64,000 bases of DNA from Salinivenus lutea. GTDB lineage: Bacteria; Bacteroidota; Rhodothermia; Rhodothermales; Salinibacteraceae. Positions 1 through 64,000 of this stretch are shown piece by piece. The translations under genes were made by a program, and so were the position numbers. The stretch covers positions 1-64,000 of the forward strand of contig NCRC01000015.1 in NCBI GenBank assembly GCA_002894685.1. Reading direction: 5' to 3'. Positions within the stretch are counted from its first letter, which is position 1; the number at the start of each line of letters is the position of its first letter. The notes below the pieces were generated by a model, which saw only the letters and a list, made by a program, of their open reading frames with translations, did no database searches and was not told where the DNA came from.

Positions 1-1758
1 CCCTCCGACTCCCCCACGCCGTCCGACCTCGCCCCCTACACGGCCCACTACCCGTCCTGGGCCCAGGAACTGGCGCGCAAGTACTTCACCAAAACCGTCT
101 CCACCTTCATCCTGCACGGCGACATCCGCGACGTGGTGCCTACACAGGACCGCGACGGACACCGGATCTACCCGTCGCTGCGCCGCTTCCTCACCGACGA
201 CCTCTTCGCCGCCCGCGACCTGGTGGTGTTCTACGACCGGAGCGCGGGCATCCACTTTGCCGACGAGGCCTCCAAAAAAGACTTCAACCGCGCCCTCTCG
301 GGCCACGACACCATCTTCGGCACCGAGTACCAGAAGAACCTGCCGAAGGACCCGCCGCGCGTCTTTTCGCTGCTGGAAAACTACTTCCGCCTCCGCCTCT
401 CCGACGGGAAGCGCGTGGCCTGCATCCTCGACTACGCAGAGACCATCGTGCCCATGGCCGAGGCCTCCATGTACTCGGCCGAGGACCGGCAGGCACTCGT
501 CTACCTGCAAAAGTGGTCGCGCGAGTCGCTCTTTCTGGAGAACGACTTCACGCTCACGCTCCTCACCGAAAACCTGACGGACCTGAACCAGCAGTTCGTC
601 CAGAGCCCGCACACCGCCGAAATCCACGTGCCCATCCCCGAGGAATCGGACCGGCGGCAATACATCGAGTGGGCGCTCGAGGACCGACACGACACCTTCA
701 CCGCCCACTCCGACGTGTCCGGCCCCGCCCTCGCCAGCAACAGCGCGGGCCTCAACTACACCCAGCTCCGCACCATCCTGGCCGACACGCTGGAGAACAA
801 AAACCGGCTGACGGCCGACACGCTCTCGGACCTGAAGAAGGAGTTCATTGAGGCCGAGGCGTACGGGCTGCTGGAATTTATCGAGACCGACAACACGCTC
901 GACCTCGTGGCCGGCCACACCGAGGCAAAGCAGCACCTGCGACAGGCCGCCCGCGCCGTGCAGACGGGGCAGCACGATGTGCTCCCGATGGGCTACCTGG
1001 TCAGCGGCCCCGTCGGCTGCGGCAAAACCTTTCTCATCAACTGCTTTGCCGGGGAGATCGGCATCCCGATGGTGAAGCTCAAGAACTTCCGCTCGCAGTG
1101 GCAGGGCGTGACGGAGGGCAACCTGGAGAAAATCCTGAACCTGCTGGAGGCGATGACCCCGGTGGCCGTGATGATCGACGAGGCCGATGCCGCCCTCGGC
1201 GACCGGGACGCACAGGGCGACAGCGGGGTGAGCCAGCGCGTCTTCTCGCAGATCGTCTCGTTCATGAGCAACCCCAAGCACCGGGGCAAGGTGATCTTCT
1301 TCCTCGTCACGGCGCGCCCCGACCTCATGCCCGTCGACCTGAAGCGGCAGGGCCGGGCCGAGGAGCACCTCTCGCTCTTCTACCCCCACACGCGGGCCGA
1401 CCGCGAGGAGCTGCTGCGGGTGATGATGAACCGGACGGGCGTGGACCTGCCGATGGACGACGTACCGCGCGAGCTGCTGGAGGGCGAGCGCACCTACAGC
1501 GGGGCCGACATGGAGGCCGTCCTCACGCGGGCCGCCTTCCGCGCCGCGGGCCAGAACGACGGGCACGTGACGCCCGAACTTCTGCAGGCGACGGTCAACG
1601 ACTTCATTCCGCCCACCTACCCCACGGAGGTGGAGCTGCAACAGCTGGCCGCGGTCCTCGAGTGCACGAGCCGCGACCTGCTCCCCGAGCGCTTCCGACA
1701 GATGGACCGGGCGGAGGTCGTCGAGCGCCTTTCGATGCTGAAGCGGCAGGTGGATTAA
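1..1758 (+). CDS. AAA+ ATPase, Ycf46-like (5' end outside window)
   Basis: The frame is open from the first base of the window, so the gene starts upstream; 585 residues are visible. The C-terminal half is an AAA+ module with Walker A GPVGCGKT (visible residues 336-343), Walker B ending in IDEAD (about 392-396) and an arginine-rich DLKRQGRAEEH segment near 447 where sensor/arginine-finger residues are expected. The N-terminal half (HGDIRDVV, then a long helical stretch) has no Walker A and looks like the degenerate first ATPase domain of Ycf46/double-AAA proteins. No membrane segment or protease domain is visible, so it is probably a cytosolic remodelling ATPase of unknown client. The next gene starts about 200 bases downstream on the same strand. 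Confidence 0.85.
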   Translation, partial: PSDSPTPSDLAPYTAHYPSWAQELARKYFTKTVSTFILHGDIRDVVPTQDRDGHRIYPSLRRFLTDDLFAARDLVVFYDRSAGIHFADEASKKDFNRALSGHDTIFGTEYQKNLPKDPPRVFSLLENYFRLRLSDGKRVACILDYAETIVPMAEASMYSAEDRQALVYLQKWSRESLFLENDFTLTLLTENLTDLNQQFVQSPHTAEIHVPIPEESDRRQYIEWALEDRHDTFTAHSDVSGPALASNSAGLNYTQLRTILADTLENKNRLTADTLSDLKKEFIEAEAYGLLEFIETDNTLDLVAGHTEAKQHLRQAARAVQTGQHDVLPMGYLVSGPVGCGKTFLINCFAGEIGIPMVKLKNFRSQWQGVTEGNLEKILNLLEAMTPVAVMIDEADAALGDRDAQGDSGVSQRVFSQIVSFMSNPKHRGKVIFFLVTARPDLMPVDLKRQGRAEEHLSLFYPHTRADREELLRVMMNRTGVDLPMDDVPRELLEGERTYSGADMEAVLTRAAFRAAGQNDGHVTPELLQATVNDFIPPTYPTEVELQQLAAVLECTSRDLLPERFRQMDRAEVVERLSMLKRQVD

Positions 1759-1961
1759 TTGGGAGACACAGGCGTCCCCGTTCTCCGGCGGACTGCCTCC
1801 CGACCCGATCGACGCCCGCCGCCGCTCGTGCATCCACCGCCGAAACGGCCCTCCGGCACGACGAATTGCACGATCGTACGATAGACCGGATGACACTGGG
1901 GGACGGCGCCGTTATGTTGGGGACTGTCTGTCGATTGCTTCCACCGGCTGCCCGTCTCCGC

Positions 1962-3710
1962 ATGACTGCTTCCCCCCTCCGCCGCCTCGGCCTGCTGGCC
2001 CTCGCCGTGCTTCTGGCGGCCGCGCCGCCCCTTCACGCGCAGGACTACGACTTCACGGTCCCCGACGTCACCGACACCTACGCCCTGGAGAACGCCCGCG
2101 TGGTGCAGGCCCCCGGCGACGTCCTCGAATCCGCCACCGTGGTGGTGCGCGACGGCCTCATCGAAGCGGTGGGGCCGGACGTGGAGGTGCCCTACGACGC
2201 CCGCCGCATCGCCGCCGACTCGCTGACGGTCTACGCCGGCTTCATCGACGGCCTCTCCCACGCCGGCGTCGAGATGCCGGACGACGAGGGGGACAACGGC
2301 GAAGAAATCGACCCCGGCGATCCGCCCTTCGACGCGGCCGGCATTCAGCCGGACCGGTCCGTCCGTTCGTTCCTGACGCCGGACGCGTCGGGCCTGGAGG
2401 GCCTTCGCAAGGCCGGGTTCACCGCCGGGCACGTGGTGCCCGAAGGCCAGATGCTCCCCGGCTCCGGCGCCCTGGCCCTCTACGGCGGCACCTCGGCCAG
2501 CGACATGGTGCTCACGTCCGACGCCACCCTCTTCGGCCAGCTTGAAACCGCCGACGGATACGTGTACCCGGCCACCGAGATGGCCGTGATTGCCAAACTG
2601 CGCCAGCTCGTCCGCGAGGCCGAGCGGCGCCAGGAGCTGGAGACGGCGTACGAGCGCGACCCCACCGGCCAGCGGCGCCCGCCGCAGGACCCGGTGCACA
2701 GCGCCCTCTTTCCCGTCCTGGACGGCGACACGCCCCTCGCATTCTACGCCGACGGCGCCCTCCCCATCCACCGCGTCCTCGACCTGCGGCAGGAACTGGA
2801 CGTTCCCCTCGTGCTGGCGGGCCTCGCCGAAAGCCACGCCACGGTCGATGCCCTGCAGAACACCGACGCCCACCTCTTCCTGACCCTCGACCTGCCGGAG
2901 GCCCCCACGCGCTCCGCGGAGGGCGACACCACCATCGCCGACACCACCGACTCGCCGTCGCGCTACTACCGCCCCGAAGCCCGGACGCCCACGCACGCGT
3001 CCGTCCCCGACGAAGAGGAAAACCTGGAGCTTCGCCACGCGATGGAGCGGCAGGACTACCTCGAAACCGCCGCCACCCTGCATGAGGCCGGGCTCCGCTT
3101 TGGGTTTACGACGCGTGAAGCCGACGCCGGCGACGTGCGCGACAACCTCCGCACCATGATCGACGAGGGCCTCCCCGAATCCGTGGCGCTGGCCGCCCTC
3201 ACCACGCGGCCCGCCTCCGTCCTCGGCCTCAACACCCGGCTCGGCACGGTCGAGGAGGGCAAGATTGCCAACCTCGTTGTGACCGACGGCTCCTACTTTG
3301 CCGAGGACACGAAGGTGCAGCACGTGTTCGTCGACGGGCAGCTGTACGACTATAGCGGCGACGGGAGCGGCTCGGGAGAGATTTCCGGCGATGTATCGAA
3401 GGTCCTCGGCACCTGGTCGTACACCCTGGAGACGCCGCAGGGCGACCGGTCCGGCACCCTCACGTTCGAGGGCGACCAGTCGGGCCTGGAGGGGACCATC
3501 ACGAATTCGCAGGGCACCGAGAGCGAACTGGAGTCCATTTCGTTCGACGGCACCACCCTCTCCTTTACCGTGTCGCCGGAGCAGGGCCCCTCGCTCTCCG
3601 TCACCGTCACCGTAGAGGCGGACGCCTTCGAGGGCTCCGTCTCCACCCCGGGCCCCTCCCTCACCATCACCGGCGAACGCACCAGCGCCCCGAATGCAAT
3701 GAGGAAGTAG
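1962..3710 (+). CDS. Secreted amidohydrolase-like protein with extra C-terminal beta domain
   Basis: 582 residues. The ATG at 1962 was chosen because it directly precedes a signal peptide (MTASPLRRLGLLALAVLLAA, cleavage near HAQ-DY); an open frame continues upstream without coding character. Residues 30-450 have the imidazolonepropionase/dihydroorotase-like amidohydrolase fold: the strand-rich VVVRDGLIEAVG start and the LGTVEEGKIANLVV end. The usual first-strand HxH metal motif reads GFIDGLSHAG here, so the first His is missing and catalysis is doubtful. Residues about 470-582 form an added Gly/Thr/Ser-rich beta domain (GTWSYTLETPQG onward). It is the first of three adjacent paralogues and probably acts in the periplasm. 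Substrate unknown. Confidence 0.8.
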   Translation: MTASPLRRLGLLALAVLLAAAPPLHAQDYDFTVPDVTDTYALENARVVQAPGDVLESATVVVRDGLIEAVGPDVEVPYDARRIAADSLTVYAGFIDGLSHAGVEMPDDEGDNGEEIDPGDPPFDAAGIQPDRSVRSFLTPDASGLEGLRKAGFTAGHVVPEGQMLPGSGALALYGGTSASDMVLTSDATLFGQLETADGYVYPATEMAVIAKLRQLVREAERRQELETAYERDPTGQRRPPQDPVHSALFPVLDGDTPLAFYADGALPIHRVLDLRQELDVPLVLAGLAESHATVDALQNTDAHLFLTLDLPEAPTRSAEGDTTIADTTDSPSRYYRPEARTPTHASVPDEEENLELRHAMERQDYLETAATLHEAGLRFGFTTREADAGDVRDNLRTMIDEGLPESVALAALTTRPASVLGLNTRLGTVEEGKIANLVVTDGSYFAEDTKVQHVFVDGQLYDYSGDGSGSGEISGDVSKVLGTWSYTLETPQGDRSGTLTFEGDQSGLEGTITNSQGTESELESISFDGTTLSFTVSPEQGPSLSVTVTVEADAFEGSVSTPGPSLTITGERTSAPNAMRK

Positions 3711-3792
3711 TTTTAGACTGCTCGCCGGACGGCTGATCGGCCGCCGCCCGCCCCTGTCCCCCCTGCTTTTTGCACCACGGTTTTCACGCCCC

Positions 3793-5217
3793 ATGACTTC
3801 TGTGTTTTCCTCTCGCCTTCCGGTTGCCCTCGGCGTCGTCCTCGTCGCGACGCTGCTCACCACCCCCGCCGCGGCGCAGGACCAACTGCGCGGCGACGCC
3901 CCGAACGACTGGCTCATCCAGGACGCGACCGTCCTCACCGTCACGAACGGCACCCTCGAGAACGGCGACATTCTGGTGCGCGACGGGGAGATCGCGGAGG
4001 TGGGCCAGGACCTCTCGGCCCCCAGCGGCGTGGAGGTCTACGATGCCAGCGGCGAGTACGTGATGCCCGGCATCATCGAGGCGCACCAGCACATGGGCAT
4101 CAGCAACGTCAACGAGGCCACCAATCAGGTCACCGCCGAGGTGGGCGTCGGCGACGTGCTCGACCCGTACGACATCGGCATCTATCGCGCGCTGGCCGGG
4201 GGCGTCACCACGGCGCACGTGATGCACGGCTCGGCCAACCCGATTGGCGGGCGCAACGAGACCATCAAGCTGCGCTACGGCGTCACGAATCCCGATCGCC
4301 TCAAGATGGAGGACGCGCCGCGCACCGTGAAGTTTGCCCTCGGCGAAAACCCGACCGGGCTCTACGGACAGGGCCGCGACCAGGTGCCGCGCACCCGCAT
4401 GGGCGTCGAGCAGGTGATTCGCGAGGCCCTGACGGAGGCGGAACGCTACATGGAGGCACAGCAGGCCTATCAGGCCGGCGATCGGGCGCAGCCGCCGGAG
4501 CACAGCGAGCGCCTCGAGGTGCTGGCCGGCGTGCTCCGCGGCGACATTCTGGTGCAGGCGCACGCCTACCGCGCCGACGAGCTGCTGATGCTCATGCAGG
4601 TGCTCGAAGACTTTGGCGTGCAGGATCTCGTTTTTCACCACGTGAACGAGGGCTTTAAGGTGGCGCCCGAGTTGGCTGCGTTCGGGGACGACGGCGCCGG
4701 CGCCTCCGTCTTCTCCGACTGGTGGTCCTACAAGTTTGAAGTCTACTACTCGACCGCCTACAACGCCGCCATCCTCACCGAGAACGGCGTGAACGCCTCC
4801 ATCAACTCCGACATCCCCGGGGAGCAACGCGACCTCTTCCTCCAGGCGGCCAAAACCCAGCGCTACGGCGACCTGTCGGACACGCAGGCCCTTTCCCTCA
4901 TCACGATCAACCCGGCCAAGCAGCTCGGCATCGACGACGAGGTCGGCTCCATCGAGGAAGGCAAAGCCGCCGACCTCGCCATCTTCAACGAGCACCCGCT
5001 CTCCGTCTACACGAAGCCCCAGCGCACGTACGTCGACGGCGTGGTGCGCTTCGACCACGAGCAGGACCCCGATGACATGCGTCTTCGGGTCGACCCCGAG
5101 GGCACCGTCGACCTCGCCCGGGACGGATGGAGCCGCCACGCCGCCCACAGCTGCCTGAAGGGCGTGACGCACCTGCGGGCCACCCACCAGGGCGTGACGC
5201 TCGAGAATGCCGAGTAA
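3793..5217 (+). CDS. Secreted amidohydrolase (metal-motif intact)
   Basis: 474 residues with an N-terminal signal peptide (MTSVFSSRLPVALGVVLVAT, cleavage near AAAQ). Amidohydrolase superfamily: VRDGEIAEVG near the start, then the intact metal-binding motif IEAHQHMG, later histidines in LVQAHAYRADE and VFHHVNEG, and a terminal GSIEEGKAADLAIF segment typical of the imidazolonepropionase branch. Of the three adjacent paralogues this is the one that keeps the full HxH. Family knowledge suggests hydrolysis of a cyclic amide or a dipeptide-type substrate outside the cytoplasm; the exact substrate cannot be read from sequence. It lies 82 bases after the previous gene and 43 bases before the next, so the three are probably co-transcribed. 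Confidence 0.85.
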   Translation: MTSVFSSRLPVALGVVLVATLLTTPAAAQDQLRGDAPNDWLIQDATVLTVTNGTLENGDILVRDGEIAEVGQDLSAPSGVEVYDASGEYVMPGIIEAHQHMGISNVNEATNQVTAEVGVGDVLDPYDIGIYRALAGGVTTAHVMHGSANPIGGRNETIKLRYGVTNPDRLKMEDAPRTVKFALGENPTGLYGQGRDQVPRTRMGVEQVIREALTEAERYMEAQQAYQAGDRAQPPEHSERLEVLAGVLRGDILVQAHAYRADELLMLMQVLEDFGVQDLVFHHVNEGFKVAPELAAFGDDGAGASVFSDWWSYKFEVYYSTAYNAAILTENGVNASINSDIPGEQRDLFLQAAKTQRYGDLSDTQALSLITINPAKQLGIDDEVGSIEEGKAADLAIFNEHPLSVYTKPQRTYVDGVVRFDHEQDPDDMRLRVDPEGTVDLARDGWSRHAAHSCLKGVTHLRATHQGVTLENAE

Positions 5218-5260
5218 CCGCCGTCGCTCCGCCCCGCGCTCTCGACCGCTTGCTTTTCCG

Positions 5261-6628
5261 ATGATGCTGATCCCCATGCTCTCCTCCGACTCCGTCTCGC
5301 CCCGCGCCCTCGGCCTGTGGGGCCTCCTCCTGCTCTTCGGGGCAGGCCTGCTTCTCCCCCACGCCGCCCAGGCCCAGAACACGCCGGGCGCGCAGGGGCC
5401 GTACGCCCTCACCAACGCCCAGATTCTCGTGACGCCCAGCGACACGGTCGCGAACGGGACCGTGGTGATCCGCGACGACTCGATCGCCGCCGTCGGCCCG
5501 AACGTCTCGGTGCCCTCGGACGCGGAGGCCATTGACGTAGCGGGGCAAACGATCTATCCCGGCTTCATCGACAGCGGCACCCACCTGGGGCTCCAGGAGG
5601 TCGGCTCCCTCTCCGAAACCCAGGACTTTAACGAAATTGGGGACCTGACCTCGCACATGAACGCCCTCACCGCCGTGAACCCGAACACGGTGCACGTCCC
5701 GACGACGCGCGTTCACGGCATCACCGCGGTCATCACCGAGCCCGAGACCGGAATGCTCCCCGGCACCGCGGCCCTCATTGGGCTGCACGGCTACACCCCC
5801 GAGCAGATGCACCTGGGCGGGGTCACCCTCACGAAGCTGGACTTTCCCTCCATCGGTCGCCAAGGGCCCTCCGACGACCGCTCTCCCGAGACCATCAAAA
5901 AGGAATCGGAGGAGGCCCTCGACAAGCTCAACGAGGTGTGGGACGCGGCCGAGCGCTACGCCGCCATCGACTCGGCGGTGGCCGTGCAGCCGGAGGCCCG
6001 CCGGCAGCCCACCCACCTCCCCGCGATGGAAAGCCTCGTGCCGGTCATCCGGGGCGAACAACCGATTCTCATCTCGGCGAATGCCGCCTCCGATATTTCT
6101 GAGGCGCTCGACTGGGCCGAGGAGCGCGGCGTGCTCGACCAGGTGATCCTGGGCGGGGCCCTGGAGGGCTGGCGCGTGGCCGACGAAATTGCGGCGGCCG
6201 GCGTGCCCGTGCTCGTCGGGTCGATCATGCAACCGCCCACCCGCGAGAGCGACCGCTACGACAAGGCGTACCGCACCCCCGCCCTGCTCCACGACGCGGG
6301 CGTCCCGGTGGCCCTCCGCTCCGGCAAAACCGAGAACGTGCGCAACCTCGTCTTCCACGCCGGCTTCGCCGCCTCCCACGGCCTGGGCAAGACAGACGCC
6401 CTCCGGGCCATCACGACCACCCCGGCCCAAATCTTTGATGTCGAGGACCACGTCGGCACAATCGAGGCCGGCAAGCGCGCCAACCTTTTCGTGGCGAACG
6501 GGGACCCGCTCCAGCCCGACACCGACGTCCAGCACCTCTTCATCGACGGCTACAAGCTGCCGCTCGACAACCGCCAGACGCGGCTCTACGACGAGTTCCT
6601 GAACCGGAATCCGGGGCTGGAGAAGTAG
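5261..6628 (+). CDS. Secreted amidohydrolase-like protein, third paralogue
   Basis: 455 residues from the ATG at 5261. A more upstream ATG at 5207 overlaps the previous gene and would bury the signal peptide, so I prefer 5261 (signal sequence PRALGLWGLLLLFGAGLLL, cleavage near AQAQ). The amidohydrolase body is recognisable from VVIRDDSIAAVG to GTIEAGKRANLFV. The metal motif is GFIDSGTHLG: as in the first paralogue, the first His of HxH is replaced. The sequence ends 59 bases before a convergent minus-strand gene. It may be a non-catalytic partner of the middle paralogue, or may use a different metal ligand set. Confidence 0.8.
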   Translation: MMLIPMLSSDSVSPRALGLWGLLLLFGAGLLLPHAAQAQNTPGAQGPYALTNAQILVTPSDTVANGTVVIRDDSIAAVGPNVSVPSDAEAIDVAGQTIYPGFIDSGTHLGLQEVGSLSETQDFNEIGDLTSHMNALTAVNPNTVHVPTTRVHGITAVITEPETGMLPGTAALIGLHGYTPEQMHLGGVTLTKLDFPSIGRQGPSDDRSPETIKKESEEALDKLNEVWDAAERYAAIDSAVAVQPEARRQPTHLPAMESLVPVIRGEQPILISANAASDISEALDWAEERGVLDQVILGGALEGWRVADEIAAAGVPVLVGSIMQPPTRESDRYDKAYRTPALLHDAGVPVALRSGKTENVRNLVFHAGFAASHGLGKTDALRAITTTPAQIFDVEDHVGTIEAGKRANLFVANGDPLQPDTDVQHLFIDGYKLPLDNRQTRLYDEFLNRNPGLEK

Positions 6629-6686
6629 GTGCGGCCGTGTGGAGGGTGGGGCACCCCCCATCTTGCCCTCCCCCGTCCGCCCCTTC

Positions 6687-7172
6687 CTACTCTTCGCCGT
6701 GATCGTCCTCGGAAACGACCTGCGTGGCCGTGTCGCCGCGGAGCTCGGGGTGGCTGATCTTGCCCCCGAGGTTGGCGGTGTACCCGATGAGGGCGACGCT
6801 CACCAGGGCGAGGAGGAGGGTCCCCTGCACGGTCCACCGCGCCAGCCGCTGGCGGACGGCCCCGTACAGAAGGGCCCCGAGCGCCCCACCGCTCGTCGCC
6901 AGGCCCGCCACGAGCCCGTACCACGCGAAGTGCTCGTGCGCCTCAATCGCATCGTGCGAGACCCCGGCCAGGCCCTCCACCACCTCTTCCGCGGGCTCCC
7001 CGGTGAGGTACACGGCAATAATGGCAAGCCCGGCCACGGCGAGGAGGCCGAGGCTGGCCTTCTGCACGTCCTCCTGTCCGCGCCAGAGGCCGAACGCGAG
7101 GAGGAGGGCGCCGAAGAGAATCCCTAGGAGGGGAATGTGATTGAGTACAAGGTGCCAGTGGGCAGCAGACAT
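6687..7172 (-). CDS. Small four-helix membrane protein
   Basis: 161 residues with about four hydrophobic segments (near residues 10-27, 40-57, 83-105 and 116-132). It opens with a histidine-rich MSAAHWHLVLNHIPLLG, resembling the HxxxxHxP start of DUF2231-type predicted membrane proteins, and has further His residues in the SHDAIEAHEHFAWYG loop. Haem or metal coordination is possible but unproven. It follows the DUF2202 gene by 92 bases on the same strand and may belong to the tail of the metal-efflux gene group. The product is hydrophobic and short, and no enzyme domain is visible. Confidence 0.65.
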   Translation of the reverse strand: MSAAHWHLVLNHIPLLGILFGALLLAFGLWRGQEDVQKASLGLLAVAGLAIIAVYLTGEPAEEVVEGLAGVSHDAIEAHEHFAWYGLVAGLATSGGALGALLYGAVRQRLARWTVQGTLLLALVSVALIGYTANLGGKISHPELRGDTATQVVSEDDHGEE

Positions 7173-7264
7173 GGGTCGAGGTTGGGCAATTCGGGTTCGT
7201 AGGCGATGGGAAAGAACGCCTCGTTCTGTTGAAGGGGGGAGCGGGCCGGTCCCAAGAGCAGCGG

Positions 7265-7984
7265 TCAGCTGGGGCCCCGCTCCATCTCGCTCTCAATGAT
7301 TGACTGATAGTCCGACGGGGCCAGATACTGAGGCTCGTAGGTGATTCCACGTTGCCCCAGGGTCCGCACGTAGGCCCGAAGATGGTTGCGCGAGCCCTTG
7401 GCCAGGTTCTCGTATACGAGGGTGATGTCCTCGTTGTCGACGAACGTCGCAAGGGCGTCCCGCACGTCCAAAATGTCGATTTCCTCGACCGCCGCCCCCA
7501 CCTTAAGGGCCTCAATTTCAGACTCCTGTCCGGCGGCGACGAGCGAGTCGTGCAGCGCCTGGAGCTCAGCGTTCGCAAACGTCCCCGGCGGACGGCCCGC
7601 TGCGGGATCGGGCAGATCATAACGGTCCAGCAGCAGCCGAACGGCGGTGGTGTGCGTCTCTTCGCTCGACGAGATGTTGTCGAGCGCCCGGACAGGCCAC
7701 GTTTCGGAAAGCGTCCGGTACACGTCGCGGGCCAGTTTTTCTTCTTCTCGCAGAAACTGAAGGTTGGCCGCTTCCGCGTCGCTCACGGACTCCAGGGGAA
7801 GCTGATTGAGGCGGTCGCGCAGGGCCGTCGTGTCGAAACGAGACCCTCCCCGGTCATCCACAGAGAAGAAGGGACGGGGCGCCTCGGGGTCATGGGAGTC
7901 GCAGCCCGTCCAGATTCCCCCCGCCACGCCCAGCAGTGCGGCCAGCGGAAGAATCCAGGTCCATCGATCCAAGAATCGGCCCAT
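7265..7984 (-). CDS. DUF2202 ferritin-like lipoprotein
   Basis: 239 residues. The N-terminus has one hydrophobic stretch ending in GGIWTGCDSH, a lipobox-like site, so it is probably a lipoprotein or periplasmic protein. The body carries the DUF2202 signature LQFLREEEKLARDVY (about residues 74-88), a second ETHTTAVRLLLDRY segment and a third DITLVYENLAKGSRNHLRAY segment. These Glu/His-bearing helices fit a ferritin-like four-helix bundle, which by family analogy may bind metal. It lies downstream of the PII-like and RND pump genes on the same strand with a gap of about 190 bases, consistent with a role in metal handling. That role is inferred from context. Confidence 0.75.
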   Translation of the reverse strand: MGRFLDRWTWILPLAALLGVAGGIWTGCDSHDPEAPRPFFSVDDRGGSRFDTTALRDRLNQLPLESVSDAEAANLQFLREEEKLARDVYRTLSETWPVRALDNISSSEETHTTAVRLLLDRYDLPDPAAGRPPGTFANAELQALHDSLVAAGQESEIEALKVGAAVEEIDILDVRDALATFVDNEDITLVYENLAKGSRNHLRAYVRTLGQRGITYEPQYLAPSDYQSIIESEMERGPS

Positions 7985-8176
7985 GGCTGTGGGTCACACG
8001 CTGTGATTGGAAGCACGAAGTAGAATAGAACGAAACGTACACCCTCGCGGCCGGATTTTCGGAGAACGGGGGGCGGCCTGCCCCACTGGGCGCCTCCCCT
8101 CCAGGCGCGTCCCGTGGGACCGGAGCCCGCCGTTTCAATGTCCGTCCGCTTGGGCACGCTCACGTGCGCTACCGGC

Positions 8177-8530
8177 TCATTCCGTCTCCTCTTTCTCGTC
8201 CTCCGGCCCCACCGAGAACGTCCGAATGTCGATTCCACGCTCCACCGGCAGTACGAACACCTTGCCGTCGCCCCGCCGGCCCGTGTGCGCCGCCTCCGCA
8301 ATCGCGCGGGCGAGGGGCTCCACCCGGTCCGCGGAGCATACCACCTCCAGCTTCACCATATCGGCGTAGGGCGACACCTGCGGGCCGTAGGACTCTCCGC
8401 CGTCGGGGTCGGCCTCGCGCCCAAACCCGTTCACCTCGCTCAGGCTGGCCCCCGGCACCTCCAGTCCCCGGAGCCGCTCCACCACTTCGTCCTGCACGAG
8501 GGGGCGAATGTAGGCAACAATCATGTTCAT
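8177..8530 (-). CDS. PII-like signalling protein, metal-efflux-associated (PII-NG type)
   Basis: 117 residues from the ATG at 8530; in-frame sequence upstream lacks family similarity. The PII core is clear: MNMIVAYIRPLVQDEV, VSEVxGFGR-like LSEVNGFGRE, and the C-terminal GDGKVFVLPVERGIDIRT. The T-loop region, normally with the uridylylated YRGAEY motif, reads GESYGPQVSPYAD, so classical nitrogen signalling is unlikely. It directly follows the RND pump gene (75-base gap, same strand). PII-NG proteins are a described PII subgroup encoded next to heavy-metal RND pumps, and both the position and the altered T-loop fit that group. The likely role is nucleotide- or metal-dependent regulation of the pump. 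Confidence 0.85.
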   Translation of the reverse strand: MNMIVAYIRPLVQDEVVERLRGLEVPGASLSEVNGFGREADPDGGESYGPQVSPYADMVKLEVVCSADRVEPLARAIAEAAHTGRRGDGKVFVLPVERGIDIRTFSVGPEDEKEETE

Positions 8531-8605
8531 GGGTGGGTGATGCGTTGTGGCACGGATACGAAGGAGACTGCGCGGAGACACTCGAGAGATCGCCCGTCTC
8601 CGGGG

Positions 8606-11600
8606 CTACGCCGTGACGCTGCCCCGAAGCGTTTGCTGCTCGCCACCGTCCACCTCCCGCACGATGGCCTGCTCGGACTGGGTCTCGGGATTGAACCAGC
8701 CGTAGAGCGTGGGCAGCAGAAGCAGCGTAGACGCCACGAGCGTGGGAATGCCGCCCACGACCACCGCCGCAAGGGGCCGCTGCACATTTGCCCCGATGCC
8801 CTCGGCCACCAGGAGCGGCAGGAGCCCGAGCAGCGTCGTAAGCGTGGTCATCAGGATGGGCCGCAGGCGCAAGAGGGCCCCCTCCCGCACCGCCTGCACG
8901 AGCGACCGCCCCCGCTGTCGCAGGTTGTCAATAAAGCTGATCATGACCACCCCGTTCTGCACCGCAATGCCGAGCACCGCAATGAACCCAACCGACGCCG
9001 GGACGCTCATGTAGAGCCCCATCGCCCACAGCAGCACGGCGCCCCCCACCAGCGACACCGGAATGTTGAGAAACACGAGAACGGCCTGGCTGAGCGAGTT
9101 GAAGGTCATGAACAGCAGCACGAACACAATGGCCAGCGTGATCGGCAGGATGAGCATGAGGCGCCGCTGTGATCGCTGCTGGTTCTCGAACTGACCGCCC
9201 CAGTCCACCGTGTATCCGGCGGGGAAGTCGACCGACGCCCGTACGGCCTCCTGGGCCTCGGCGACGAAGCTGCCGGCATCGCGCCCACTCAGGTTGACCC
9301 CGAGTGTGATCTTGCGCTTTCCGTCCTCGCGCGAGACCTCGGCCGGGGCTTCCGTCAGGTGGACGGACGCGACGTCGCGGAGGCGCACCTGCGCTCCGTC
9401 CGGCGTTTGCAGCGGGACGTTGCGGATCGACTCCACCGAGCTGCGAGAGGCCTCCTGGAATTTCCCCACCAGCGAAAACCGACGGTCGTCCTCCAGAATC
9501 GTGCCGACCTCCTCGCCCCCGATGGCCACATTGATGGCCCGCTGGACGCGGCCCACGCTCAGCCCGTAGCGCGCCGCCGCGTCCCGGTCGATGGTCACCT
9601 CAACGTAGCCGAAGCCCGCAATCTGCGAGGGCAGCACGTCTGCCGCCCCCGGCAGGTCGGACACGGCCGCCGACACCTCCGACTGCAACCGCTTCAGCTC
9701 CTCCAGGTCCGGGCCGAAGATCTTGATGGCGATGTCGCTCTTGGTGCCGCTCACCATCTCGTCGAGGCGAAGGGCGATGGGCTGGGTGAACGCGAAGTTG
9801 GCCCCCGGAATCTGGTTCGCGCGCGTCCGCATCGAATCCACGAGCGCCTCCTTCGAGTCGAAGCGCCACGTGTCGCGGGGGGCCAGCCCCACGAACATGT
9901 CCGTCAGGTTCTGCCCCATCGGATCGAAGGCGACGGCGGGCCGCCCCGTCTTGCTGACGGCCTTGGTGACCTCGGGAAACGAGGTGAGGGCGGTTTCCAC
10001 CTTCGCCTGCACGTCGGTCGACGTCTGGAGGGCGGCGTCCGGCTCCAGCGCCACCTGGAGGGCGACGGAGCCTTCCTCCAGGTCCGGCGCAAACTCCGTC
10101 CCGAGCGTGGCAAACAACCCAATGCCGCCCCCAACGAGGAGCACGCCGATCCCCACGGTCGCCCAGCGGTGACGAAGCGCGGTGTCCAGCATCGGCTCGT
10201 AGGCCGCCTTCAGCCATCCGACGAAGCGGTTGGTCGCCCCGGACGCGGCGGGGAGGGCCCGGTCCGGGTCCCGCCGCCCGTTTCCCTGCACGGCCCCGTC
10301 CGCCTCGCCCGACGCGTCCTCCTCGGCGGCCCCGACCGACGCCAGCAGGTACGAGCTCAGCGCAGGGGCCATGGTGAGGGCCAGAAACAGCGCGGCGGTG
10401 AGGGCGAAGGACACGGTGTAGGCCATCGGCCGAAACATGCGCCCCTCCATCTGCTGGAGGGTGAAAAGGGGCAGAAAGACGGCGATGACGACCCCCACCG
10501 AGAAGGCAATGGGCCGGGCCACCTCCCGCCCCGCCCGCACCACGATGAGGCCGATCGAGGCGTCGGGGTTCTGCTCCCGGAGCCGATAGATGTTCTCCAC
10601 CATCACGATCGCCCCGTCCACGAACATCCCGAGCCCGATGGCCAGGCCGCCCAGGCTCATCAGATTTGCCTTGAACCCGAAGTAGTTCATCAGGATGAAC
10701 GTCGTGAGCGCCGTCATGGGCAGCACGAGGCTCACGATGAGGGCCGAGCGCCAGTCCCCCAGAAAGCCAAGCAGCACCAGGATGACGAGCAGTCCCCCGA
10801 TGAGCAGGCTCGTGGTTACGGTGGAGATGGCCGCACTCGTCAACTCGTTTCGGTTGTAGAACACCTCCACGTCCACGCCCGGCGGCAGGGCCTGCTTCAG
10901 GTCGTCCATTTTGGCCTGCACGTTGTTCACCACCTGTTGGGCATTGGCGCCCCGCCGCATCATCACAATGCCGACCACCGTTTCGCCGCGGCCGTTCATC
11001 GAGGCCGCGCCGTGCCGCACCGCATGGTCGATCTGCACCTCGGCCACGTCGTTCACGAGGATGGGGGTGCCATTGCGGCTCGCGATCACGGTGTTCTTGA
11101 GGTCCTCCACAATGTCGCGATCCTTCGCCCCCAACCGCCCCACGCCCCGCACCACGTACTGCTGGTCGTTGCGGACGATGTAGTTGCCGCCCGAATTTTG
11201 ATTGCTCTCGCGGAGGGCCTGGTAGGCCTCATCGAGCGAGAGGTCGTAGTTGACGAGCTGGTCGGGGTCGAAGCGGACGTGGTACTGCTTCACGAAGCCG
11301 CCCAGCGCATTGGCCTCCACCACGCCGTTGACGGTGCGGAGCTCCGGCGCGAGGATCCAGTCCTGCATCGTGCGCAGCTCGCGGGCCGAGTACGAGCGCC
11401 CGTCCTCCGGCGTGTCCACCAGCGCGTACTGATACACCTGCCCCAGGGCCGTCGAGAGGGGCCCCAGCGACGGCTCCGCCTTCTCCGGGAGGTCGCCCTT
11501 TACCTGGTTGAGCCGCTCGGACACGAGCCGACGAACAAAGTACGGGTCCATGTCCTCCTCAAAAACGAGGGTCACCACACTCAGGCCGAACTGACTCAGC

Positions 11601-11851
11601 GAGCGATTTTTTTGGACGCCCTCCAGGTTGGTCATGCTGATCTCGATGGGGTACGTCACCAGCTTCTCCACCTCGACGGGCGACATGCCCGGCACGCGCG
11701 TCAGGATCTGCACCTGGTTGTTGGTGAGCTCCGGGTAGGCGTCCACCGGCACCTGACGCCAGCTGTAGATCCCCCACCCCACCAGCACGGCCATGAGGAG
11801 CAGGATCAGCACCCGGTTCTTGACGACGGACGTGACGAGACGGTCGAACAT
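8606..11851 (-). CDS. Heavy-metal efflux RND pump, CzcA/CusA family
   Basis: 1081 residues, the normal length for inner-membrane RND permeases; start ATG at 11851 (MFDRLVTSVVKNRVLILLLM). It has the twelve-helix two-repeat layout with large periplasmic loops after the first and seventh helices. Helix 4 carries GLGMFVDGAIVMVEN, with the Asp and Glu used for proton relay in HME pumps; there is no DFG lead-in. A cytoplasmic Asp/Gly/Ala-rich insert (SVGAAEEDASGEADG) lies near residue 530. It works with the adjacent adaptor and outer-membrane protein to expel metal ions across both membranes. I cannot decide between Cu/Ag and Zn/Co/Cd from sequence. Confidence 0.93.
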   Translation of the reverse strand: MFDRLVTSVVKNRVLILLLMAVLVGWGIYSWRQVPVDAYPELTNNQVQILTRVPGMSPVEVEKLVTYPIEISMTNLEGVQKNRSLSQFGLSVVTLVFEEDMDPYFVRRLVSERLNQVKGDLPEKAEPSLGPLSTALGQVYQYALVDTPEDGRSYSARELRTMQDWILAPELRTVNGVVEANALGGFVKQYHVRFDPDQLVNYDLSLDEAYQALRESNQNSGGNYIVRNDQQYVVRGVGRLGAKDRDIVEDLKNTVIASRNGTPILVNDVAEVQIDHAVRHGAASMNGRGETVVGIVMMRRGANAQQVVNNVQAKMDDLKQALPPGVDVEVFYNRNELTSAAISTVTTSLLIGGLLVILVLLGFLGDWRSALIVSLVLPMTALTTFILMNYFGFKANLMSLGGLAIGLGMFVDGAIVMVENIYRLREQNPDASIGLIVVRAGREVARPIAFSVGVVIAVFLPLFTLQQMEGRMFRPMAYTVSFALTAALFLALTMAPALSSYLLASVGAAEEDASGEADGAVQGNGRRDPDRALPAASGATNRFVGWLKAAYEPMLDTALRHRWATVGIGVLLVGGGIGLFATLGTEFAPDLEEGSVALQVALEPDAALQTSTDVQAKVETALTSFPEVTKAVSKTGRPAVAFDPMGQNLTDMFVGLAPRDTWRFDSKEALVDSMRTRANQIPGANFAFTQPIALRLDEMVSGTKSDIAIKIFGPDLEELKRLQSEVSAAVSDLPGAADVLPSQIAGFGYVEVTIDRDAAARYGLSVGRVQRAINVAIGGEEVGTILEDDRRFSLVGKFQEASRSSVESIRNVPLQTPDGAQVRLRDVASVHLTEAPAEVSREDGKRKITLGVNLSGRDAGSFVAEAQEAVRASVDFPAGYTVDWGGQFENQQRSQRRLMLILPITLAIVFVLLFMTFNSLSQAVLVFLNIPVSLVGGAVLLWAMGLYMSVPASVGFIAVLGIAVQNGVVMISFIDNLRQRGRSLVQAVREGALLRLRPILMTTLTTLLGLLPLLVAEGIGANVQRPLAAVVVGGIPTLVASTLLLLPTLYGWFNPETQSEQAIVREVDGGEQQTLRGSVTA

Positions 11852-11974
11852 CGTGGCGACGGCACATGTCGAGGAGCGAATGTCGAATGGAGGGAAGTGT
11901 CCCACTGGAGGTCCCTCCGCGCCTCCATGCCCCCGGGCCCGCTCCCCACGCTCAGGCGAGCCCTCCCCGGACGC

Positions 11975-13096
11975 CTATTGACGCTGGTTCAGGGCGCTCA
12001 CGATCTGGTAGGCCCCGCCCGAGACAACCTCGGTCCCCGGCGCAAGAGAGGGCACCGGCACATCGCCATCGGCGCTGGCGTCGGCGTCGACGTACACGCG
12101 GCGGAAGGTGCGCTCCCCCTCCCGCACGAGCACGTAGGCGCCGGAGGCATCGGTGAGCAGCACATCGGCGGGGAGGGCCGCCCGCGGCGATCCCGTACGC
12201 CGGACCCTGACGGTGGCGTACATGCCGGGCCGCAGCGCGCCATCGGCATTGTCGAGCACCACCCGGGCGCTCGCGGCGCGGCTCTCGTCGTCCACCTGCG
12301 GGGTGATGCGGTCGAGGGTGCCCTCGTAGCGGCGATGGGCCATCGGGGTGGTCACGGTGACGGACTGACCCGTGCGCACCTGATCCAGCGACCGCTCGAA
12401 GACGCTCGCCACCACGCGGATGGGCTGGAGGTCGGCGATGTGGTAGAGCTTGTCGCCCTGGGCCACCGGCGCGCCGAGGACGGTCATGCGGTCGAGGACG
12501 ACGCCGGAGAGGGGCGCCTCCAGCGGAAGCGTGGACAGGTCGTCGTCTCCGGTCGCCACGCGCTCAATGCGCTCGGCCCGCACCCCGATGGAGCGGAGGC
12601 GCTGGCGGGCCGCCTGCCACTGTCGCTCGGCCGCCCGCAGGTTCTTCTCGACCGCCACGCCCCGCTCGTCGAGCCGCCGCTGACGGTCCAGCTCGTCGCG
12701 GGCCTGTCGCAGGTCCGCCACCATCCGGCTGAAGTCCGGCGCCGCCACCTCCGCCAGCACATCGCCCCGCTGCACCTCGTCGCCCGGCGACACGTGGAGC
12801 CGCTCCACGCGTCCGCTGATGAGCGCCGTGGCGAAGGCCTCCTGGTCCGCACTGGGGCGCACACGGGCCGGCAATTGCAGGGTGGTCGTCACCGGCTGCT
12901 CGGTCACCGTCGTGGTCTCGACGCCGACCTCCTGCAGCTGCGCCGCCGAGAGGGTGATCGTGTTTGGGGCGGCCGTGGTATCGGCGGTCGCGGACGGGGA
13001 AGCGCCGTCCTCTCCGCCGCACCCGCTCAGCGCAAGGGCGACGACGGCGAACACTGCGAGCAATGGGAAGGATCGCAAAGAGCGAGAACGAGTCAT
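11975..13096 (-). CDS. RND efflux periplasmic adaptor lipoprotein, CzcB/CusB family
   Basis: 373 residues. The signal peptide ends in the lipobox ALSGCGGE (Cys at about 26), so it is anchored to a membrane by lipid. Then comes the membrane-fusion layout: a lipoyl/barrel-sandwich half motif (ALISGRVERLHVSPGDEVQRGD), a coiled-coil hairpin rich in Arg/Gln (about residues 125-165), the second lipoyl half and the beta-barrel. It bridges the RND permease and the outer-membrane channel. It lies 123 bases upstream of the pump gene and 39 bases downstream of the outer-membrane gene, giving the order C-B-A on the minus strand. Confidence 0.92.
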   Translation of the reverse strand: MTRSRSLRSFPLLAVFAVVALALSGCGGEDGASPSATADTTAAPNTITLSAAQLQEVGVETTTVTEQPVTTTLQLPARVRPSADQEAFATALISGRVERLHVSPGDEVQRGDVLAEVAAPDFSRMVADLRQARDELDRQRRLDERGVAVEKNLRAAERQWQAARQRLRSIGVRAERIERVATGDDDLSTLPLEAPLSGVVLDRMTVLGAPVAQGDKLYHIADLQPIRVVASVFERSLDQVRTGQSVTVTTPMAHRRYEGTLDRITPQVDDESRAASARVVLDNADGALRPGMYATVRVRRTGSPRAALPADVLLTDASGAYVLVREGERTFRRVYVDADASADGDVPVPSLAPGTEVVSGGAYQIVSALNQRQ

Positions 13097-13135
13097 AGCG
13101 GCAAGAGGGATCAGAGAGCAGTCGTCCGGGGGGGA

Positions 13136-14497
13136 TCACCGGGACGATGATCCGTTCAGGGTCGCGTCGCGGGGGCGGAGGGCTCCCTCCACCACGACGG
13201 GGGCGTCGGACGGCCCCACCCCGAGGGCATACTCCAAGTCGTAGAGGGCGCGGACATACTGGGCCGTGAGGCGCGTCCGCAGGAGGGCGGCCGAGCGGGC
13301 GGACTCGATGGCGTCGAGCAGTTCGAAGAGCGTGAGGTCGCCCTCCTGGTAGACGTACTGGGCGTTCTGGAGAAGCGAATCGGTGTCCGCCAGGACCGTC
13401 TGCGAGACGTCCTCGATGCGCGTCCGGTAGCTCTGCAGGTCATTCAGCGCGGTGCGCACGTCCGTCTGCACCTGGCGCCGGGCCGCGGCTCGACGGGCCT
13501 GCGCCTCGGCCCGACGGCTTCGTGTCGCCTCCACGGTGGTTTGTCCGCCGTCCCAGAGAGGAAGCTCCACGTTGAGCGCGGCCGTGAAGCCGAAGGTGGT
13601 GCCGCTGCCGGGGACGTTTTGCGTCTTTGGCCCCGCCGAGACGCTGAGGTCGGGCAGGCGCCCGTAGCGGGCGCTCGTGAGCTGCTCGCGCTGGGCCGCC
13701 AGGGCGGCACGGGCCGCCTGCATCCGCCCACGCTGCTGAAGGGCCCGCTGGAGGGCGGCCTCCGGCGACACGTGCACGGGACGGTACCGCAGCGTTCCGG
13801 CGACGGGGACCTCCGGGGGCGCCGCAGTGTCTGCCCGGGCCCGCTGGGTCGAATCGGGGCGGAGCAGGGAAAAGAGGTCGGTGCGCGCCGAGCGGAGCGC
13901 GCGCGTGGCCTCCGCCAGTCCGTCCTCGTACTGCGCCCGCGCCGTCTGAATGCGTGCCTGCCGGAACGTCCCCAGATCGCCCTCTTCCACCCGCACCCGA
14001 GCGGCACGGGCGACCGTCCGGAGGGCCTCGGTAAAGCGACGATGGATGCGGAGACGGCGGTTGGCGACCACCACGTCCAGGTAGCGGCGGCGCACGGTGC
14101 GGTACATCGACGCGGCCGTTTCCTCGGCCTGTGCGGTGGCGGCGCGGGCGGAGGCGGCGGCCGCGGCGGACCGGGCCTTCTGCTCCCCGGGATAGCGAAG
14201 CGGCTGTGTGATCGAGAGATACCACTGGTCGTCGACGCCGTCGCCCGCCAGGTTCGTCCGCTCCTCCGAGACGTTCAGCGAAGGATTCGGAAAAAGGGCC
14301 TCGGCGCGGGCGGCCTTTCCGGCGGCGCGTCCCCGGGCCTGCGCGGCCCGGAGGCGGGGGTTGTTCGCCATCAGCAAGTCTCGGGCCTCGTCAAATGTCA
14401 GGGAGTCCGCGAGCGGCTGGCCGTGGAGGGCCGAAGGCCCCATCATGAGGACAACCAGGAACAGAACACCCGTCCAGCGGAGGCCAGCAACAGACAT
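13136..14497 (-). CDS. Outer-membrane efflux protein, TolC/CzcC family
   Basis: 453 residues with a signal peptide (cleavage near LHGQ) and two repeats of the long helical OEP domain, each Ala/Arg/Gln-rich. The first starts at LTFDEARDLLMANNPRLRAA, the second around the middle of the protein (SPEAALQRALQQRGRMQAAR). It forms the outer-membrane exit duct of the metal pump. It is the first gene of the efflux operon, and its upstream 368-base gap holds a tandem operator motif. The very high Arg/Ala content of the helical hairpins is normal for this family in high-GC genomes. Confidence 0.9.
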   Translation of the reverse strand: MSVAGLRWTGVLFLVVLMMGPSALHGQPLADSLTFDEARDLLMANNPRLRAAQARGRAAGKAARAEALFPNPSLNVSEERTNLAGDGVDDQWYLSITQPLRYPGEQKARSAAAAASARAATAQAEETAASMYRTVRRRYLDVVVANRRLRIHRRFTEALRTVARAARVRVEEGDLGTFRQARIQTARAQYEDGLAEATRALRSARTDLFSLLRPDSTQRARADTAAPPEVPVAGTLRYRPVHVSPEAALQRALQQRGRMQAARAALAAQREQLTSARYGRLPDLSVSAGPKTQNVPGSGTTFGFTAALNVELPLWDGGQTTVEATRSRRAEAQARRAAARRQVQTDVRTALNDLQSYRTRIEDVSQTVLADTDSLLQNAQYVYQEGDLTLFELLDAIESARSAALLRTRLTAQYVRALYDLEYALGVGPSDAPVVVEGALRPRDATLNGSSSR

Positions 14498-14630
14498 CTG
14501 GGGGCGGAGGGTCGATCGTCAGAACGTGGCGAAAGCGATTGCCTTGCGCGGCCGTGAAGGCCCCTCAGCAACCGCCACGTCCTTGGACGCTCCCTTCCTG
14601 CCCAGGATCTTAGGGCCCGATGAGAAGTGG

Positions 14631-14649
14631 ATTAGAGACCCATTAGAGA
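14631..14649 (-). promoter_or_regulatory. Tandem operator upstream of the efflux operon
   Basis: The 8-mer ATTAGAGA occurs at 14631-14638 and again at 14642-14649, an 11-base period (read on the minus strand: TCTCTAAT, three bases, TCTCTAAT). OmpR-family regulators typically bind such direct repeats one helical turn apart. The site lies about 135 bases upstream of the first efflux gene, within the 14498-14865 gap; I see no gene in that gap. A matching repeat lies in front of the response-regulator gene at 17131-17149, which supports a function. Confidence 0.6.
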
Positions 14650-14865
14650 TGCGACTCTTCCTCTTTCCCGCCGCGAGCGGTCCGCCCTCACGTCCGTGGC
14701 AGACGGCCCGCAGCACCGCGCCTCCACCGGCCGGCCCTCGGGCAAGGGATGCGCGCTGCAGGCCCTCGGCGACGTCCGAGAGGGCTCGCCCATCGGCGTG
14801 CGTTTGCCACTGGCGGGCGCAGGAGGTCTGGCCGCCACAACCAATCCCGGCGCCACGAGCGTTCC

Positions 14866-16350
14866 TTACCCTCCCGCCTCGTCGGTCGTCGGTGCGGGCG
14901 CCGCGGCAAGCCCAATGTCGAACTGGCTGCCCTCGCCCGGCGTCGAGGCCACCCGAAGCGTCCCCCCGTGCGCCTCCACGATGCGACGGACCAGCGCCAG
15001 GCCGAGCCCACTCCCCTCCGACTCGGCGGTGCTCGCCTCCGCGCTCCGAAAGAAACGCCCCCCCACATGCGGAAGGTCTTCGGCTTCAATGCCCATTCCC
15101 GTATCCTGACACCGGAGCACCACCCGGCCGTCCTCCTCCGTTACCGTTACCCGCACCCGTCCCTCCTCCGTATACTTCACCGCGTTGTCCACCAGGTTCT
15201 GCACCGCCTCTCGGAGCAGGTCGGGCTGCCCCTCCACCCAAACCTCCTCTGTCTCGATCCAGAGCTCCAGGTTCTTCTCCGCGGCGCGCGACTGGGCGGC
15301 CTCGATTTCGTCGCGAACGAGCGCCCCCAGCGCCACCGGCTCGGTGGACAACTCCTCGCCCTGATCGAGCCGCGTGAGCGTAAGCAAGGCCCGGACGGTG
15401 CGCACCATATTGCCCAGCTTGCGGTCCAGCAGCTGGAGGGTCGACTCGTAGCTTTCGGCGGAGCGGGACCGTCGCAGGGCAATTTCGACGTGGCCCTGGA
15501 GCACCGTGAGCGGCGTCTGCAGCTCGTGGGCCGCGTTGGAGGTAAAGGTGCGAAGCGCCTCGAAGCTTTCTTCGAGCCGATCGAGCAGGCCGTTGACGGT
15601 ACGGGCCAGCAGGGCCGTTTCGTGGTCGGCGGCGTCCGGCACCGCAATGCGTTCGTCCAGGTCGGCCGAGGTGGTGCTCTCGGCAAACGCCGTGATGCGG
15701 CGGAGCGGCCGTAGGACCCGTGTGGCCGCCCAGGCAACCACAGCCATGAGCCCCCCGAACAACAAGGCCACGACGACGGCCAGGACGATGCCATACTGCG
15801 CAAGGGCCGCCTCGTACGTCGGGAGCGGGCGCGCCACCTGCACGTAGCCCTGTGTCGTTCCCTCGTTCACGATGGGACGCACGAGGTAGTACAGAGACTG
15901 CCCCCCGGCCTCGAAGGTCCGGAGGGTCGGGATCCAGTCGTACGGCGTGGTGGGCGCCAGGGGCTGCTCAGGGTAGAGGGCGCTCAGCGAGTCGATGTTG
16001 GTGGAGGCCCGGAGCACACGGTTGTTGCGGTCAAACACCTGCACGAAGACGGGGTCCACACGGGGATCGGCCAGGCGGTGGTGGACCTCGGACCAGGCGT
16101 GCCCCCCAACCTGCAGGGTGCCCCCCACCTGCACGATGTCGGCCTCAATTTCGTTGGCCTCGGCCCGGAGCACCTCCACCGCACTCCGCTGCAGCGCCAC
16201 GTAGACGGCCGCCCACGCCAACACGCCCAGCAGAAGGAGCCCGATCGCCAGCGCCGGCCCCACCACACTGAGCAGGCGACGCCGAAACGAAGGCCGGGCC
16301 GACGCCGAGTCGTCGATCGACGAATCCGCGTCGTTTGTGAGTTCAATCAT
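14866..16350 (-). CDS. Sensor histidine kinase of metal-responsive two-component system
   Basis: 494 residues. One membrane helix near 29-52, a periplasmic sensor domain (about 53-185), a second helix near 186-208, then a HAMP linker (RVLRPLRRITAFAEST). The phospho-acceptor His is 275 in SNAAHELQTPL, followed by the ATPase boxes NLVDNAVKY, DTGMGI and GSGLGLALV. The layout matches CusS/CzcS-type kinases. It overlaps the response-regulator gene upstream by 8 bases, so the two are translationally coupled, and it precedes the efflux operon. The periplasmic ligand is presumably the exported metal. Confidence 0.92.
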   Translation of the reverse strand: MIELTNDADSSIDDSASARPSFRRRLLSVVGPALAIGLLLLGVLAWAAVYVALQRSAVEVLRAEANEIEADIVQVGGTLQVGGHAWSEVHHRLADPRVDPVFVQVFDRNNRVLRASTNIDSLSALYPEQPLAPTTPYDWIPTLRTFEAGGQSLYYLVRPIVNEGTTQGYVQVARPLPTYEAALAQYGIVLAVVVALLFGGLMAVVAWAATRVLRPLRRITAFAESTTSADLDERIAVPDAADHETALLARTVNGLLDRLEESFEALRTFTSNAAHELQTPLTVLQGHVEIALRRSRSAESYESTLQLLDRKLGNMVRTVRALLTLTRLDQGEELSTEPVALGALVRDEIEAAQSRAAEKNLELWIETEEVWVEGQPDLLREAVQNLVDNAVKYTEEGRVRVTVTEEDGRVVLRCQDTGMGIEAEDLPHVGGRFFRSAEASTAESEGSGLGLALVRRIVEAHGGTLRVASTPGEGSQFDIGLAAAPAPTTDEAGG

Positions 16351-17053
16351 GCGAGTGCTCCTCGTCCGTACAGGAGGTGTACCGGTAGCCGACGCCGCGC
16401 ACCGTCTCGATGGGCGACGGGCACCCCGCCTCGTCTAGCTTGCGCCGTACGTAGTTCACGTACACGTCGATCAGGTTGGTGCCCCGGTCAAACTCATGCC
16501 CCCACACGTCCCGGTGAATCGTGTCTCGGCTCAGCGCCTGCCCTCGCCGCGCCATCAGATACGCGAGCAGATCGAACTCGGTGGGCGTAAGGGACACCTT
16601 CTGCCCGTCGTACATGCAGGTCTGCGCCGCCGGGTCCAACACGAGCGGCCCGTCCCGCAGGCCCTCGGGTTGCTCCGTCCGGTCCACACGCCGAAGGAGG
16701 GCCTCCACCCGCGCCAGCAACTCGTCGAACGCAAAGGGCTTGGGGAGGTAGTCGTCCGCCCCCGCCCGGAGCCCCTTCACCCGGTCCTCGACCGCGTCGA
16801 GCGCCGTGAGCATCATGATGGGCAGGCCCGGCTGGTGAAGCCGGAGGCGCTCGCACACGTCAATCCCCGACAGATCCGGCAGTCGGATGTCGAGCAGCAC
16901 GAGGTCGACCGCTGTCTGCTGCGTATGCTCCAGCGCCCGCCGGCCCTCCTGCACCCAATTCACCTCGTAGCCTTCCTCCCGGAGGCCCTGTTGAATGAAG
17001 GACGCCACGTCGGGCTCGTCTTCAACGAGGAGAAGCTGAGGGGCAGCACACAT
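16343..17053 (-). CDS. OmpR-family response regulator
   Basis: 236 residues. Receiver domain (residues 5-118) with acidic pair EDE near 11-13, phospho-acceptor Asp 55 in LVLLDIRLPD, and the conserved Thr and Lys in LTALDAVEDR and YLPKPF. The C-terminal winged helix (about 135-230) includes LTPTEFDLLAYLM and the recognition-helix region NLIDVYVNYVRRKLDE. It probably activates the downstream efflux operon and itself through the paired 11-base-period repeats at 17131 and 14631. The start ATG is at 17053; the C-terminus overlaps the kinase start. Confidence 0.92.
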   Translation of the reverse strand: MCAAPQLLLVEDEPDVASFIQQGLREEGYEVNWVQEGRRALEHTQQTAVDLVLLDIRLPDLSGIDVCERLRLHQPGLPIMMLTALDAVEDRVKGLRAGADDYLPKPFAFDELLARVEALLRRVDRTEQPEGLRDGPLVLDPAAQTCMYDGQKVSLTPTEFDLLAYLMARRGQALSRDTIHRDVWGHEFDRGTNLIDVYVNYVRRKLDEAGCPSPIETVRGVGYRYTSCTDEEHSHD

Positions 17054-17130
17054 CGGCCTGGGCTTCGGGGGGGCGACCAGCGGGCGGTTCTGTACGGCGC
17101 TGCGTGGGCGGTCGTGCCCGCCCCGCCCCT

Positions 17131-17149
17131 GCTTTAATCCAACTCTAAT
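17131..17149 (-). promoter_or_regulatory. Tandem operator upstream of the response-regulator gene
   Basis: GCTTTAAT at 17131-17138 and ACTCTAAT at 17142-17149 share the core CTyTAAT at an 11-base period, the same architecture and core as the 14631-14649 site but in the opposite orientation relative to the gene. It lies 78 bases upstream of the response-regulator ATG. This suggests autoregulation by the OmpR-type protein encoded next to it. Confidence 0.55.
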
Positions 17150-17163
17150 GCCCCCCGCCCCAC

Positions 17164-18288
17164 CTACACGCGCTCAAACAGGGCCCCTTCGATCGTGAGG
17201 CCGGGCCCGAAGGCCATCGCCACGCCCCGCTCCGGCGGCGCCCCGTCGCCCTGCGCCCGCTGCTCGAGAATGCGCTGGAGCACGAAGAGAATCGTGGGCG
17301 AGCTCATGTTGCCGTAGTCGCGGAGCACGGACAGGCTCTCGGTCACGTCGTCGTCGGCCAGGTCGAGCGCCTCCTGGGCGCCCTCGACAATGCGACGCCC
17401 GCCCGGATGCACGGCCCAGAAGTCGAGGTCGTCGGGCGTTAGGTCGTGCGGGCCCAGTAGATTCTCGACGTAGGACGGGAGGTTGTCCCCCACCACATCT
17501 GGCACCCGGGACGACAGGCCCATCTTGAACCCGGTGTCGCCAATCGCCCAGGTCATGTCCTCCATCGAGTCGTCGTCCAGGTGACAGCGGCCGTCGGCGT
17601 AGGCGAGGCGGCCCTGCGCATCGGCCCCGTCGCGGGCGCTGAGCACCGCCGCGGCGGCCCCGTCGGAGAAGAGCGAGTTCACGATGACACTCTCCAGCGA
17701 ATCGTCGATCTGAAAGTGGAGCGTGCAGAGCTCCGTGCACACGACGAGCACCCGGGCGTCGGGCTGGCTCTGGCAGAAGCCGTGCGCCACGCGAAGCGCA
17801 TTGAACGCGGCGTAGCACCCCATAAAGCCGATAAAGGTGCGCTGCGTGGTGGGCGGCAGATCGAGCCGCTTGACGAGTTCGACGTCGAGCCCCGGGGCAA
17901 AGAAGCCAGTGCAGCTCACGGCCACGACGTGGGTCACCTCGTCGGGCGGCACGTCGGCCTGGTCGAGCGCACGGCGGCCCACGTCCTCAGCCAGCGGGAT
18001 GGCCGCCTCGCGGTAGCGTTCGTTGCGCTCCTCGGTCGTGGGCGCCGGTTCGAGGCTCCAATCCTTCGGGAAGAACGTAAACTCGTCCGGGTCCTCGCGG
18101 CCGTAGTCCGGCACGCACGTGTAGCGCTGGTCAATGGCCGACCCGCGGTAGACGGCTGGAAGGCGGTTCTGGAGCGCATCGGGCAGTCGCTCGATTTCCG
18201 CCATAAAGTCGGCGGCCTCCTGCTGGGTGCGTCGGAGGGGCGGATTGCCCGTGGCGATGGCGTCGAGCGTGGTGTGGGACATGGGCAT
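17164..18288 (-). CDS. Type III polyketide synthase (chalcone/stilbene synthase family)
   Basis: 374 residues from the ATG at 18288 (MPMSHTT; a second ATG six bases in is equally possible). The catalytic triad is intact: Cys158 in GFMGCYAA, His294 in WAVHPGG and Asn327 in YGNMSSP. A second family segment, AVSCTGFFAPGLD, is also present. Such homodimeric enzymes condense acyl-CoA starters with malonyl-CoA to make alkylresorcinols, pyrones or phloroglucinol-type products. No methyltransferase or oxidase partner lies next to it, so the product cannot be predicted. It sits between the metal-response regulator and an antiporter, all on the minus strand, with no clear functional link. Confidence 0.92.
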   Translation of the reverse strand: MPMSHTTLDAIATGNPPLRRTQQEAADFMAEIERLPDALQNRLPAVYRGSAIDQRYTCVPDYGREDPDEFTFFPKDWSLEPAPTTEERNERYREAAIPLAEDVGRRALDQADVPPDEVTHVVAVSCTGFFAPGLDVELVKRLDLPPTTQRTFIGFMGCYAAFNALRVAHGFCQSQPDARVLVVCTELCTLHFQIDDSLESVIVNSLFSDGAAAAVLSARDGADAQGRLAYADGRCHLDDDSMEDMTWAIGDTGFKMGLSSRVPDVVGDNLPSYVENLLGPHDLTPDDLDFWAVHPGGRRIVEGAQEALDLADDDVTESLSVLRDYGNMSSPTILFVLQRILEQRAQGDGAPPERGVAMAFGPGLTIEGALFERV

Positions 18289-18387
18289 GGTTGGATGGGA
18301 AAAGCAGTGGGTCATACTGTCCCGCCCATGAACACGTTGCAGGGCGGCAGAAGATCGCCCCACATGTTCCGTCTTCTTCCCCCAGCG

Positions 18388-20916
18388 TCAGGCCCCTGGC
18401 GGGGCCGGGGGCGCGCGGTCCATCCGGTGCAGCCGCCGCAGGAGTTCCTGTTGGACCGCGTCGGCCTCGTCACAGGCCCGGACCGATTCTAAAAGGGCGT
18501 CGGTCTGCGCGAGCCGGGTGATCTCGGACAGCAGCTGGAGGTACGCCTCGGCCGCCAGCGCCCGGCCGCCGCCGAGGACGAACGCAAGGTGGACCGGCCG
18601 GCTGGCATCCGGCAGGCGCAGGCCCGAGGGGCTGACGCCCACGGATAGCCGGGTGGTCTCGGGCCACTCGCTGTGGGTGGCGTAGAGCGCCACCCCGGGA
18701 CGCAGTTCGGGGGCGTACTCGGGCGTGGCCTGCAGGTCCTGCACGAGACGCGACGCCTCCGCGTCCCCCCACCCCGTCTGCCGCAGCAGCCGATGCAGCT
18801 CCCCCTGCCCGTCGGTCTCCATCAGCCCGGCGGCAATGTGCTCCGGCCGGAGGAGGTCCGCCAGCGACTGGGAGGATGCGGGACGGGGGGCGGGCTCCGT
18901 GGCCTCCGCAATCGTCGTTTCGGACATGTACACCGTCAGGACGGTGCTCTCCGCAAACCGCCGCGTGAGCATCCCCGGCAGTCGGCGCAGGGACGGACGC
19001 CACGCCACCGATCCCTCCCGTTCGCTCACGAGCGCCACGACGTCCGTTGGCGTCGCCAGCGCATCGAGCACCCCCACGAGATCGGCCCACGCGTCGAGCG
19101 GCTGTACGTCCATCTCCATCGACGGCGGGGTTTGGTCGAGGCGGGGCCGGAGGGTGTCGAGCGTGTCTTGCGTGGCGAGAAGCACGACGGAGAGGCCGGC
19201 GTGGGCCGCGAGGCTTTTGAGGGCCCGCGCCACGCCCGGAAAGCCAATCTCGCGCTCGGCGTAGGGCGGGATGGCCAGCAGCAGCCGCTCGTTCGTCGCG
19301 ATGCGCCCCTGCGTGCGCCCCACAATCACCATCTCCTCCGTCTCGGCCAGCAACTGGTCCAGGACACTGCCAAACACAAAGCTGCGGGCGGAGCTGTCGC
19401 CGCTCCACCCCACCACGATCGTCGAGATGCGCTCCTCCGTCACGGCCCGCACCATGCCATCCGCCACGTTGTAGTCGACCCGGACGAGCGGGACCGCGGG
19501 CACTTCCGCGTCGGCCGCGTGCAGGAGGGCGTGTTCGAGCAGCCCCTCCCCCGCCGCCACGCGCGCCTCCACGTCGGCGTCCGGCCCGTCCCGGACCACC
19601 GTGAGGGGATAGAGCGGCTCCTGCGAGTCCTCCCCCCGCATCAGCACGGCGAGGTCCATCAGGTCCTCGACCGTGTCCGGGTTCGAGAGGGGCACAAGGA
19701 TGCGCTGGTGCCCCACGGGAGGGCGGTACGGAGCGGCCGCCTCGGCCCGCGCCACCGCTCGCCCGAACCGCTCCACGGCCCACGGCCCCACGACCGCCGT
19801 CACCAAGATCAGCATCACCACCGCGTTGACGACGGGCTCCCCGAACAGCCCCATCTCGAACCCCACCAGCGTCACGGCGAGCGTGGCGGCGGCCTGCGGG
19901 GTCGACAGGCCGAAGACCGTGCCCACCTCGGACGCGCTCAGGCCGTAGAGCCACCCCACGATGCCGCTGGCCACCCCCTTTCCGACCCATACGAGCCCGG
20001 CAAACGCCAGGGTGTACAGCCCCACCGTCCACCCCTCCAGCAGCATCGCGGCGTCCACCAGCATGCCCACGGAGATCAAGAAGAAGGGAACGAAGAGGGC
20101 GTCCCCCACAAACTCAATCCGCAGCATGAGCGCGCTGCGCTCGGGCACGAGCGGATTCAGGGCAATCCCCACCAGAAACGCCCCGATGATGGGCGCCAGA
20201 TACGCCAGCTCCGCCAGATAGGCCACCACAAAGACGACGGCCAGCAGAAAGACGAACTCCAGATCGGCCTGATTGCGAACGGTGCGAAAAAACCACTGGC
20301 CGAGCCGGGGCACCCCCAGAAACACAACCGCCCCGTAGAGTACCACCAACCCCACAAACCCGGCCCAGAACGAAAGGCCCGTCGCCCCCTCGACCGTCGC
20401 CGACACGCCCGCCAGCACGAGCAGCGACACCACGTCCGTCACCATCGTGCCGCCCATCGCCATGGTGACGGCCGCGTTCTTCGTAAGGCCGAGGCGCGCA
20501 GCCGCCGGGTACGCCAGGAGCGTGTGCGACCCCACGATGGCCCCCAGCAGGAGAGACGCCGCCGGATCGAACCCGAGCCCCTGCGTGCCCACCCCGTACG
20601 CCCCCGCCGCGGGCACCGCGTACGACAGGACGCCGAACGTGAGGCTTCGGCTCTTGTGCTGCATGAACTGATTCAGGTCCAGCGACAGCCCCGCCGTGAA
20701 CATCAGGTAGAGCAGCCCCACCGTGCCCAACAGCTCAAAGGTGTCCCCTCGTTCGAGCACCCCCAGCGCATGGGGGCCGACCACGGCCCCGCTCACGATG
20801 AGCCCCACCAGCCCCGGCAGCCCCAGCTTCCGAAAGAGCGGGGGCGCCAGCAGCACGATGAGCATCACCGTGGCAAAGACGAGCACCGGGTGCGTAAGCG
20901 GGAAGGAACCGTCCAT
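18388..20916 (-). CDS. CPA2 cation:proton antiporter with Usp-like and EIIA-like cytoplasmic domains
   Basis: 842 residues from the ATG at 20916, preceded by GAGG at good spacing; an in-frame GTG at 20934 is less likely. Residues 1 to about 385 are a Na+/H+-exchanger-type membrane domain with 12-13 hydrophobic helices (HPVLVFATVMLIVLLAPPLF onward). Residues about 400-670 look like two universal-stress-protein-type folds (ILVPLSNPDTVEDLMDLAVL; VVGWSGDSSARSFVFGSVLD). The C-terminus (about 690-840, LADLLRPEHIAAGLMETDGQ) resembles a PTS EIIA-type domain. It probably exchanges Na+ or K+ for protons, with nucleotide or phosphorylation input through the soluble domains. In a halophile this fits salt and pH homeostasis. 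Confidence 0.85.
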   Translation of the reverse strand: MDGSFPLTHPVLVFATVMLIVLLAPPLFRKLGLPGLVGLIVSGAVVGPHALGVLERGDTFELLGTVGLLYLMFTAGLSLDLNQFMQHKSRSLTFGVLSYAVPAAGAYGVGTQGLGFDPAASLLLGAIVGSHTLLAYPAAARLGLTKNAAVTMAMGGTMVTDVVSLLVLAGVSATVEGATGLSFWAGFVGLVVLYGAVVFLGVPRLGQWFFRTVRNQADLEFVFLLAVVFVVAYLAELAYLAPIIGAFLVGIALNPLVPERSALMLRIEFVGDALFVPFFLISVGMLVDAAMLLEGWTVGLYTLAFAGLVWVGKGVASGIVGWLYGLSASEVGTVFGLSTPQAAATLAVTLVGFEMGLFGEPVVNAVVMLILVTAVVGPWAVERFGRAVARAEAAAPYRPPVGHQRILVPLSNPDTVEDLMDLAVLMRGEDSQEPLYPLTVVRDGPDADVEARVAAGEGLLEHALLHAADAEVPAVPLVRVDYNVADGMVRAVTEERISTIVVGWSGDSSARSFVFGSVLDQLLAETEEMVIVGRTQGRIATNERLLLAIPPYAEREIGFPGVARALKSLAAHAGLSVVLLATQDTLDTLRPRLDQTPPSMEMDVQPLDAWADLVGVLDALATPTDVVALVSEREGSVAWRPSLRRLPGMLTRRFAESTVLTVYMSETTIAEATEPAPRPASSQSLADLLRPEHIAAGLMETDGQGELHRLLRQTGWGDAEASRLVQDLQATPEYAPELRPGVALYATHSEWPETTRLSVGVSPSGLRLPDASRPVHLAFVLGGGRALAAEAYLQLLSEITRLAQTDALLESVRACDEADAVQQELLRRLHRMDRAPPAPPGA

Positions 20917-20970
20917 CACAGCCTCGCAGAACACGAAGAAAACCAGACAGGACGTGCACGCCCCCCTCCG

Positions 20971-21849
20971 CTACGCCTCCCCCGCCTCGGATGCAGGCGC
21001 CCTCTCGGCCTCCGCCGCCTTCGCCTCGCCCCACAGCCGACGCATCTCGGAGAGGTCCGCCTCGTCGATGGTCACCTCCCGCGCCGACAGGCGCCGCTCC
21101 ACATGCTGAAAGCGCTCCGTAAAGCGGTCGACCGTCTCGCGCAGCGCATTTTCGGGGTTGAGGTCGGCGTAGCGGGCATAGTTGACGAGGGCAAAGAGCA
21201 CATCGCCAAACTCTTCTTCTTGCCGCGCCCCCGATTCGTCCTCCTCAATTGTCTCCCGAAACTCCGCGATCTCCTCCTCCACCTTGGCCCAGGCCGCCTC
21301 GTGCTCCGGAAACGCGAACCCCACGCCCGCGGCCTTTTCCTGGGTGCGGTGGGCGCGGAGGAGGGCCGGAAGCTGCGCCGGGACGCCGTCGAGAACCGAC
21401 GGGGGCGCCCCCTCCTCGTCTTCGCGCTCCTGCTGTTTGATCTCTTCCCAGGACGCCGCGACGTCCTCCGCCCCGTCGGCCGACTGCTCCCCGAACACGT
21501 GTGGGTGGCGACGGACCAGCTTGTCGGTCTCCGCCTCAATCACGTCGCGAATGGTAAACCGCCCATTCTCCTCCGCGATGGTGGCGTGGAAGAGCACGTG
21601 CAAGAACACATCGCCGAGCTCCTCCGCCAGTTCGTCCCAGTCCCGCGCATCGATCGCCTCCACCACCTCGTAGGCTTCTTCAATGAGCAGGTGCTTCACC
21701 GACTCGTGGGTCTGCTCCCGGTCCCACGGACAGTCTCGCCGGAGCTGCTTCACAATCGCGATAAAGTCGGTGTAGGCGTTCACCCGGTCGGCCGGTTCCG
21801 CAAACGTGTCCTCGTAGATGGGGTCATTCGTATCGGGGCGTTCAGGCAT
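20971..21849 (-). CDS. mazG: Nucleoside triphosphate pyrophosphohydrolase MazG
   Basis: 292 residues from the ATG at 21849 (MPERPDTNDPIYEDTF). Two MazG domains: the first has the signature CPWDREQTHESVKHLLIEEA followed by EELGDVFLHVLF (EExxE...ExxD metal site); the second, C-terminal, has VEEEIAEFRE and EEFGDVLFALVNYAR. The family hydrolyses NTPs and dNTPs to monophosphates and pyrophosphate, cleaning damaged nucleotides and modulating alarmone levels. It is somewhat longer and more acidic than the E. coli protein. The gene is divergent from tmRNA across a gap of about 175 bases. Confidence 0.93.
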   Translation of the reverse strand: MPERPDTNDPIYEDTFAEPADRVNAYTDFIAIVKQLRRDCPWDREQTHESVKHLLIEEAYEVVEAIDARDWDELAEELGDVFLHVLFHATIAEENGRFTIRDVIEAETDKLVRRHPHVFGEQSADGAEDVAASWEEIKQQEREDEEGAPPSVLDGVPAQLPALLRAHRTQEKAAGVGFAFPEHEAAWAKVEEEIAEFRETIEEDESGARQEEEFGDVLFALVNYARYADLNPENALRETVDRFTERFQHVERRLSAREVTIDEADLSEMRRLWGEAKAAEAERAPASEAGEA

Positions 21850-21993
21850 GCGACACACGACGTTGTTGAACAGAAAACCGCGTCCGGTGGGCCGTCCCAA
21901 CGGGTGGCCGGGGCAGAAGATGCCCGCCGGGGCGGACGCGCCGGACCTCTCGTTCATTGAAACAAACGCGTCCGATTGCGGTCCAAATGAGTG

Positions 21994-22008
21994 GTGAGAT
22001 TCTCACCG
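21994..22008. promoter_or_regulatory. Perfect palindrome between mazG and tmRNA
   Basis: GGTGAG-ATT-CTCACC is a perfect 6-base inverted repeat with a 3-base centre, located 18-32 bases upstream of the tmRNA 5' end, where promoter elements would lie, and in the mazG/tmRNA divergent gap. It could be an operator or part of the promoter. I see no clear -10 hexamer, so the assignment is tentative. Confidence 0.3.
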
Positions 22009-22025
22009 GGTGTTCTTTCACATAT

Positions 22026-22390
22026 GGGGATGACACGGCTTCGACGTGTGGCAAACGCGCAGAGAGCTGTCCTGCCGAGCTTCCTGACACGCTCGTAAAT
22101 CTTGTTAGGAAACGCAACTGCGGACGATTACTCGTACGCGATGGCGGCGTAAACGCCCCCATCTGTCCTACGCGGCTCCTGACCCTTGGGGCACGTAGGA
22201 CATCGACAAAAAGGGTGTAGTCGTCTCCTCCTCCGGCTGAGGAGGCGGCGGCGAAGCTTAACCAGCCTTTGCGCCCACCCGGCCTTGTGGACGGGCCTAC
22301 GGTGGACGTGAGCATCAATACATCCACTATGCAGGTAGAGGCTCGACCTGTGCGGCCATGCGGACCCGGGTTCGACTCCCGGCATCTCCA
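22026..22390 (+). ncRNA. ssrA: Transfer-messenger RNA
   Basis: One-piece tmRNA. The 5' end GGGGATGACACGGCTTCGAC and the 3' T-arm/acceptor GGTTCGACTCCCGGCATCTCC form the tRNA-like domain (acceptor stem GGGGATG with CATCTCC, one G-U pair, discriminator A at 22390). The CCA tail is not encoded (CAA follows). The tag frame runs to a TAA at 22150-22152 and reads GNATADDYSYAMAA; whether the resume codon is the GGA at 22108 or a codon slightly downstream cannot be fixed from sequence. The acidic tag with a hydrophobic AMAA end is a normal ClpXP degradation signal. The RNA rescues stalled ribosomes together with SmpB. A strong terminator follows. Confidence 0.95.
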
Positions 22391-22399
22391 CAACTCAAG

Positions 22400-22440
22400 C
22401 CCCTGAATCGCCCTTTGTGGCGGCTCAGGGGTTTTTCTTT
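22400..22440 (+). terminator. Rho-independent terminator of tmRNA
   Basis: The arm CCCCTGAATCGCC (22400-22412) pairs with GGCGGCTCAGGGG (22419-22431) with one mismatch and one G-T wobble, loop CTTTGT, followed by a T-rich run to 22440. It starts ten bases after the tmRNA 3' end. Confidence 0.9.
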
Positions 22441-22480
22441 TGTGGGTGGGTCAGAAATTGGGTCAGAAAACGGTTCGCAT

Positions 22481-22800
22481 CTACCATTTAATCGAGACGA
22501 GGTAGCACATCGTAGTCGTGGTTTTCAGAAAAGGGGTGACTCGTGTCGACAATGGCCTTATCAGTCGATCGACCCCTCTTTCCAGCGGCCAGAAAGACTC
22601 GTGGGTCGCGTTCTCATTGTCGAACACATCTGCGGTCAGCGCGACTGCGTCCACCTCCTGCTGGACCACATAGGTCACGAGGTCTTGCCACACCTGCTCG
22701 ACGGAAAGTGAGTGCTTTTGCGTTGGCACGCGAGAGGGATACCGAGCGAGATGGAGATCACCGGTGCAGAGGATTTGGATGGATGTAGATAGACGAACGG
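22481..22800 (-). pseudogene. Remnant of SbcD-like metallophosphoesterase
   Basis: Reading the minus strand from 22800 the frame gives IQILCTGDLHLARYPSRVP, then VEQVWQDLV, EVDAVALTADVFDNENATH and PLERGVDRL. This is the N-terminal part of a DNA-repair phosphoesterase of the SbcD/Mre11 type (metal motif GDLH; the second motif GDVFD is altered to ADVFD). No ATG precedes it in frame, similarity stops after GVDRL, and a stop follows at 22481, so both ends are missing. It fills most of the 22441-22902 stretch between the tmRNA terminator and the defence island. I see nothing else there except a short direct repeat GGGTCAGAAA near 22450-22475. Confidence 0.7.
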
Positions 22801-22902
22801 ATTGAATCGTCCAGAGAATAGCACTGCACGGTGGACCTACTCAGCAACAGGCTTGGAGCAGGCACGAAAAACTTCAATCTAAACGGAAAGTGAAGCGCCT
22901 CG

Positions 22903-24003
22903 TTACTGCTCGCTTGGAGAGCCGCCGAGGTCCCTAATACCGTCTACAAAAGTGCGAATCTCATCTTCAGAATGAAAGTAGCCTTCCGATCCGGACCACT
23001 CTCCTTCGAAGTCCTCGTTGGCGTACTGCCAATCGTCATTCCGGTCCTCCGGAAGAAGCTCTCGAATCTGGGATTCGTCGACCTCGAAGAGCGAAGCCAG
23101 GCGGTAGGTATAAACCTGAAACTGAAGTCCGTCCTCGCGGTCTCCGTCTGGATCGGGGAGTAGATTCAACACGCGTCCCTTTTCTCGGGGAAATTCCGTG
23201 TCACGAAAGTCTGCCGTAAAGCCGAGCGCCGATTGAGTCGTCTCGGTCTTAAACTCGTTCTCTAAGCCCGACCCGATGCGGCAATACCAGTCAGCGACGC
23301 CTTGTCTCTCGGCTCGTCGCTCCATCTCTTCCTCCGTTGGAGGCGGCGTTCGCTTCGAGGTCCCCTTTCTCCGTGTACGGACCTCAACCTGCTCGGGCGG
23401 GATCGTAAACACTCGTGATAGGATTCGTCCCGTCTCTTCGTCCTCGAAGTACTGGAACGTTGCGGCGTTGATGTCGACTCCATGCTCGTCGGACAGGTAC
23501 TCGATGATCCGCTCCGACTGCGCATCAATTTCCGCCCCGACAATCAGAATGCGATGGCCCTCATTGATCACATCAGGCAATGGGGCATCGAACGCCTCCC
23601 GGAAAGCACTTTCAAGTGTAGTGTCTCCATCCAAGTAGTGATCGGCCTGATCTTGAACATCCTCACTTGAAAGGTCGACCGCCCAAGAAGCATAATCCAG
23701 TCCCTGAGCTACCACCTCGCGAGGCGTCTTATTTCGCTTCAACTCAACAACTACCAGGTCCCCGGCCAAATCGATGCATAAGAGGTCGATCTGCCCTCCA
23801 AAGTCAGTGTTGACCTGGCGTCCAATAATCAGCAGCTCCTCCGAGAGAACCGAGATGTCCTCCTCCAACCAGTCTTCAAGTTGGGCCTCAAAATCTACAG
23901 TTCTGGATTCGATCTCTCTGAGGCTGTCATCCTCTTCAATCTGCCAAATGCGAGCCGATTGGGGCATGATTTCGAAAAGCGTCTTTTCGGTCGTTGAGTC
24001 CAA
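22903..24003 (-). CDS. NucS/DUF91-like PD-(D/E)XK nuclease, BREX-linked
   Basis: 366 residues from a TTG at 24003 (MDSTTEKTLFEIMPQ); an ATG at 23967 is an alternative. The N-terminal half has the nuclease core GGQIDLLCIDLAGDLVVVELKR (residues about 69-90, split here only for quoting: GGQIDLLCID and VVVELKR), with the Asp and ExK of PD-(D/E)XK enzymes, followed by AQGLDYASWA. The C-terminal half (about 215-366) is an acidic, unassigned domain (WYCRIGSGLENEF). It is the last gene of the BREX operon, 15 bases after the helicase stop. It could be a DNA-cleaving effector or a repair enzyme. GC content is visibly lower than in core genes. Confidence 0.75.
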   Translation of the reverse strand: MDSTTEKTLFEIMPQSARIWQIEEDDSLREIESRTVDFEAQLEDWLEEDISVLSEELLIIGRQVNTDFGGQIDLLCIDLAGDLVVVELKRNKTPREVVAQGLDYASWAVDLSSEDVQDQADHYLDGDTTLESAFREAFDAPLPDVINEGHRILIVGAEIDAQSERIIEYLSDEHGVDINAATFQYFEDEETGRILSRVFTIPPEQVEVRTRRKGTSKRTPPPTEEEMERRAERQGVADWYCRIGSGLENEFKTETTQSALGFTADFRDTEFPREKGRVLNLLPDPDGDREDGLQFQVYTYRLASLFEVDESQIRELLPEDRNDDWQYANEDFEGEWSGSEGYFHSEDEIRTFVDGIRDLGGSPSEQ

Positions 24004-24018
24004 TTACTAGTGCAGCTA

Positions 24019-26916
24019 CTACGCCGGAAGGACGTAGCACAGATTCACCAGCTCAGGCGCCAGCGACACCACGCGTCCCTTCTCCCGCACATTTTCCTTC
24101 CGCTCTTGAATCCGGGCCTCCAGGTTTTGGAGCCGCTTCTCCTGCCCTCGAATCGCGATCTCCATGTCGGCCCCGGCCTCCTGCTGCTCGCGATACTCCT
24201 CGATGAAGGACTCGAGCCGACTACGCTCCGCCGCGGCGTACTCGTCGAGCCGCTGAAGCTCCCGATCGGTGCGGCGCTGACGATCGTCGGCTAGGTCATT
24301 CCGGATGCTTCGAACCGTCTGGCTGAGGTACGTCTCAGCGGACTCTTTGAGAATGTCTCTGTGATCGCGGAGTGACTGAAGTGTAGATCGGTCGGGGCGT
24401 GTGTCCAGGGCCGCGCCGTCAAGGACCCGGTGGCCGAGGGCTTGTTCTGCCTGCCGGGTTTGGTCGTCAACGTACACGGGACACAGCTCTTCTCGGAGGA
24501 TCTCGCCCGCTCCGTCCTCAAACGCAATTCGGTAGTTGAAGACGATGCCCGGACGGTCCAGGAAGGGAAGCACCTTCACGCCTCGCCGCCCCCCGAAGTC
24601 CTCATCCTCCTCGAAAATGTGCTCGACGAGCGCCGTCACGAGCTGGTGGTCGGGCGACAGATACGTGACCTCATTCTCGAACTGCATCGCCACGTCCCGA
24701 TCAAAGGTCACCTCCTCTTCCTCGAACGACTGTTCGGGAGCGGTGCCTAATCTCTCCGGCGCGTCGACCCGGAAGATATGTTGGGACACCTGCTCGACCC
24801 GGCCGCCCAAGGCTCGCAGCCCGGCAATTACGAAGCGCTGCACGTCCCCCTCCGACCCAAATACGTCCTCGGAGTCGTCAACGACCTCCTGAATTTTCCG
24901 GCGGCTTTCGGCGTCGAAGGTCGAGCAGTCGATGAGGCTGCGCTCGTACCAGTCCAGGAGGGTCTGCTCCCGCTGCTCCAGCTCACGCTCCAGTTCCTCC
25001 TGCGTGGCAGAGGGCGGCTCCTCGTCCCGAATCGAGCGCATAATCAGATCCTCCACGTTCAGGTCTTCGATCATGCCCAGCACGTCGGCCGTGGCGCCGA
25101 CGCGGGAGCGGATGTTCTCGACCTTGTCCTGCAGCATCTCGAAGATCTCCGCCTCGCGGGTTCCCTCGAACTGAAAATTCCAGACCTTTACCTCCCGCTC
25201 CTGCCCGTACCGGTGGATGCGCCCAATGCGCTGCTCCAGCCGGTTGGGATTCCAGGGGAGCTCGTAGTTGATCATGACGTGGCAGCTCTTCTGGAGGTCA
25301 ATCCCCTCGCTGGCCGCGTCGGTCGCGAAGAGCAGCCGGCGCTCCCCGTAGTTGAACTCGTCCTCGATTCGGGTGCGGTCGTCTTTGTCGACGTCCCCGT
25401 GGATGACCATAATCTCGTCGTACCACGGCTCCTCCTCGCACAGGCTCAGGAAGTAGTCGAGCGTATCGCGGTATTCGGTAAAGAGAAGTACCTTCTCGTT
25501 CGGGTCCTCCTCCAGCAGGCTCTGGATGAACCGGCGCACCTTCCGGGCCTTGCTGTCCACCGGAATCTCGTTCGCCATGTCGAGGAGGTGCCGGAGGGCT
25601 TCCAGCTCCTCGTGGAGGGCCGCGTCGGCCGTAATGGTGACGCGCTCCAGCTCTTTCTGGGCGGCAATCTGATCATCCTCTTCCAGGTCCTCCCCCACCA
25701 GGTAGCTGCGGGCATCCTGGGAAAGTTCGACCTGATCCTCTTCCAACAGCCCCTCCAAGCGGCGCTCCAGCGTTGCCTTGATGGCCCCGATGCTGCTCAC
25801 GAGGCGCTTCTGCATCAGGGCCATGGCAAATCCCACCACCGGCTTGTTGAGCATCGACGACCGGTTGTAGATCCGGCGGACGTACTCGGTCACCGCCTCG
25901 TAGAAGTCCTCTTCGGGGAGCGACATGCCGATGGGGACCGTCTGCACGTCCCGGTTCGGGAAAATGCGCTCCCCATCGTCGTCGAAGATCGTCTCCTTTC
26001 CGCGCCGAATCATCACCTCATCGACGATGTCGCGGGTCAGTTCCTGGTTCTCTGCCACGCGGAGCGGGTCGATGTACGAGACGAGCGACCGGAAGCTCTG
26101 CTCTTTTCCGGTGTGGGGCGTGGCGCTCAACAGCAGGAGCGCGTCGGAGCGGCCGGACACCTGCTCCACGCGTTTCGCCGTTTTGCTTGGCGTGTCGCCC
26201 TTCTTGCTGGCTTTGTGGGCCTCGTCGACCACGACCACGTCCCAAAAGGTCTCGTCCAGCGGCGCCCCAAATTTTTCCTGCCGCAGAAACGCCTGGCTCG
26301 TGATGAGGCGCTGCTCGTCCTGGTCCCAGACGTTGGCCTCCTCGCCCAGCCGCCGCTTTTCGCCCTGCACCCAGGTGCGGTCGGCCTTCGTGAGGCTGAT
26401 GTCGAAGAAGCGATCCATCTCCCTTATCCACTTCTTCTGCAGGTGGGCCGGTACGACAAACAGAACGCGGTCGGCGCGGCGTCGGGCGTGGAGTTCTTTG
26501 AGGATGAGCCCCGCCTCAATGGTTTTCCCGAGCCCCACGTCGTCGGCGATGAGGGCGCGCTGGCGGAGCTTCTGCATCACCTGGTTGACGCAGGATAGCT
26601 GGTAGGGCTCCAGCCGCACCAGGGAGTTCGAAATGCTGAGAAGCTGGCCCCGCCGGTGCGCCAGCCGAAACCGCATCGCCTGCGTCCGCAGGTCAAAGCG
26701 CTCGTCCGAAAGTGCTTCAAGGTCGAGGTCGTCTTCGGACGCACCGTTTTGCGGACGCCGGTCAATGTCGACATCCTCGACGGACACCTCCTTGATCCCC
26801 TCTCCCTCCACGTACGCCCGCAGGAACGGCATTTCGCCGACGTGCCGCACCGTAATCACCTCGGCGGGCCGACCGTCGAGAAGAATTTGCTCACCAGGAT
26901 CGAGCTCTTTGAACAT
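24019..26916 (-). CDS. brxHII: SNF2/RapA-type helicase, BREX BrxHII-like
   Basis: 965 residues. Superfamily 2 motifs in order: ADDVGLGKTIEAG (I, about residue 123-135), VVVDEAHKASKKG (II, DEAH), LLLSATPHTGKEQ (III), then the second RecA domain with KVLLFTEYRDTLDY, LLFATDAASEGIDLQ (V) and QRIGRIHRYGQ (VI). The C-terminal third (about 640-965) is acidic and coiled-coil-like with an ARIQERKENVREKGR end. Such helicases replace the Lon-like BrxL protein in BREX types 3 and 5. It is followed closely by the nuclease gene and is preceded, 12 bases upstream, by a 111-residue gene. It probably translocates on phage DNA. Confidence 0.88.
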   Translation of the reverse strand: MFKELDPGEQILLDGRPAEVITVRHVGEMPFLRAYVEGEGIKEVSVEDVDIDRRPQNGASEDDLDLEALSDERFDLRTQAMRFRLAHRRGQLLSISNSLVRLEPYQLSCVNQVMQKLRQRALIADDVGLGKTIEAGLILKELHARRRADRVLFVVPAHLQKKWIREMDRFFDISLTKADRTWVQGEKRRLGEEANVWDQDEQRLITSQAFLRQEKFGAPLDETFWDVVVVDEAHKASKKGDTPSKTAKRVEQVSGRSDALLLLSATPHTGKEQSFRSLVSYIDPLRVAENQELTRDIVDEVMIRRGKETIFDDDGERIFPNRDVQTVPIGMSLPEEDFYEAVTEYVRRIYNRSSMLNKPVVGFAMALMQKRLVSSIGAIKATLERRLEGLLEEDQVELSQDARSYLVGEDLEEDDQIAAQKELERVTITADAALHEELEALRHLLDMANEIPVDSKARKVRRFIQSLLEEDPNEKVLLFTEYRDTLDYFLSLCEEEPWYDEIMVIHGDVDKDDRTRIEDEFNYGERRLLFATDAASEGIDLQKSCHVMINYELPWNPNRLEQRIGRIHRYGQEREVKVWNFQFEGTREAEIFEMLQDKVENIRSRVGATADVLGMIEDLNVEDLIMRSIRDEEPPSATQEELERELEQREQTLLDWYERSLIDCSTFDAESRRKIQEVVDDSEDVFGSEGDVQRFVIAGLRALGGRVEQVSQHIFRVDAPERLGTAPEQSFEEEEVTFDRDVAMQFENEVTYLSPDHQLVTALVEHIFEEDEDFGGRRGVKVLPFLDRPGIVFNYRIAFEDGAGEILREELCPVYVDDQTRQAEQALGHRVLDGAALDTRPDRSTLQSLRDHRDILKESAETYLSQTVRSIRNDLADDRQRRTDRELQRLDEYAAAERSRLESFIEEYREQQEAGADMEIAIRGQEKRLQNLEARIQERKENVREKGRVVSLAPELVNLCYVLPA

Positions 26917-26928
26917 GCGATGGGATGC

Positions 26929-27264
26929 TTATACTTGATCGGTCCAGTACTCCCCCGACGAATAAATCCTGCCGTTGGGATGCTCGCGTCGTCGAAAGGG
27001 AGGATCAGGCGGCGTAATGTACTCCTGTGCGTCCGCATCCTTGCTGTACCGCTGAAATCCGTTGCGGCGCAGGCCGACCCTGGCCTCTCCCTTCGTATCG
27101 AAATCCATCTGGTCAAAGACACCGCTGTCGTCATCGAGAAAATACACGCGGACGCCTTTTCCCTCTACTGACTGAGCATCGATTAGGGCCCAGTTCTGTT
27201 GGAGCATCTCGACCACTTTGAACCAGTAGACGCGGCTGGAAATCTCAACCTGTCGATCCTGCAT
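26929..27264 (-). CDS. Small hypothetical protein inside BREX operon
   Basis: 111 residues, ATG at 27264. No recognised domain. It begins SSRVYWFKVVEMLQQNWALID, continues with an acidic strand-loop pattern VYFLDDDSGVFDQMDFD, then EARVGLRRNGFQRY and a Pro/Arg-rich tail ending in YWTDQV. The aromatic and charged pattern suggests a small alpha/beta fold, perhaps a DNA- or protein-binding adaptor. It stops 12 bases before the helicase gene and starts 36 bases after the PglZ stop, which argues for a real, co-translated operon member. Confidence 0.6.
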   Translation of the reverse strand: MQDRQVEISSRVYWFKVVEMLQQNWALIDAQSVEGKGVRVYFLDDDSGVFDQMDFDTKGEARVGLRRNGFQRYSKDADAQEYITPPDPPFRRREHPNGRIYSSGEYWTDQV

Positions 27265-27300
27265 GGCGACTGGTTGAATTGCAACATTGAGCTCGTTCGA

Positions 27301-29481
27301 CTACGCCGCCTCAATCTTGAGAAACGACAAAATGCATTCCTGCGGCAGCGCGCCGCCGTGGTAGTAGCGCGAGTCGGGGATGCCTTGCTTTTGGAACCGG
27401 TGCTGGGGATCGAGTAGCAGCCGCACCGGCGAGGAGAGATAGGAAAAAAGTTCAGGGGTTTGCTCACCCGTGAGGACCACGCCTGGCCCGTCGTCGGACA
27501 GCTCCTCGGCGGCGACCCGACGGCGCTTTACGTCGCCGTCCGGGGGCGACAGGTCTTCGAACTGGGCGTCTTCGGGGAGAAGCACGAATCCGTGGTCGGT
27601 CACCACGTAGGCCCGGTTCCAATCGCCCTGCCGCATCTTTCCGAAAATGCGACCGGCGAGCTGTTCAACCCGCTTGGCGAGTTTTTCCTCGATCTCATCA
27701 AGGTTCTTCTCGCCGATATCGTCGAGCTCCGTGTCGAAATATGCCACGCGCGTATTCGACCAGGCGGATTGGTTGTGTGGAAAGACCGCCCACCCCTCCT
27801 CCTGGAGCACATCGCGGCGCCTGGACGCCCGAAGGGCCGTCCCATTCCGATACGCCGTCAGGCTGCCTCCGTCCAGCCGCACCTCGAATGATTGGGGCCG
27901 CCCCGGCAACACGGCCGCCATGCCGAACGGGGTCTCCGACGGGAGGACGCCGAGGCGGGTCGATTCCTCGACGTTGAGGTCAAGCTCGTCGGAGGCGTCG
28001 GAGCGCTCCTGAAGCCGGTCGGCCAGCTCGCGGGCGAGGTCGAGCCGAAGGGCATCGAGGTAGAAGAACAGGGCCTCGTTCCCGGCGCCCAACTCCTTTT
28101 TGTGATCCGCCCAAAAGTGGACGCTGGAGGACAGATTGTCGTCGAGCAGCTCGCCCTGAACGAGGGCCGTCTCCATCTCGCTGGCCAACTCCTCAAGGTA
28201 GTTCAGGTACTCGGTCTCCACGAGGCGCTGGCGATGGTCGGCCAGGGACGAACGGGCCGGGTGGCCGTCGGGGAGGGTCTTTTCGGGCGTGCCGGACACG
28301 ATGATGCGCCGGACGGCGGCGTCGATCTGCCAGCTTCCCTCCTCGCGATCCGCGTACAGGATGTGGGCGGGGGCGTTGCGCTCGTTCCAGGTGTCGTACC
28401 GGCGGGCCAGATCGGCCAGGGCGGCGGCCTGTCTCCAAACCCGAATCCAGGAGGGCGTCTCCTTGTCGACCGATTTGTCGAGGCGTCCCGTGTGCTCGCG
28501 AAAGGCACGGGCTCGTTCGGCAGCGTGCTCACGGCACGCTTCAAACCGCTGGTCTCGGAATTCAGACTCCCACGCCGTCCAGAGGCGCTCGTCGAGGGCC
28601 CCATCGACGGGACACGTGGCCAGCGCCCACGGGTCGTCGGCCTCCGCGATGATCTCCTCCCAGTACCGCTCCTGGTACGTGCCCAGCACGTTCGTCTGGA
28701 GGTCCGAGTGGAGAACCTCTTTCAGGCGCCGGTAGGCGTACCCGAGATCACTTTGCGCGATTGCCGCCGGAAACGCTCCGTCGGGCACCCCGGCGCGGGA
28801 CAGCCAGCCCGCAACGGCCCATCGGCGGACCGTGTCGACCATTTCTTCTGGTCCGTCGCCCGACTGTAGTCCCGGAACACCCCGATCGGTCAAGAGCGAT
28901 CGGACGGTCTCCAGATCCTCGCCCATGCGCGGCAGCATCTCCCACCCCTCACGAAGCAGGTACTCAATAATGCCCTCATTCGCCCGGATGACGAGGCGTC
29001 CCCGAAGCTGATCGAGGGGCGGGCGGGACGCCCCCCGGAGATTGTCGAGAAGAATCGCAGCCACATCCTCGCTGACGGGACGGTCCGTGGATGTGGGGCG
29101 CAGCTGCCACGTCTGGATGCCGTAGGCGTCTGCGGCGAGGTCATCGATGCTCTTCTCGATAATGCCGCCCATGTGCGTCACATCGCGGAACCAGTCCCGA
29201 TCCCGCGGCCCGTCCGGCACGTACCAGACGACCGCGTCCGGCTCGTCGCTCGGCGCCCCGCCCTGCTCGGCCACCCACCGCCGAAAGGCGAGCGGATGGT
29301 CCTGCTTGACGAACGACACGTTGCGCTCCTGACAGGCTCGCCGGACAACGTCTTGCAGGTGGCCGCCCGCGTCCCACCACAGGATACGGCGGCGGGGGCC
29401 GGATGCGGACGCAAAGCGCTGTTTGAGGAGTTTTTCGGCCTCTTCTCTCAGGGAATGGCGGGCACGGACGGGGTCGGGCAT
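27301..29481 (-). CDS. pglZ: BREX PglZ alkaline-phosphatase-fold protein
   Basis: 726 residues. The PglZ core lies in the C-terminal half and keeps the alkaline-phosphatase-superfamily metal ligands: Asp476 in FYLDALRLDLA, Thr517 in PSETPFGMAAVLPG (nucleophile position), Asp629-His630 in VVTDHGFVLLP and His708 in YYHGGALPQEC. The N-terminal half begins ILWWDAGGHLQDVV and is alpha-rich. PglZ is the signature protein of all BREX systems; its biochemical substrate is still debated. It follows pglX with a gap of 197 bases containing A/T-rich sequence but no gene. Confidence 0.93.
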   Translation of the reverse strand: MPDPVRARHSLREEAEKLLKQRFASASGPRRRILWWDAGGHLQDVVRRACQERNVSFVKQDHPLAFRRWVAEQGGAPSDEPDAVVWYVPDGPRDRDWFRDVTHMGGIIEKSIDDLAADAYGIQTWQLRPTSTDRPVSEDVAAILLDNLRGASRPPLDQLRGRLVIRANEGIIEYLLREGWEMLPRMGEDLETVRSLLTDRGVPGLQSGDGPEEMVDTVRRWAVAGWLSRAGVPDGAFPAAIAQSDLGYAYRRLKEVLHSDLQTNVLGTYQERYWEEIIAEADDPWALATCPVDGALDERLWTAWESEFRDQRFEACREHAAERARAFREHTGRLDKSVDKETPSWIRVWRQAAALADLARRYDTWNERNAPAHILYADREEGSWQIDAAVRRIIVSGTPEKTLPDGHPARSSLADHRQRLVETEYLNYLEELASEMETALVQGELLDDNLSSSVHFWADHKKELGAGNEALFFYLDALRLDLARELADRLQERSDASDELDLNVEESTRLGVLPSETPFGMAAVLPGRPQSFEVRLDGGSLTAYRNGTALRASRRRDVLQEEGWAVFPHNQSAWSNTRVAYFDTELDDIGEKNLDEIEEKLAKRVEQLAGRIFGKMRQGDWNRAYVVTDHGFVLLPEDAQFEDLSPPDGDVKRRRVAAEELSDDGPGVVLTGEQTPELFSYLSSPVRLLLDPQHRFQKQGIPDSRYYHGGALPQECILSFLKIEAA

Positions 29482-29678
29482 TCTTTAGGAATCGGATGTA
29501 AAGAGAGTTCGCATCGGGACAGTTGTGCCTTAGCCGTCGATCAACACCGCTCACATCGTCGCTCCAAACTCGATTTGGAGCCTACCCAGCGACCGGCTCG
29601 ACGTCTACTGTGGTTGGATGGGCTCTGAATCAAGTTCAGAGCGACGGTTGTGTTCTAATTATCGTTAGATGCTATACC

Positions 29679-32600
29679 CTAGAGCACCTTCTTGTCTACC
29701 AACTCCGGCACGAGCTTCTTCTCGGCGAGGGGCGTGATGTTGATGGCTACGCCGTGCTTCTTCACCGGACGGTACCCGGGCGTGCGCACCTCTTCGAGGG
29801 CGCGGGGCTTCCAGTCCGACTCCATGTGGGTTTTCAGGTCCTGACAGGCGTCGTTGATCTCTTTGCCCAGCTCGATGTCCTCGTCCGTCTCGCGGGCGAG
29901 GTCGGCGACGAGCTTCTCGCGGCGGCTGACGCCGTTGGTCTGGCCCTGGTCGATCTTCGCGGCGAGATCCTTCCCCTTCGAGAAGTAGTAGTTAAGGAAG
30001 AAGATGCCATTACTGCTGTAGTGGGTGGAGCCGACGAGGTCGTCGAAGTACGGGAGCAGGTCGTAGAGGTGCGCCTCCACGGGACGGTCGGCCGGGCGGG
30101 CGAACTGCTCGCAGGCGGCCTCCAGGTCCTCCAGGGCGTCGATCCACTCCTCGCGGTTGCCGTTGACCGACTCCATAAACTTGTCGCTGAAGTGGTCTTT
30201 GAACCAGGAGGTCGGGGCCTTTTCGTGGAGCGCGTCGAGCGTTTCCAGCCGTTCTTTGAGGCGCTCGCGGAAGCGGCGGACCTTGGGCTTGAGGTCTTGG
30301 GCGTCGTCCCGGACCGCCTCGGCCCACTTGCGGGGCTGAGTCTGGGTGAGCTCGCTGATGCGCGTCTCGAGTTCGTCGATCTGACGGAGGGCATTCTCAC
30401 ATCGCTTTTCTTCCTGCCGGGCTTCGCGGGCCTGGGTGCCCTCTGAACTCTCTGCTGTCCGGCGGGCGGACTGGCGGCGCTCCCGGAGCGCGGCCTTGCG
30501 GGTCTCCAGGTAGCGGGCGCTCAGGCGGTCAAAAACGTCGGGGCCGAGCTGGTGGTAGTCGATGAGGCAGGCAAAGCCGGTGTCGTCGTTCTTGTCCTCG
30601 CCCAACCGCTCGGTGGTGAGTTCCCACAGGATCGGCGTGTTCTCAAACTCGTCGCAGTGGAAGGCGAAGAGGTCGTTCTCCAGCCAGCGGCGCAGATTCG
30701 GGTACGGCTCGTCGGTCGGCTCGCGGTCGCCCAAGACCTCGTCGACTTCCCGTAGACGATCCTCGGCATACTCGCCCCAGATCTCATGAAACTTCGCGGT
30801 CATCTTTTCCAGCAGATCCGCTTCCTCCTCGTCCGATTCCGCGCGGAGGAGGACGATGCCGTCATCGTCTTCATCGACGATCTCAAAGGAAAGATGTTGA
30901 AGCAACTTCTTAACACGATACCTGAACGAGCTAGAAGTTAGCTCAGCCGTCTCAGGGTTCTCAACTTTTCGATCCTCCCTGTCTTCAGATGTCCGCAAAT
31001 ATATCTCCTCTCGAATTGCTTCTCGAGTATCCTCTCCAATCTGGAAGGAATCGAAAATCGTTTCGTCTATCTCAGCAGCCAACTGTTCAAGGTTATTCTT
31101 CCGCTTTAGCTTACGCTTCTCCTCTCTTTGGGCCAATTCTCTCAGAGATGCGGAGGCGTCTCCGCTGTTGAAATTGACGGAGCAGTCTTCTGGAATTCGG
31201 TCAATGAAAGAATGACCCGAGTAGAACCAATCCTGTACTTCTTGTTCTAGTAGGAGAGCGGGACCGATATAAAACGGACTCGTCGGGTCTTTCACGCTCC
31301 CGTTCAGGGCGAGGTTGAATTGCTCAAGTGCGGCTTTCTCAATCTTCGGAATATCCTCCACCGTATCCGGCCAAGGAATACGTCCTACGTGGCCGACCAG
31401 CCAGTGTCGTTCAAGAGTCATTGCCAGGAATAATGCGTGGTAGAGGTCGGAATTAAGGACTCCCATCGCTTGCCAGTAGGAGTCATCGTCGAAAAAAAGC
31501 ATTGACCCCGTACCGTCGAATGCTCCTCCAGGCGGGAAATAACCGAACCGCCTGCCGGTTTGCTTGATGTAGGACCAAGTCAATCCTTTGCGACCGAAAA
31601 ACCGTGTGTTCTGTGGTCTAGCCGTGTCTATTTTTTTTATCTCTTTTCCTTCACCTTCCCAATTCACGAGCCAAGTCATCTCTGGCATTATCCATGCGTC
31701 ACTTCCTCCCTTTGCATACGGAATGAACCCTGGACTGATAGGTGCTTCCCAGTGACGCCGCAGGAATCTCTCATTATTGCCGGTGTTCATGCCATTTGCG
31801 GCTGAAGCAACCTTCTCTCCGCTAACCCGAGCAGCCTCAGGATCCAACTTTCGGGATTCAGAGTGAATTTGGCGCACATGTTCAGGAATAGAATAACAGA
31901 GAGGAGCTCTTGGAACGACCTGAAACGAAGAATTCGGAATTTGGAAGAACCGATTTACCTCAGTGTCTTCTTCTCCAAAGCCAGCCCGGAGAAATCCTCC
32001 CTCCTTTTCCGGTTTGGCAAGGTCATGCAAACGTAAAAAGGTCCCCTCTCGGTCTTGTGTCTCACCGACCTCAACGACAGTACCAACAGTTCCTACCGTC
32101 GCATTGTCAAGAATGTCGTAACCGAATTCCGCAAGGAAGTCGAAGGCTCCCCGATCTCCAACGAAGTCCTCTCGGAAGTCCTGAAATGACTTTCTGAACA
32201 TGAAAGAGTGTGGCACGAGCATCCCGACTCTCCCATTCTCTTTCGACAGGCGCTCACCAATTTCAAAGAAATTGATGTAGAACTCGGGAGTATAGTCATA
32301 CTGGGCCTTGATGTATTGCCGCACCTCCTTTGGCATCCGCTCCCGCGCTCCATAAGGTGGATTCATCAGCGTCACATCATAATCCTGGGTCAGCACTGTA
32401 AGAAGACGGGCGAGACTGCGCAGGTCGGACGCCGCAAATCCGTCTCCATTTAGCCGTTGCTCTACAGTTTCTCGGAAGTCTCGAAAGAGGGCTTTCAGGT
32501 CACTTCCATGTTTAGAATCAAGTTCTGCCCCGTGCTCAACAAACTGTCCTTCGATCTGAGCAGTCGGATTGAAAAGACTCCCTAACCCTGGTGTCTCTAC

Positions 32601-33962
32601 AAACTCATTACAAACCTCGCTGAGCATAGATCGGACTGACGTGCTTCCACCGGCTACCTCATCGAAAACCTCCGAAGCAAGCTGAGTGTCGAGCCCATGC
32701 ACGTCAGCACACACGATTCCCACACTTGGCATGTCAAACCTCTTGCTTCCGTGCTCCTCGGTTCGACTCCGCGCCTTCAGGTAAAGGTTAAAGGCCGCCA
32801 GCTGACAGGCGCGTAGGTCGAGATCGACGCCGTAGAGGTTGTACTGAAGAATTTTAGCAGGCACCTCAGCGCGTGGTACATCCGGCGCCATCGTCCACCA
32901 GATGCGCTCCATTACGTCGAAGGCGTAGAGCAGAAAGTGTCCGCTCCCGCACGCCGGGTCAAACAAGCGGATCTCACTCGGATGCTCGAAATCCGTTGCC
33001 TCTCCTTCCTCCTCGGTGGCCACGAGGTACGTGCACAGCTCTTCGATCGACTCAGCTGTGCTCGCGTCGCGCTTTTTCCGCTCCTCTGGTGTGAACCGTG
33101 CCTCCTGATTCTGAATCGTCTCGTGCAGCTCATCCTCGTGCTCCAGAAAGAGCTTTCCGAGACTATTGTCCGTCAGCATCCGCACCACCCAGTGCGGCGT
33201 GTAGAACTGGTTGGCAACTGGTACATCCTCAGCATTGAGCCCCGGCCCTCTTGCCTTCTCGCGGACGTCGCCTAGATCCGGCATATTGTAGTACTCGTAC
33301 ACCCAACCCAGCACGTCATCCGCCCGCCACACGGCATCGTCCACCTCGTCGAGCAGCCCGCCGAGGTCCTGCAGTAGATCCACGAGGCTGGACTGCAGCT
33401 CATCGCTCCACGCTAGCTCCTCGGGCTCCCCGTCCCAGTCGGTGAGGTCCCCGTAGAGCAGGCTGTAGGGGTCGCTTAAGTCAAAGAGAATCTCGATCTC
33501 CTCGCTCCGCTCCTTACAGGCCACGAGGAACGCCGTCCAGATGCCCGCTTCCCGGGGCAGGAAGTAGTCGGTAATCAGCCGGTCGGCCGCCGGCGTGACG
33601 CCGTCTTCCCGAAACCGCGTCGGGCTCCGGTCCAGGAAGCCGCGCACCTCCATGCAGCGCAGCGCCGCCAGGCGGTTGACGAGCGTGTAGCCGACGCCCT
33701 TCACGTACAGGTCCCGGGCTTTTTCCCAGGAGCGCTCCCCGGCCTGCTCCCGCTCGATGGCCTCCGCGACGCGCTCGCGAAGCGTCTGCTCCTCTGGGCT
33801 GAGTCCCGTCGGGGCGTCGGCGCCGTCCTCCGCGAGGTTCAGCTTCGAGTGGACCCAATACTCGACGGTCTCCTCGGCGCGCTCCCGGAGCTGCTTGACG
33901 ATTTTCTCCAGGTGGCGGCGCTCGGCGTCGTCGAGTTGGGCTTTTTGGGCGGTGTCGGTCAT
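29679..33962 (-). CDS. pglX: BREX PglX adenine-specific DNA methyltransferase
   Basis: 1427 residues. An N-terminal helical region, then N6-adenine methyltransferase motif I FDPACGSGHFLLYAF near residue 334 and catalytic motif IV MNPPYGARE near 534. Target-recognition sequence is expected between about 650 and 1000, and a long charged helical C-terminus follows. It methylates host DNA at the BREX motif, marking self. Composition is mosaic: residues about 400-1027 (30880-32760) are near 48% GC in four hand-counted lines, against 72-77% in two counted flanking lines. An A8 run (coding strand) at 31631-31638, near residue 775, lies inside the frame. The 653-base gap upstream sets it apart from the brx genes. 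Confidence 0.93.
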   Translation of the reverse strand: MTDTAQKAQLDDAERRHLEKIVKQLRERAEETVEYWVHSKLNLAEDGADAPTGLSPEEQTLRERVAEAIEREQAGERSWEKARDLYVKGVGYTLVNRLAALRCMEVRGFLDRSPTRFREDGVTPAADRLITDYFLPREAGIWTAFLVACKERSEEIEILFDLSDPYSLLYGDLTDWDGEPEELAWSDELQSSLVDLLQDLGGLLDEVDDAVWRADDVLGWVYEYYNMPDLGDVREKARGPGLNAEDVPVANQFYTPHWVVRMLTDNSLGKLFLEHEDELHETIQNQEARFTPEERKKRDASTAESIEELCTYLVATEEEGEATDFEHPSEIRLFDPACGSGHFLLYAFDVMERIWWTMAPDVPRAEVPAKILQYNLYGVDLDLRACQLAAFNLYLKARSRTEEHGSKRFDMPSVGIVCADVHGLDTQLASEVFDEVAGGSTSVRSMLSEVCNEFVETPGLGSLFNPTAQIEGQFVEHGAELDSKHGSDLKALFRDFRETVEQRLNGDGFAASDLRSLARLLTVLTQDYDVTLMNPPYGARERMPKEVRQYIKAQYDYTPEFYINFFEIGERLSKENGRVGMLVPHSFMFRKSFQDFREDFVGDRGAFDFLAEFGYDILDNATVGTVGTVVEVGETQDREGTFLRLHDLAKPEKEGGFLRAGFGEEDTEVNRFFQIPNSSFQVVPRAPLCYSIPEHVRQIHSESRKLDPEAARVSGEKVASAANGMNTGNNERFLRRHWEAPISPGFIPYAKGGSDAWIMPEMTWLVNWEGEGKEIKKIDTARPQNTRFFGRKGLTWSYIKQTGRRFGYFPPGGAFDGTGSMLFFDDDSYWQAMGVLNSDLYHALFLAMTLERHWLVGHVGRIPWPDTVEDIPKIEKAALEQFNLALNGSVKDPTSPFYIGPALLLEQEVQDWFYSGHSFIDRIPEDCSVNFNSGDASASLRELAQREEKRKLKRKNNLEQLAAEIDETIFDSFQIGEDTREAIREEIYLRTSEDREDRKVENPETAELTSSSFRYRVKKLLQHLSFEIVDEDDDGIVLLRAESDEEEADLLEKMTAKFHEIWGEYAEDRLREVDEVLGDREPTDEPYPNLRRWLENDLFAFHCDEFENTPILWELTTERLGEDKNDDTGFACLIDYHQLGPDVFDRLSARYLETRKAALRERRQSARRTAESSEGTQAREARQEEKRCENALRQIDELETRISELTQTQPRKWAEAVRDDAQDLKPKVRRFRERLKERLETLDALHEKAPTSWFKDHFSDKFMESVNGNREEWIDALEDLEAACEQFARPADRPVEAHLYDLLPYFDDLVGSTHYSSNGIFFLNYYFSKGKDLAAKIDQGQTNGVSRREKLVADLARETDEDIELGKEINDACQDLKTHMESDWKPRALEEVRTPGYRPVKKHGVAINITPLAEKKLVPELVDKKVL

Positions 33963-34615
33963 GAAAGACGTGGTAGGGTTTGAGGGGCTGCGTGCTGCTT
34001 CGGGGTCGGGGGTCGGTGCCCTTTTTCTTTGCTCTTTGCTTTTGCCGGAGTTGGGTGTTCATTTTTGGCTGGATCGAAAAACGAACCAAAAAGGTCACGG
34101 CTGTGAAAACTCAGGCTGACATCGGTTCTGGAGAGTCTCTGCGCGTCCAAAGTCGCTTACGCTCAAGCAAGGACGCGCAGCGGGGACGACTCCCCTTCAC
34201 CTCCGTCCGGGCGCCTGACTTTTCAAGACCGGAACGATTCAATACCAGAGGGTCGAGACCTAACGGAAGTCGTGTAGGGTTCCGCGGCCATTTTCTGAAG
34301 GCCGGTGGAGTCGATCATCGGGGTAATTCAGGGTTCAGCTGGAGGTGACTCCTTCAAGTCATACAACTTCACACTGTTGAGATGGACCAAGAACAAACCA
34401 GACGAGCGAAGCGACTCACGAAGTAAAAATATCACGACCGCACGGGATGACCCACAAGGGGCGCTGGACCTCCGCAGTCGTCCGGGCGGCGTTTCCTTCA
34501 AGACCGGAAGCGCGTTCGTCTATGTCACGTTCTCCTCCATTTGGGCGCACGACTCATCGAGGCCGACCTTTCTTTCCTCTGACTGATCAGTTCAGGCAAT
34601 CGGGCAGTCAAAATT
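33963..34615. other. Non-coding gap upstream of pglX
   Basis: 653 bases with no convincing gene in an otherwise tightly packed operon. Contents seen: a short TTTGC-rich tandem stretch (34028-34045, CTTTGCT twice then TTTGC), and an imperfect direct repeat in which CGTCCGGGCG is followed ten bases later by CAAGACCGGAA, once near 34203-34235 and again near 34482-34512. It could be a separate promoter/regulatory region for pglX or the scar of a lost gene. Confidence 0.5.
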
Positions 34616-37600
34616 CTACGTTGAGTCCTTTCGGATGAGGACGATTCGGCCCTGGGCTTCTTGGTCGAGGCGGTTGATGAGGGTTTCCAGGCGCTCTTTT
34701 GTTTCTTTGGCGTCGTCCGATCCGAACTTGTCGGTGAAGCCCTCCCACGTCGTTTCGGGGGCCTCGTCTTCGTCGGTCTCGAAGTCCTCGTCCTCCCCGC
34801 TGTCCTCCAGTTCATTTTTCTGCTGCTCCCGGTACTCCTGAACGTCCTGCAGAAGAGAGCGGAGTGTGCTCGGTTCGGGGATCTCTTCTTTCGTGGCGCT
34901 TTCCAGCTTTCGGGTGACTTTTTCCATCGGGGCGTCCACGGTGAGCGTGTCGCGGGCCTCGACGAATCGGTCCCAGAGGTCAGAGTTATCGCCCAGTCGG
35001 AGCCGGTAGGCCCGCCGGAAGGACTCGGCCTCGGCTTTGATGTTCTCCTGCGAAAAGGCCGCCGCGTCTACGCTCGACGGGTCGGTGGCCGCCTGCTTCA
35101 GGAGGTTCGTCAGCGCCTGGATGGCAACGTCCTCAAAGGCCTGCTCGACGAACTGCTGGACGCGCTGCACCGCCCCGGCGTGGGCCTGCGCCCACTCGGT
35201 AATTTCGTCGGCAATGTCGGCCGTGTCGTCGGGCGTCGCGTCGCGGCCGGTGAGGAGGCGGTGGACCGAGCGGAGCCGTTCGACCGCGTCCCGGTCGGGC
35301 GGCGCCTCCAGCCGAATGGTGAGGCGCCGGATCTGCGTCTTTGTGCGGAGGGCGCGCCCCATCTCTGCGGGGTCCCGGATGAGCGTTCCGTCGCGCCGCA
35401 GCTGAATCTTCTCCCCCGCGGCAAGAGCCAGGAGCAGGGCCTGGAGCGCCTCCACGGATGTCCCGAGGAAGGCCCCGCCGCGCTGTTCAATCATCGCGAG
35501 GACCTGGTCGCCGCCCAGCAGCGTGCCGGTCGCCCGGGTCGTCGCCACTGTCCAGAAGTCCTGCGCCCAGCCGTCCTCGCCAACGTCGTGGGCCGCCACG
35601 TTCACGCCCAACGTCCGCGCATCGGCGTCGCTCAGGGGCCACTCGGCGTCGCCCCGGAAGAACCGGGCGAGAACCGGCCCGTCGTCGATGGGCTGGAGCG
35701 GGCGGGTGAGGGAGCGCCGCTTCGGAAACTTGCGGGGCACCACCTCCTCCGCCACGAAGGGCTTCAGTCCGTCGGCGTACGTGCCAAAGTGTCTGTCGGA
35801 CTGGGCGTCCACCACCTGCGCCTCGTCGAGCGCGGTGCGCAGGGCCGCTCGCAGCGCCCGCTCTTCCCGGAGGTGGTCGGACGTCAGGTCGGGAAAGTGC
35901 CGGGTTTCGTTTTGCAGTACGTCGCCCGTCGCCACGTGCCGGCGCAGTCGCCGCTCGAAGTTCGGGGGCAGCTGAACGGCAATCAGCCCATCCTCCAGCG
36001 ATGGGCTTTTGCCGTTTTTCTCCGTCCACGCTTCGACCTGCGAATCCTCGTCTTCGGCCTCCACCAGCACCCGCAGGGCAACCGTAGTGGCCTGGTCGGA
36101 CGGGTCCGGGATGGAGGACAGGACCGTGTAGTAGAGGGTGAGGGGCACGCCCCGCTCGCCGCCAATGTCGACTTCCTGTCGGTTGTCGGGCGCCATGAGG
36201 AGCGAGCCGTACTCCCGCATCCATTCCATAATCGTGGAGCGGAGGCGCGGATAGGAAATCGTGTCGGCCCGTTCCTCGACCTTCTCGGCCACGGAGACCT
36301 CCTGCTCCGTGAGCAGGCGGTACGTGGTGGGATCGTTGTCGGTCTCTTCAAAGACGTATTTTTTCTCGTCGAGCCAGTTAAGGGCCTCCCCCACCGCCGC
36401 CTCCCGCTCGTCGACGGTCTCGTCCACGCGGCGGAGCAGCAGGTAGGTGATCGCCGACTGGGTGGCCGGCACTGCGGCCTGGTTCAGGAGAAAGACCGTC
36501 CGGGCCACCGCCTCCACCGGCGCGTCGACCTCCGTCGCGCTCGCCTCCAGGCGGCTCAGGAGTTCCTCGGTCCAGGTGGGCACGAGGTTCGTTTCGCTCC
36601 GGAGCACCGCAAAGAGATCGGACGCCGGGACGAGCGCCCCCAGCCGCTCTTCGGCCCAGCCCTGCCGGACGAACAGGGCCCGCACCAGCACCAGAAGCGC
36701 CCGCCCCTGAATGTGCTCGGTGGCCGCGCCCCGCCCGCCAGTCAGCAGCGACTGCATGGCCTCCCGGACCCAATGCAGGTCGCCGGGCCGGAGGGGGTAC
36801 GCGGCCACGGCATCCTCCTGGGACGCCGCCCCATTCGATAAAGGGTCCGGCGGATCCGGCATCGAAGCGAGGACGCCCTGCACCTCGCCTTTCTTTTGGC
36901 TCTTCTTCTGCAGCCACCGCCGGCGCACAATAATCTCCGTGTCGGCCCCTTTGAGCTGCACCTCCCGGCTGTACCACGCGTCGGAATCAGGATCCCCGAC
37001 GAACTCGGCGTGGACCGTTTCGAGGGCCCACTGCCCCGTGCCCAGCACGACCGGGTTGGGCCCGTCGATGAGGGCGCGCATGGTGCGCTGGAGTTCTTCG
37101 TAGCGGCTGCGCTCGTCGCCGATGAAGAGGGCGATTTCGTCGAGGCCGATGAGAAGTTCGGTGGGCTGATCGTGCCGCCGCGACAGCAGGGCATGCACCT
37201 GCTCGACGCGATCCCGCAGGTCCTCGGCCCCAAACGCATCGTCCGCGACCGCGGCTTCGGCGGCCTTGATCCACGCCTCCACGTCGTCCCGGGTGCCGGC
37301 CCCGCCCGCCTCCGCGAGCACGGGCGGAACGGCCTCATACAGCCAGGTCCGGATGCGCCCCCGATCGTCGAGAAGGCCCCGCCCGTCCACTCGCTTCTCC
37401 TGAAGACGAGGCCAGATGTCCGTTTCCGGCGCCTGCTGTTCAAGCCGAAGCAGAAACTCCAGCAGCCAGCGCGGGTCCGTCGGGTAGCCGAGGCGGGTGC
37501 CGATGGCCTCGTAGATGAGCACCGGAATCGGCGGCTCCGCCGAGGCGTCCCGGTCCAGCAGGTTCAAAAACACCGGCACAAACCGGTCGGTCGAGGCCTC

Positions 37601-37948
37601 TTCGATGGCCGTGCGGAGGTGCTGAAAGCCCTCGAACCGGGTGCTCAGGTCGCTCACCACCGACGGCGGCGCGCTCGTCTGCCCGGTGGCGTAGCTAATG
37701 AGCTTGAGCAGGTGCGTCTTTCCCGACCCAAAGGTGGCGTGCAGATACAGGAATCGTGGGTCGCGGGCGGCGGGGCTCTGGGCGACAATGCCACTCAGCG
37801 CGTCCAGCACCCGCCGGGCACTCTCCGTCTCACAGAACTCCTCCACGTCCCGCTCGGCCTGCTCCGTCGCGTTGACCTTCTGCACCTCTTCCAGGTCGCG
37901 GGTGGGGTCCCGGTGAAAAAGTGTGTGGAGGCGGGGCGCGTCTGCCAT
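34616..37948 (-). CDS. Second BREX BrxC/PglY-type P-loop ATPase
   Basis: 1110 residues from the ATG at 37948 (MADAPRLHTLFHRDP); in-frame sequence upstream overlaps the BrxB gene and is not family-like. Walker A is ATFGSGKTHLLK (GSGKT at 74-78) and Walker B is LLIGLDEIALFIGD (DE at 270-271). These positions and the IxLFIG tail match the larger BrxC upstream almost residue for residue, so the two are paralogues. The remainder is long, acidic and helical, ending in a coiled coil. BrxC/PglY proteins are large STAND-like or AAA-type ATPases of the BREX complex. It lies 52 bases after BrxB. Confidence 0.88.
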   Translation of the reverse strand: MADAPRLHTLFHRDPTRDLEEVQKVNATEQAERDVEEFCETESARRVLDALSGIVAQSPAARDPRFLYLHATFGSGKTHLLKLISYATGQTSAPPSVVSDLSTRFEGFQHLRTAIEEASTDRFVPVFLNLLDRDASAEPPIPVLIYEAIGTRLGYPTDPRWLLEFLLRLEQQAPETDIWPRLQEKRVDGRGLLDDRGRIRTWLYEAVPPVLAEAGGAGTRDDVEAWIKAAEAAVADDAFGAEDLRDRVEQVHALLSRRHDQPTELLIGLDEIALFIGDERSRYEELQRTMRALIDGPNPVVLGTGQWALETVHAEFVGDPDSDAWYSREVQLKGADTEIIVRRRWLQKKSQKKGEVQGVLASMPDPPDPLSNGAASQEDAVAAYPLRPGDLHWVREAMQSLLTGGRGAATEHIQGRALLVLVRALFVRQGWAEERLGALVPASDLFAVLRSETNLVPTWTEELLSRLEASATEVDAPVEAVARTVFLLNQAAVPATQSAITYLLLRRVDETVDEREAAVGEALNWLDEKKYVFEETDNDPTTYRLLTEQEVSVAEKVEERADTISYPRLRSTIMEWMREYGSLLMAPDNRQEVDIGGERGVPLTLYYTVLSSIPDPSDQATTVALRVLVEAEDEDSQVEAWTEKNGKSPSLEDGLIAVQLPPNFERRLRRHVATGDVLQNETRHFPDLTSDHLREERALRAALRTALDEAQVVDAQSDRHFGTYADGLKPFVAEEVVPRKFPKRRSLTRPLQPIDDGPVLARFFRGDAEWPLSDADARTLGVNVAAHDVGEDGWAQDFWTVATTRATGTLLGGDQVLAMIEQRGGAFLGTSVEALQALLLALAAGEKIQLRRDGTLIRDPAEMGRALRTKTQIRRLTIRLEAPPDRDAVERLRSVHRLLTGRDATPDDTADIADEITEWAQAHAGAVQRVQQFVEQAFEDVAIQALTNLLKQAATDPSSVDAAAFSQENIKAEAESFRRAYRLRLGDNSDLWDRFVEARDTLTVDAPMEKVTRKLESATKEEIPEPSTLRSLLQDVQEYREQQKNELEDSGEDEDFETDEDEAPETTWEGFTDKFGSDDAKETKERLETLINRLDQEAQGRIVLIRKDST

Positions 37949-38000
37949 GGTGCGAGGACGTGGGATTCGAAGAGGGGGCGGCGCGGGGCCGCTCGTCGAG

Positions 38001-38585
38001 TTATTGGAGGTGATCCATCGTAATTCGCTCGTCAATCCGATGGGCGGGGTAGTAGTGCTGGGCACGCTCGCCGAAGAAGCTTAGTTTTCCCCCGATAATC
38101 TCGCCCGGAAACGGGATCCCCACGGTAGCCTTGACCCGGCGCCTGTCCATTTCGTCGAGCAGCTCCGACGAGCGGGCGAAGGGATACAGGGCGCCGAGGT
38201 GCAGGAGCAGCAGGACCTGCTCGGTCCGGCCGCACGCGGCCTCATGGGTGGCGATAATCTCGTCGACCATCTCCGTGGCCAGGTTGTCCTGGAGCGTTCG
38301 CTCTTCCTGCTCGGCTCGCTCGTCGGCACCCCCGTTCTGAAAGAAAGAAGACGGCAGACCGACCACGGTCTGGAAGACCTCCGTTCGGGGCATGACGCGA
38401 TCGAGATAGATGGGCGCGACGGGAACCGACGTCTCCCCGTAGGCCCACGTCTGCAGGCGGGCGGCGGTTGCCTGCTCGGCCGGCGGGTCGACAGGAACCA
38501 TGACGAACGGGTTGCGGATGCCCCGCTTCTGCCCGGTCGCAAACGCGGTGAGGCGTTCTGTAAAGTCGACAAGCGGTGTGCTCAT
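38001..38585 (-). CDS. brxB: BREX protein BrxB (DUF1788)
   Basis: 194 residues. DUF1788 features: an N-terminal VDFTERLTAFATG helix, the central LLLLHLGALYPFARSSELLDEM (quoted in parts: LLLLHLGALYPF and SSELLDEM) and the ending VGIPFPGEIIGGKLSFFGER...YYPAHRI, which parallels the PFxR...FYPG...LSLFG...YY pattern of BrxB proteins. It is small, soluble and without a catalytic motif, and is thought to be a structural partner within the BREX complex. Its ATG overlaps the stop of the upstream BrxC gene by four bases (ATGA), showing translational coupling. Confidence 0.85.
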   Translation of the reverse strand: MSTPLVDFTERLTAFATGQKRGIRNPFVMVPVDPPAEQATAARLQTWAYGETSVPVAPIYLDRVMPRTEVFQTVVGLPSSFFQNGGADERAEQEERTLQDNLATEMVDEIIATHEAACGRTEQVLLLLHLGALYPFARSSELLDEMDRRRVKATVGIPFPGEIIGGKLSFFGERAQHYYPAHRIDERITMDHLQ

Positions 38586-41500
38586 GCGTGTCGTCTAATG
38601 ATGACGCCGTGGTCGGTGTCGTCGAACTCGTACTCGTCTCCGTTCCGGGCGAGGCTGTGCAGTGCGTTTTGGAAGTTGTCCGCGTCTTTGGGCCAGTACC
38701 CAATCGCCTCGACTTCCTCTGGCGTCGCTCCCCCCGTGACCGCCTCCAGCAGGTCGAGTTTTTGTCGGGGCGCGTCCACGTCTTTCACGGTGGACAGGTC
38801 CAAAAATCCGCCTCGCTGGAGGCGTCCAAGCGTTCTCCGCAGGTCGGACGAGGCAACGTCGTGGGCATCCTGCGTGAGCGGGGTGATCATTTCCTCCGCT
38901 CGCTCCATCGCCTGCCGAAAGCTCCGAAGAGGCCCCAGGACCTCGGTGCGGAACTGATGGCCCACGGAGTCCAGGGACGGTTCCTTCGGAGGGGCTAGCC
39001 AGGGATTCTCTTTGGTCTTCTCCATCACCCGGGTTCGGTCTTCATCTTGTTTCAGGTCCGCCCACCAGCTATTGAGGGCCTGCGTGGCAGCCGTGCGATT
39101 ATCGAGGGTATCGATCAGCTCCGTCCACCCGTCCTCGGTCCACCACAGGGTCGAGGTGGCCACCCGGACTTCTTCGTAGAGAGTCGACAAGGCCTCGGCG
39201 GCCTCTCCGTCGAGTGCCTCTTCGTGCTTCTTCTGAAGGAGAAGGAGCGCGTCGAGCTGGAGAAGAAACGACTCGCGGGTGTCCCACTGCCGGGCAGCCG
39301 CCTCAATCTGCTCCTGCCTGTTCAGAACTCCCTGAATGACCGAGGCCCAGTTCGGGTGCCGGTCCCGGGTCTTTTTGAGCCACCGGTCGATTTGCTCGCG
39401 TTGTTGACCAAGCTGCTCGGAGAGCCCATTGAGAAGCTGCTGGACCGGATCGGTCGCCGTGTCCCGCTGCGCAGCGTCGATCTGCTGAAACAGCGTATCG
39501 GCCCGGCGGCGCTGGGCCTCGATAAACGAGCGGGCCTTCACGATGGCCTCGTTCATCGTGTCGCTCGAATCGATGCCGGGGACCTGCTCCAGCTGCGTTC
39601 GAAGCGATTCGTCCTGCCCGATCCGGAGCCGCACTTCGTGCCAACGGCTCGGGTCTAGAATTTTGTCGGCGCTCAGCGGATTGCCCTCCTCGCTTATGGG
39701 CTGAAACGTTCCCTCCTGGCACAGTCCCCACAGGTGTGCGACCAGGGCCGGTCCCACGTCGTCGTACGCCGCCTCCTTCTCCCGGAGCCGCTCAAGGGCG
39801 GTGGTTACGCTGAGCGTCTCGGCCTGCCGGAGGGCGCGGCCCACAATGCCGCGCACGGTGGTGACGATGTCTCCCGTTAGCTCCGTCTGATTGTCGCAGA
39901 CCACCTCGATCTTTTCGGCCCAGGGAGGGAGGTCCGAGGTCCATCGGGTGCCTTTCAGCTCCCGGAGTCGACGCTCGTCGACCAGAAGCATCTCCGGGTG
40001 GAAGGCACTCGGAGATGTAGTCCGAACGTATTCGACGACCCCGTTTGCGACGGAGCTCGGGGTGGACATCGGAACCGAAAGACTTCCGCTTTGGATGCGG
40101 GACGCAATCCGGGCCGGCAGCCCCTCGCTGCGGCGACGAAGCGTATTCTTGATCGTGGTCGGCGTCTGGTGCATCCGGCACGCCGCTGAAAGCGCAGCCC
40201 ACTCCTTCAGTTCCTCATATAGCGAGGCCCGCCCATCCGCCGGAAGCTTCCATAAGAAGGCATCGCTGTGTTCGGTCTGGGGGCGCTCTTCGTCCGACAC
40301 AAGACCCTCAACGTGCACCTTCACCTGGAGGGCCCCGTCCTCTCCGTAGGACGACGCGAAGGGGTGCCCGTCCACATCGAACGTGTACTGCACCGGATAC
40401 CGATCGCCTTCTTCGGCGTACGGCACGCGCTTCGGAAGATCCAGGTGACGAAGCACCTCGTCCCAAAGCGAGGCGGATCCGGCCGTTCCGAACACGCTCG
40501 TCGACGTGGTCATCTCCTCGACAAGGTCGGCCGGAGCAAACTGGGCCTCTTTTTCTTCCGCGGCTTCGAGGACGGCTCGCTCTTCCCGGTCGGTAAACCG
40601 CCGCCGGGAGGGATCCTCGTCGTCGGTCCGGATGTATTTGCCCAGCCGCCCGAGGGACGCGTCGACGGCGTTGGCCATCCGGTGGAGGGTATTGCCGTTC
40701 AGGTCGTCCATAAGCCCGACGGCAATGTTTTTCGCGTTGTCGAGGGTAATCATGTCCGGGACGCGCTGAAGCAGCAGCACGACCTTGCAGACCTTTGCGT
40801 CGATGGGCTTAAGCTCCCCGTCCTCGACACGCGACTCGACCTCGTCGATGGTCTCGACCTCTCGGGGCACGATGTCCTCCAGTTCCGGCCGGATGACCTC
40901 GAAGAAGTCGACGAGGGACACGATGCGGGTCGGATTTCCCTCCTTCCCGTCGAACGGGCCCTCCGCGTCGGCGCCCCACCGCTCCAGCAGGCCGTTCACG
41001 ATGGCCAGGACCGCCCGGGCCGTCCCGGAGAAGATGGATTTCGCCCGGTCGGCCTCCTCGGTGCGGAGGTTCGACAGGATGTCCAGAAAGAGCGGCGGGT
41101 GGTACGGAAGCAACGGGAGATACGCCTGTACGTCCTCATCCGACAGCTGGTCGAGGGGCGGATCGGTGTTCTTCTGCACGTCGTAAAACACCAGCGAATT
41201 GGCCGGCTTCAGCTCTGCTTCGGACCGGGCCTTCTCGAATGCACGGGCCCCCTCCCCCGTTTTTCGGAGCAGGCGGTTGCGAACGATGTCGCCCACGTGG
41301 CTGGAGGGCAGGCTATACTGGTGCGGAAATCGGTCGTCGAGAATGCTAAAGTCGACCTCCCGGGCCGCGTATTCCGTCTGCACCCGGGACGGGTCCTCCT
41401 GCGCCGTGCCGATCGTCAGGATGTTGCCGTCTCCCTCTTCGTCGATCGCCTCCGCAAGCGCGTTGAGCTCCGTCAGGAGCCCGTACTGCGTGCCAATGAA

Positions 41501-42325
41501 CAGCGTGATCTCGTCCAACAGAAGGAAAAGACGAACCGGACGGTCGGCATCGTCTTCGAGGGCCTGCCGCGCATCCTCAATGCGTTCTGCGACTTTACTA
41601 GCTTTGAGGGAGCGGTCGATGACATCGGAGAGGCCGTCCCGCGTGCCTGTCTCATCCTCAACGAGCTCCGGGAGCGTCCCGTGGGCCAGTACTCGATACT
41701 TCTGCACCAGGGCCCACAGGGATTCACCCGGCAGGTCGTCCGCCACGTCCCGACGGACCTGCTCGGCGTGGGCCTCAAGCTCCTCTTTTGAGTGCGTCTT
41801 CAGGTACCACTGTTCAAAGAAAGCGGTCTCAAGGTGCGGAGAGAGGCCCTGCTCTTCGTGGAGGCGGCGGAGGATGACATTTCCAAATCCCCGCTGCCGG
41901 TTTCCCTGCTCCTTGAGGAGGTTGACGAAGAGCGGATGGAGCTGATATTCATCCAGGCAACGGTCCCACAAGGCCCGGAGATGGGGCAACGCATCCGAAC
42001 GTCCTGAAAGCGTCATCCAGACGCGGTCGCGACCGATGTCTTGCACCCATTCAGAATTGAGGAGCAGTCCCGTGACGGCGAGCAGATGGCTTTTTCCACT
42101 GCCGTAGTAGCCGTACAACCAGTGATTGAATCCGCGCCGCTCCCCTTCCGCCTCGCCGAGAATCCGCGCAAGGATGTCCTGGAGGTAGTCCTCGGCGGAG
42201 GCCGTGACGTGATAGCTTTCGAGCAGCCGAAGCCGTTCGGCTTCCTCGTTTCCGGAGGGCCGGCGGTCGACACGAACGGATTCTTCTAGGTCAAATGTGG
42301 ATTCAAAAAAGGCGTCCAGCGCCAC
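38582..42325 (-). CDS. brxC: BREX P-loop ATPase BrxC
   Basis: 1247 residues from a GTG at 42325 (MALDAFFESTFDLEES). Walker A is YGYYGSGKSHLLA (GSGKS 75-79) and Walker B is LFLLLDEITLFIG (DE 271-272). Long helical regions follow, with FRTEVLGPLRSFRQAME near the C-terminus. BrxC is the large ATPase of BREX and is needed for both modification and exclusion in studied systems. Its stop overlaps the BrxB start, and BrxA lies 90 bases upstream. A small CCCC/GGGG hairpin (42401-42414) sits directly after the BrxA stop, ahead of this gene. Confidence 0.9.
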   Translation of the reverse strand: MALDAFFESTFDLEESVRVDRRPSGNEEAERLRLLESYHVTASAEDYLQDILARILGEAEGERRGFNHWLYGYYGSGKSHLLAVTGLLLNSEWVQDIGRDRVWMTLSGRSDALPHLRALWDRCLDEYQLHPLFVNLLKEQGNRQRGFGNVILRRLHEEQGLSPHLETAFFEQWYLKTHSKEELEAHAEQVRRDVADDLPGESLWALVQKYRVLAHGTLPELVEDETGTRDGLSDVIDRSLKASKVAERIEDARQALEDDADRPVRLFLLLDEITLFIGTQYGLLTELNALAEAIDEEGDGNILTIGTAQEDPSRVQTEYAAREVDFSILDDRFPHQYSLPSSHVGDIVRNRLLRKTGEGARAFEKARSEAELKPANSLVFYDVQKNTDPPLDQLSDEDVQAYLPLLPYHPPLFLDILSNLRTEEADRAKSIFSGTARAVLAIVNGLLERWGADAEGPFDGKEGNPTRIVSLVDFFEVIRPELEDIVPREVETIDEVESRVEDGELKPIDAKVCKVVLLLQRVPDMITLDNAKNIAVGLMDDLNGNTLHRMANAVDASLGRLGKYIRTDDEDPSRRRFTDREERAVLEAAEEKEAQFAPADLVEEMTTSTSVFGTAGSASLWDEVLRHLDLPKRVPYAEEGDRYPVQYTFDVDGHPFASSYGEDGALQVKVHVEGLVSDEERPQTEHSDAFLWKLPADGRASLYEELKEWAALSAACRMHQTPTTIKNTLRRRSEGLPARIASRIQSGSLSVPMSTPSSVANGVVEYVRTTSPSAFHPEMLLVDERRLRELKGTRWTSDLPPWAEKIEVVCDNQTELTGDIVTTVRGIVGRALRQAETLSVTTALERLREKEAAYDDVGPALVAHLWGLCQEGTFQPISEEGNPLSADKILDPSRWHEVRLRIGQDESLRTQLEQVPGIDSSDTMNEAIVKARSFIEAQRRRADTLFQQIDAAQRDTATDPVQQLLNGLSEQLGQQREQIDRWLKKTRDRHPNWASVIQGVLNRQEQIEAAARQWDTRESFLLQLDALLLLQKKHEEALDGEAAEALSTLYEEVRVATSTLWWTEDGWTELIDTLDNRTAATQALNSWWADLKQDEDRTRVMEKTKENPWLAPPKEPSLDSVGHQFRTEVLGPLRSFRQAMERAEEMITPLTQDAHDVASSDLRRTLGRLQRGGFLDLSTVKDVDAPRQKLDLLEAVTGGATPEEVEAIGYWPKDADNFQNALHSLARNGDEYEFDDTDHGVIIRRHA

Positions 42326-42415
42326 AGTACGTTCAGAATCAGCCAGATTGAGATGAGAATATCGGGATGTGCTCGGCCCTGCCCTTCACCGGACCTCTGA
42401 CCCCAATTCAGGGGC

Positions 42416-43219
42416 CTAGGCGGCCTTTTCCTCTTGATCCGCGGGCGCTATGACCGTTTCGTCCCGAAGCCGAGAGGTGTTCCACCGATCGCTCGCCTGG
42501 ATCGTATTGAGAAGCGTCTCCTGATGGGCCGGCGGCTGGAACAGATACATCCACCCAATGGGCCGATCCGGCCACTCCTTTCCGTCTTCATGCCAGGAAT
42601 ATAGGGCCCCCACGTGGGCGGGCGGGCCATCTATGCTCGGCACAACCCCGTGCTCGTCGTACGGTCCCTTGAGGACCCCGATGTCGCGGAGCACCGATCG
42701 GAATCCCTGTCCCCATCGATGCAACGTCGACTCTGCATACTGGAGTCCGGCCCCATCGTCATCCTCGAAGGAGTCGAGGACAGACACGATTTCGTCCGTC
42801 GTCAGGTGCCACTCCGACCGATCGATGCCCTGCCGGCGGAGAATCTCGTGGAGGACAAACCGGAAGAGGTGATCTTCGCGTATCAGGTAAAAATAAAACA
42901 ACTGCGCCTTCGCCTGCGCTGTGGGGCATTCCTGGACCAGGGTGTGGAGCTCGGTCAACGAGGGGAGCTCTTTCCCCCCCGACTGCAACCGACGCTTTAG
43001 AATCCGGAAGATCCCCTGTGCACTGCCCCGCGACCCTCGCTCGTGGATGCGCTCCCCGTGCCACTTCTCCTTGACCGTTGCCCAGTTGTGATGCTCGGCG
43101 TAGAGTCGGACGATCATTTCTACGCGGTCCGGCAAGAGTCCAGCCTCCGTCAGAGACATCGATATCTCGGACGCAGAAAACGCTCTTTTCAATGACGGGG
43201 GGCCTGTGCTGGACTCCAT
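42416..43219 (-). CDS. brxA: BREX protein BrxA (DUF1819)
   Basis: 267 residues, ATG at 43219. The DUF1819 pattern is seen in FSASEISMSLTEAGLL, DRVEMIVRLYAEHHNWATVK (each quoted within limits), RGSRGSAQGIFRILKRRLQS and the following AQLFYFYLIREDHLFRFVLHE segment. BrxA is a small winged-helix DNA-binding protein of BREX. The C-terminal approximately 80 residues (WHEDGKEWPDRPIGWMYLF) extend beyond the usual BrxA length and are unassigned. It is the first brx gene of the operon, with the DUF2779 nuclease gene 162 bases upstream. Confidence 0.85.
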   Translation of the reverse strand: MESSTGPPSLKRAFSASEISMSLTEAGLLPDRVEMIVRLYAEHHNWATVKEKWHGERIHERGSRGSAQGIFRILKRRLQSGGKELPSLTELHTLVQECPTAQAKAQLFYFYLIREDHLFRFVLHEILRRQGIDRSEWHLTTDEIVSVLDSFEDDDGAGLQYAESTLHRWGQGFRSVLRDIGVLKGPYDEHGVVPSIDGPPAHVGALYSWHEDGKEWPDRPIGWMYLFQPPAHQETLLNTIQASDRWNTSRLRDETVIAPADQEEKAA

Positions 43220-43381
43220 TAGACACTACTTGACAGCCGAAATTTTATTCCGCCTACAGATTTTGAATGTAGCTGACAACCGCTTCCAATTCAATTATGT
43301 CCTGTAGAGGTCGCGCATCTCAGAGAACGGGACTGGAGCGCACGTGCAAGAACCCGGAACGAACAGTCCCCCCCTGGGCAC

Positions 43382-44980
43382 TCACGAGTGGGTCGACGCA
43401 CCGGGTGCCGTTGCATTTCGCCCCACCAGATTGGACAGCGTCTTATGGATCACCACCATCGCCCAGGTGTCCCGCTCGCAGTACGCGAGAAGGTCCTCTT
43501 CGATTTCCTGGGCCCTCGATTCGGATGTCTCCGGCGCAATCATTCGGCTGTACTCCACAACGGCCTCCATCCCTTGCTGGACGTCCAGGTCGTCGTAGTC
43601 CAGATCCGGATCAAAGGCCGGCAGCACCTTCTTCAGCGACCAGCTTCCTTTTTGGGACGGGTGCACGTAGTGCCCCTCCTGAAAGATCTCTCCCTGGTCC
43701 CAGAGCCGATCAATGAAACTCTGGAATCGGTCCGCCCCCTGGGGAAATGCCTCCTGAAGATCCTCCAAAATGCCTTTCTCGAAGGTCGCGTTGTAGACGA
43801 CGATCGATCCGTTGGGACCGATGTCCTCAAGTAGGCGCTCGGCCAGCGATGGGCGGGGGTCCCCGTCGCCGGTGTGCAGAAACTCTTTGTGGGTCACGTC
43901 TTCTCTGCGGAGGGACTCTTGCCCCTCCTCCACCACGTGCAAGCTGTACTGAAACGGAATTTTCTCCCAGGGAGAGGTGCCCTCGAAAGGCGGCAGGGCG
44001 TAGTCGATTGCTTCAAAATCCAGAAAGTAGAGCGGGTACTCAAGCTCGCTCAGGGCACGTTGCACCTCCGGGGTATCAACGTAGGGCTCTCCGGACTGTG
44101 CGGCCTGGATGTAGTTGCGGTGCTTCGACTTCAGATGGGGGTGTCCCTCTACGTCTTCCAGGGTCCATCGCCCCTCGTCGATAATCTCGTCCAGATGCCC
44201 GTAGTAGAGTCTCGGCAGTGTGAGCACCGAGTGCTCCGGCAAATCATGACACGGCTCCGGGCAATCGCAGGTATTGCAGGTCCGAGAGGGCCAGAGCATC
44301 GGCGGCTCATCGCGGTCGAGAACGGCGGCAAACTCCGGGGCCTTCTCGCGGGCCTCCTGAATCTGCTCGTCCAGCTCTCCGGTGAGGTCCCTCTGCGTGA
44401 ACAGCTCCTCTTCGTCCGGATGGACATAGTCAGGATTTAGGTGCATCACCTCGGCCCGATCCAACGGCAGCCCTGCCTGGTCGAGGACATGCACCTGGAA
44501 GGCCACGTCCTGCTTGGCCTTTTTCCTGGACGATCGGCTCGTCATCGTGCTACTCTTGACCTCTGTGAGCACCCACCCCCCACTGGGAGCGGGACGTAGC
44601 ACATCTACCCGGACCGTCATGTCCCCTACTGCGAAGCGCGCCTCAAAGAGCGGGCGCGTGGGTTGGAGCTGGTCTTCGCTCGGCGGACCGCCCACAAATT
44701 CTCCGTTCGGAAACTCCTCCCGCGCCAGCTCGGCGACGAGGTTTCCCTGCTCCATGCGCCAGCGTTCGCCAATGTCGGGCGACAGACGCCCCCGCGTCTC
44801 GAACCACATCACCCTCTTGTTCTCGGTGACCCCCGTCATGTACCGGCTCTTTGTGAGTTGATCGGGCCCGAGTCGGTCGCGCTGAGCACTCCGTGAGCCC
44901 TTCTGGGGTGCCCCCGATCTGTCGAAGTGAACCTTGTATCCATCGGAAGCAACGCTTGTGAGGGCGAGATGTACGTCCAT
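43382..44980 (-). CDS. DUF2779 protein: Cas4-like nuclease fused to DEDD exonuclease
   Basis: 532 residues. The ATG at 44980 is used because the family's opening LTKSRYMTG segment (usually LTKS...CPKRLWL) lies upstream of the next ATG. The N-terminal PD-(D/E)XK domain has VRVDVLRP and WVLTEVKSS; a Cys cluster CNTCDCPEPCH (about 238-248) recalls the Fe-S site of Cas4/AddB. The usual first Cys of the CPKRLW motif is absent (TENKRVMW). The C-terminal DUF2779 has RNase H-like DEDD residues: YFLDFEAIDY, VVYNATFEKGIL and YCERDTWAMV. It sits at the upstream end of the BREX operon on the same strand. Whether it belongs to the system is inferred from position. Confidence 0.8.
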   Translation of the reverse strand: MDVHLALTSVASDGYKVHFDRSGAPQKGSRSAQRDRLGPDQLTKSRYMTGVTENKRVMWFETRGRLSPDIGERWRMEQGNLVAELAREEFPNGEFVGGPPSEDQLQPTRPLFEARFAVGDMTVRVDVLRPAPSGGWVLTEVKSSTMTSRSSRKKAKQDVAFQVHVLDQAGLPLDRAEVMHLNPDYVHPDEEELFTQRDLTGELDEQIQEAREKAPEFAAVLDRDEPPMLWPSRTCNTCDCPEPCHDLPEHSVLTLPRLYYGHLDEIIDEGRWTLEDVEGHPHLKSKHRNYIQAAQSGEPYVDTPEVQRALSELEYPLYFLDFEAIDYALPPFEGTSPWEKIPFQYSLHVVEEGQESLRREDVTHKEFLHTGDGDPRPSLAERLLEDIGPNGSIVVYNATFEKGILEDLQEAFPQGADRFQSFIDRLWDQGEIFQEGHYVHPSQKGSWSLKKVLPAFDPDLDYDDLDVQQGMEAVVEYSRMIAPETSESRAQEIEEDLLAYCERDTWAMVVIHKTLSNLVGRNATAPGASTHS

Positions 44981-45380
44981 GGGGGTGGGAAGAATTGTGT
45001 GGGGAATATCGAGTTGGGTTGTCTTCTATTCCCGTATTTTTTGATGCGGGCGCGGGGAGGCGTGTCTCCCTATCTGGCGAGCGGTTGCGTCCCGATCATT
45101 GTGTACCTGACCCGGCTGGATGGAAAACGCCACCGCGTAGTCGAGATGTGGTTCTTAACCACGACGGCCTTGAAGAGACAGGCACCCTGACGATCGTTGG
45201 CCGCCCTGCGTCGACATAGAAGGAACGTACTATGATGAGGTGGGGCGACGTGAAGCAGCTGGACCGGAAGACTGGATGCCCGACGGGGATCGGCCCCGAC
45301 AGATACCGGACTGGGTCCGCGGGTCACCCTGAAGCTGCTGGCAAGCCCCGACTCAGGGGTTGACTAACGATATAAAATCA
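44981..45380. other. Intergenic region at the right edge of the defence island
   Basis: No confident gene. A 43-codon plus-strand frame (45232-45363, starting MMRWGDVKQLDRKTG) has AAGGA seven bases before its ATG but no known relatives that I recognise. Minus-strand promoter elements for the BREX operon should lie near 44981-45100; I could not single out a convincing one. CAAGCCCCGACTCAGGGGTT (45342-45361) shares its two arms with the tmRNA terminator. Confidence 0.35.
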
Positions 45381-45418
45381 AAAAGGCGGGGCCCACTCCA
45401 TGGCCCCGCCTTTTCGGC
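45381..45418 (-). terminator. Terminator of the secreted-protein gene (works in both directions)
   Basis: AAAAGGCGGGGCC (45381-45393) and GGCCCCGCCTTTT (45402-45414) are perfect 13-base inverted repeats around an 8-base loop, giving a T-run on either strand. It lies about 30 bases past the stop of the minus-strand gene ending at 45447, and also closes off plus-strand transcription. Confidence 0.88.
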
Positions 45419-45446
45419 TCAAATCTCTTCGTCTCTCGAGAAGGGG

Positions 45447-45899
45447 CTAATAGTCATAGTCATAATCGACGGTCGTCTCGTAGTCATAGTCCACCCCATC
45501 GTAGCCCTCGTAGTAAGTCGTCGAAGAGCCTCCATACTCGAAGGTCGTCGTTTCTGAGCTTCCGGTAAAGCTCCCGGTCGAGTCGTAGTAATCAGTATTC
45601 GAGGTGCTCATTGACCCGTAGTCCGAGGAGCGCCCCTCAAAGGTCCATCCGTCGGAGGAAGAGCCGTCGTAATAGGTAGTATTCCCGACCTGCGTGCGGG
45701 TGGTCTCGTAAACTGTGCCGTCCGAAGTGGTGGTCGTGCGGTAAGTCGTATTTCCTACTTCTATCGTCTCGACAACCGTCCCGTTGTCACGATAGTCGAT
45801 CTCGTAGCCGGAATCGTTTTGAGCATTGGCCGGTGCGGTTGAGCATAAAACCAGAAGAGCAATGAGGGGAAGTGCGGCCTTGCGGAGAATGGACTTCAT
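45447..45899 (-). CDS. Secreted Tyr/Thr/Asp-rich protein of unknown function
   Basis: 150 residues from the ATG at 45899, with a clear signal peptide (MKSILRKAALPLIALLVLCS, cleavage near NAQ-ND). The mature part is low-complexity beta-type sequence: repeated VGNTTY units, TYYDGSSSDG, ETTTFEYGGS, and a C-terminal alternating YDYETTVDYDYDY. There is almost no Lys or Arg. The pattern resembles short extracellular or matrix proteins that bind cations through Asp/Tyr repeats, but no family is recognised. It has its own strong terminator and is monocistronic, just outside the defence island. Confidence 0.7.
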   Translation of the reverse strand: MKSILRKAALPLIALLVLCSTAPANAQNDSGYEIDYRDNGTVVETIEVGNTTYRTTTTSDGTVYETTRTQVGNTTYYDGSSSDGWTFEGRSSDYGSMSTSNTDYYDSTGSFTGSSETTTFEYGGSSTTYYEGYDGVDYDYETTVDYDYDY

Positions 45900-46391
45900 G
45901 GTGAAATGCACTTGATTAAGGAAATGACCATATCACATCACGGCTCGTTCGTCGGTTCGTTTCATTTCATGTTTACATTTCTCGCTCAGGTGACATCTCC
46001 CATGACGGGTCTCTGATCTCGCGACGAGTCCATGCATCAGCGTTTCTTTTTTTCGAGACGATTGGCCGCCTGCCTCGTCTCAAACTCCCCTTTCAGTGCC
46101 GTGAAAGATTGTCGCTTACGTCTTCTCCTTCTTACGCTCGGAATTTAGCCTCATGGGTGTTCTCCCCTTCAGGAATGCGGTGCGCATGCCTGCGGTCTTT
46201 GGCAGCAAGCCGACCGTACTCACGAGGTGATCAGACACTCCGTCCTGGACCCCCCTCCCGGCGATACGGTTCCCCTCACCGGTACCTTCGCCGTGGCGGG
46301 CACGGATGATGCGATTGAGAAGGTCGTAAAGCGAGCCAGCGCCACGGCGGAGGACGACGGGCAGGCAATCCGGACTGAAAGCCCGCAGCGG
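45900..46391. other. Intergenic region between secreted-protein gene and trkH
   Basis: About 490 bases without a supported gene. A plus-strand open frame beginning at 46227 (IRHSVLDPPPGDTVPLTG) looks protein-like for about 50 codons but then runs antisense into trkH, so I do not call it. The 16-mer CCGACCGTACTCACGA at 46210-46225 recurs exactly at 50472-50487. Confidence 0.4.
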
Positions 46392-47882
46392 TCACTCTCG
46401 CCAGTACGCCGGAGTAAAGAGAATCAAGACAGTGAAGATCTCCAGGCGCCCCATCCACATGAGAAGGGCGAGAAGCAGGGTTGTGGGGCTGGAATAGGCG
46501 AGGTAGTTCTCCATTGGCCCGATAAGGCCGAATCCCGGCCCGATATTACCAATAGAGGCCACAACGGTGCTGAGCACGCTGAGGGTGTCAGTTTCGAGCC
46601 CGATGCGGACGTTTTCGGCCTCGATGACGGCGGTGCTCGTTAGGGTGAGGAAGAAGTAGGCGACGATCATCAGGACGATCTGGCGGACGACGCGGTCTTC
46701 GACGACGCGCTGGCCCACGTGGATGGGGCGCACGGCGCTCGGATGAATGCTCACGAAGAGCTCGCGGAGGACGGCCTTCGTGCTCACCACCCAGCGCATC
46801 ACCTTAATGCCCCCGCCGGTGCTCCCCGTAGATCCTCCGATGAACATGGCGACAAACAGGACGGTGGTCGCAATGCCGAGCCACGCGTTGAAGTCGGTCG
46901 ACGCGTAACCGGTCGTGGTGATCATCGTAAGGGTCTGGAAGAGCGCGTGCCGGGTCGTTTCTTCCACAGAGCCGGTGGTCTGCTCAAAGACAAGCGCAGC
47001 GCTCAGGAGGAGTGTAACGCCCCCGATGGCGAGGACGTACGTCCGAAACTCCTCGTCCGCCTGCGGGCGGCGGACGGCCCCGGTGACGACGCGCCACGTG
47101 AGGGCAAAGCTCGTGCCGGCCAGAAACATGAACGGGATGATGGTCCACTGCACGAGGGGGACGAAGGCTTCGATACTGCGCGCCTCTGGCGAAAAGCCCC
47201 CCGTGGGCATGGTTGTGAGGCCGTGGGCCACCGCGTTGTAAAGCGTCATGTTGGGGGCCCATCCGACGAGGTGCCACCCGTAGAGGAGCACGATTTCCAG
47301 GACCGTCAGGCCCGCGTACAGGACCCAGAGCCGACGGGCCGTGTCGGTGATGCGGGGCACGAGACGACTGAATCGGGGGCCGGGGGCCTCGGCTTCTAGC
47401 AGTTGGGCGCCGCCCACGGCGAGCCGGGGAAGGATGGCCACGGCCAGCACGATGATGCCCATCCCGCCGAGCCACTGCGTGAGCTGGCGCCACATCATGA
47501 GGGCGGGAGAATGGAAGTCCACCGAAATGTTTTTCATGACGGTGGCGCCGGTGGTGGTGAACCCGCTCATGCTCTCGAAGAACGCGTTCACCGGCATCGC
47601 CACGGTCCCGCGCCCGGCGAGGACGTAGGGCACGGCCCCGATCAGGGCCGCCAGCAACCACGTAAGGGCGACCAGCAGAAATCCCTCCCGCGTTCCGAGG
47701 TCCGGGTCGGACTCCAGTTGTTCGAGGCTCCCGCCCCCAACCAGTGCGATGCCGACGGTGACTGCAAAGATGCTCAGGTCTTGCCCATCAACGAGGGCGA
47801 TGAGGAGCGGCACCAGAAGCGGCACCGCAAGCCACTTTACGATGGTGCCGGCCAGGCTGGAGGCACTTCGCCAGTCGGTCAT
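46392..47882 (-). CDS. trkH: Trk-type potassium uptake channel subunit TrkH
   Basis: 496 residues, fully hydrophobic, with the four pore-loop repeats of the Trk/Ktr family. The conserved selectivity-filter Gly regions are visible as SGFTTTGATV (repeat 1), AHGLTTMPTGGFS (repeat 2), TTTGYASTDFNAW (repeat 3) and VASIGNIGPGFG (repeat 4). It forms the membrane pore that imports K+, gated by the cytoplasmic TrkA encoded next to it. In a salt-in halophile, K+ uptake is central to osmotic balance. It follows trkA by 65 bases on the minus strand. Confidence 0.95.
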   Translation of the reverse strand: MTDWRSASSLAGTIVKWLAVPLLVPLLIALVDGQDLSIFAVTVGIALVGGGSLEQLESDPDLGTREGFLLVALTWLLAALIGAVPYVLAGRGTVAMPVNAFFESMSGFTTTGATVMKNISVDFHSPALMMWRQLTQWLGGMGIIVLAVAILPRLAVGGAQLLEAEAPGPRFSRLVPRITDTARRLWVLYAGLTVLEIVLLYGWHLVGWAPNMTLYNAVAHGLTTMPTGGFSPEARSIEAFVPLVQWTIIPFMFLAGTSFALTWRVVTGAVRRPQADEEFRTYVLAIGGVTLLLSAALVFEQTTGSVEETTRHALFQTLTMITTTGYASTDFNAWLGIATTVLFVAMFIGGSTGSTGGGIKVMRWVVSTKAVLRELFVSIHPSAVRPIHVGQRVVEDRVVRQIVLMIVAYFFLTLTSTAVIEAENVRIGLETDTLSVLSTVVASIGNIGPGFGLIGPMENYLAYSSPTTLLLALLMWMGRLEIFTVLILFTPAYWRE

Positions 47883-47947
47883 AGGTGACGAGAGGTGGGA
47901 GAATCCAGAGACAAGTGATCCAGAACACTTGGACAGGGGCAGGGAAG

Positions 47948-49291
47948 TCAGAGAACCTCTGCGATAGCCTCGGCGTGCTCCGCCTGGGCGATTACGACGA
48001 CCCGGTCCCCTGCACGAAGGTGCGTATTGCCCCTTGGAATGAGGACCCGCCCTTGCCGCAGGGCGGCCCCGACGACGCAGGGTCCCGGCAGGTCTGCAAC
48101 GGCTTCTTCGATCTGGCGACCGGTGAGTTGCCCCTCCCCCGTGAGGGTGATTTCGAACACCTCGGCGCGCTCGTGCTCGATGCGGGCCACCGTGTCGGCG
48201 TAGCTTTCGAGCACGTGCTGGCTGATGTAGGCGGCCGTTTCCTCCCGCGGGTGCACCACCCCGTCAAGCGCGCTCATCTCACCGAGGTCGACGTACTGCT
48301 GCTCCCGAATCACCCCAAAGACGCGTGGCACGCCGAGCTGTTTGGCGAGGAGACCGGCCAGCAGCACACGCTCGTCGGGCTGGAGCGCCACGAGACAGAG
48401 GTCCGAGTGGTGGAGCCGCTCCGTCTCCCAGAAGGCGCGCACCGTCGCGTCATCCTGAAGAACCAGTGTCTCGGAGAGGGTCTCTGCAATTCGCTCAGCC
48501 CGACGAGGATTTTTCTCCACGAGGCGCACTGAGATGCCCCGCCGCTGAAGGAGCCGTGCGGTCTGCACTCCAATGTCGCCGCCGCCAAGGATCACAATCC
48601 GACGAATATCTTCCTCGGCCGTCGACGGGTTCAGTTGAACACCGAAGGCCCTTACATCGTCCGGATTGCCGATGACGACGAGGCGGTCGTTCACCTGCAG
48701 ACGGGTTTCGCCTCGGGGAATGATCATCTCTCCGTTCCGGAAGAGGCTCGCGAAGGTGACGCCCTCGAACCGATCGACCTGCTCAATCGTCTCATTCGTC
48801 AACGGACTGTTGCCTTTCACCTCAAACTCCGCCATTTCGATGCGCCCGCCGGCAAAAAAGCGCTCCTCGAAGGCCGTCTCTTCAGCGGATTGGAACCCAA
48901 CGAGGCGCGAAATGGACCGGGCCGTCAGGGCCGAGCGCCCAACCATCAAATCGACACCGAAGGCCTTCCGCGAGTGGTGCCACGTATTCAGAAATTGCGT
49001 GTGGGCCACCCGTGCAATCGCAAAGGGGTCGGCCTCCAGCTTAGCCATGCTGCAGGTCAGGATGTTGGTGCGGTCGTCATCGGTGCAGGCGATGAGGACG
49101 TCCGTCTCGTCCAGGCCCGCCTTCTGCAGGACCTCCAGTTGCACACCGTCGCCCTGGACGACACGGACCGTCCCAGGCACCTTTTCGAGGGCGTCGTAGC
49201 GCTGGTCGATGGCCACGACGGTGTGCTTGGAGGTCAGTTCCTGAGCGACGGTCTGCCCAACCTGGCCGGCTCCGACGATGAGGACCTTCAT
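47948..49291 (-). CDS. trkA: Trk potassium uptake regulatory subunit TrkA
   Basis: 447 residues from the ATG at 49291 (MKVLIVGAGQVGQTVAQEL). Two RCK_N Rossmann domains: the first with GAGQVG at 7-12 and a following acidic residue for NAD(H) binding, the second starting IVILGGGDIGVQTARLL near 233. Each is followed by a TrkA_C domain (FEVKGNSPLTNETI; FEITLTGEGQLTGRQIEE). It gates TrkH in response to nucleotides. A decayed universal-stress-protein gene lies immediately upstream on the same strand, probably a former operon member. Confidence 0.95.
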   Translation of the reverse strand: MKVLIVGAGQVGQTVAQELTSKHTVVAIDQRYDALEKVPGTVRVVQGDGVQLEVLQKAGLDETDVLIACTDDDRTNILTCSMAKLEADPFAIARVAHTQFLNTWHHSRKAFGVDLMVGRSALTARSISRLVGFQSAEETAFEERFFAGGRIEMAEFEVKGNSPLTNETIEQVDRFEGVTFASLFRNGEMIIPRGETRLQVNDRLVVIGNPDDVRAFGVQLNPSTAEEDIRRIVILGGGDIGVQTARLLQRRGISVRLVEKNPRRAERIAETLSETLVLQDDATVRAFWETERLHHSDLCLVALQPDERVLLAGLLAKQLGVPRVFGVIREQQYVDLGEMSALDGVVHPREETAAYISQHVLESYADTVARIEHERAEVFEITLTGEGQLTGRQIEEAVADLPGPCVVGAALRQGRVLIPRGNTHLRAGDRVVVIAQAEHAEAIAEVL

Positions 49292-49353
49292 CAACACTCG
49301 GGGTTTGCTAGAAAAATCGAACGTTCGCCGGTTCGAGGAGGACGAAGGGCCCA

Positions 49354-49770
49354 TCAGGCAGTCTGGGGAGCCTGTTCGGCCGCGTTAGCGTCTTCCTCCT
49401 CGTGGCGAACGATGATCACGGACGGGTATGCGGACGTTCATCATAATTCGTTCTGACGCCGTGCCGAATAGAATCTCCCGCACCGACGGCCCGGTTTCGG
49501 CCAGCACGGTCGGACTTCGGATCTCTCAGCGCAAACTCGGCTGCTCGCTGGGCGCGCACACGGGCCCTCGCACACCAGGGCCGCGACGCTTCCCACTTCT
49601 TTGTCCCGGACTCTGTTCACGAGGGCGAGCTCGCAGAAGGTGTCCTCGACGATTTTGTCGATGCTGGCCCCCAGATGTGCTCGTACCACGTGCACTGCCC
49701 GCTCTAGCCAAGCACGACATGCAAGGCACGCTCCCTCACCACATTCGAGGCCGCGTCTGCCCGACGATGG
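49354..49770 (-). pseudogene. Frameshifted universal stress protein (UspA family)
   Basis: Pieces of a UspA domain are spread over different frames of the minus strand. From high to low coordinate: AWLERAVHVVRAHLGASID and EDTFCELAL; then AQRAAEFALRD in another frame; then GPSVREILFGTASERIM, the diagnostic UspA G..SxxxxxLLGSxxER motif; then, after one more shift, VIIVRHEEEDANAAEQA to a TGA at 49354-49356. At least two shifts are needed to join them, so the gene is dead. The N-terminal half is not recognisable. The next gene downstream is trkA, a common UspA partner. Confidence 0.7.
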
Positions 49771-50042
49771 TCACAGGGAAGAAGAAAGCGGGCCAACGAA
49801 ATACGCGAACAAGGAGTCCTTGCCTGGAGCGCGGCTTTTTTGTCTCTAAAAGCCTTCCTAGCGGAACTCTCGTGAAATGTCAACGCGATCCGCACCCAAC
49901 CCGCAGATCTACCTAAAGATTCGTTTTTCGAAGGTCCGGTGACGGGCCTTCTCTCTCATCAACACTGAGGTCCCGAGGTCCCGGGCGGCTGAGGCACTTA
50001 GGGACGGATTGCGATCAAGCATCGAGACCATAAAGAAACCTA

Positions 50043-50840
50043 TCACCGCCCGACTCGCACCCCGAAGACAAAGGTGTTGCTGGGGTCGCCTCCGCCCCCA
50101 CCACCCCCTCGAGCCGACGTAGGCGCCTATCTGTGGGCCGTGGCCGTTGAGGGTGTATGATGCCCTCGACGCCCCAAACGAAGGGGCCGTACGGGTCGGT
50201 GGTCTCAGAGCCGGCGCCCTTGACCGCCTGCCGCAGTCGCGACAGCGAGATTGCTTCCAGATCGTAGTGCACGCAGAGCCGATCCGGCCTCCCATTTTCG
50301 GCAGGGCCCCATCCGCCCGATAAATGCCCGTTCGTCCCTGCAGGTTCGTCAAAAGCGGATTCCCGCGGGTCTCATTGGCGTCGGGCACCACAGTAGCACT
50401 ACCAATCGCTGCTGGTCCGCCCTGGACGGCTGCCTTATGGATTTCAGGGGGCGGATACCAAGGAAGAGGCACCGACCGTACTCACGAACTTATGTGCCCC
50501 GGACCCACACTCCGCTGACGGCCAGAAGAGAATAGACGGCCACAAAAGAGTTGGGAGCGGCCCCCTCCAGGTTCACTGTATCGCTCGAAGGAACCTGTCC
50601 CGAGTGTGTCTGCAGAGATGAGCCTGTCCGCGAGATGAGGGGGGCGTGCAGACTTGTCATCTTGCCGGACCGACCCGATCAAATATGCGAAGGTCCGTCT
50701 CGCTTCTGTCCTGCATAGCTGGTCCGACTCAGTCGCATCTGCTCCCTGCAGCCGAACCGTCACCGTGCCTCCGATCGACCGCCGCACGTCGTAAGTGTCC
50801 TTGTCGGGGACCTCCACGACACTAATCGTAAGGGGCTAGC
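50043..50840 (-). pseudogene. Decayed gene for a secreted/surface-type protein
   Basis: Protein-like fragments on the minus strand in changing frames: LTISVVEVPDKDTYDVRR and SIGGTVTVRLQGADATES (about 50820-50700), PSSDTVNLEGAAPNSFVAVY, then EIHKAAVQGGPAAIGSATVV and PLLTNLQGRTGIYRADG, MHYDLEAISLSRLRQAVKG, and finally TLNGHGPQIGAYVGSRG joined across a G-rich run (about 50100) to DPSNTFVFGVRVGR and a TGA at 50043. The fragments keep beta-strand and Gly-rich character and stay in order, which argues for a broken gene of about 260 codons. No family is recognised. The stretch between it and the UspA remnant (49771-50042) holds nothing I can name. Confidence 0.45.
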
Positions 50841-50891
50841 CCGGTTCAACCGAGAGACTCAGTTGCGCGAGGGCGGGGGCGTGGCTTTTTG

Positions 50892-51338
50892 CTACCCGTC
50901 CGCTCTGGGAGCCGACCGCGGTGGGGACGAGCGCTGAAGGAGGAAGCGTCCGAGCCACCGTTCCAGCTCTTCCCGCAGAAACGTGGCCACCTCTTCCGAT
51001 ACGTGCGCCATGCAGGAGAGCTGGGCCCCGGCCGGCCCCGGAAGGCTATACGAAAATCGATGCGAGTCCCCGCCGTCCACACTGCACGTCACGTCGTACA
51101 CGTTGCCGCCGGCGTGGGCCGCCGTCAGACGCACCGGCATGTGCGTAAGCCCCTCGCATTCCACACACATTGTCACCTCCCCCGCCGAGGCCTCCACACG
51201 GTCGAGCGCAACGTCCGCGTCGTAGCGTGCGTCACACTGACGGTCGAAGGCCGTCTCAAGATGTCGGTACAGGGCCGCCGACAGTTGGGACTGAGTCAGC
51301 TTCGAGGACGGCGGCGTGCGAGACGAGCGGGTAGACAT
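50892..51338 (-). CDS. Hypothetical acidic protein
   Basis: 148 residues from the ATG at 51338 (MSTRSSRTPPSSKLTQSQL). It has a short disordered N-terminus, then a helix (LSAALYRHLETAFDRQCDA), a beta-rich middle with CVECEGLTHMPVRL and YDVTCSVDGGDSHRFSYSL (quoted separately), and a C-terminal helix (EVATFLREELERWLGRFLLQ) with an Arg/Pro tail. Four cysteines occur in the middle. No domain is recognised. Codon use looks normal for this genome, unlike the decayed genes to its left. Confidence 0.55.
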   Translation of the reverse strand: MSTRSSRTPPSSKLTQSQLSAALYRHLETAFDRQCDARYDADVALDRVEASAGEVTMCVECEGLTHMPVRLTAAHAGGNVYDVTCSVDGGDSHRFSYSLPGPAGAQLSCMAHVSEEVATFLREELERWLGRFLLQRSSPPRSAPRADG

Positions 51339-51879
51339 AACGACGTTCAAGACTGTGGACGTGACCGGCCGGAATCGTAGCACCCCCTGCTCCCTCCCCC
51401 CCCGACGAGGAACTGGGATCGTGGCTACGGCACAGGCAGGGTAGGCACTGCGCCCGCCGACGTCCGTGTACTTTACGCGCAAGCACCTGTAGGGCGTCCC
51501 TCGATTCCCCCCGTTGAACTTTGCTACTGCCTCCACGAAACGCCCCATCTGTCCCCCGCGTGGGCCTTCTCAACGCCCGCTGAGGCCCCGGCGCCCCCTC
51601 TGCCCCGTCGCCGATTCCAGGCCCTCGAACGTGTCCTCCGGGCGGCGCGCGTGCCTGCAATCGCGGGCGCACAGGGAGCGACTGATCTCCGCCCCGACGC
51701 GGGCCTCGCCCCGTCCACGCCCGATGCGCTCGTCCTGCCGTAGACGTACGTTAATTTTCCAGAGACTCGGTTGCGATCTCCCGCCCCTACGTCTACCTTA
51801 AATCGGATGCGGGAGGACACCCTCGTCCTGCCCCTGTTCGCCCGAATCGCCGTCGCCGCCCCCAAGGTTTACTCGCCTC
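51339..51879 (+). promoter_or_regulatory. dnaA upstream region with promoter-like pair
   Basis: 540 bases without a supported gene. TTGCGA (51771-51776), a 17-base spacer and TACCTT (51794-51799) form a plausible sigma-70-type promoter about 80 bases before the dnaA ATG. I looked for DnaA boxes (TTATNCACA and its complement) and found no good match, so there is no evidence for an origin here. Confidence 0.4.
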
Positions 51880-53511
51880 ATGGCCCCGTCCGCCTCCGAC
51901 GTTTGGCGCAGCGCCCTCGACGACCTGCGCGACACCATTCCCGAGCGGACGGTCCAAAACTGGATTGACCCGATCGAGCCCCTGGAGCTCGACACGCACG
52001 ACGGGGCCCCGACGCTCACGCTGCAGGTGCCAACGCCCTTTGGCGTGCAGTACCTGCGGAGCCGCTTCCACCAACAGGTGAGCGATGCCGTGCAGGCGGC
52101 CGTCGGCGAACCCACAAATGTGGAGTATCAGGTCGCCCCCGAATCGGAGCGGCCCGACGAGATTCCGTCTGAACGGGACAGCGAATCCGAGCCCGCCTCT
52201 ACGGACGCCTCGTCCGCGTCACCGCCCTCGACAACGGACGCCTCCTCAGCCGCGGCGTCGACCGATTCGCCTCCCGCGCCGTCTTCTGATTCATCGTCCT
52301 CGACGGGGGCGCCCGACGCCCCTTCGTCCTCGCCGTCGTCGCACACGCCGCCCCCCTCGAACGGACAATCCGCCGACCGGGCCGCGCCCACGCCGGAGGA
52401 AATCGAAGACCTCGAACGGGCCGGGGCCGGCTCGGCCGACGAGCGCTCGGCCCTCTACCAGAAGGCGCAGGAGCACCTTCGCCCCGAGTATACGTTCGAC
52501 GAGTTTATCGAGGGCGACGGCAATCGGCTGGCCCGAAGCGCCGCGTACGCGGTGGCCCAGGAGCCCGGCAGCACCAACTACAACCCGCTTCTGGTGTACG
52601 GCGGCGTGGGCCTCGGCAAAACCCACCTCGCCCAGGCGGTGGCCAACTACGCGCTGGAGCACAACACCGCCGAAGACGTGCTGTACGTTTCGAGCGACCG
52701 GTTCACCAGCCAGTTCGTGCAGTCGGTGCGCGAGAACCGGATCGCGGCCTTCTCCAGCTACTACCGCCAGGCCGACCTTCTCATTGTCGACGACGTGCAG
52801 TTCTTTGGGGAGAAGGAAAAAACCCAGGAGGAGTTCTTCCACATCTTCAATGACCTGCACCAGAACGGGAACCAGATCTTCCTCTGCGCGGACCGCGCCC
52901 CCAGCAAGATTCCGGGGATCGAGGAGCGGCTCCTGTCTCGCTTCCAGTGGGGACTGAGCGCCGACATCCAGCAGCCCGACCTCGAAACCCGCATCGCGAT
53001 CCTTCAGCGGAAGGCCGCCCGGCAGAATCTGGAGGTGGAGCCGGACGTGCTCGAGCTCATTGCGCAGCGCATCGACTCCAACGTGCGCCAGCTGGAAGGG
53101 GCCCTCACCCGCCTCACGGCCCTCGTGCAGCTCGACGGCGGCTCCCTTACGCTGGACACCGCCCGCCGCTTTCTGCGCGATCACACCGACGAGGAGCCCC
53201 GCGCCCTCGACGCGGCCGTCATCATCGAGGAGGTGGCCGAGTACTTTCGGCTCTCGTCCGACGACCTCCTCTCGCGCTCCCGCAAGCAGGCCGTGGCGGA
53301 GGCCCGCCAGATTGCCATGTACCTGTGCCGGGAGCTCACGGAGGAATCCTACGCCCACATCGGCTCTCGTTTTGGGGGGCGCGACCACTCGACCGTGATC
53401 CACGCCCACCGGAAGATTGAGGAGGCGATGGAGTCGGACGCCGGCCTGCGCGACGACATTTCTTCTTTGGAGTCCCGGCTGCGCAACCAGTCGCTCTCGT
53501 CTACCGTCTGA
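51880..53511 (+). CDS. dnaA: Chromosomal replication initiator DnaA
   Basis: 543 residues, longer than usual because of an enlarged linker. Domain I (1 to about 88) includes ERTVQNWIDPIEPLELD. Domain II (about 90-180) is a disordered Ser/Pro/Ala/Asp run. The AAA+ domain III has Walker A GGVGLGKT (241-248), Walker B LLIVDDVQFF (Asp304-305) and the sensor/arginine region GIEERLLSRFQWG. Domain IV ends with the DnaA-box-binding signature GGRDHSTVIHAH (499-510). It binds the origin and opens it for replication. dnaN does not follow; a PLP enzyme gene lies 69 bases downstream. Confidence 0.97.
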   Translation: MAPSASDVWRSALDDLRDTIPERTVQNWIDPIEPLELDTHDGAPTLTLQVPTPFGVQYLRSRFHQQVSDAVQAAVGEPTNVEYQVAPESERPDEIPSERDSESEPASTDASSASPPSTTDASSAAASTDSPPAPSSDSSSSTGAPDAPSSSPSSHTPPPSNGQSADRAAPTPEEIEDLERAGAGSADERSALYQKAQEHLRPEYTFDEFIEGDGNRLARSAAYAVAQEPGSTNYNPLLVYGGVGLGKTHLAQAVANYALEHNTAEDVLYVSSDRFTSQFVQSVRENRIAAFSSYYRQADLLIVDDVQFFGEKEKTQEEFFHIFNDLHQNGNQIFLCADRAPSKIPGIEERLLSRFQWGLSADIQQPDLETRIAILQRKAARQNLEVEPDVLELIAQRIDSNVRQLEGALTRLTALVQLDGGSLTLDTARRFLRDHTDEEPRALDAAVIIEEVAEYFRLSSDDLLSRSRKQAVAEARQIAMYLCRELTEESYAHIGSRFGGRDHSTVIHAHRKIEEAMESDAGLRDDISSLESRLRNQSLSSTV

Positions 53512-53580
53512 GCCCCGGACAGAAGATCGAACGACCGCCTTCACTCGTCGCCCGACGTTGCGTCTGCCGATCGTCTCCCC

Positions 53581-54735
53581 ATGTCCGAATTTGATACGCG
53601 CGCCCTCCACGACGGCGAACCGGTCCCCCGCATTGAAGGCGCCGTCACGCTCCCCATCTTCCAGACGGCGACCTACAGCCACACCGCGGACGAGCCCCTT
53701 CGATACGTCCGCCTGAACAACTCGCCGAACCACGAGGCGCTGCACGACAAGCTGGCGTCCCTCACCGAGACCGACGAGGCCCTCGTTACGGCCAGCGGCA
53801 TGGCAGCCATCTCGTCGACCCTGCTCACCCTGCTCGACGCCGGCGATCATCTGGTGGCGCCCGAGACGCTCTACGGCGGCACGCTCGAGCTTTTCGATAC
53901 GCTGCTCCCGCGGCTCGGCATCGACCACTCGGTGCTGCCCGCAGGCCGCCCCTCCGCCTGGGCCGAGGCCCTCACCGACGATACGACGGTGCTTTACGCC
54001 GAGTCGATCACGAACCCGTTGCTGGAGGTGCCGGACCTTCAGTCAATGGTGTCGTTTGCCGACGCCCACGATCTGGTGTCGGTCGTCGACAACACGTTCG
54101 CCTCGCCCGTAAACCTGCGCCCGGTCTCCCTCGGCTTCGACGTCGTGCTCCACTCCGCGACCAAGTATCTCGGGGGCCACTCGGATGTCGCGGCCGGGGT
54201 TGTGGCGGGCCCTTCGTCGCTGGTGGAGGCGGTGCGTCACACGCTCACGCTCACCGGCGGGATGCTCGATCCTCACGCGTGCTTTCTGCTGCACCGAAGC
54301 CTAAAAACCCTGGGGATGCGCATGCGCCGCCACAACGCGACGGCGGCGTCCGTGGCGTCGGCACTCGCCGATCACGAGGCGGTGGATCAGGTCTACTACC
54401 CCGGACATCCGTCGCATCCGCACCACGAACGGGCGCGGGCGCTGTTCGATGCGTACGGCGGCATGGTGAGCGTTGAACTGGCTCCGGGCGCCGACCCGGA
54501 GGTGTTCTTTGATCACCTCACGCTCCCCATCCGCGCCCCCAGCCTCGGCGGCGTCGAGTCGCTGGTCACCCAGCCGGCCCTCACCTCGCACCGGGACCTG
54601 GCCCCGGCCGAACGACAGGCCCTCGGCATTACCGAGCGGCTGGTTCGGCTGTCGGTGGGACTGGAAGACCCGGACGACCTTGTCGCCGACCTCACGGACG
54701 CGCTGGACGCCAGTCATGCGGCCACTGCCGGGTAG
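53581..54735 (+). CDS. Cys/Met-metabolism PLP enzyme (cystathionine gamma-synthase/lyase family)
   Basis: 384 residues. Fold-type I PLP enzyme: the start TRALHDGEPVPRIEGAVTLP, then TASGMAAISSTLLTLLDAGD for phosphate binding, SVVDNTFASP with the cofactor Asp, the Schiff-base Lys195 in HSATKYLGGHSDV, and IRAPSLGGVESLVTQPA near the C-terminus. The family covers cystathionine gamma-synthase, gamma-lyase, beta-lyase, O-acetylhomoserine sulfhydrylase and methionine gamma-lyase; the sequence alone does not separate them. It is convergent with the ribosomal protein operon. Confidence 0.9.
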   Translation: MSEFDTRALHDGEPVPRIEGAVTLPIFQTATYSHTADEPLRYVRLNNSPNHEALHDKLASLTETDEALVTASGMAAISSTLLTLLDAGDHLVAPETLYGGTLELFDTLLPRLGIDHSVLPAGRPSAWAEALTDDTTVLYAESITNPLLEVPDLQSMVSFADAHDLVSVVDNTFASPVNLRPVSLGFDVVLHSATKYLGGHSDVAAGVVAGPSSLVEAVRHTLTLTGGMLDPHACFLLHRSLKTLGMRMRRHNATAASVASALADHEAVDQVYYPGHPSHPHHERARALFDAYGGMVSVELAPGADPEVFFDHLTLPIRAPSLGGVESLVTQPALTSHRDLAPAERQALGITERLVRLSVGLEDPDDLVADLTDALDASHAATAG

Positions 54736-54800
54736 CCTCCGGCCTCCGTTTTGGACGGCCGGCGCCCGCCCCTCGGGACGCCGCCCCCAGTCCTTCCGGC

Positions 54801-55250
54801 CTATCCGGCCTCCGGAATGACCTGAATGTCGAGGGTTGCCGCCACGTCGTCCATCAGACTGATGGTGGCGGTGTACACGCCCACGTGCCGGATCTCCTCG
54901 TCGAGACTGATGTCGCGGCGGTCGATGTCGAAGCCGCGATTGGAGAGTTCTACGGCGATCTGCTGGGTCGTCACGGTGCCGAAGATGCGGTTGTCTTCGC
55001 CCGTCTTGGCCGAAAAGACGACCTGCATGTCCTCGAGCTCCTTTTTGAGCTCCTCGGCCTGTTCCTTTTTGACGGCCTCCTTGCGGGCCTGCTGCCGTTG
55101 CACTTCGCGCTGGTGGCGGACCACACCGTCGGTCGCCACGCGGGCCAGGCCCTGCGGAATGAGATAATTGCGTCCGTAGCCGTCGGCCACTTCGTGGATT
55201 TCCCCGGCCTCCCCGAGGTGCTCCACGTCCTTGAGCAAAATTACGTCCAT
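54801..55250 (-). CDS. rplI: 50S ribosomal protein L9
   Basis: 149 residues from the ATG at 55250 ([20 protein letters not shown]). The N-terminal rRNA-binding domain with [16 protein letters not shown] is typical, followed by the long connecting helix (about 45-80, Glu/Lys/Gln-rich) and a C-terminal domain ending [10 protein letters not shown]. It binds 23S rRNA near the L1 stalk. Last gene of the rpsF-rpsR-rplI operon, 51 bases after rpsR. Confidence 0.97.
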
Positions 55251-55301
55251 GGTTCGTTCTGAATTGGGGTCGAGATACGAAAACAACAGGGCCGAGGGCG
55301 C

Positions 55302-55514
55302 CTACCGGATCGACTCCTGCACGTACGGCAGCAGGGCAAGGTGGCGCGCCCGCTTGATGGCCGTCGTGATCTGTCGCTGCACGCGGGCCGGAACATCCGT
55401 CACGCGACGGGGCAGGATCTTGCCCTGGTTGTTGATGAACTGCTCAAGGAACTCTGTGTCCTTGTAGTCCACGTACTCGATGTGTTCGTAGTCGACGTCC
55501 TCTTGGTTCGCCAT
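55302..55514 (-). CDS. rpsR: 30S ribosomal protein S18
   Basis: 70 residues. Family signature: [20 protein letters not shown] and [20 protein letters not shown], followed by [11 protein letters not shown]. The acidic N-terminal tail ([14 protein letters not shown]) fits the halophilic proteome. It pairs with S6 on the 30S platform. It lies 59 bases downstream of rpsF; no ssb gene lies between them, unlike in many bacteria. Confidence 0.97.
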
Positions 55515-55573
55515 CGCAAATCGAAGAAATTAATTCAACGGGTTCGTAGGGGGGATGCGGCCGCGGGGAGGCG

Positions 55574-55966
55574 CTACTCGTCGTCCTCGGAGGACTCGGA
55601 CTCGCCGGCCTCGTCTTCCTCCTGCTGCTGGGCCTCGCGTCGCTTGCGCTTCTTGTAGTGCCGCTTCATCTTCGCGTCCATCCGCAGCGTGAGGTAGCGC
55701 AGGACATCGTCGTTGATCTCCAGCTCGCGCTCGAGGCGCTGGATGAGCGGGCCCGGGGCCTTAAAGTACATGTTGACGTAGTACCCGCTCCGCTTGCGGT
55801 CGATCTCATACGCGAGGCGCTGGTTGCCCCACTCGTCGACCTCAATTACGTCGCCCCCATTGTCCTCGATGAGGTGGTTCACCTTGCGGACAATGTCGTC
55901 CACCTGATTCTGCTGGACGACGCCGCTGATGACGTACGTAAGCTCGTACTGATACGTGTTCGCCAT
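55574..55966 (-). CDS. rpsF: 30S ribosomal protein S6
   Basis: 130 residues. The ferredoxin-like S6 core is clear: YQYELTYVISGVVQQNQVDD, GGDVIEVDEWGNQRLAYEID and SGYYVNMYFKAPGPLIQRLE, with LRYLTLRMD at the end of the domain. The C-terminal tail (about 105-130) is highly charged, ending in an acidic Ser/Glu/Asp run. It starts the ribosomal operon; a terminator hairpin separates it from prfA upstream. Confidence 0.97.
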   Translation of the reverse strand: MANTYQYELTYVISGVVQQNQVDDIVRKVNHLIEDNGGDVIEVDEWGNQRLAYEIDRKRSGYYVNMYFKAPGPLIQRLERELEINDDVLRYLTLRMDAKMKRHYKKRKRREAQQQEEDEAGESESSEDDE

Positions 55967-56046
55967 GATGTGATCGGAATCCCTATGGAATGAAAACGCT
56001 CATGCCCCTCGTAGAACGCCGGACGGCGTGCAGAGGAGCAGGGACA

Positions 56047-56081
56047 AAATGCCGATCGGACTATACGACCCGATCGGCATG
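56047..56081 (-). terminator. Terminator between prfA and rpsF
   Basis: ATGCCGATCGG (56050-56060) and CCGATCGGCAT (56071-56081) are perfect 11-base inverted repeats with a 10-base loop; on the minus strand the hairpin is followed by TTTT. It lies about 45 bases after the prfA stop and 80 bases before the rpsF start. Confidence 0.75.
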
Positions 56082-56124
56082 AGGTCGCACACTCGCCTTG
56101 AAAACAACATGAGGAATCCCCTCG

Positions 56125-57198
56125 CTACAGGTTCGCCAGTTTCTCGGCGTGCTCCTCGGCCTTGAGCGCGTCAATAATCGAGTCGAGGTCGCCGCCCATG
56201 ATCGTCTGCAGGGAGTGGTTCTTCTGCCCCCCCTCGAGGCGATGGTCCGTGACGCGGTCCTGCGGAAAGTTGTAGGTCCGGATCTTGGCCGACCGGTCCC
56301 CGCTGCCCACCATCGAGCGACGCGCCTCCTCGCGCTCCTCACGCTGCTCCTTCCGCTTCTTCTCGTAGACCCGGGAGCGCAGGACGCGCATGGCCTTCGC
56401 CCGATTCTTGTGCTGGCTCTTCTCGTCCTGGCACGACACCTCGACCCCCGAGGGAATGTGCTTGATGCGCACGGCCGAGTCGGTCGTGTTCACCGACTGC
56501 CCCCCCGGCCCCGTCGCCTTAAACGTCTCGACCTTCAGGTCGCTCTCGCGGATGTCGATGTCGACCTCCTCGGCCTCCGGCAGGACGGCGACCGTGGCCG
56601 CGGAGGTGTGAATGCGACCGCTCGACTCCGTTTCGGGGACGCGCTGGACGCGATGCACCCCCGCCTCGTACTTGAACGTGCCGAACACGTCCTCCCCCTT
56701 CACGGCAAAAATGACCTCCCGGAAGCCGCCCTGCGTGCCCGCCGACACGTCCATCAGTTCGTAGCTCCACCCGTGCTGCTTCGCAAACTTGGTGTAGAGC
56801 TCAAAGAGATCGCCGGCAAACAGCGCGGCCTCGTCGCCCCCAGCCCCCGCCCGGATCTCCACAATCGCGTTCTTTTCGTCCTCCGGATCCTTCGGGACGA
56901 GCTTCTTCCGCAGGTCCTCCTCCACGGCCGGCAGGCGCTTTTCCAGCGACTCTAGCTCCTCCTTGGCCAGGGCCTCCATCTCCCCGTTTTCCTCCCGCAC
57001 CATGTCGCGGAGGTCGTCGCGCTCGTCCAGCATCCCCTCGTAGCGGTCGATGGCCGCCACCACCTCTTCGAGCCGGCTGTGCTCCTGCCCCAGCTCCTGC
57101 ATTTGGGTCGGATCGGTGGCCACCTCGGGGTCGGCCATCAGGCTCTCGACCTCCTCGAAGCGACGCTTAATCTTCTCCAGTTTCTCTAGCTCGATCAT
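56125..57198 (-). CDS. prfA: Peptide chain release factor 1
   Basis: 357 residues, standard length. The stop-codon recognition tripeptide is PET (188-190 in RVPETES), a usual RF1 variant, and the catalytic GGQ is at 232-234 in TGPGGQSVNTTDS. The following SQHKNRAKAMRVLRSRVYE is also typical. It ends translation at UAA and UAG by triggering hydrolysis of peptidyl-tRNA. The gene follows glmS by 84 bases on the same strand and has its own downstream hairpin. No prmC-like methyltransferase gene is adjacent. Confidence 0.97.
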   Translation of the reverse strand: MIELEKLEKIKRRFEEVESLMADPEVATDPTQMQELGQEHSRLEEVVAAIDRYEGMLDERDDLRDMVREENGEMEALAKEELESLEKRLPAVEEDLRKKLVPKDPEDEKNAIVEIRAGAGGDEAALFAGDLFELYTKFAKQHGWSYELMDVSAGTQGGFREVIFAVKGEDVFGTFKYEAGVHRVQRVPETESSGRIHTSAATVAVLPEAEEVDIDIRESDLKVETFKATGPGGQSVNTTDSAVRIKHIPSGVEVSCQDEKSQHKNRAKAMRVLRSRVYEKKRKEQREEREEARRSMVGSGDRSAKIRTYNFPQDRVTDHRLEGGQKNHSLQTIMGGDLDSIIDALKAEEHAEKLANL

Positions 57199-57282
57199 AA
57201 ACAGCGGGACATTGGGGGTCGAACGTGCAGTCTATGTAGAACGGGCCCCGGGAGGGCAGGTTCAGCCCCGGCGCGTCCCGCC

Positions 57283-59121
<1,839 letters not shown>

Positions 59122-59213
59122 AGAGCGGTCGGTCGATAGAATGGAAAATCAATGAGAGACGGCAGGCGCCCGGCGCGCCCGAGCGAGAAATGCAACGGAC
59201 CCCGCCAGTATCC

Positions 59214-59999
59214 TCAATACCGATCCAGAGAGAATTTTTCGCCCAGGTACCGTTTTCGAACCTCCGGATCGGCCGCAAGCTCTTCGGCCGTCCCGTGCTT
59301 CAGGATCTGGCCCTCGTACAACAGGTAGGCCCGGTCGGTAATGGCAAGGGTCTCGTGGACGTTGTGGTCGGTGATGAGAACACCGATGCCCCGCGTTTTT
59401 AGATCAGCTACAATGTCTTGGATGTCCTCGACTGCAATGGGATCCACCCCAGCAAAAGGTTCATCAAGAAGAAAGAACTGGGGCCGGGTCGACAGGGCCC
59501 GGGCGATCTCGGTGCGGCGCCGTTCCCCTCCGGAGAGCGAGTAGCCCTTGGAGTCGCGCACCCGATCGAGCCCAAACTCCTCGATGAGGGACTCGACTCG
59601 CGCCGTTCGCTCCTCGTCGGAGATGGGTTGGAATTCGAGCACGGCGTGGAGGTTTTCCTCTACGGTCAGTTCCCGAAACACAGAGGTTTCCTGTGCAAGA
59701 TACCCAATGCCGCGCCGGGCCCGTTTGTACATCGGCAGGCGGGTGATGTCGTCGCCCCCAAGCAGAATGCGTCCCTCGTTGGGCCGCGTCATGCCGACGA
59801 TCATATGGAACGTGGTGGTCTTGCCTGCCCCGTTGGGGCCGAGGAGTCCGACGATGGTTCCCTGTTCCACCTCGAGGCTCACGTCGTCAACCACGGCGCG
59901 CTTGTCGTAGCGCTTCGTGAGGCCCTGGGCGGCAAGGGTCTGGGGGGCGGCGGACTCGGAGTGGGCCCGCTCGCCCTCGGGCGATGCAGTCGCGCTCAT
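59214..59999 (-). CDS. lptB: Lipopolysaccharide export ATP-binding protein LptB
   Basis: 261 residues from the ATG at 59999, which overlaps the upstream stop by four bases. ABC ATPase with Walker [16 protein letters not shown], a Q-loop in [12 protein letters not shown], signature [16 protein letters not shown], Walker [14 protein letters not shown] and the H-loop His in ITDHNVHE. The LptB-specific stretch GIGYLAQE...[10 protein letters not shown] is present. An N-terminal extension of about 20 residues ([15 protein letters not shown]) is not typical. It powers LPS transport from the inner membrane with LptF/LptG, not found in this window. Confidence 0.95.
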
Positions 60000-62053
60000 G
60001 CGTCCGAATCGGATTGGTTCGTGGTATCGGGGAGCGGTCGGGTCGGGGGCTGCAATGAGTCCGGCGGGGCGCCCGCGCGGTCCCGGGGCGGCGGGGAAGC
60101 GGCAGGCGCCCGCGCCCTCGGGGGCAGTTGCCCTTCCAGCTCCAGCCGGCGACGCACGCGGGGCTCGTCGAGCAGTCCGCGCCGGGTGGGTTTCCGCTCC
60201 GGGGTCCATTGAAATCCGTCCAGCCGAAACGGATCCGGGATCAGGTCGGGCGTCTGGTAGAGCGTGCTCTCCACCCCGCCCAGCACGCGAATGCGGTCCA
60301 CCTGCCCCCCGCGAAACAGCAGCACGATGCGATCGGCGGAGGTTTCGATGCCACTGCTCAGGGCCCCGCGGTCGTCGGCGAGGAAGCGGATCGCACGAGC
60401 GTTGGGCCGCGCCCGGATGCGGCGGAGCGAGTCGGCCCGGAAGGAGGCCCTCAGCGTGCGGCCCTTGAGCTGGTGAATGCGGTCGAGGGCCGTGTCGCGC
60501 TGCGCCGCAAACGCCGCCCCCCGTACGAAGACCGTGTCGAGGCTTCGGGTTCGGGCCCGGACCCGGATCGAGTCGCCCCATACCTGCGCCCGCTGAAACC
60601 AGGTGACCGGGGCGCGAAACAGGCGCGTCTCTTCGAGCGGCGCGGCATCGGCACTGTCGACGCGGGGGCGCCTCCAGTTGGAGGCGGGCGGCGGCCCACC
60701 ACCGGCGGACGCCCGGCTCGTATCGGCGGCGCGGGCCCTGCGATCGGCCCGCGCCGCGCCCGTGGTGTCCCGCGCCGGGGCCCCGGCCGACGCGTCCGCC
60801 GCCGCGGCTGTGGACTCCGCAGTCGGGTCCGCATCCGCCCCCACTGTCGAATCTGCCCGGACCGAATCGGGGCGGCGGGGGCGGGCGAGCGAGTCGGTGG
60901 CCCGCACCAGGGCGTCCGGCGGTCGCCCCGGTTGTTCTGCGCGCCCTGGCCCTCGGCGCCCGTCCGGAAGGGGCGCAGGGGAGGCGCTGGTATCGGCCGG
61001 CCCGGGCGCGAGCACGCGATCGTACACCATTGAATCGGCAACGGCGGCCAGATTGGCCTGCCAGATACGCACGGAATCCACGGCGATGAGGCGTCGGTGC
61101 GTGTCGGACCGGTAGGCGTCCAGCCGGCGGGCCCGCAGCGCCAGCGTATCCTCCGGCGCCCCGGTGCTGTCGTATCGGACCCGCACGAGCAGGGCCCGCC
61201 CCTCCACGCGGCTGTAGCGCGCCTGCTCCTGGTTGTCGGCCCACGCCCCAAAGAGGTAGGTGCGCGCGGTGGTGTCCGGGGCCGCCCCGTCCGCCCCCTC
61301 CGCCTCTTCTCCTCGCCGGATAAACACGTCGCCGGTGGCGATGGACCGCTCGGTATCGCGATAGTACGTGAGCGAGTCCGCCTCCAAGTACGTCTCCGGA
61401 TCGGTCAGCCGAACGCGCCCCCGAAACTCTGCTCGCTTGTCCTCGGACCAGTAGGTGCCTTCGCGGGCCCGAAGCACGCGGGCGCTGTCAACCAGGGTCA
61501 CGCTGTCGGGAAAGACCGACCGCTTCGACTCCGTGTAGTAGGTGGCGCGGGGCGCCCGCACAACGACCTCGCCATCCGTCACCCGCACATTTCCCCGGGC
61601 GTACCCCACCTTCGTCGTCCGGTCGTAGCGCACCGTGTCGGCCCGGAGCGTATCGCCCCGTTCGTAAATGACCACGTTGTCCGTAAAGAGGAACCGGTCG
61701 TCGTCGAGAAACCGACGGGCGTAGTCGGAGCGCAGGCGGGTGGTGTCCTGCCGCACGAACACGTTGCCAAAGAGGTCCTGGATGCGCGCCCCGCCCTGCA
61801 CCTGGGCGCTCAGCGAGTCGGCGTTTACGAGGGCCCGCTCGCCCGATCCGGTGTCGGGCGCCACGGGGCCGGCCACATCCGAGGGGCGCACCGAATCGGG
61901 CCCGGCGGTCGGGACGGCGTCCATTGGCCGAGCGGTGGAGTCGGGGGCCTCCTGCGCCTGCGCGGCCTGGCCCCACAGCCCCCCACCCAGCACCACGGCC
62001 GCCACAAGGCAGAGGCCCACGTGTGCGTAACGGGAAACAGGCCGTGCGTGCAT
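59996..62053 (-). CDS. OstA/LptA-like lipopolysaccharide transport protein, enlarged
   Basis: 685 residues from the ATG at 62053, the first Met before a signal peptide ([20 protein letters not shown]). The mature protein has OstA-like beta-jellyroll repeats: [40 protein letters not shown] (each within limits), [36 protein letters not shown] long Ala/Arg/Pro/Asp-rich low-complexity insert (about residues 355-490) splits the repeats. It probably forms part of the periplasmic LPS bridge or a variant of it, between LptC and LptB in the operon. It is much longer than E. coli LptA. Confidence 0.82.
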
Positions 62054-62154
62054 GAAGGCGAATCCATTCCGTGAGTACCGCCCCGACACCGCAGCCGGAG
62101 CACGAACCAAAGACACTGACCACCCGACCGGCTCGTTCCTCTTCCCGCCCGCCT

Positions 62155-62748
62155 TCAGGAGTCGTTCTCGACCTCCACCTCCGCCGTAAACGAGCCAATC
62201 TGGTAGGTCTCCAGGTCCTCGTCGGCCACCAGCCCGTTGCCCTGCACCCGCTCGGTCGGGGTCGTAATCCGAACAAACCGGCGCGTCCGGATCGTACGGT
62301 CGGCCTGGTTCCACGTGAGGTGTTCGCTGTTGAGCCGCCGCCCATCCTGCGTCGTCACCACGACGTTGCCATACGCCTCGAACCGCCCCTCCTGACTGAA
62401 GAAGACCACGCTATCGGCGACGATGGTGGCGGAGGAGTCGCCCTGTTCGTCGAACACATACGACCGGACGCGATTGGTGTCCACGAGCGTACGCCAGATC
62501 GAGTACGTGCTGTCCTCCGTTTTGTACTGTTCCATCTTCTGGGCCGTAATGGCGGCCCGGCGACGCCCCCCTTCGTCCATGGAAAAGCGCGCCTCCCACG
62601 TGATCTGATCGGGCCCCTCGGGCGCAAGAGAATCGGCGGCCGGCCCCCGCGCTCCATTTCCCCGGCGCTCGCACCCCAGCGCTCCCAGAACGGTGAGCAA
62701 CAGTCCAACGACGAGCCACAAGCGTCGCATCAGGGTGGGGGTCCGCAT
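62155..62748 (-). CDS. lptC: LPS export protein LptC-like lipoprotein
   Basis: 197 residues from the ATG at 62748 (a second ATG at 62730 is equally possible). A hydrophobic N-terminus ends in the lipobox LGALGCERRG, so it is probably a lipoprotein rather than the single-helix anchor of E. coli LptC. The body has the LptC/OstA jellyroll: ITWEARFSMDEGGRRRAAIT, YSIWRTLVDTNRVRSYVFDE, VVFFSQEGRFEAYGNVVVTT and RRLNSEHLTWNQADRTIRT. First gene of the lpt operon; divergent from the STAS gene across about 250 bases. Confidence 0.85.
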   Translation of the reverse strand: MRTPTLMRRLWLVVGLLLTVLGALGCERRGNGARGPAADSLAPEGPDQITWEARFSMDEGGRRRAAITAQKMEQYKTEDSTYSIWRTLVDTNRVRSYVFDEQGDSSATIVADSVVFFSQEGRFEAYGNVVVTTQDGRRLNSEHLTWNQADRTIRTRRFVRITTPTERVQGNGLVADEDLETYQIGSFTAEVEVENDS

Positions 62749-63002
62749 CGGAAGGGGCTGCGCGAGGATCGGTCCTGGAGGAACGTCAGGCGATCGTACA
62801 ACAGGGCCCCTCGCCCATTGCTCCATCCCGGTTCCCTTCACAGTCCAGGTCTTTCTCCTTATGTTCTACGGAACGCGTTTTGCGGTTTGAATTCTCCAGA
62901 TTAGGGTACGCCCTTCGAGCGTCGTGAAGGCTCGCCGACGACCGTCGGCCGTCCTCGCGGCGCCGGTTCTCTACTTCCTTCCTCAGAAGTTGCGCTTGCA
63001 CC

Positions 63003-63344
63003 ATGAGTTTTGACGTGGAGACTTTGACGTCCGACACCGTCATCGTACACGTGGGTGAAGCCCTCGACTTCCGGAACGCCGACGAGTTCAAAGAGACGTT
63101 TCAGGACTACGTCGAGGACGACATCCAAAACTTTATCCTGGACTTTTCAGAGACGGAGGTGCTCGACTCAACCGGGCTCGGGTCCATCTTTTCTCTCTAC
63201 CGCGAAATTTCCCCGCAGGACGGCCAAGTCGCGTTCGCGGACGTCTCGCGCCCGGTGCAGGTGGTGGTTCAACTCACCCGCACCTACAAGGTCTTTCGCC
63301 AGTACCCCTCTGTAGAAGCGGCCAAAGAGGCCCTGGCGTCGTAA
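63003..63344 (+). CDS. STAS-domain anti-sigma factor antagonist
   Basis: 113 residues, one STAS domain: VIVHVGEALDFRNADEFKET and the phosphorylation site Ser56 in EVLDSTGLGSIFSLY. In SpoIIAA/RsbV proteins the unphosphorylated form releases a sigma factor from its anti-sigma kinase. The kinase-like partner is encoded 43 bases downstream, followed by a response regulator, so this is a partner-switching module. The sigma factor itself is not in the window. Confidence 0.88.
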   Translation: MSFDVETLTSDTVIVHVGEALDFRNADEFKETFQDYVEDDIQNFILDFSETEVLDSTGLGSIFSLYREISPQDGQVAFADVSRPVQVVVQLTRTYKVFRQYPSVEAAKEALAS

Positions 63345-63387
63345 TGGCCCCTGCCCGTTGTCCTCTGCCGGCCGTACTGCCCAACGT

Positions 63388-63837
63388 ATGAGCCCCCTCG
63401 TGCGAGAATATACCAATCTGGACCGCGCGCTTGAAGACCTTCGTGCGACCCTGACCGACTGGGCCGACACACGAACGAAAGACGACCCGAGTGCCGAGAC
63501 GATTCGTTACGCCCGCATCGTTCTCCAGGAATGGCTGGCCAATCTTTCGGAGCACGGCCACTTTGCCACCCGCCCCCCGACCGTCGAAATCCAGCTCCGC
63601 ACGACCAACCAGGACGTCCATTGCGAGGTGCTGGACAACTCCGAGGGATTCGACCTCCAAACGGTCCTTCCCCCCTCGAGTGAACCGATCGACGGCCTGC
63701 CCGAACGGGGCATGGGCCTGCGCATCATGGACGCCTGTACCCAGTCGCTCTCCTACACCACTCGGGAGGATGGGCGCCACTGCTTAGCGTTTTCGATCCC
63801 CGCAGACCACGATCCATGGCTGAGCACTCCATTTTAA
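63388..63837 (+). CDS. RsbW/SpoIIAB-like anti-sigma ATP-binding kinase
   Basis: 149 residues from the ATG at 63388. A HATPase_c-type fold: the N-box region reads RIVLQEWLANLSEHGHF (the usual ExxxNxxxH), the G1 box is EVLDNSEGFDL with an Asp-Asn, and ERGMGLRIMDACTQSLSY supplies the G2 glycine-rich loop. It probably phosphorylates the STAS protein encoded just upstream. The stop overlaps the next gene's start by 22 bases, indicating coupling. Confidence 0.82.
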   Translation: MSPLVREYTNLDRALEDLRATLTDWADTRTKDDPSAETIRYARIVLQEWLANLSEHGHFATRPPTVEIQLRTTNQDVHCEVLDNSEGFDLQTVLPPSSEPIDGLPERGMGLRIMDACTQSLSYTTREDGRHCLAFSIPADHDPWLSTPF

Positions 63838-64000
63838 TTGTTGAGGACGACCGGACCGTTCGGGAGCTCCTCAAGCACCGTCTTGGCAAGCACTACAACG
63901 TTGCGACCGCCACGAACGGGCAGGACGCGCTCGACCACGTCGAGTCCAGCATTCCCGACCTGATCATCTCGGACATCATGATGCCGAAGATGGACGGGTT
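63816..64000 (+). CDS. Response regulator, 3' end outside window
   Basis: Only the first 61 codons are visible. Receiver domain start: SILIVEDDRTVRELLKHRL with the acidic pair EDD, and phospho-acceptor Asp in LIISDIMMPKMDG. The output domain lies outside the window. Its position after STAS and anti-sigma genes suggests a PP2C phosphatase or a sigma-regulating output, as in RsbP/RsbU-type circuits, but this cannot be seen. Confidence 0.85.
   Translation, partial: MAEHSILIVEDDRTVRELLKHRLGKHYNVATATNGQDALDHVESSIPDLIISDIMMPKMDG

What the first reader, a model, noticed from the sequence alone, without database searches (positions are those of the whole stretch)
43382..44980. Cas4-like/DEDD double nuclease at the head of the BREX operon
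The DUF2779 protein combines a PD-(D/E)XK domain with Cys cluster and an RNase H-like DEDD exonuclease, and lies 162 bases before brxA on the same strand. The opposite end of the operon carries a second nuclease (NucS-like, 15 bases from the helicase). BREX is known for blocking phage without obvious DNA degradation, so two flanking nucleases suggest an added effector layer.
Basis: inference. Interest (0 to 1): 0.6.

Follow-up and report, generated by a model that had tools for sequence, protein, structure and literature searches.

The report
Double nuclease beside a BREX operon
Next to a complete phage-defence (BREX type 5) operon in a Salinibacter-like bacterium lies an intact gene for a two-domain DNA-degrading enzyme; it travels with the operon in this genus but mostly lives elsewhere without it, so it is better read as a mobile helper nuclease than as a proven part of BREX.

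Summary
Window 43382-44980 (-) encodes 532 residues. Residues 36-245 have a Cas4 fold and residues 314-527 a DEDD 3'-5' exonuclease fold; both active sites are intact. It lies 162 bp upstream of brxA in a complete type 5 BREX operon that ends in a NucS-like nuclease. All of it sits in a 28.5-kb island at the tmRNA gene, absent from a 96%-identical relative.

For: a second Salinibacter genome carries a decayed but contiguous DUF2779-brxA block in which both genes show past purifying selection. Against: the nearest relatives on two S. ruber plasmids have no BREX, the sister-genus BREX-5 lacks the gene, and about 2 of 104 DUF2779 loci adjoin BREX genes. Haloarchaeal BREX-5 loci lack it too, but those genomes lack the family altogether, so that absence is uninformative.

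Two-domain DUF2779 proteins (2014) and auxiliary nucleases beside BREX (2026) are already described. I read the gene as a mobile, defence-type DNA-end nuclease co-carried with BREX. A wider pattern looks more interesting: unrelated end-processing nucleases (AddAB-like, Mre11/Rad50-like, DUF2779) recur beside type 5 BREX.

The parts
43382..44980 (-). DUF2779 protein, 532 aa: Cas4-like PD-(D/E)XK domain (res. 36-245) with C235/C238/C240/C244, and DEDD-type 3'-5' exonuclease domain (res. 314-527)
   Evidence: Pfam PF11074 3e-40; model and fold matches; catalytic residues conserved
43220..43381 (-). 162-bp gap between DUF2779 and brxA; one promoter-like site (43323-43294), no terminator; diverges from the G021 copy at the same rate as third codon positions
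45379..45416 (-). strong terminator-like hairpin upstream of DUF2779, so DUF2779 probably opens a new transcription unit
42416..43219 (-). brxA (267 aa)
   Evidence: Pfam BrxA 1.3e-12; PADLOC BrxA 2.8e-75
38582..42325 (-). brxC/pglY copy 1 (1247 aa)
   Evidence: PADLOC BrxC 6.5e-287
38001..38585 (-). brxB (194 aa)
34616..38065 (-). brxC/pglY copy 2 (1149 aa; start codon uncertain)
   Evidence: PADLOC BrxC 1.6e-246
29679..33962 (-). pglX, type 5 (1427 aa)
   Evidence: NCBIfam NF033454, 1778 bits against a cut-off of 900
27301..29481 (-). pglZ, type 5 (726 aa)
   Evidence: NCBIfam NF033444, 660 bits against a cut-off of 250
24019..26916 (-). brxHII helicase (965 aa)
   Evidence: PADLOC BrxHII, 1440 bits
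22903..24003 (-). NucS/DUF91-like PD-(D/E)XK nuclease, PADLOC candidate PDC-S11 (ATG at 23967 is the likelier start)
   Evidence: PDC-S11 8.2e-68, NucS_C 2.7e-5; start codon
22392..50869 (.). genomic island holding all of the above plus a TrkH/TrkA pair; replaced by about 0.7 kb of unrelated sequence in the relative G013
   Evidence: TrkA; TrkH
22026..22391 (+). tmRNA gene; its 3' end is the left border of the island

Best explanation
The gene encodes a mobile, accessory DNA-end nuclease of the kind found in defence islands. A Cas4-like PD-(D/E)XK domain and a DEDD 3'-5' exonuclease domain sit in one chain and would degrade opposite strands or different end types of linear or nicked DNA. In Salinibacter it has been co-carried with the type 5 BREX operon for a long time. 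It most likely works by itself, or as a loosely coupled helper that removes DNA already cut or stalled by BREX, rather than as a core BREX subunit. Shown: intact domains and catalytic residues, shared island, linkage in two genomes, past purifying selection. Inferred: DNA-end activity, defence role, division of labour between domains.
For: Domains and active sites. Accessory distribution: DUF2779 in 2 of 27 family genomes and 59 of 394 in the phylum sample. One island with BREX. Contiguous DUF2779-brxA remnant in G021, with codon-position divergence 14.5/5.5/33.9% (DUF2779) and 10.8/9.7/32.6% (brxA). Co-occurrence in the family: DUF2779 only in 2 of the 3 genomes with BREX-5 brxA, in none of the other 24; Fisher P 0.009, very small sample. 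BREX-free close relatives on S. ruber plasmids (76% and 57% identity). Other DUF2779 loci lie among restriction and candidate-defence genes: IetA-like AAA ATPase plus WYL, type III RM with DrmD-like helicase and NucS-like nuclease, type I RM.
Against: I found no biochemical or phage data for any DUF2779 protein. The family is placed among presumed 3'-5' exonucleases (PMC3985635), but substrate and polarity are untested. The motif II acidic residue is E401, not the usual D. The family-level counts are very small, and the linkage in two genomes could reflect tighter functional coupling than I allow.
Confidence: 0.58

Rival explanations
1. DUF2779 is a dedicated auxiliary effector of this BREX-5. 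Sensing or nicking by the BREX complex (PglZ) exposes DNA ends, and DUF2779 at the head and the NucS-like nuclease at the tail then destroy the invading DNA.
For: Position at the operon head on the same strand with no terminator between; linkage kept in a second genome and lost together with brxA; DUF2779 directly after BREX-1 pglZ-brxL in L203 and near a short PglZ-like protein and brxL in L207; NucS-like, DUF2779 and a DrmD/BrxH-like helicase side by side in L184; auxiliary nucleases beside BREX are a published pattern (PMC12839542).
Against: BREX-free relatives, one of which (pSR67) is closer to the BREX-linked G021 copy than the window copy is; sister-genus BREX-5 without it; about 2 of 104 DUF2779 loci adjoin BREX genes; 162-bp gap evolving at the same rate as third codon positions.
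Confidence: 0.3
2. The gene is a passenger with a repair or plasmid-maintenance role that has nothing to do with defence; neighbourhood with BREX reflects a shared insertion hot spot at tmRNA.
For: The island also carries a TrkH/TrkA potassium-uptake pair; DUF2779 is frequent on plasmids of many phyla; a DUF2779 gene was hit by a transposon in a Mycoplasma bovis cell-culture screen, in a reduced genome where no BREX is known to me (PMC7373297).
Against: Patchy distribution even within the genus; repeated company of restriction and candidate-defence genes; decayed together with brxA in G021.
Confidence: 0.12

Closest known systems
DUF2779 (PF11074), RNase H-like family F.17 with a DUF83 (Cas4-like) domain, as classified by Majorek et al. 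2014 (PMC3985635)
   Same: Same two domains; above the Pfam cut-off; same conserved DEDD-type residues.
   Different: The Salinibacter members lack the N-terminal cluster Cys and carry an extra Cys (CxxCxCxxxC) in the C-terminal part of the cluster.
COG2251 / TM0106-type RecB-like nucleases (PF13482 with DUF83)
   Same: PD-(D/E)XK plus RNase H-like exonuclease fusion (PMC3985635).
   Different: Different Pfam family for the RNase H-like part; [quoted passage not shown]
Cas4 / solo-Cas4 nucleases (PMC5704561)
   Same: Fold of residues 36-245 and D...ExK...Q motif.
   Different: No Cas1/Cas2 neighbour, fused to a DEDD domain, fourth Cys relocated.
Auxiliary and backup nuclease effectors of BREX (Rakesh and Krishnan 2026, PMC12839542)
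   Same: A nuclease gene immediately beside a BREX core operon; PD-(D/E)XK is their commonest class.
   Different: Their main text does not mention DEDD, Cas4, RecB, AddAB, Mre11, NucS or any exonuclease, nor DUF2779 (the library search for that word did not return it); supplements were not readable here.

Membership tests
DUF2779 (PF11074) | Pfam profile above gathering score | tested here: met
   137.8 bits against a cut-off of 23.3
DUF2779 (PF11074) | Cas4-like (DUF83) domain together with the RNase H-like domain | tested here: met
   Model residues 36-245 match Cas4, Z 13.7
Cas4 family | PD-(D/E)XK fold with D...ExK and Q motif | tested here: met
   D126, E140-x-K142, Q162; fold match
Cas4 family | Four-Cys cluster with one Cys N-terminal and three C-terminal to the nuclease core | tested here: not met
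   No N-terminal Cys; four Cys at 235, 238, 240, 244. It is Cas4-like, not filed as Cas4
Cas4 family | Adjacency to cas1/cas2 (CAS-Cas4) | tested here: not met
   Neighbours are brxA and a 154-aa ORF
DEDD 3'-5' exonucleases | RNase H-like exonuclease fold | tested here: met
   Z 14-16 to exonuclease domains of family B polymerases over residues 314-527
DEDD 3'-5' exonucleases | Four acidic residues D-E-D-D in motifs I-III | tested here: inconclusive
   D321, E323, D504 present; motif II has E401, invariant in the family, in place of D
BREX type 5 | brxA, brxB, duplicated brxC/pglY, pglX5, pglZ5, brxHII in one locus | tested here: met
BREX type 5 | DUF2779 as a regular component of the system | tested here: not met
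   Absent from 58 other BREX-5 loci and from the sister genus G023; the haloarchaeal absence is weak evidence because DUF2779 was not found anywhere in those genomes
Auxiliary BREX effector | Loss reduces exclusion | not testable with these tools
   needs genetics

The most novel reading that the evidence does not exclude
Type 5 BREX operons have an accessory slot for DNA-end-processing nuclease machines that differ in ancestry: AddAB-like helicase-nuclease pairs beside about a quarter of the haloarchaeal genomes examined, an Mre11/Rad50-like pair in the sister genus G023, and the DUF2779 double nuclease here. That would mean BREX-5 regularly works together with resection of invader DNA.
Probability: 0.3. 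Interest if true: 0.6.

Novelty: new member of a known kind. Interest (0 to 1): 0.36.

Why it matters
How BREX stops phage DNA is still open, and whether flanking nucleases are working parts or fellow travellers is a live question. This locus gives a compact test case: an intact operon with two separable nuclease genes at its ends, and a sister-genus operon without them. If end-processing nucleases of unrelated families really recur beside BREX-5, that points to DNA ends as an intermediate of BREX defence.

Tried and rejected
(1) A genome-collection scan with the single BrxC1 protein found nothing; an alignment query found 49 loci. (2) PglZ (PF08665) as a genome-level marker of BREX was of little use, because most hits lie in open frames of about 520 aa rather than in BREX-sized PglZ proteins. 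(3) I first counted no BREX near DUF2779 using only type 5 queries; adding type 1 queries and profile searches exposed L203 and L207, so that statement was withdrawn. The weak BrxL-like match in L212 was not upheld by the profile search. (4) Absence of DUF2779 from haloarchaeal BREX-5 loci looked like strong evidence against coupling until one search found the family in none of the 40 genomes; discounted. (5) No direct repeat of 12 bp or more was found for an att site, and no integrase was recognised among the island ORFs scanned. (6) Phage records gave no match to a DUF2779 relative, BrxC1 gave none in viral contigs, and the NucS-like protein gave none there. (7) No solved structure is convincingly related by sequence (best E 0.28).

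Full report
What is there. The window is part of a Salinibacter-like genome: it is contig C7 of own genome G000, and the closest plasmid relatives are from Salinibacter ruber. ORF 43382-44980 on the minus strand is intact: 532 aa, ATG start, no internal stop. Pfam identifies DUF2779 (3e-40, residues 318-448), with only weak sequence signals for PD-(D/E)XK and Cas4. Structure prediction from an alignment of 20 sequences gave a confident model (mean pLDDT 87.9, pTM 0.85). Residues 36-245 match Cas4 (7mi5, Z 13.7, rmsd 3.8 A, 183 aligned). Residues 314-527 match the 3'-5' exonuclease domain of family B DNA polymerases (Z 14-16), and Foldseek ranks exonuclease 5, Cas4, RecE, lambda exonuclease and RNase T near the top. 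So 'Cas4-like plus DEDD' is correct.

Are the active sites intact? Yes for the PD-(D/E)XK core (D126, E140-x-K142, Q162) and for the exonuclease (D321, E323, E401, D504). Most of these residues are invariant or nearly so in an alignment of 18 sequences from genomes and plasmids and in one of 20 that adds viral-collection contigs. Motif II carries E401 rather than the textbook D, but so does the whole family. One real oddity: relatives have a Cys near the N-terminus plus three Cys after the core, the Cas4/AddB arrangement. The window protein and the two S. ruber plasmid proteins lack the N-terminal Cys and instead have a fourth Cys in the C-terminal cluster (CxxCxCxxxC, C240). This looks like relocation of an Fe-S ligand, which is inference.

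The operon. brxA, brxC, brxB, brxC, pglX, pglZ and brxHII are all present, with type 5-specific NCBIfam models for PglX (1778 bits) and PglZ (660 bits). Gaps between core genes range from overlaps to 653 bp, so the 162-bp gap to DUF2779 is not unusual for this operon. There is no terminator-like site in that gap, while a strong 15-bp hairpin terminator stands upstream of DUF2779 (45416-45379). Read-through from DUF2779 into brxA is therefore possible but untested. At the other end the NucS-like PDC-S11 protein is 15 bp from brxHII with the TTG start, or 51 bp with the ATG start that the family profile favours.

The island. Relative G013, 96-97% identical on both sides, has about 0.7 kb where the window has 28.5 kb (22392-50869), beginning at the 3' end of the tmRNA gene. 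The island is G+C-poorer than its flanks (61.5% against 68.3% and 65.9%). It contains BREX, both nucleases and a TrkH/TrkA pair. Sharing an island is thus a fact, but not by itself evidence of shared function.

Linkage test inside the family. Of 27 genomes in the family, DUF2779 occurs in two (G000, G021) and type 5 brxA in three (G000, G021, G023). In G021 a decayed DUF2779-brxA block is colinear with the window across the intergenic region at about 78% identity, with deletions and frameshifts in both genes and no other BREX-5 gene on that contig. Divergence by codon position is 14.5/5.5/33.9% in DUF2779, 10.8/9.7/32.6% in brxA, and 33% between the genes. Both genes were therefore under purifying selection for most of the separation, and they diverged to the same degree, as expected if they travelled as a unit. 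G023 has a type 5 BREX on a 55-kb replicon and no DUF2779. Two S. ruber plasmids, pSR67 and pSR76, carry DUF2779 (76% and 57% identity) with no trace of BREX nearby. Over the part shared by all four, pSR67 is closer to G021 (83.5%) than the window is to either (80-81%), with 0.99 support. BREX-linked copies therefore do not form a group of their own.

Wider survey. None of 58 other BREX-5 loci has DUF2779, and none of the 20 plasmids with a full-length type 5 BrxC appears among the DUF2779 plasmids. But DUF2779 was not found in any of 40 haloarchaeal BREX-5 genomes at all, so this says little about function. Starting from DUF2779 instead, 104 loci with up to about 10 kb on each side (not deduplicated) contain BREX hallmark genes in about two. 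L203 has BREX-1 pglZ, brxL and then a long DUF2779; L207 has a long DUF2779, a short PglZ-like protein and then brxL. In G226 a BREX-sized PglZ lies 35 kb from DUF2779. More typical company is restriction or candidate-defence genes: an IetA-like AAA ATPase and WYL protein, type III RM, a DrmD-like helicase and a NucS-like nuclease (L184), and type I RM. L184 is notable because it holds both of the nuclease types that flank BREX here, next to a BrxH/DrmD-type helicase.

The tail nuclease. A 347-aa NucS-like PD-(D/E)XK protein lies between brxC2 and pglX in two haloarchaeal BREX-5 loci and downstream of brxC2 in a third (L119, L129, L158; about 31% identity). A NucS-like gene also lies two genes from brxL of a type 1 BREX in Halomontanus. 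This nuclease type therefore has somewhat better independent BREX links than DUF2779.

A pattern noticed on the way. AddAB-like PD-(D/E)XK plus UvrD pairs stand directly beside BREX-5 in many haloarchaea, often divergent from brxA. In 20 BREX-5 genomes with an AddB-like gene, 10 of 24 copies lie within about 25 kb of brxC1, that is, next to one end of the operon. For uniform placement in a 4-Mb genome 0.3 would be expected, and 1.7 if confined to 0.8 Mb (P 6e-13 and 3e-6); none of the 24 lies that close to an HsdR gene. The query was itself a BREX-linked AddB, which may bias the count upward, and general clustering of defence genes is not fully excluded. In G023 the BREX-5 tail carries an Mre11-like phosphoesterase and a Rad50/SMC-like ATPase.

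Explanation and comparison with the literature. The two-domain architecture of DUF2779, and its presumed 3'-5' exonuclease activity, were described in 2014 (PMC3985635). Auxiliary nucleases beside BREX were catalogued in 2026 (PMC12839542), though that main text names none of AddAB, Mre11, NucS, Cas4, DEDD or exonucleases. PglZ of type 1 BREX is itself a nuclease (PMC12205998). The best-supported reading is a mobile defence-type DNA-end nuclease co-carried with BREX-5 in Salinibacter (0.58). A dedicated BREX effector remains possible (0.30), and a non-defence passenger is least likely (0.12). Nuclease activity, substrate, polarity and any link to exclusion are untested.

Noticed in passing
L048, L113, L117, L118, L124, L125, L130, L131 and others; AddAB-like helicase-nuclease pairs sit directly beside haloarchaeal type 5 BREX operons; 10 of 24 AddB copies in 20 BREX-5 genomes lie within about 25 kb of brxC1, none near HsdR.
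   Followed up: partly
L106:2866-7757 (G023:C3): The type 5 BREX on a 55-kb replicon of a sister genus ends in an Mre11-like phosphoesterase and a Rad50/SMC-like ATPase directly after brxHII.
   Followed up: partly
window 44249-44278 (codons 235-244 of DUF2779): Salinibacter DUF2779 proteins lack the usual N-terminal cluster Cys and have a fourth Cys in the C-terminal cluster (CxxCxCxxxC); possible relocation of an Fe-S ligand.
   Followed up: partly
L184:8711-18787 (IMG/VR contig): NucS-like PDC-S11, DUF2779, DrmD/BrxH-like helicase, type III methylase and type III restriction subunit in one tight same-strand cluster.
   Followed up: partly
L203:5427-11998 and L207:9113-14697: Long-form DUF2779 genes next to pglZ and brxL of type 1-like BREX loci in viral-collection contigs.
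   Followed up: partly
L119:18227-19267, L129:19213-20253, L158:21748-22788: Near-identical 347-aa NucS-like nucleases inside haloarchaeal BREX-5 loci, downstream of brxC2 (between brxC2 and pglX in L119 and L129).
   Followed up: partly
L171:5766-10500, L172:5683-10297: Recurrent trio of IetA/TRIP13-like AAA ATPase, DUF2779 and WYL protein on proteobacterial plasmids; in L172 followed by PADLOC candidate PDC-M27.
   Followed up: partly
window 22026-22391 and 22392-50869: The tmRNA 3' end is an insertion point: a 28.5-kb island here, 0.7 kb of other sequence in G013; no integrase or direct repeats recognised.
   Followed up: partly
window 46392-49354: A TrkH/TrkA potassium-uptake pair lies in the same island; a TrkH 94% identical occurs in G012, while most congeners have only a 45-50% identical paralogue.
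   Followed up: no
window 33963-34615: 653-bp gap between brxC2 and pglX, the place where haloarchaeal BREX-5 loci often carry extra small genes; content not identified.
   Followed up: no
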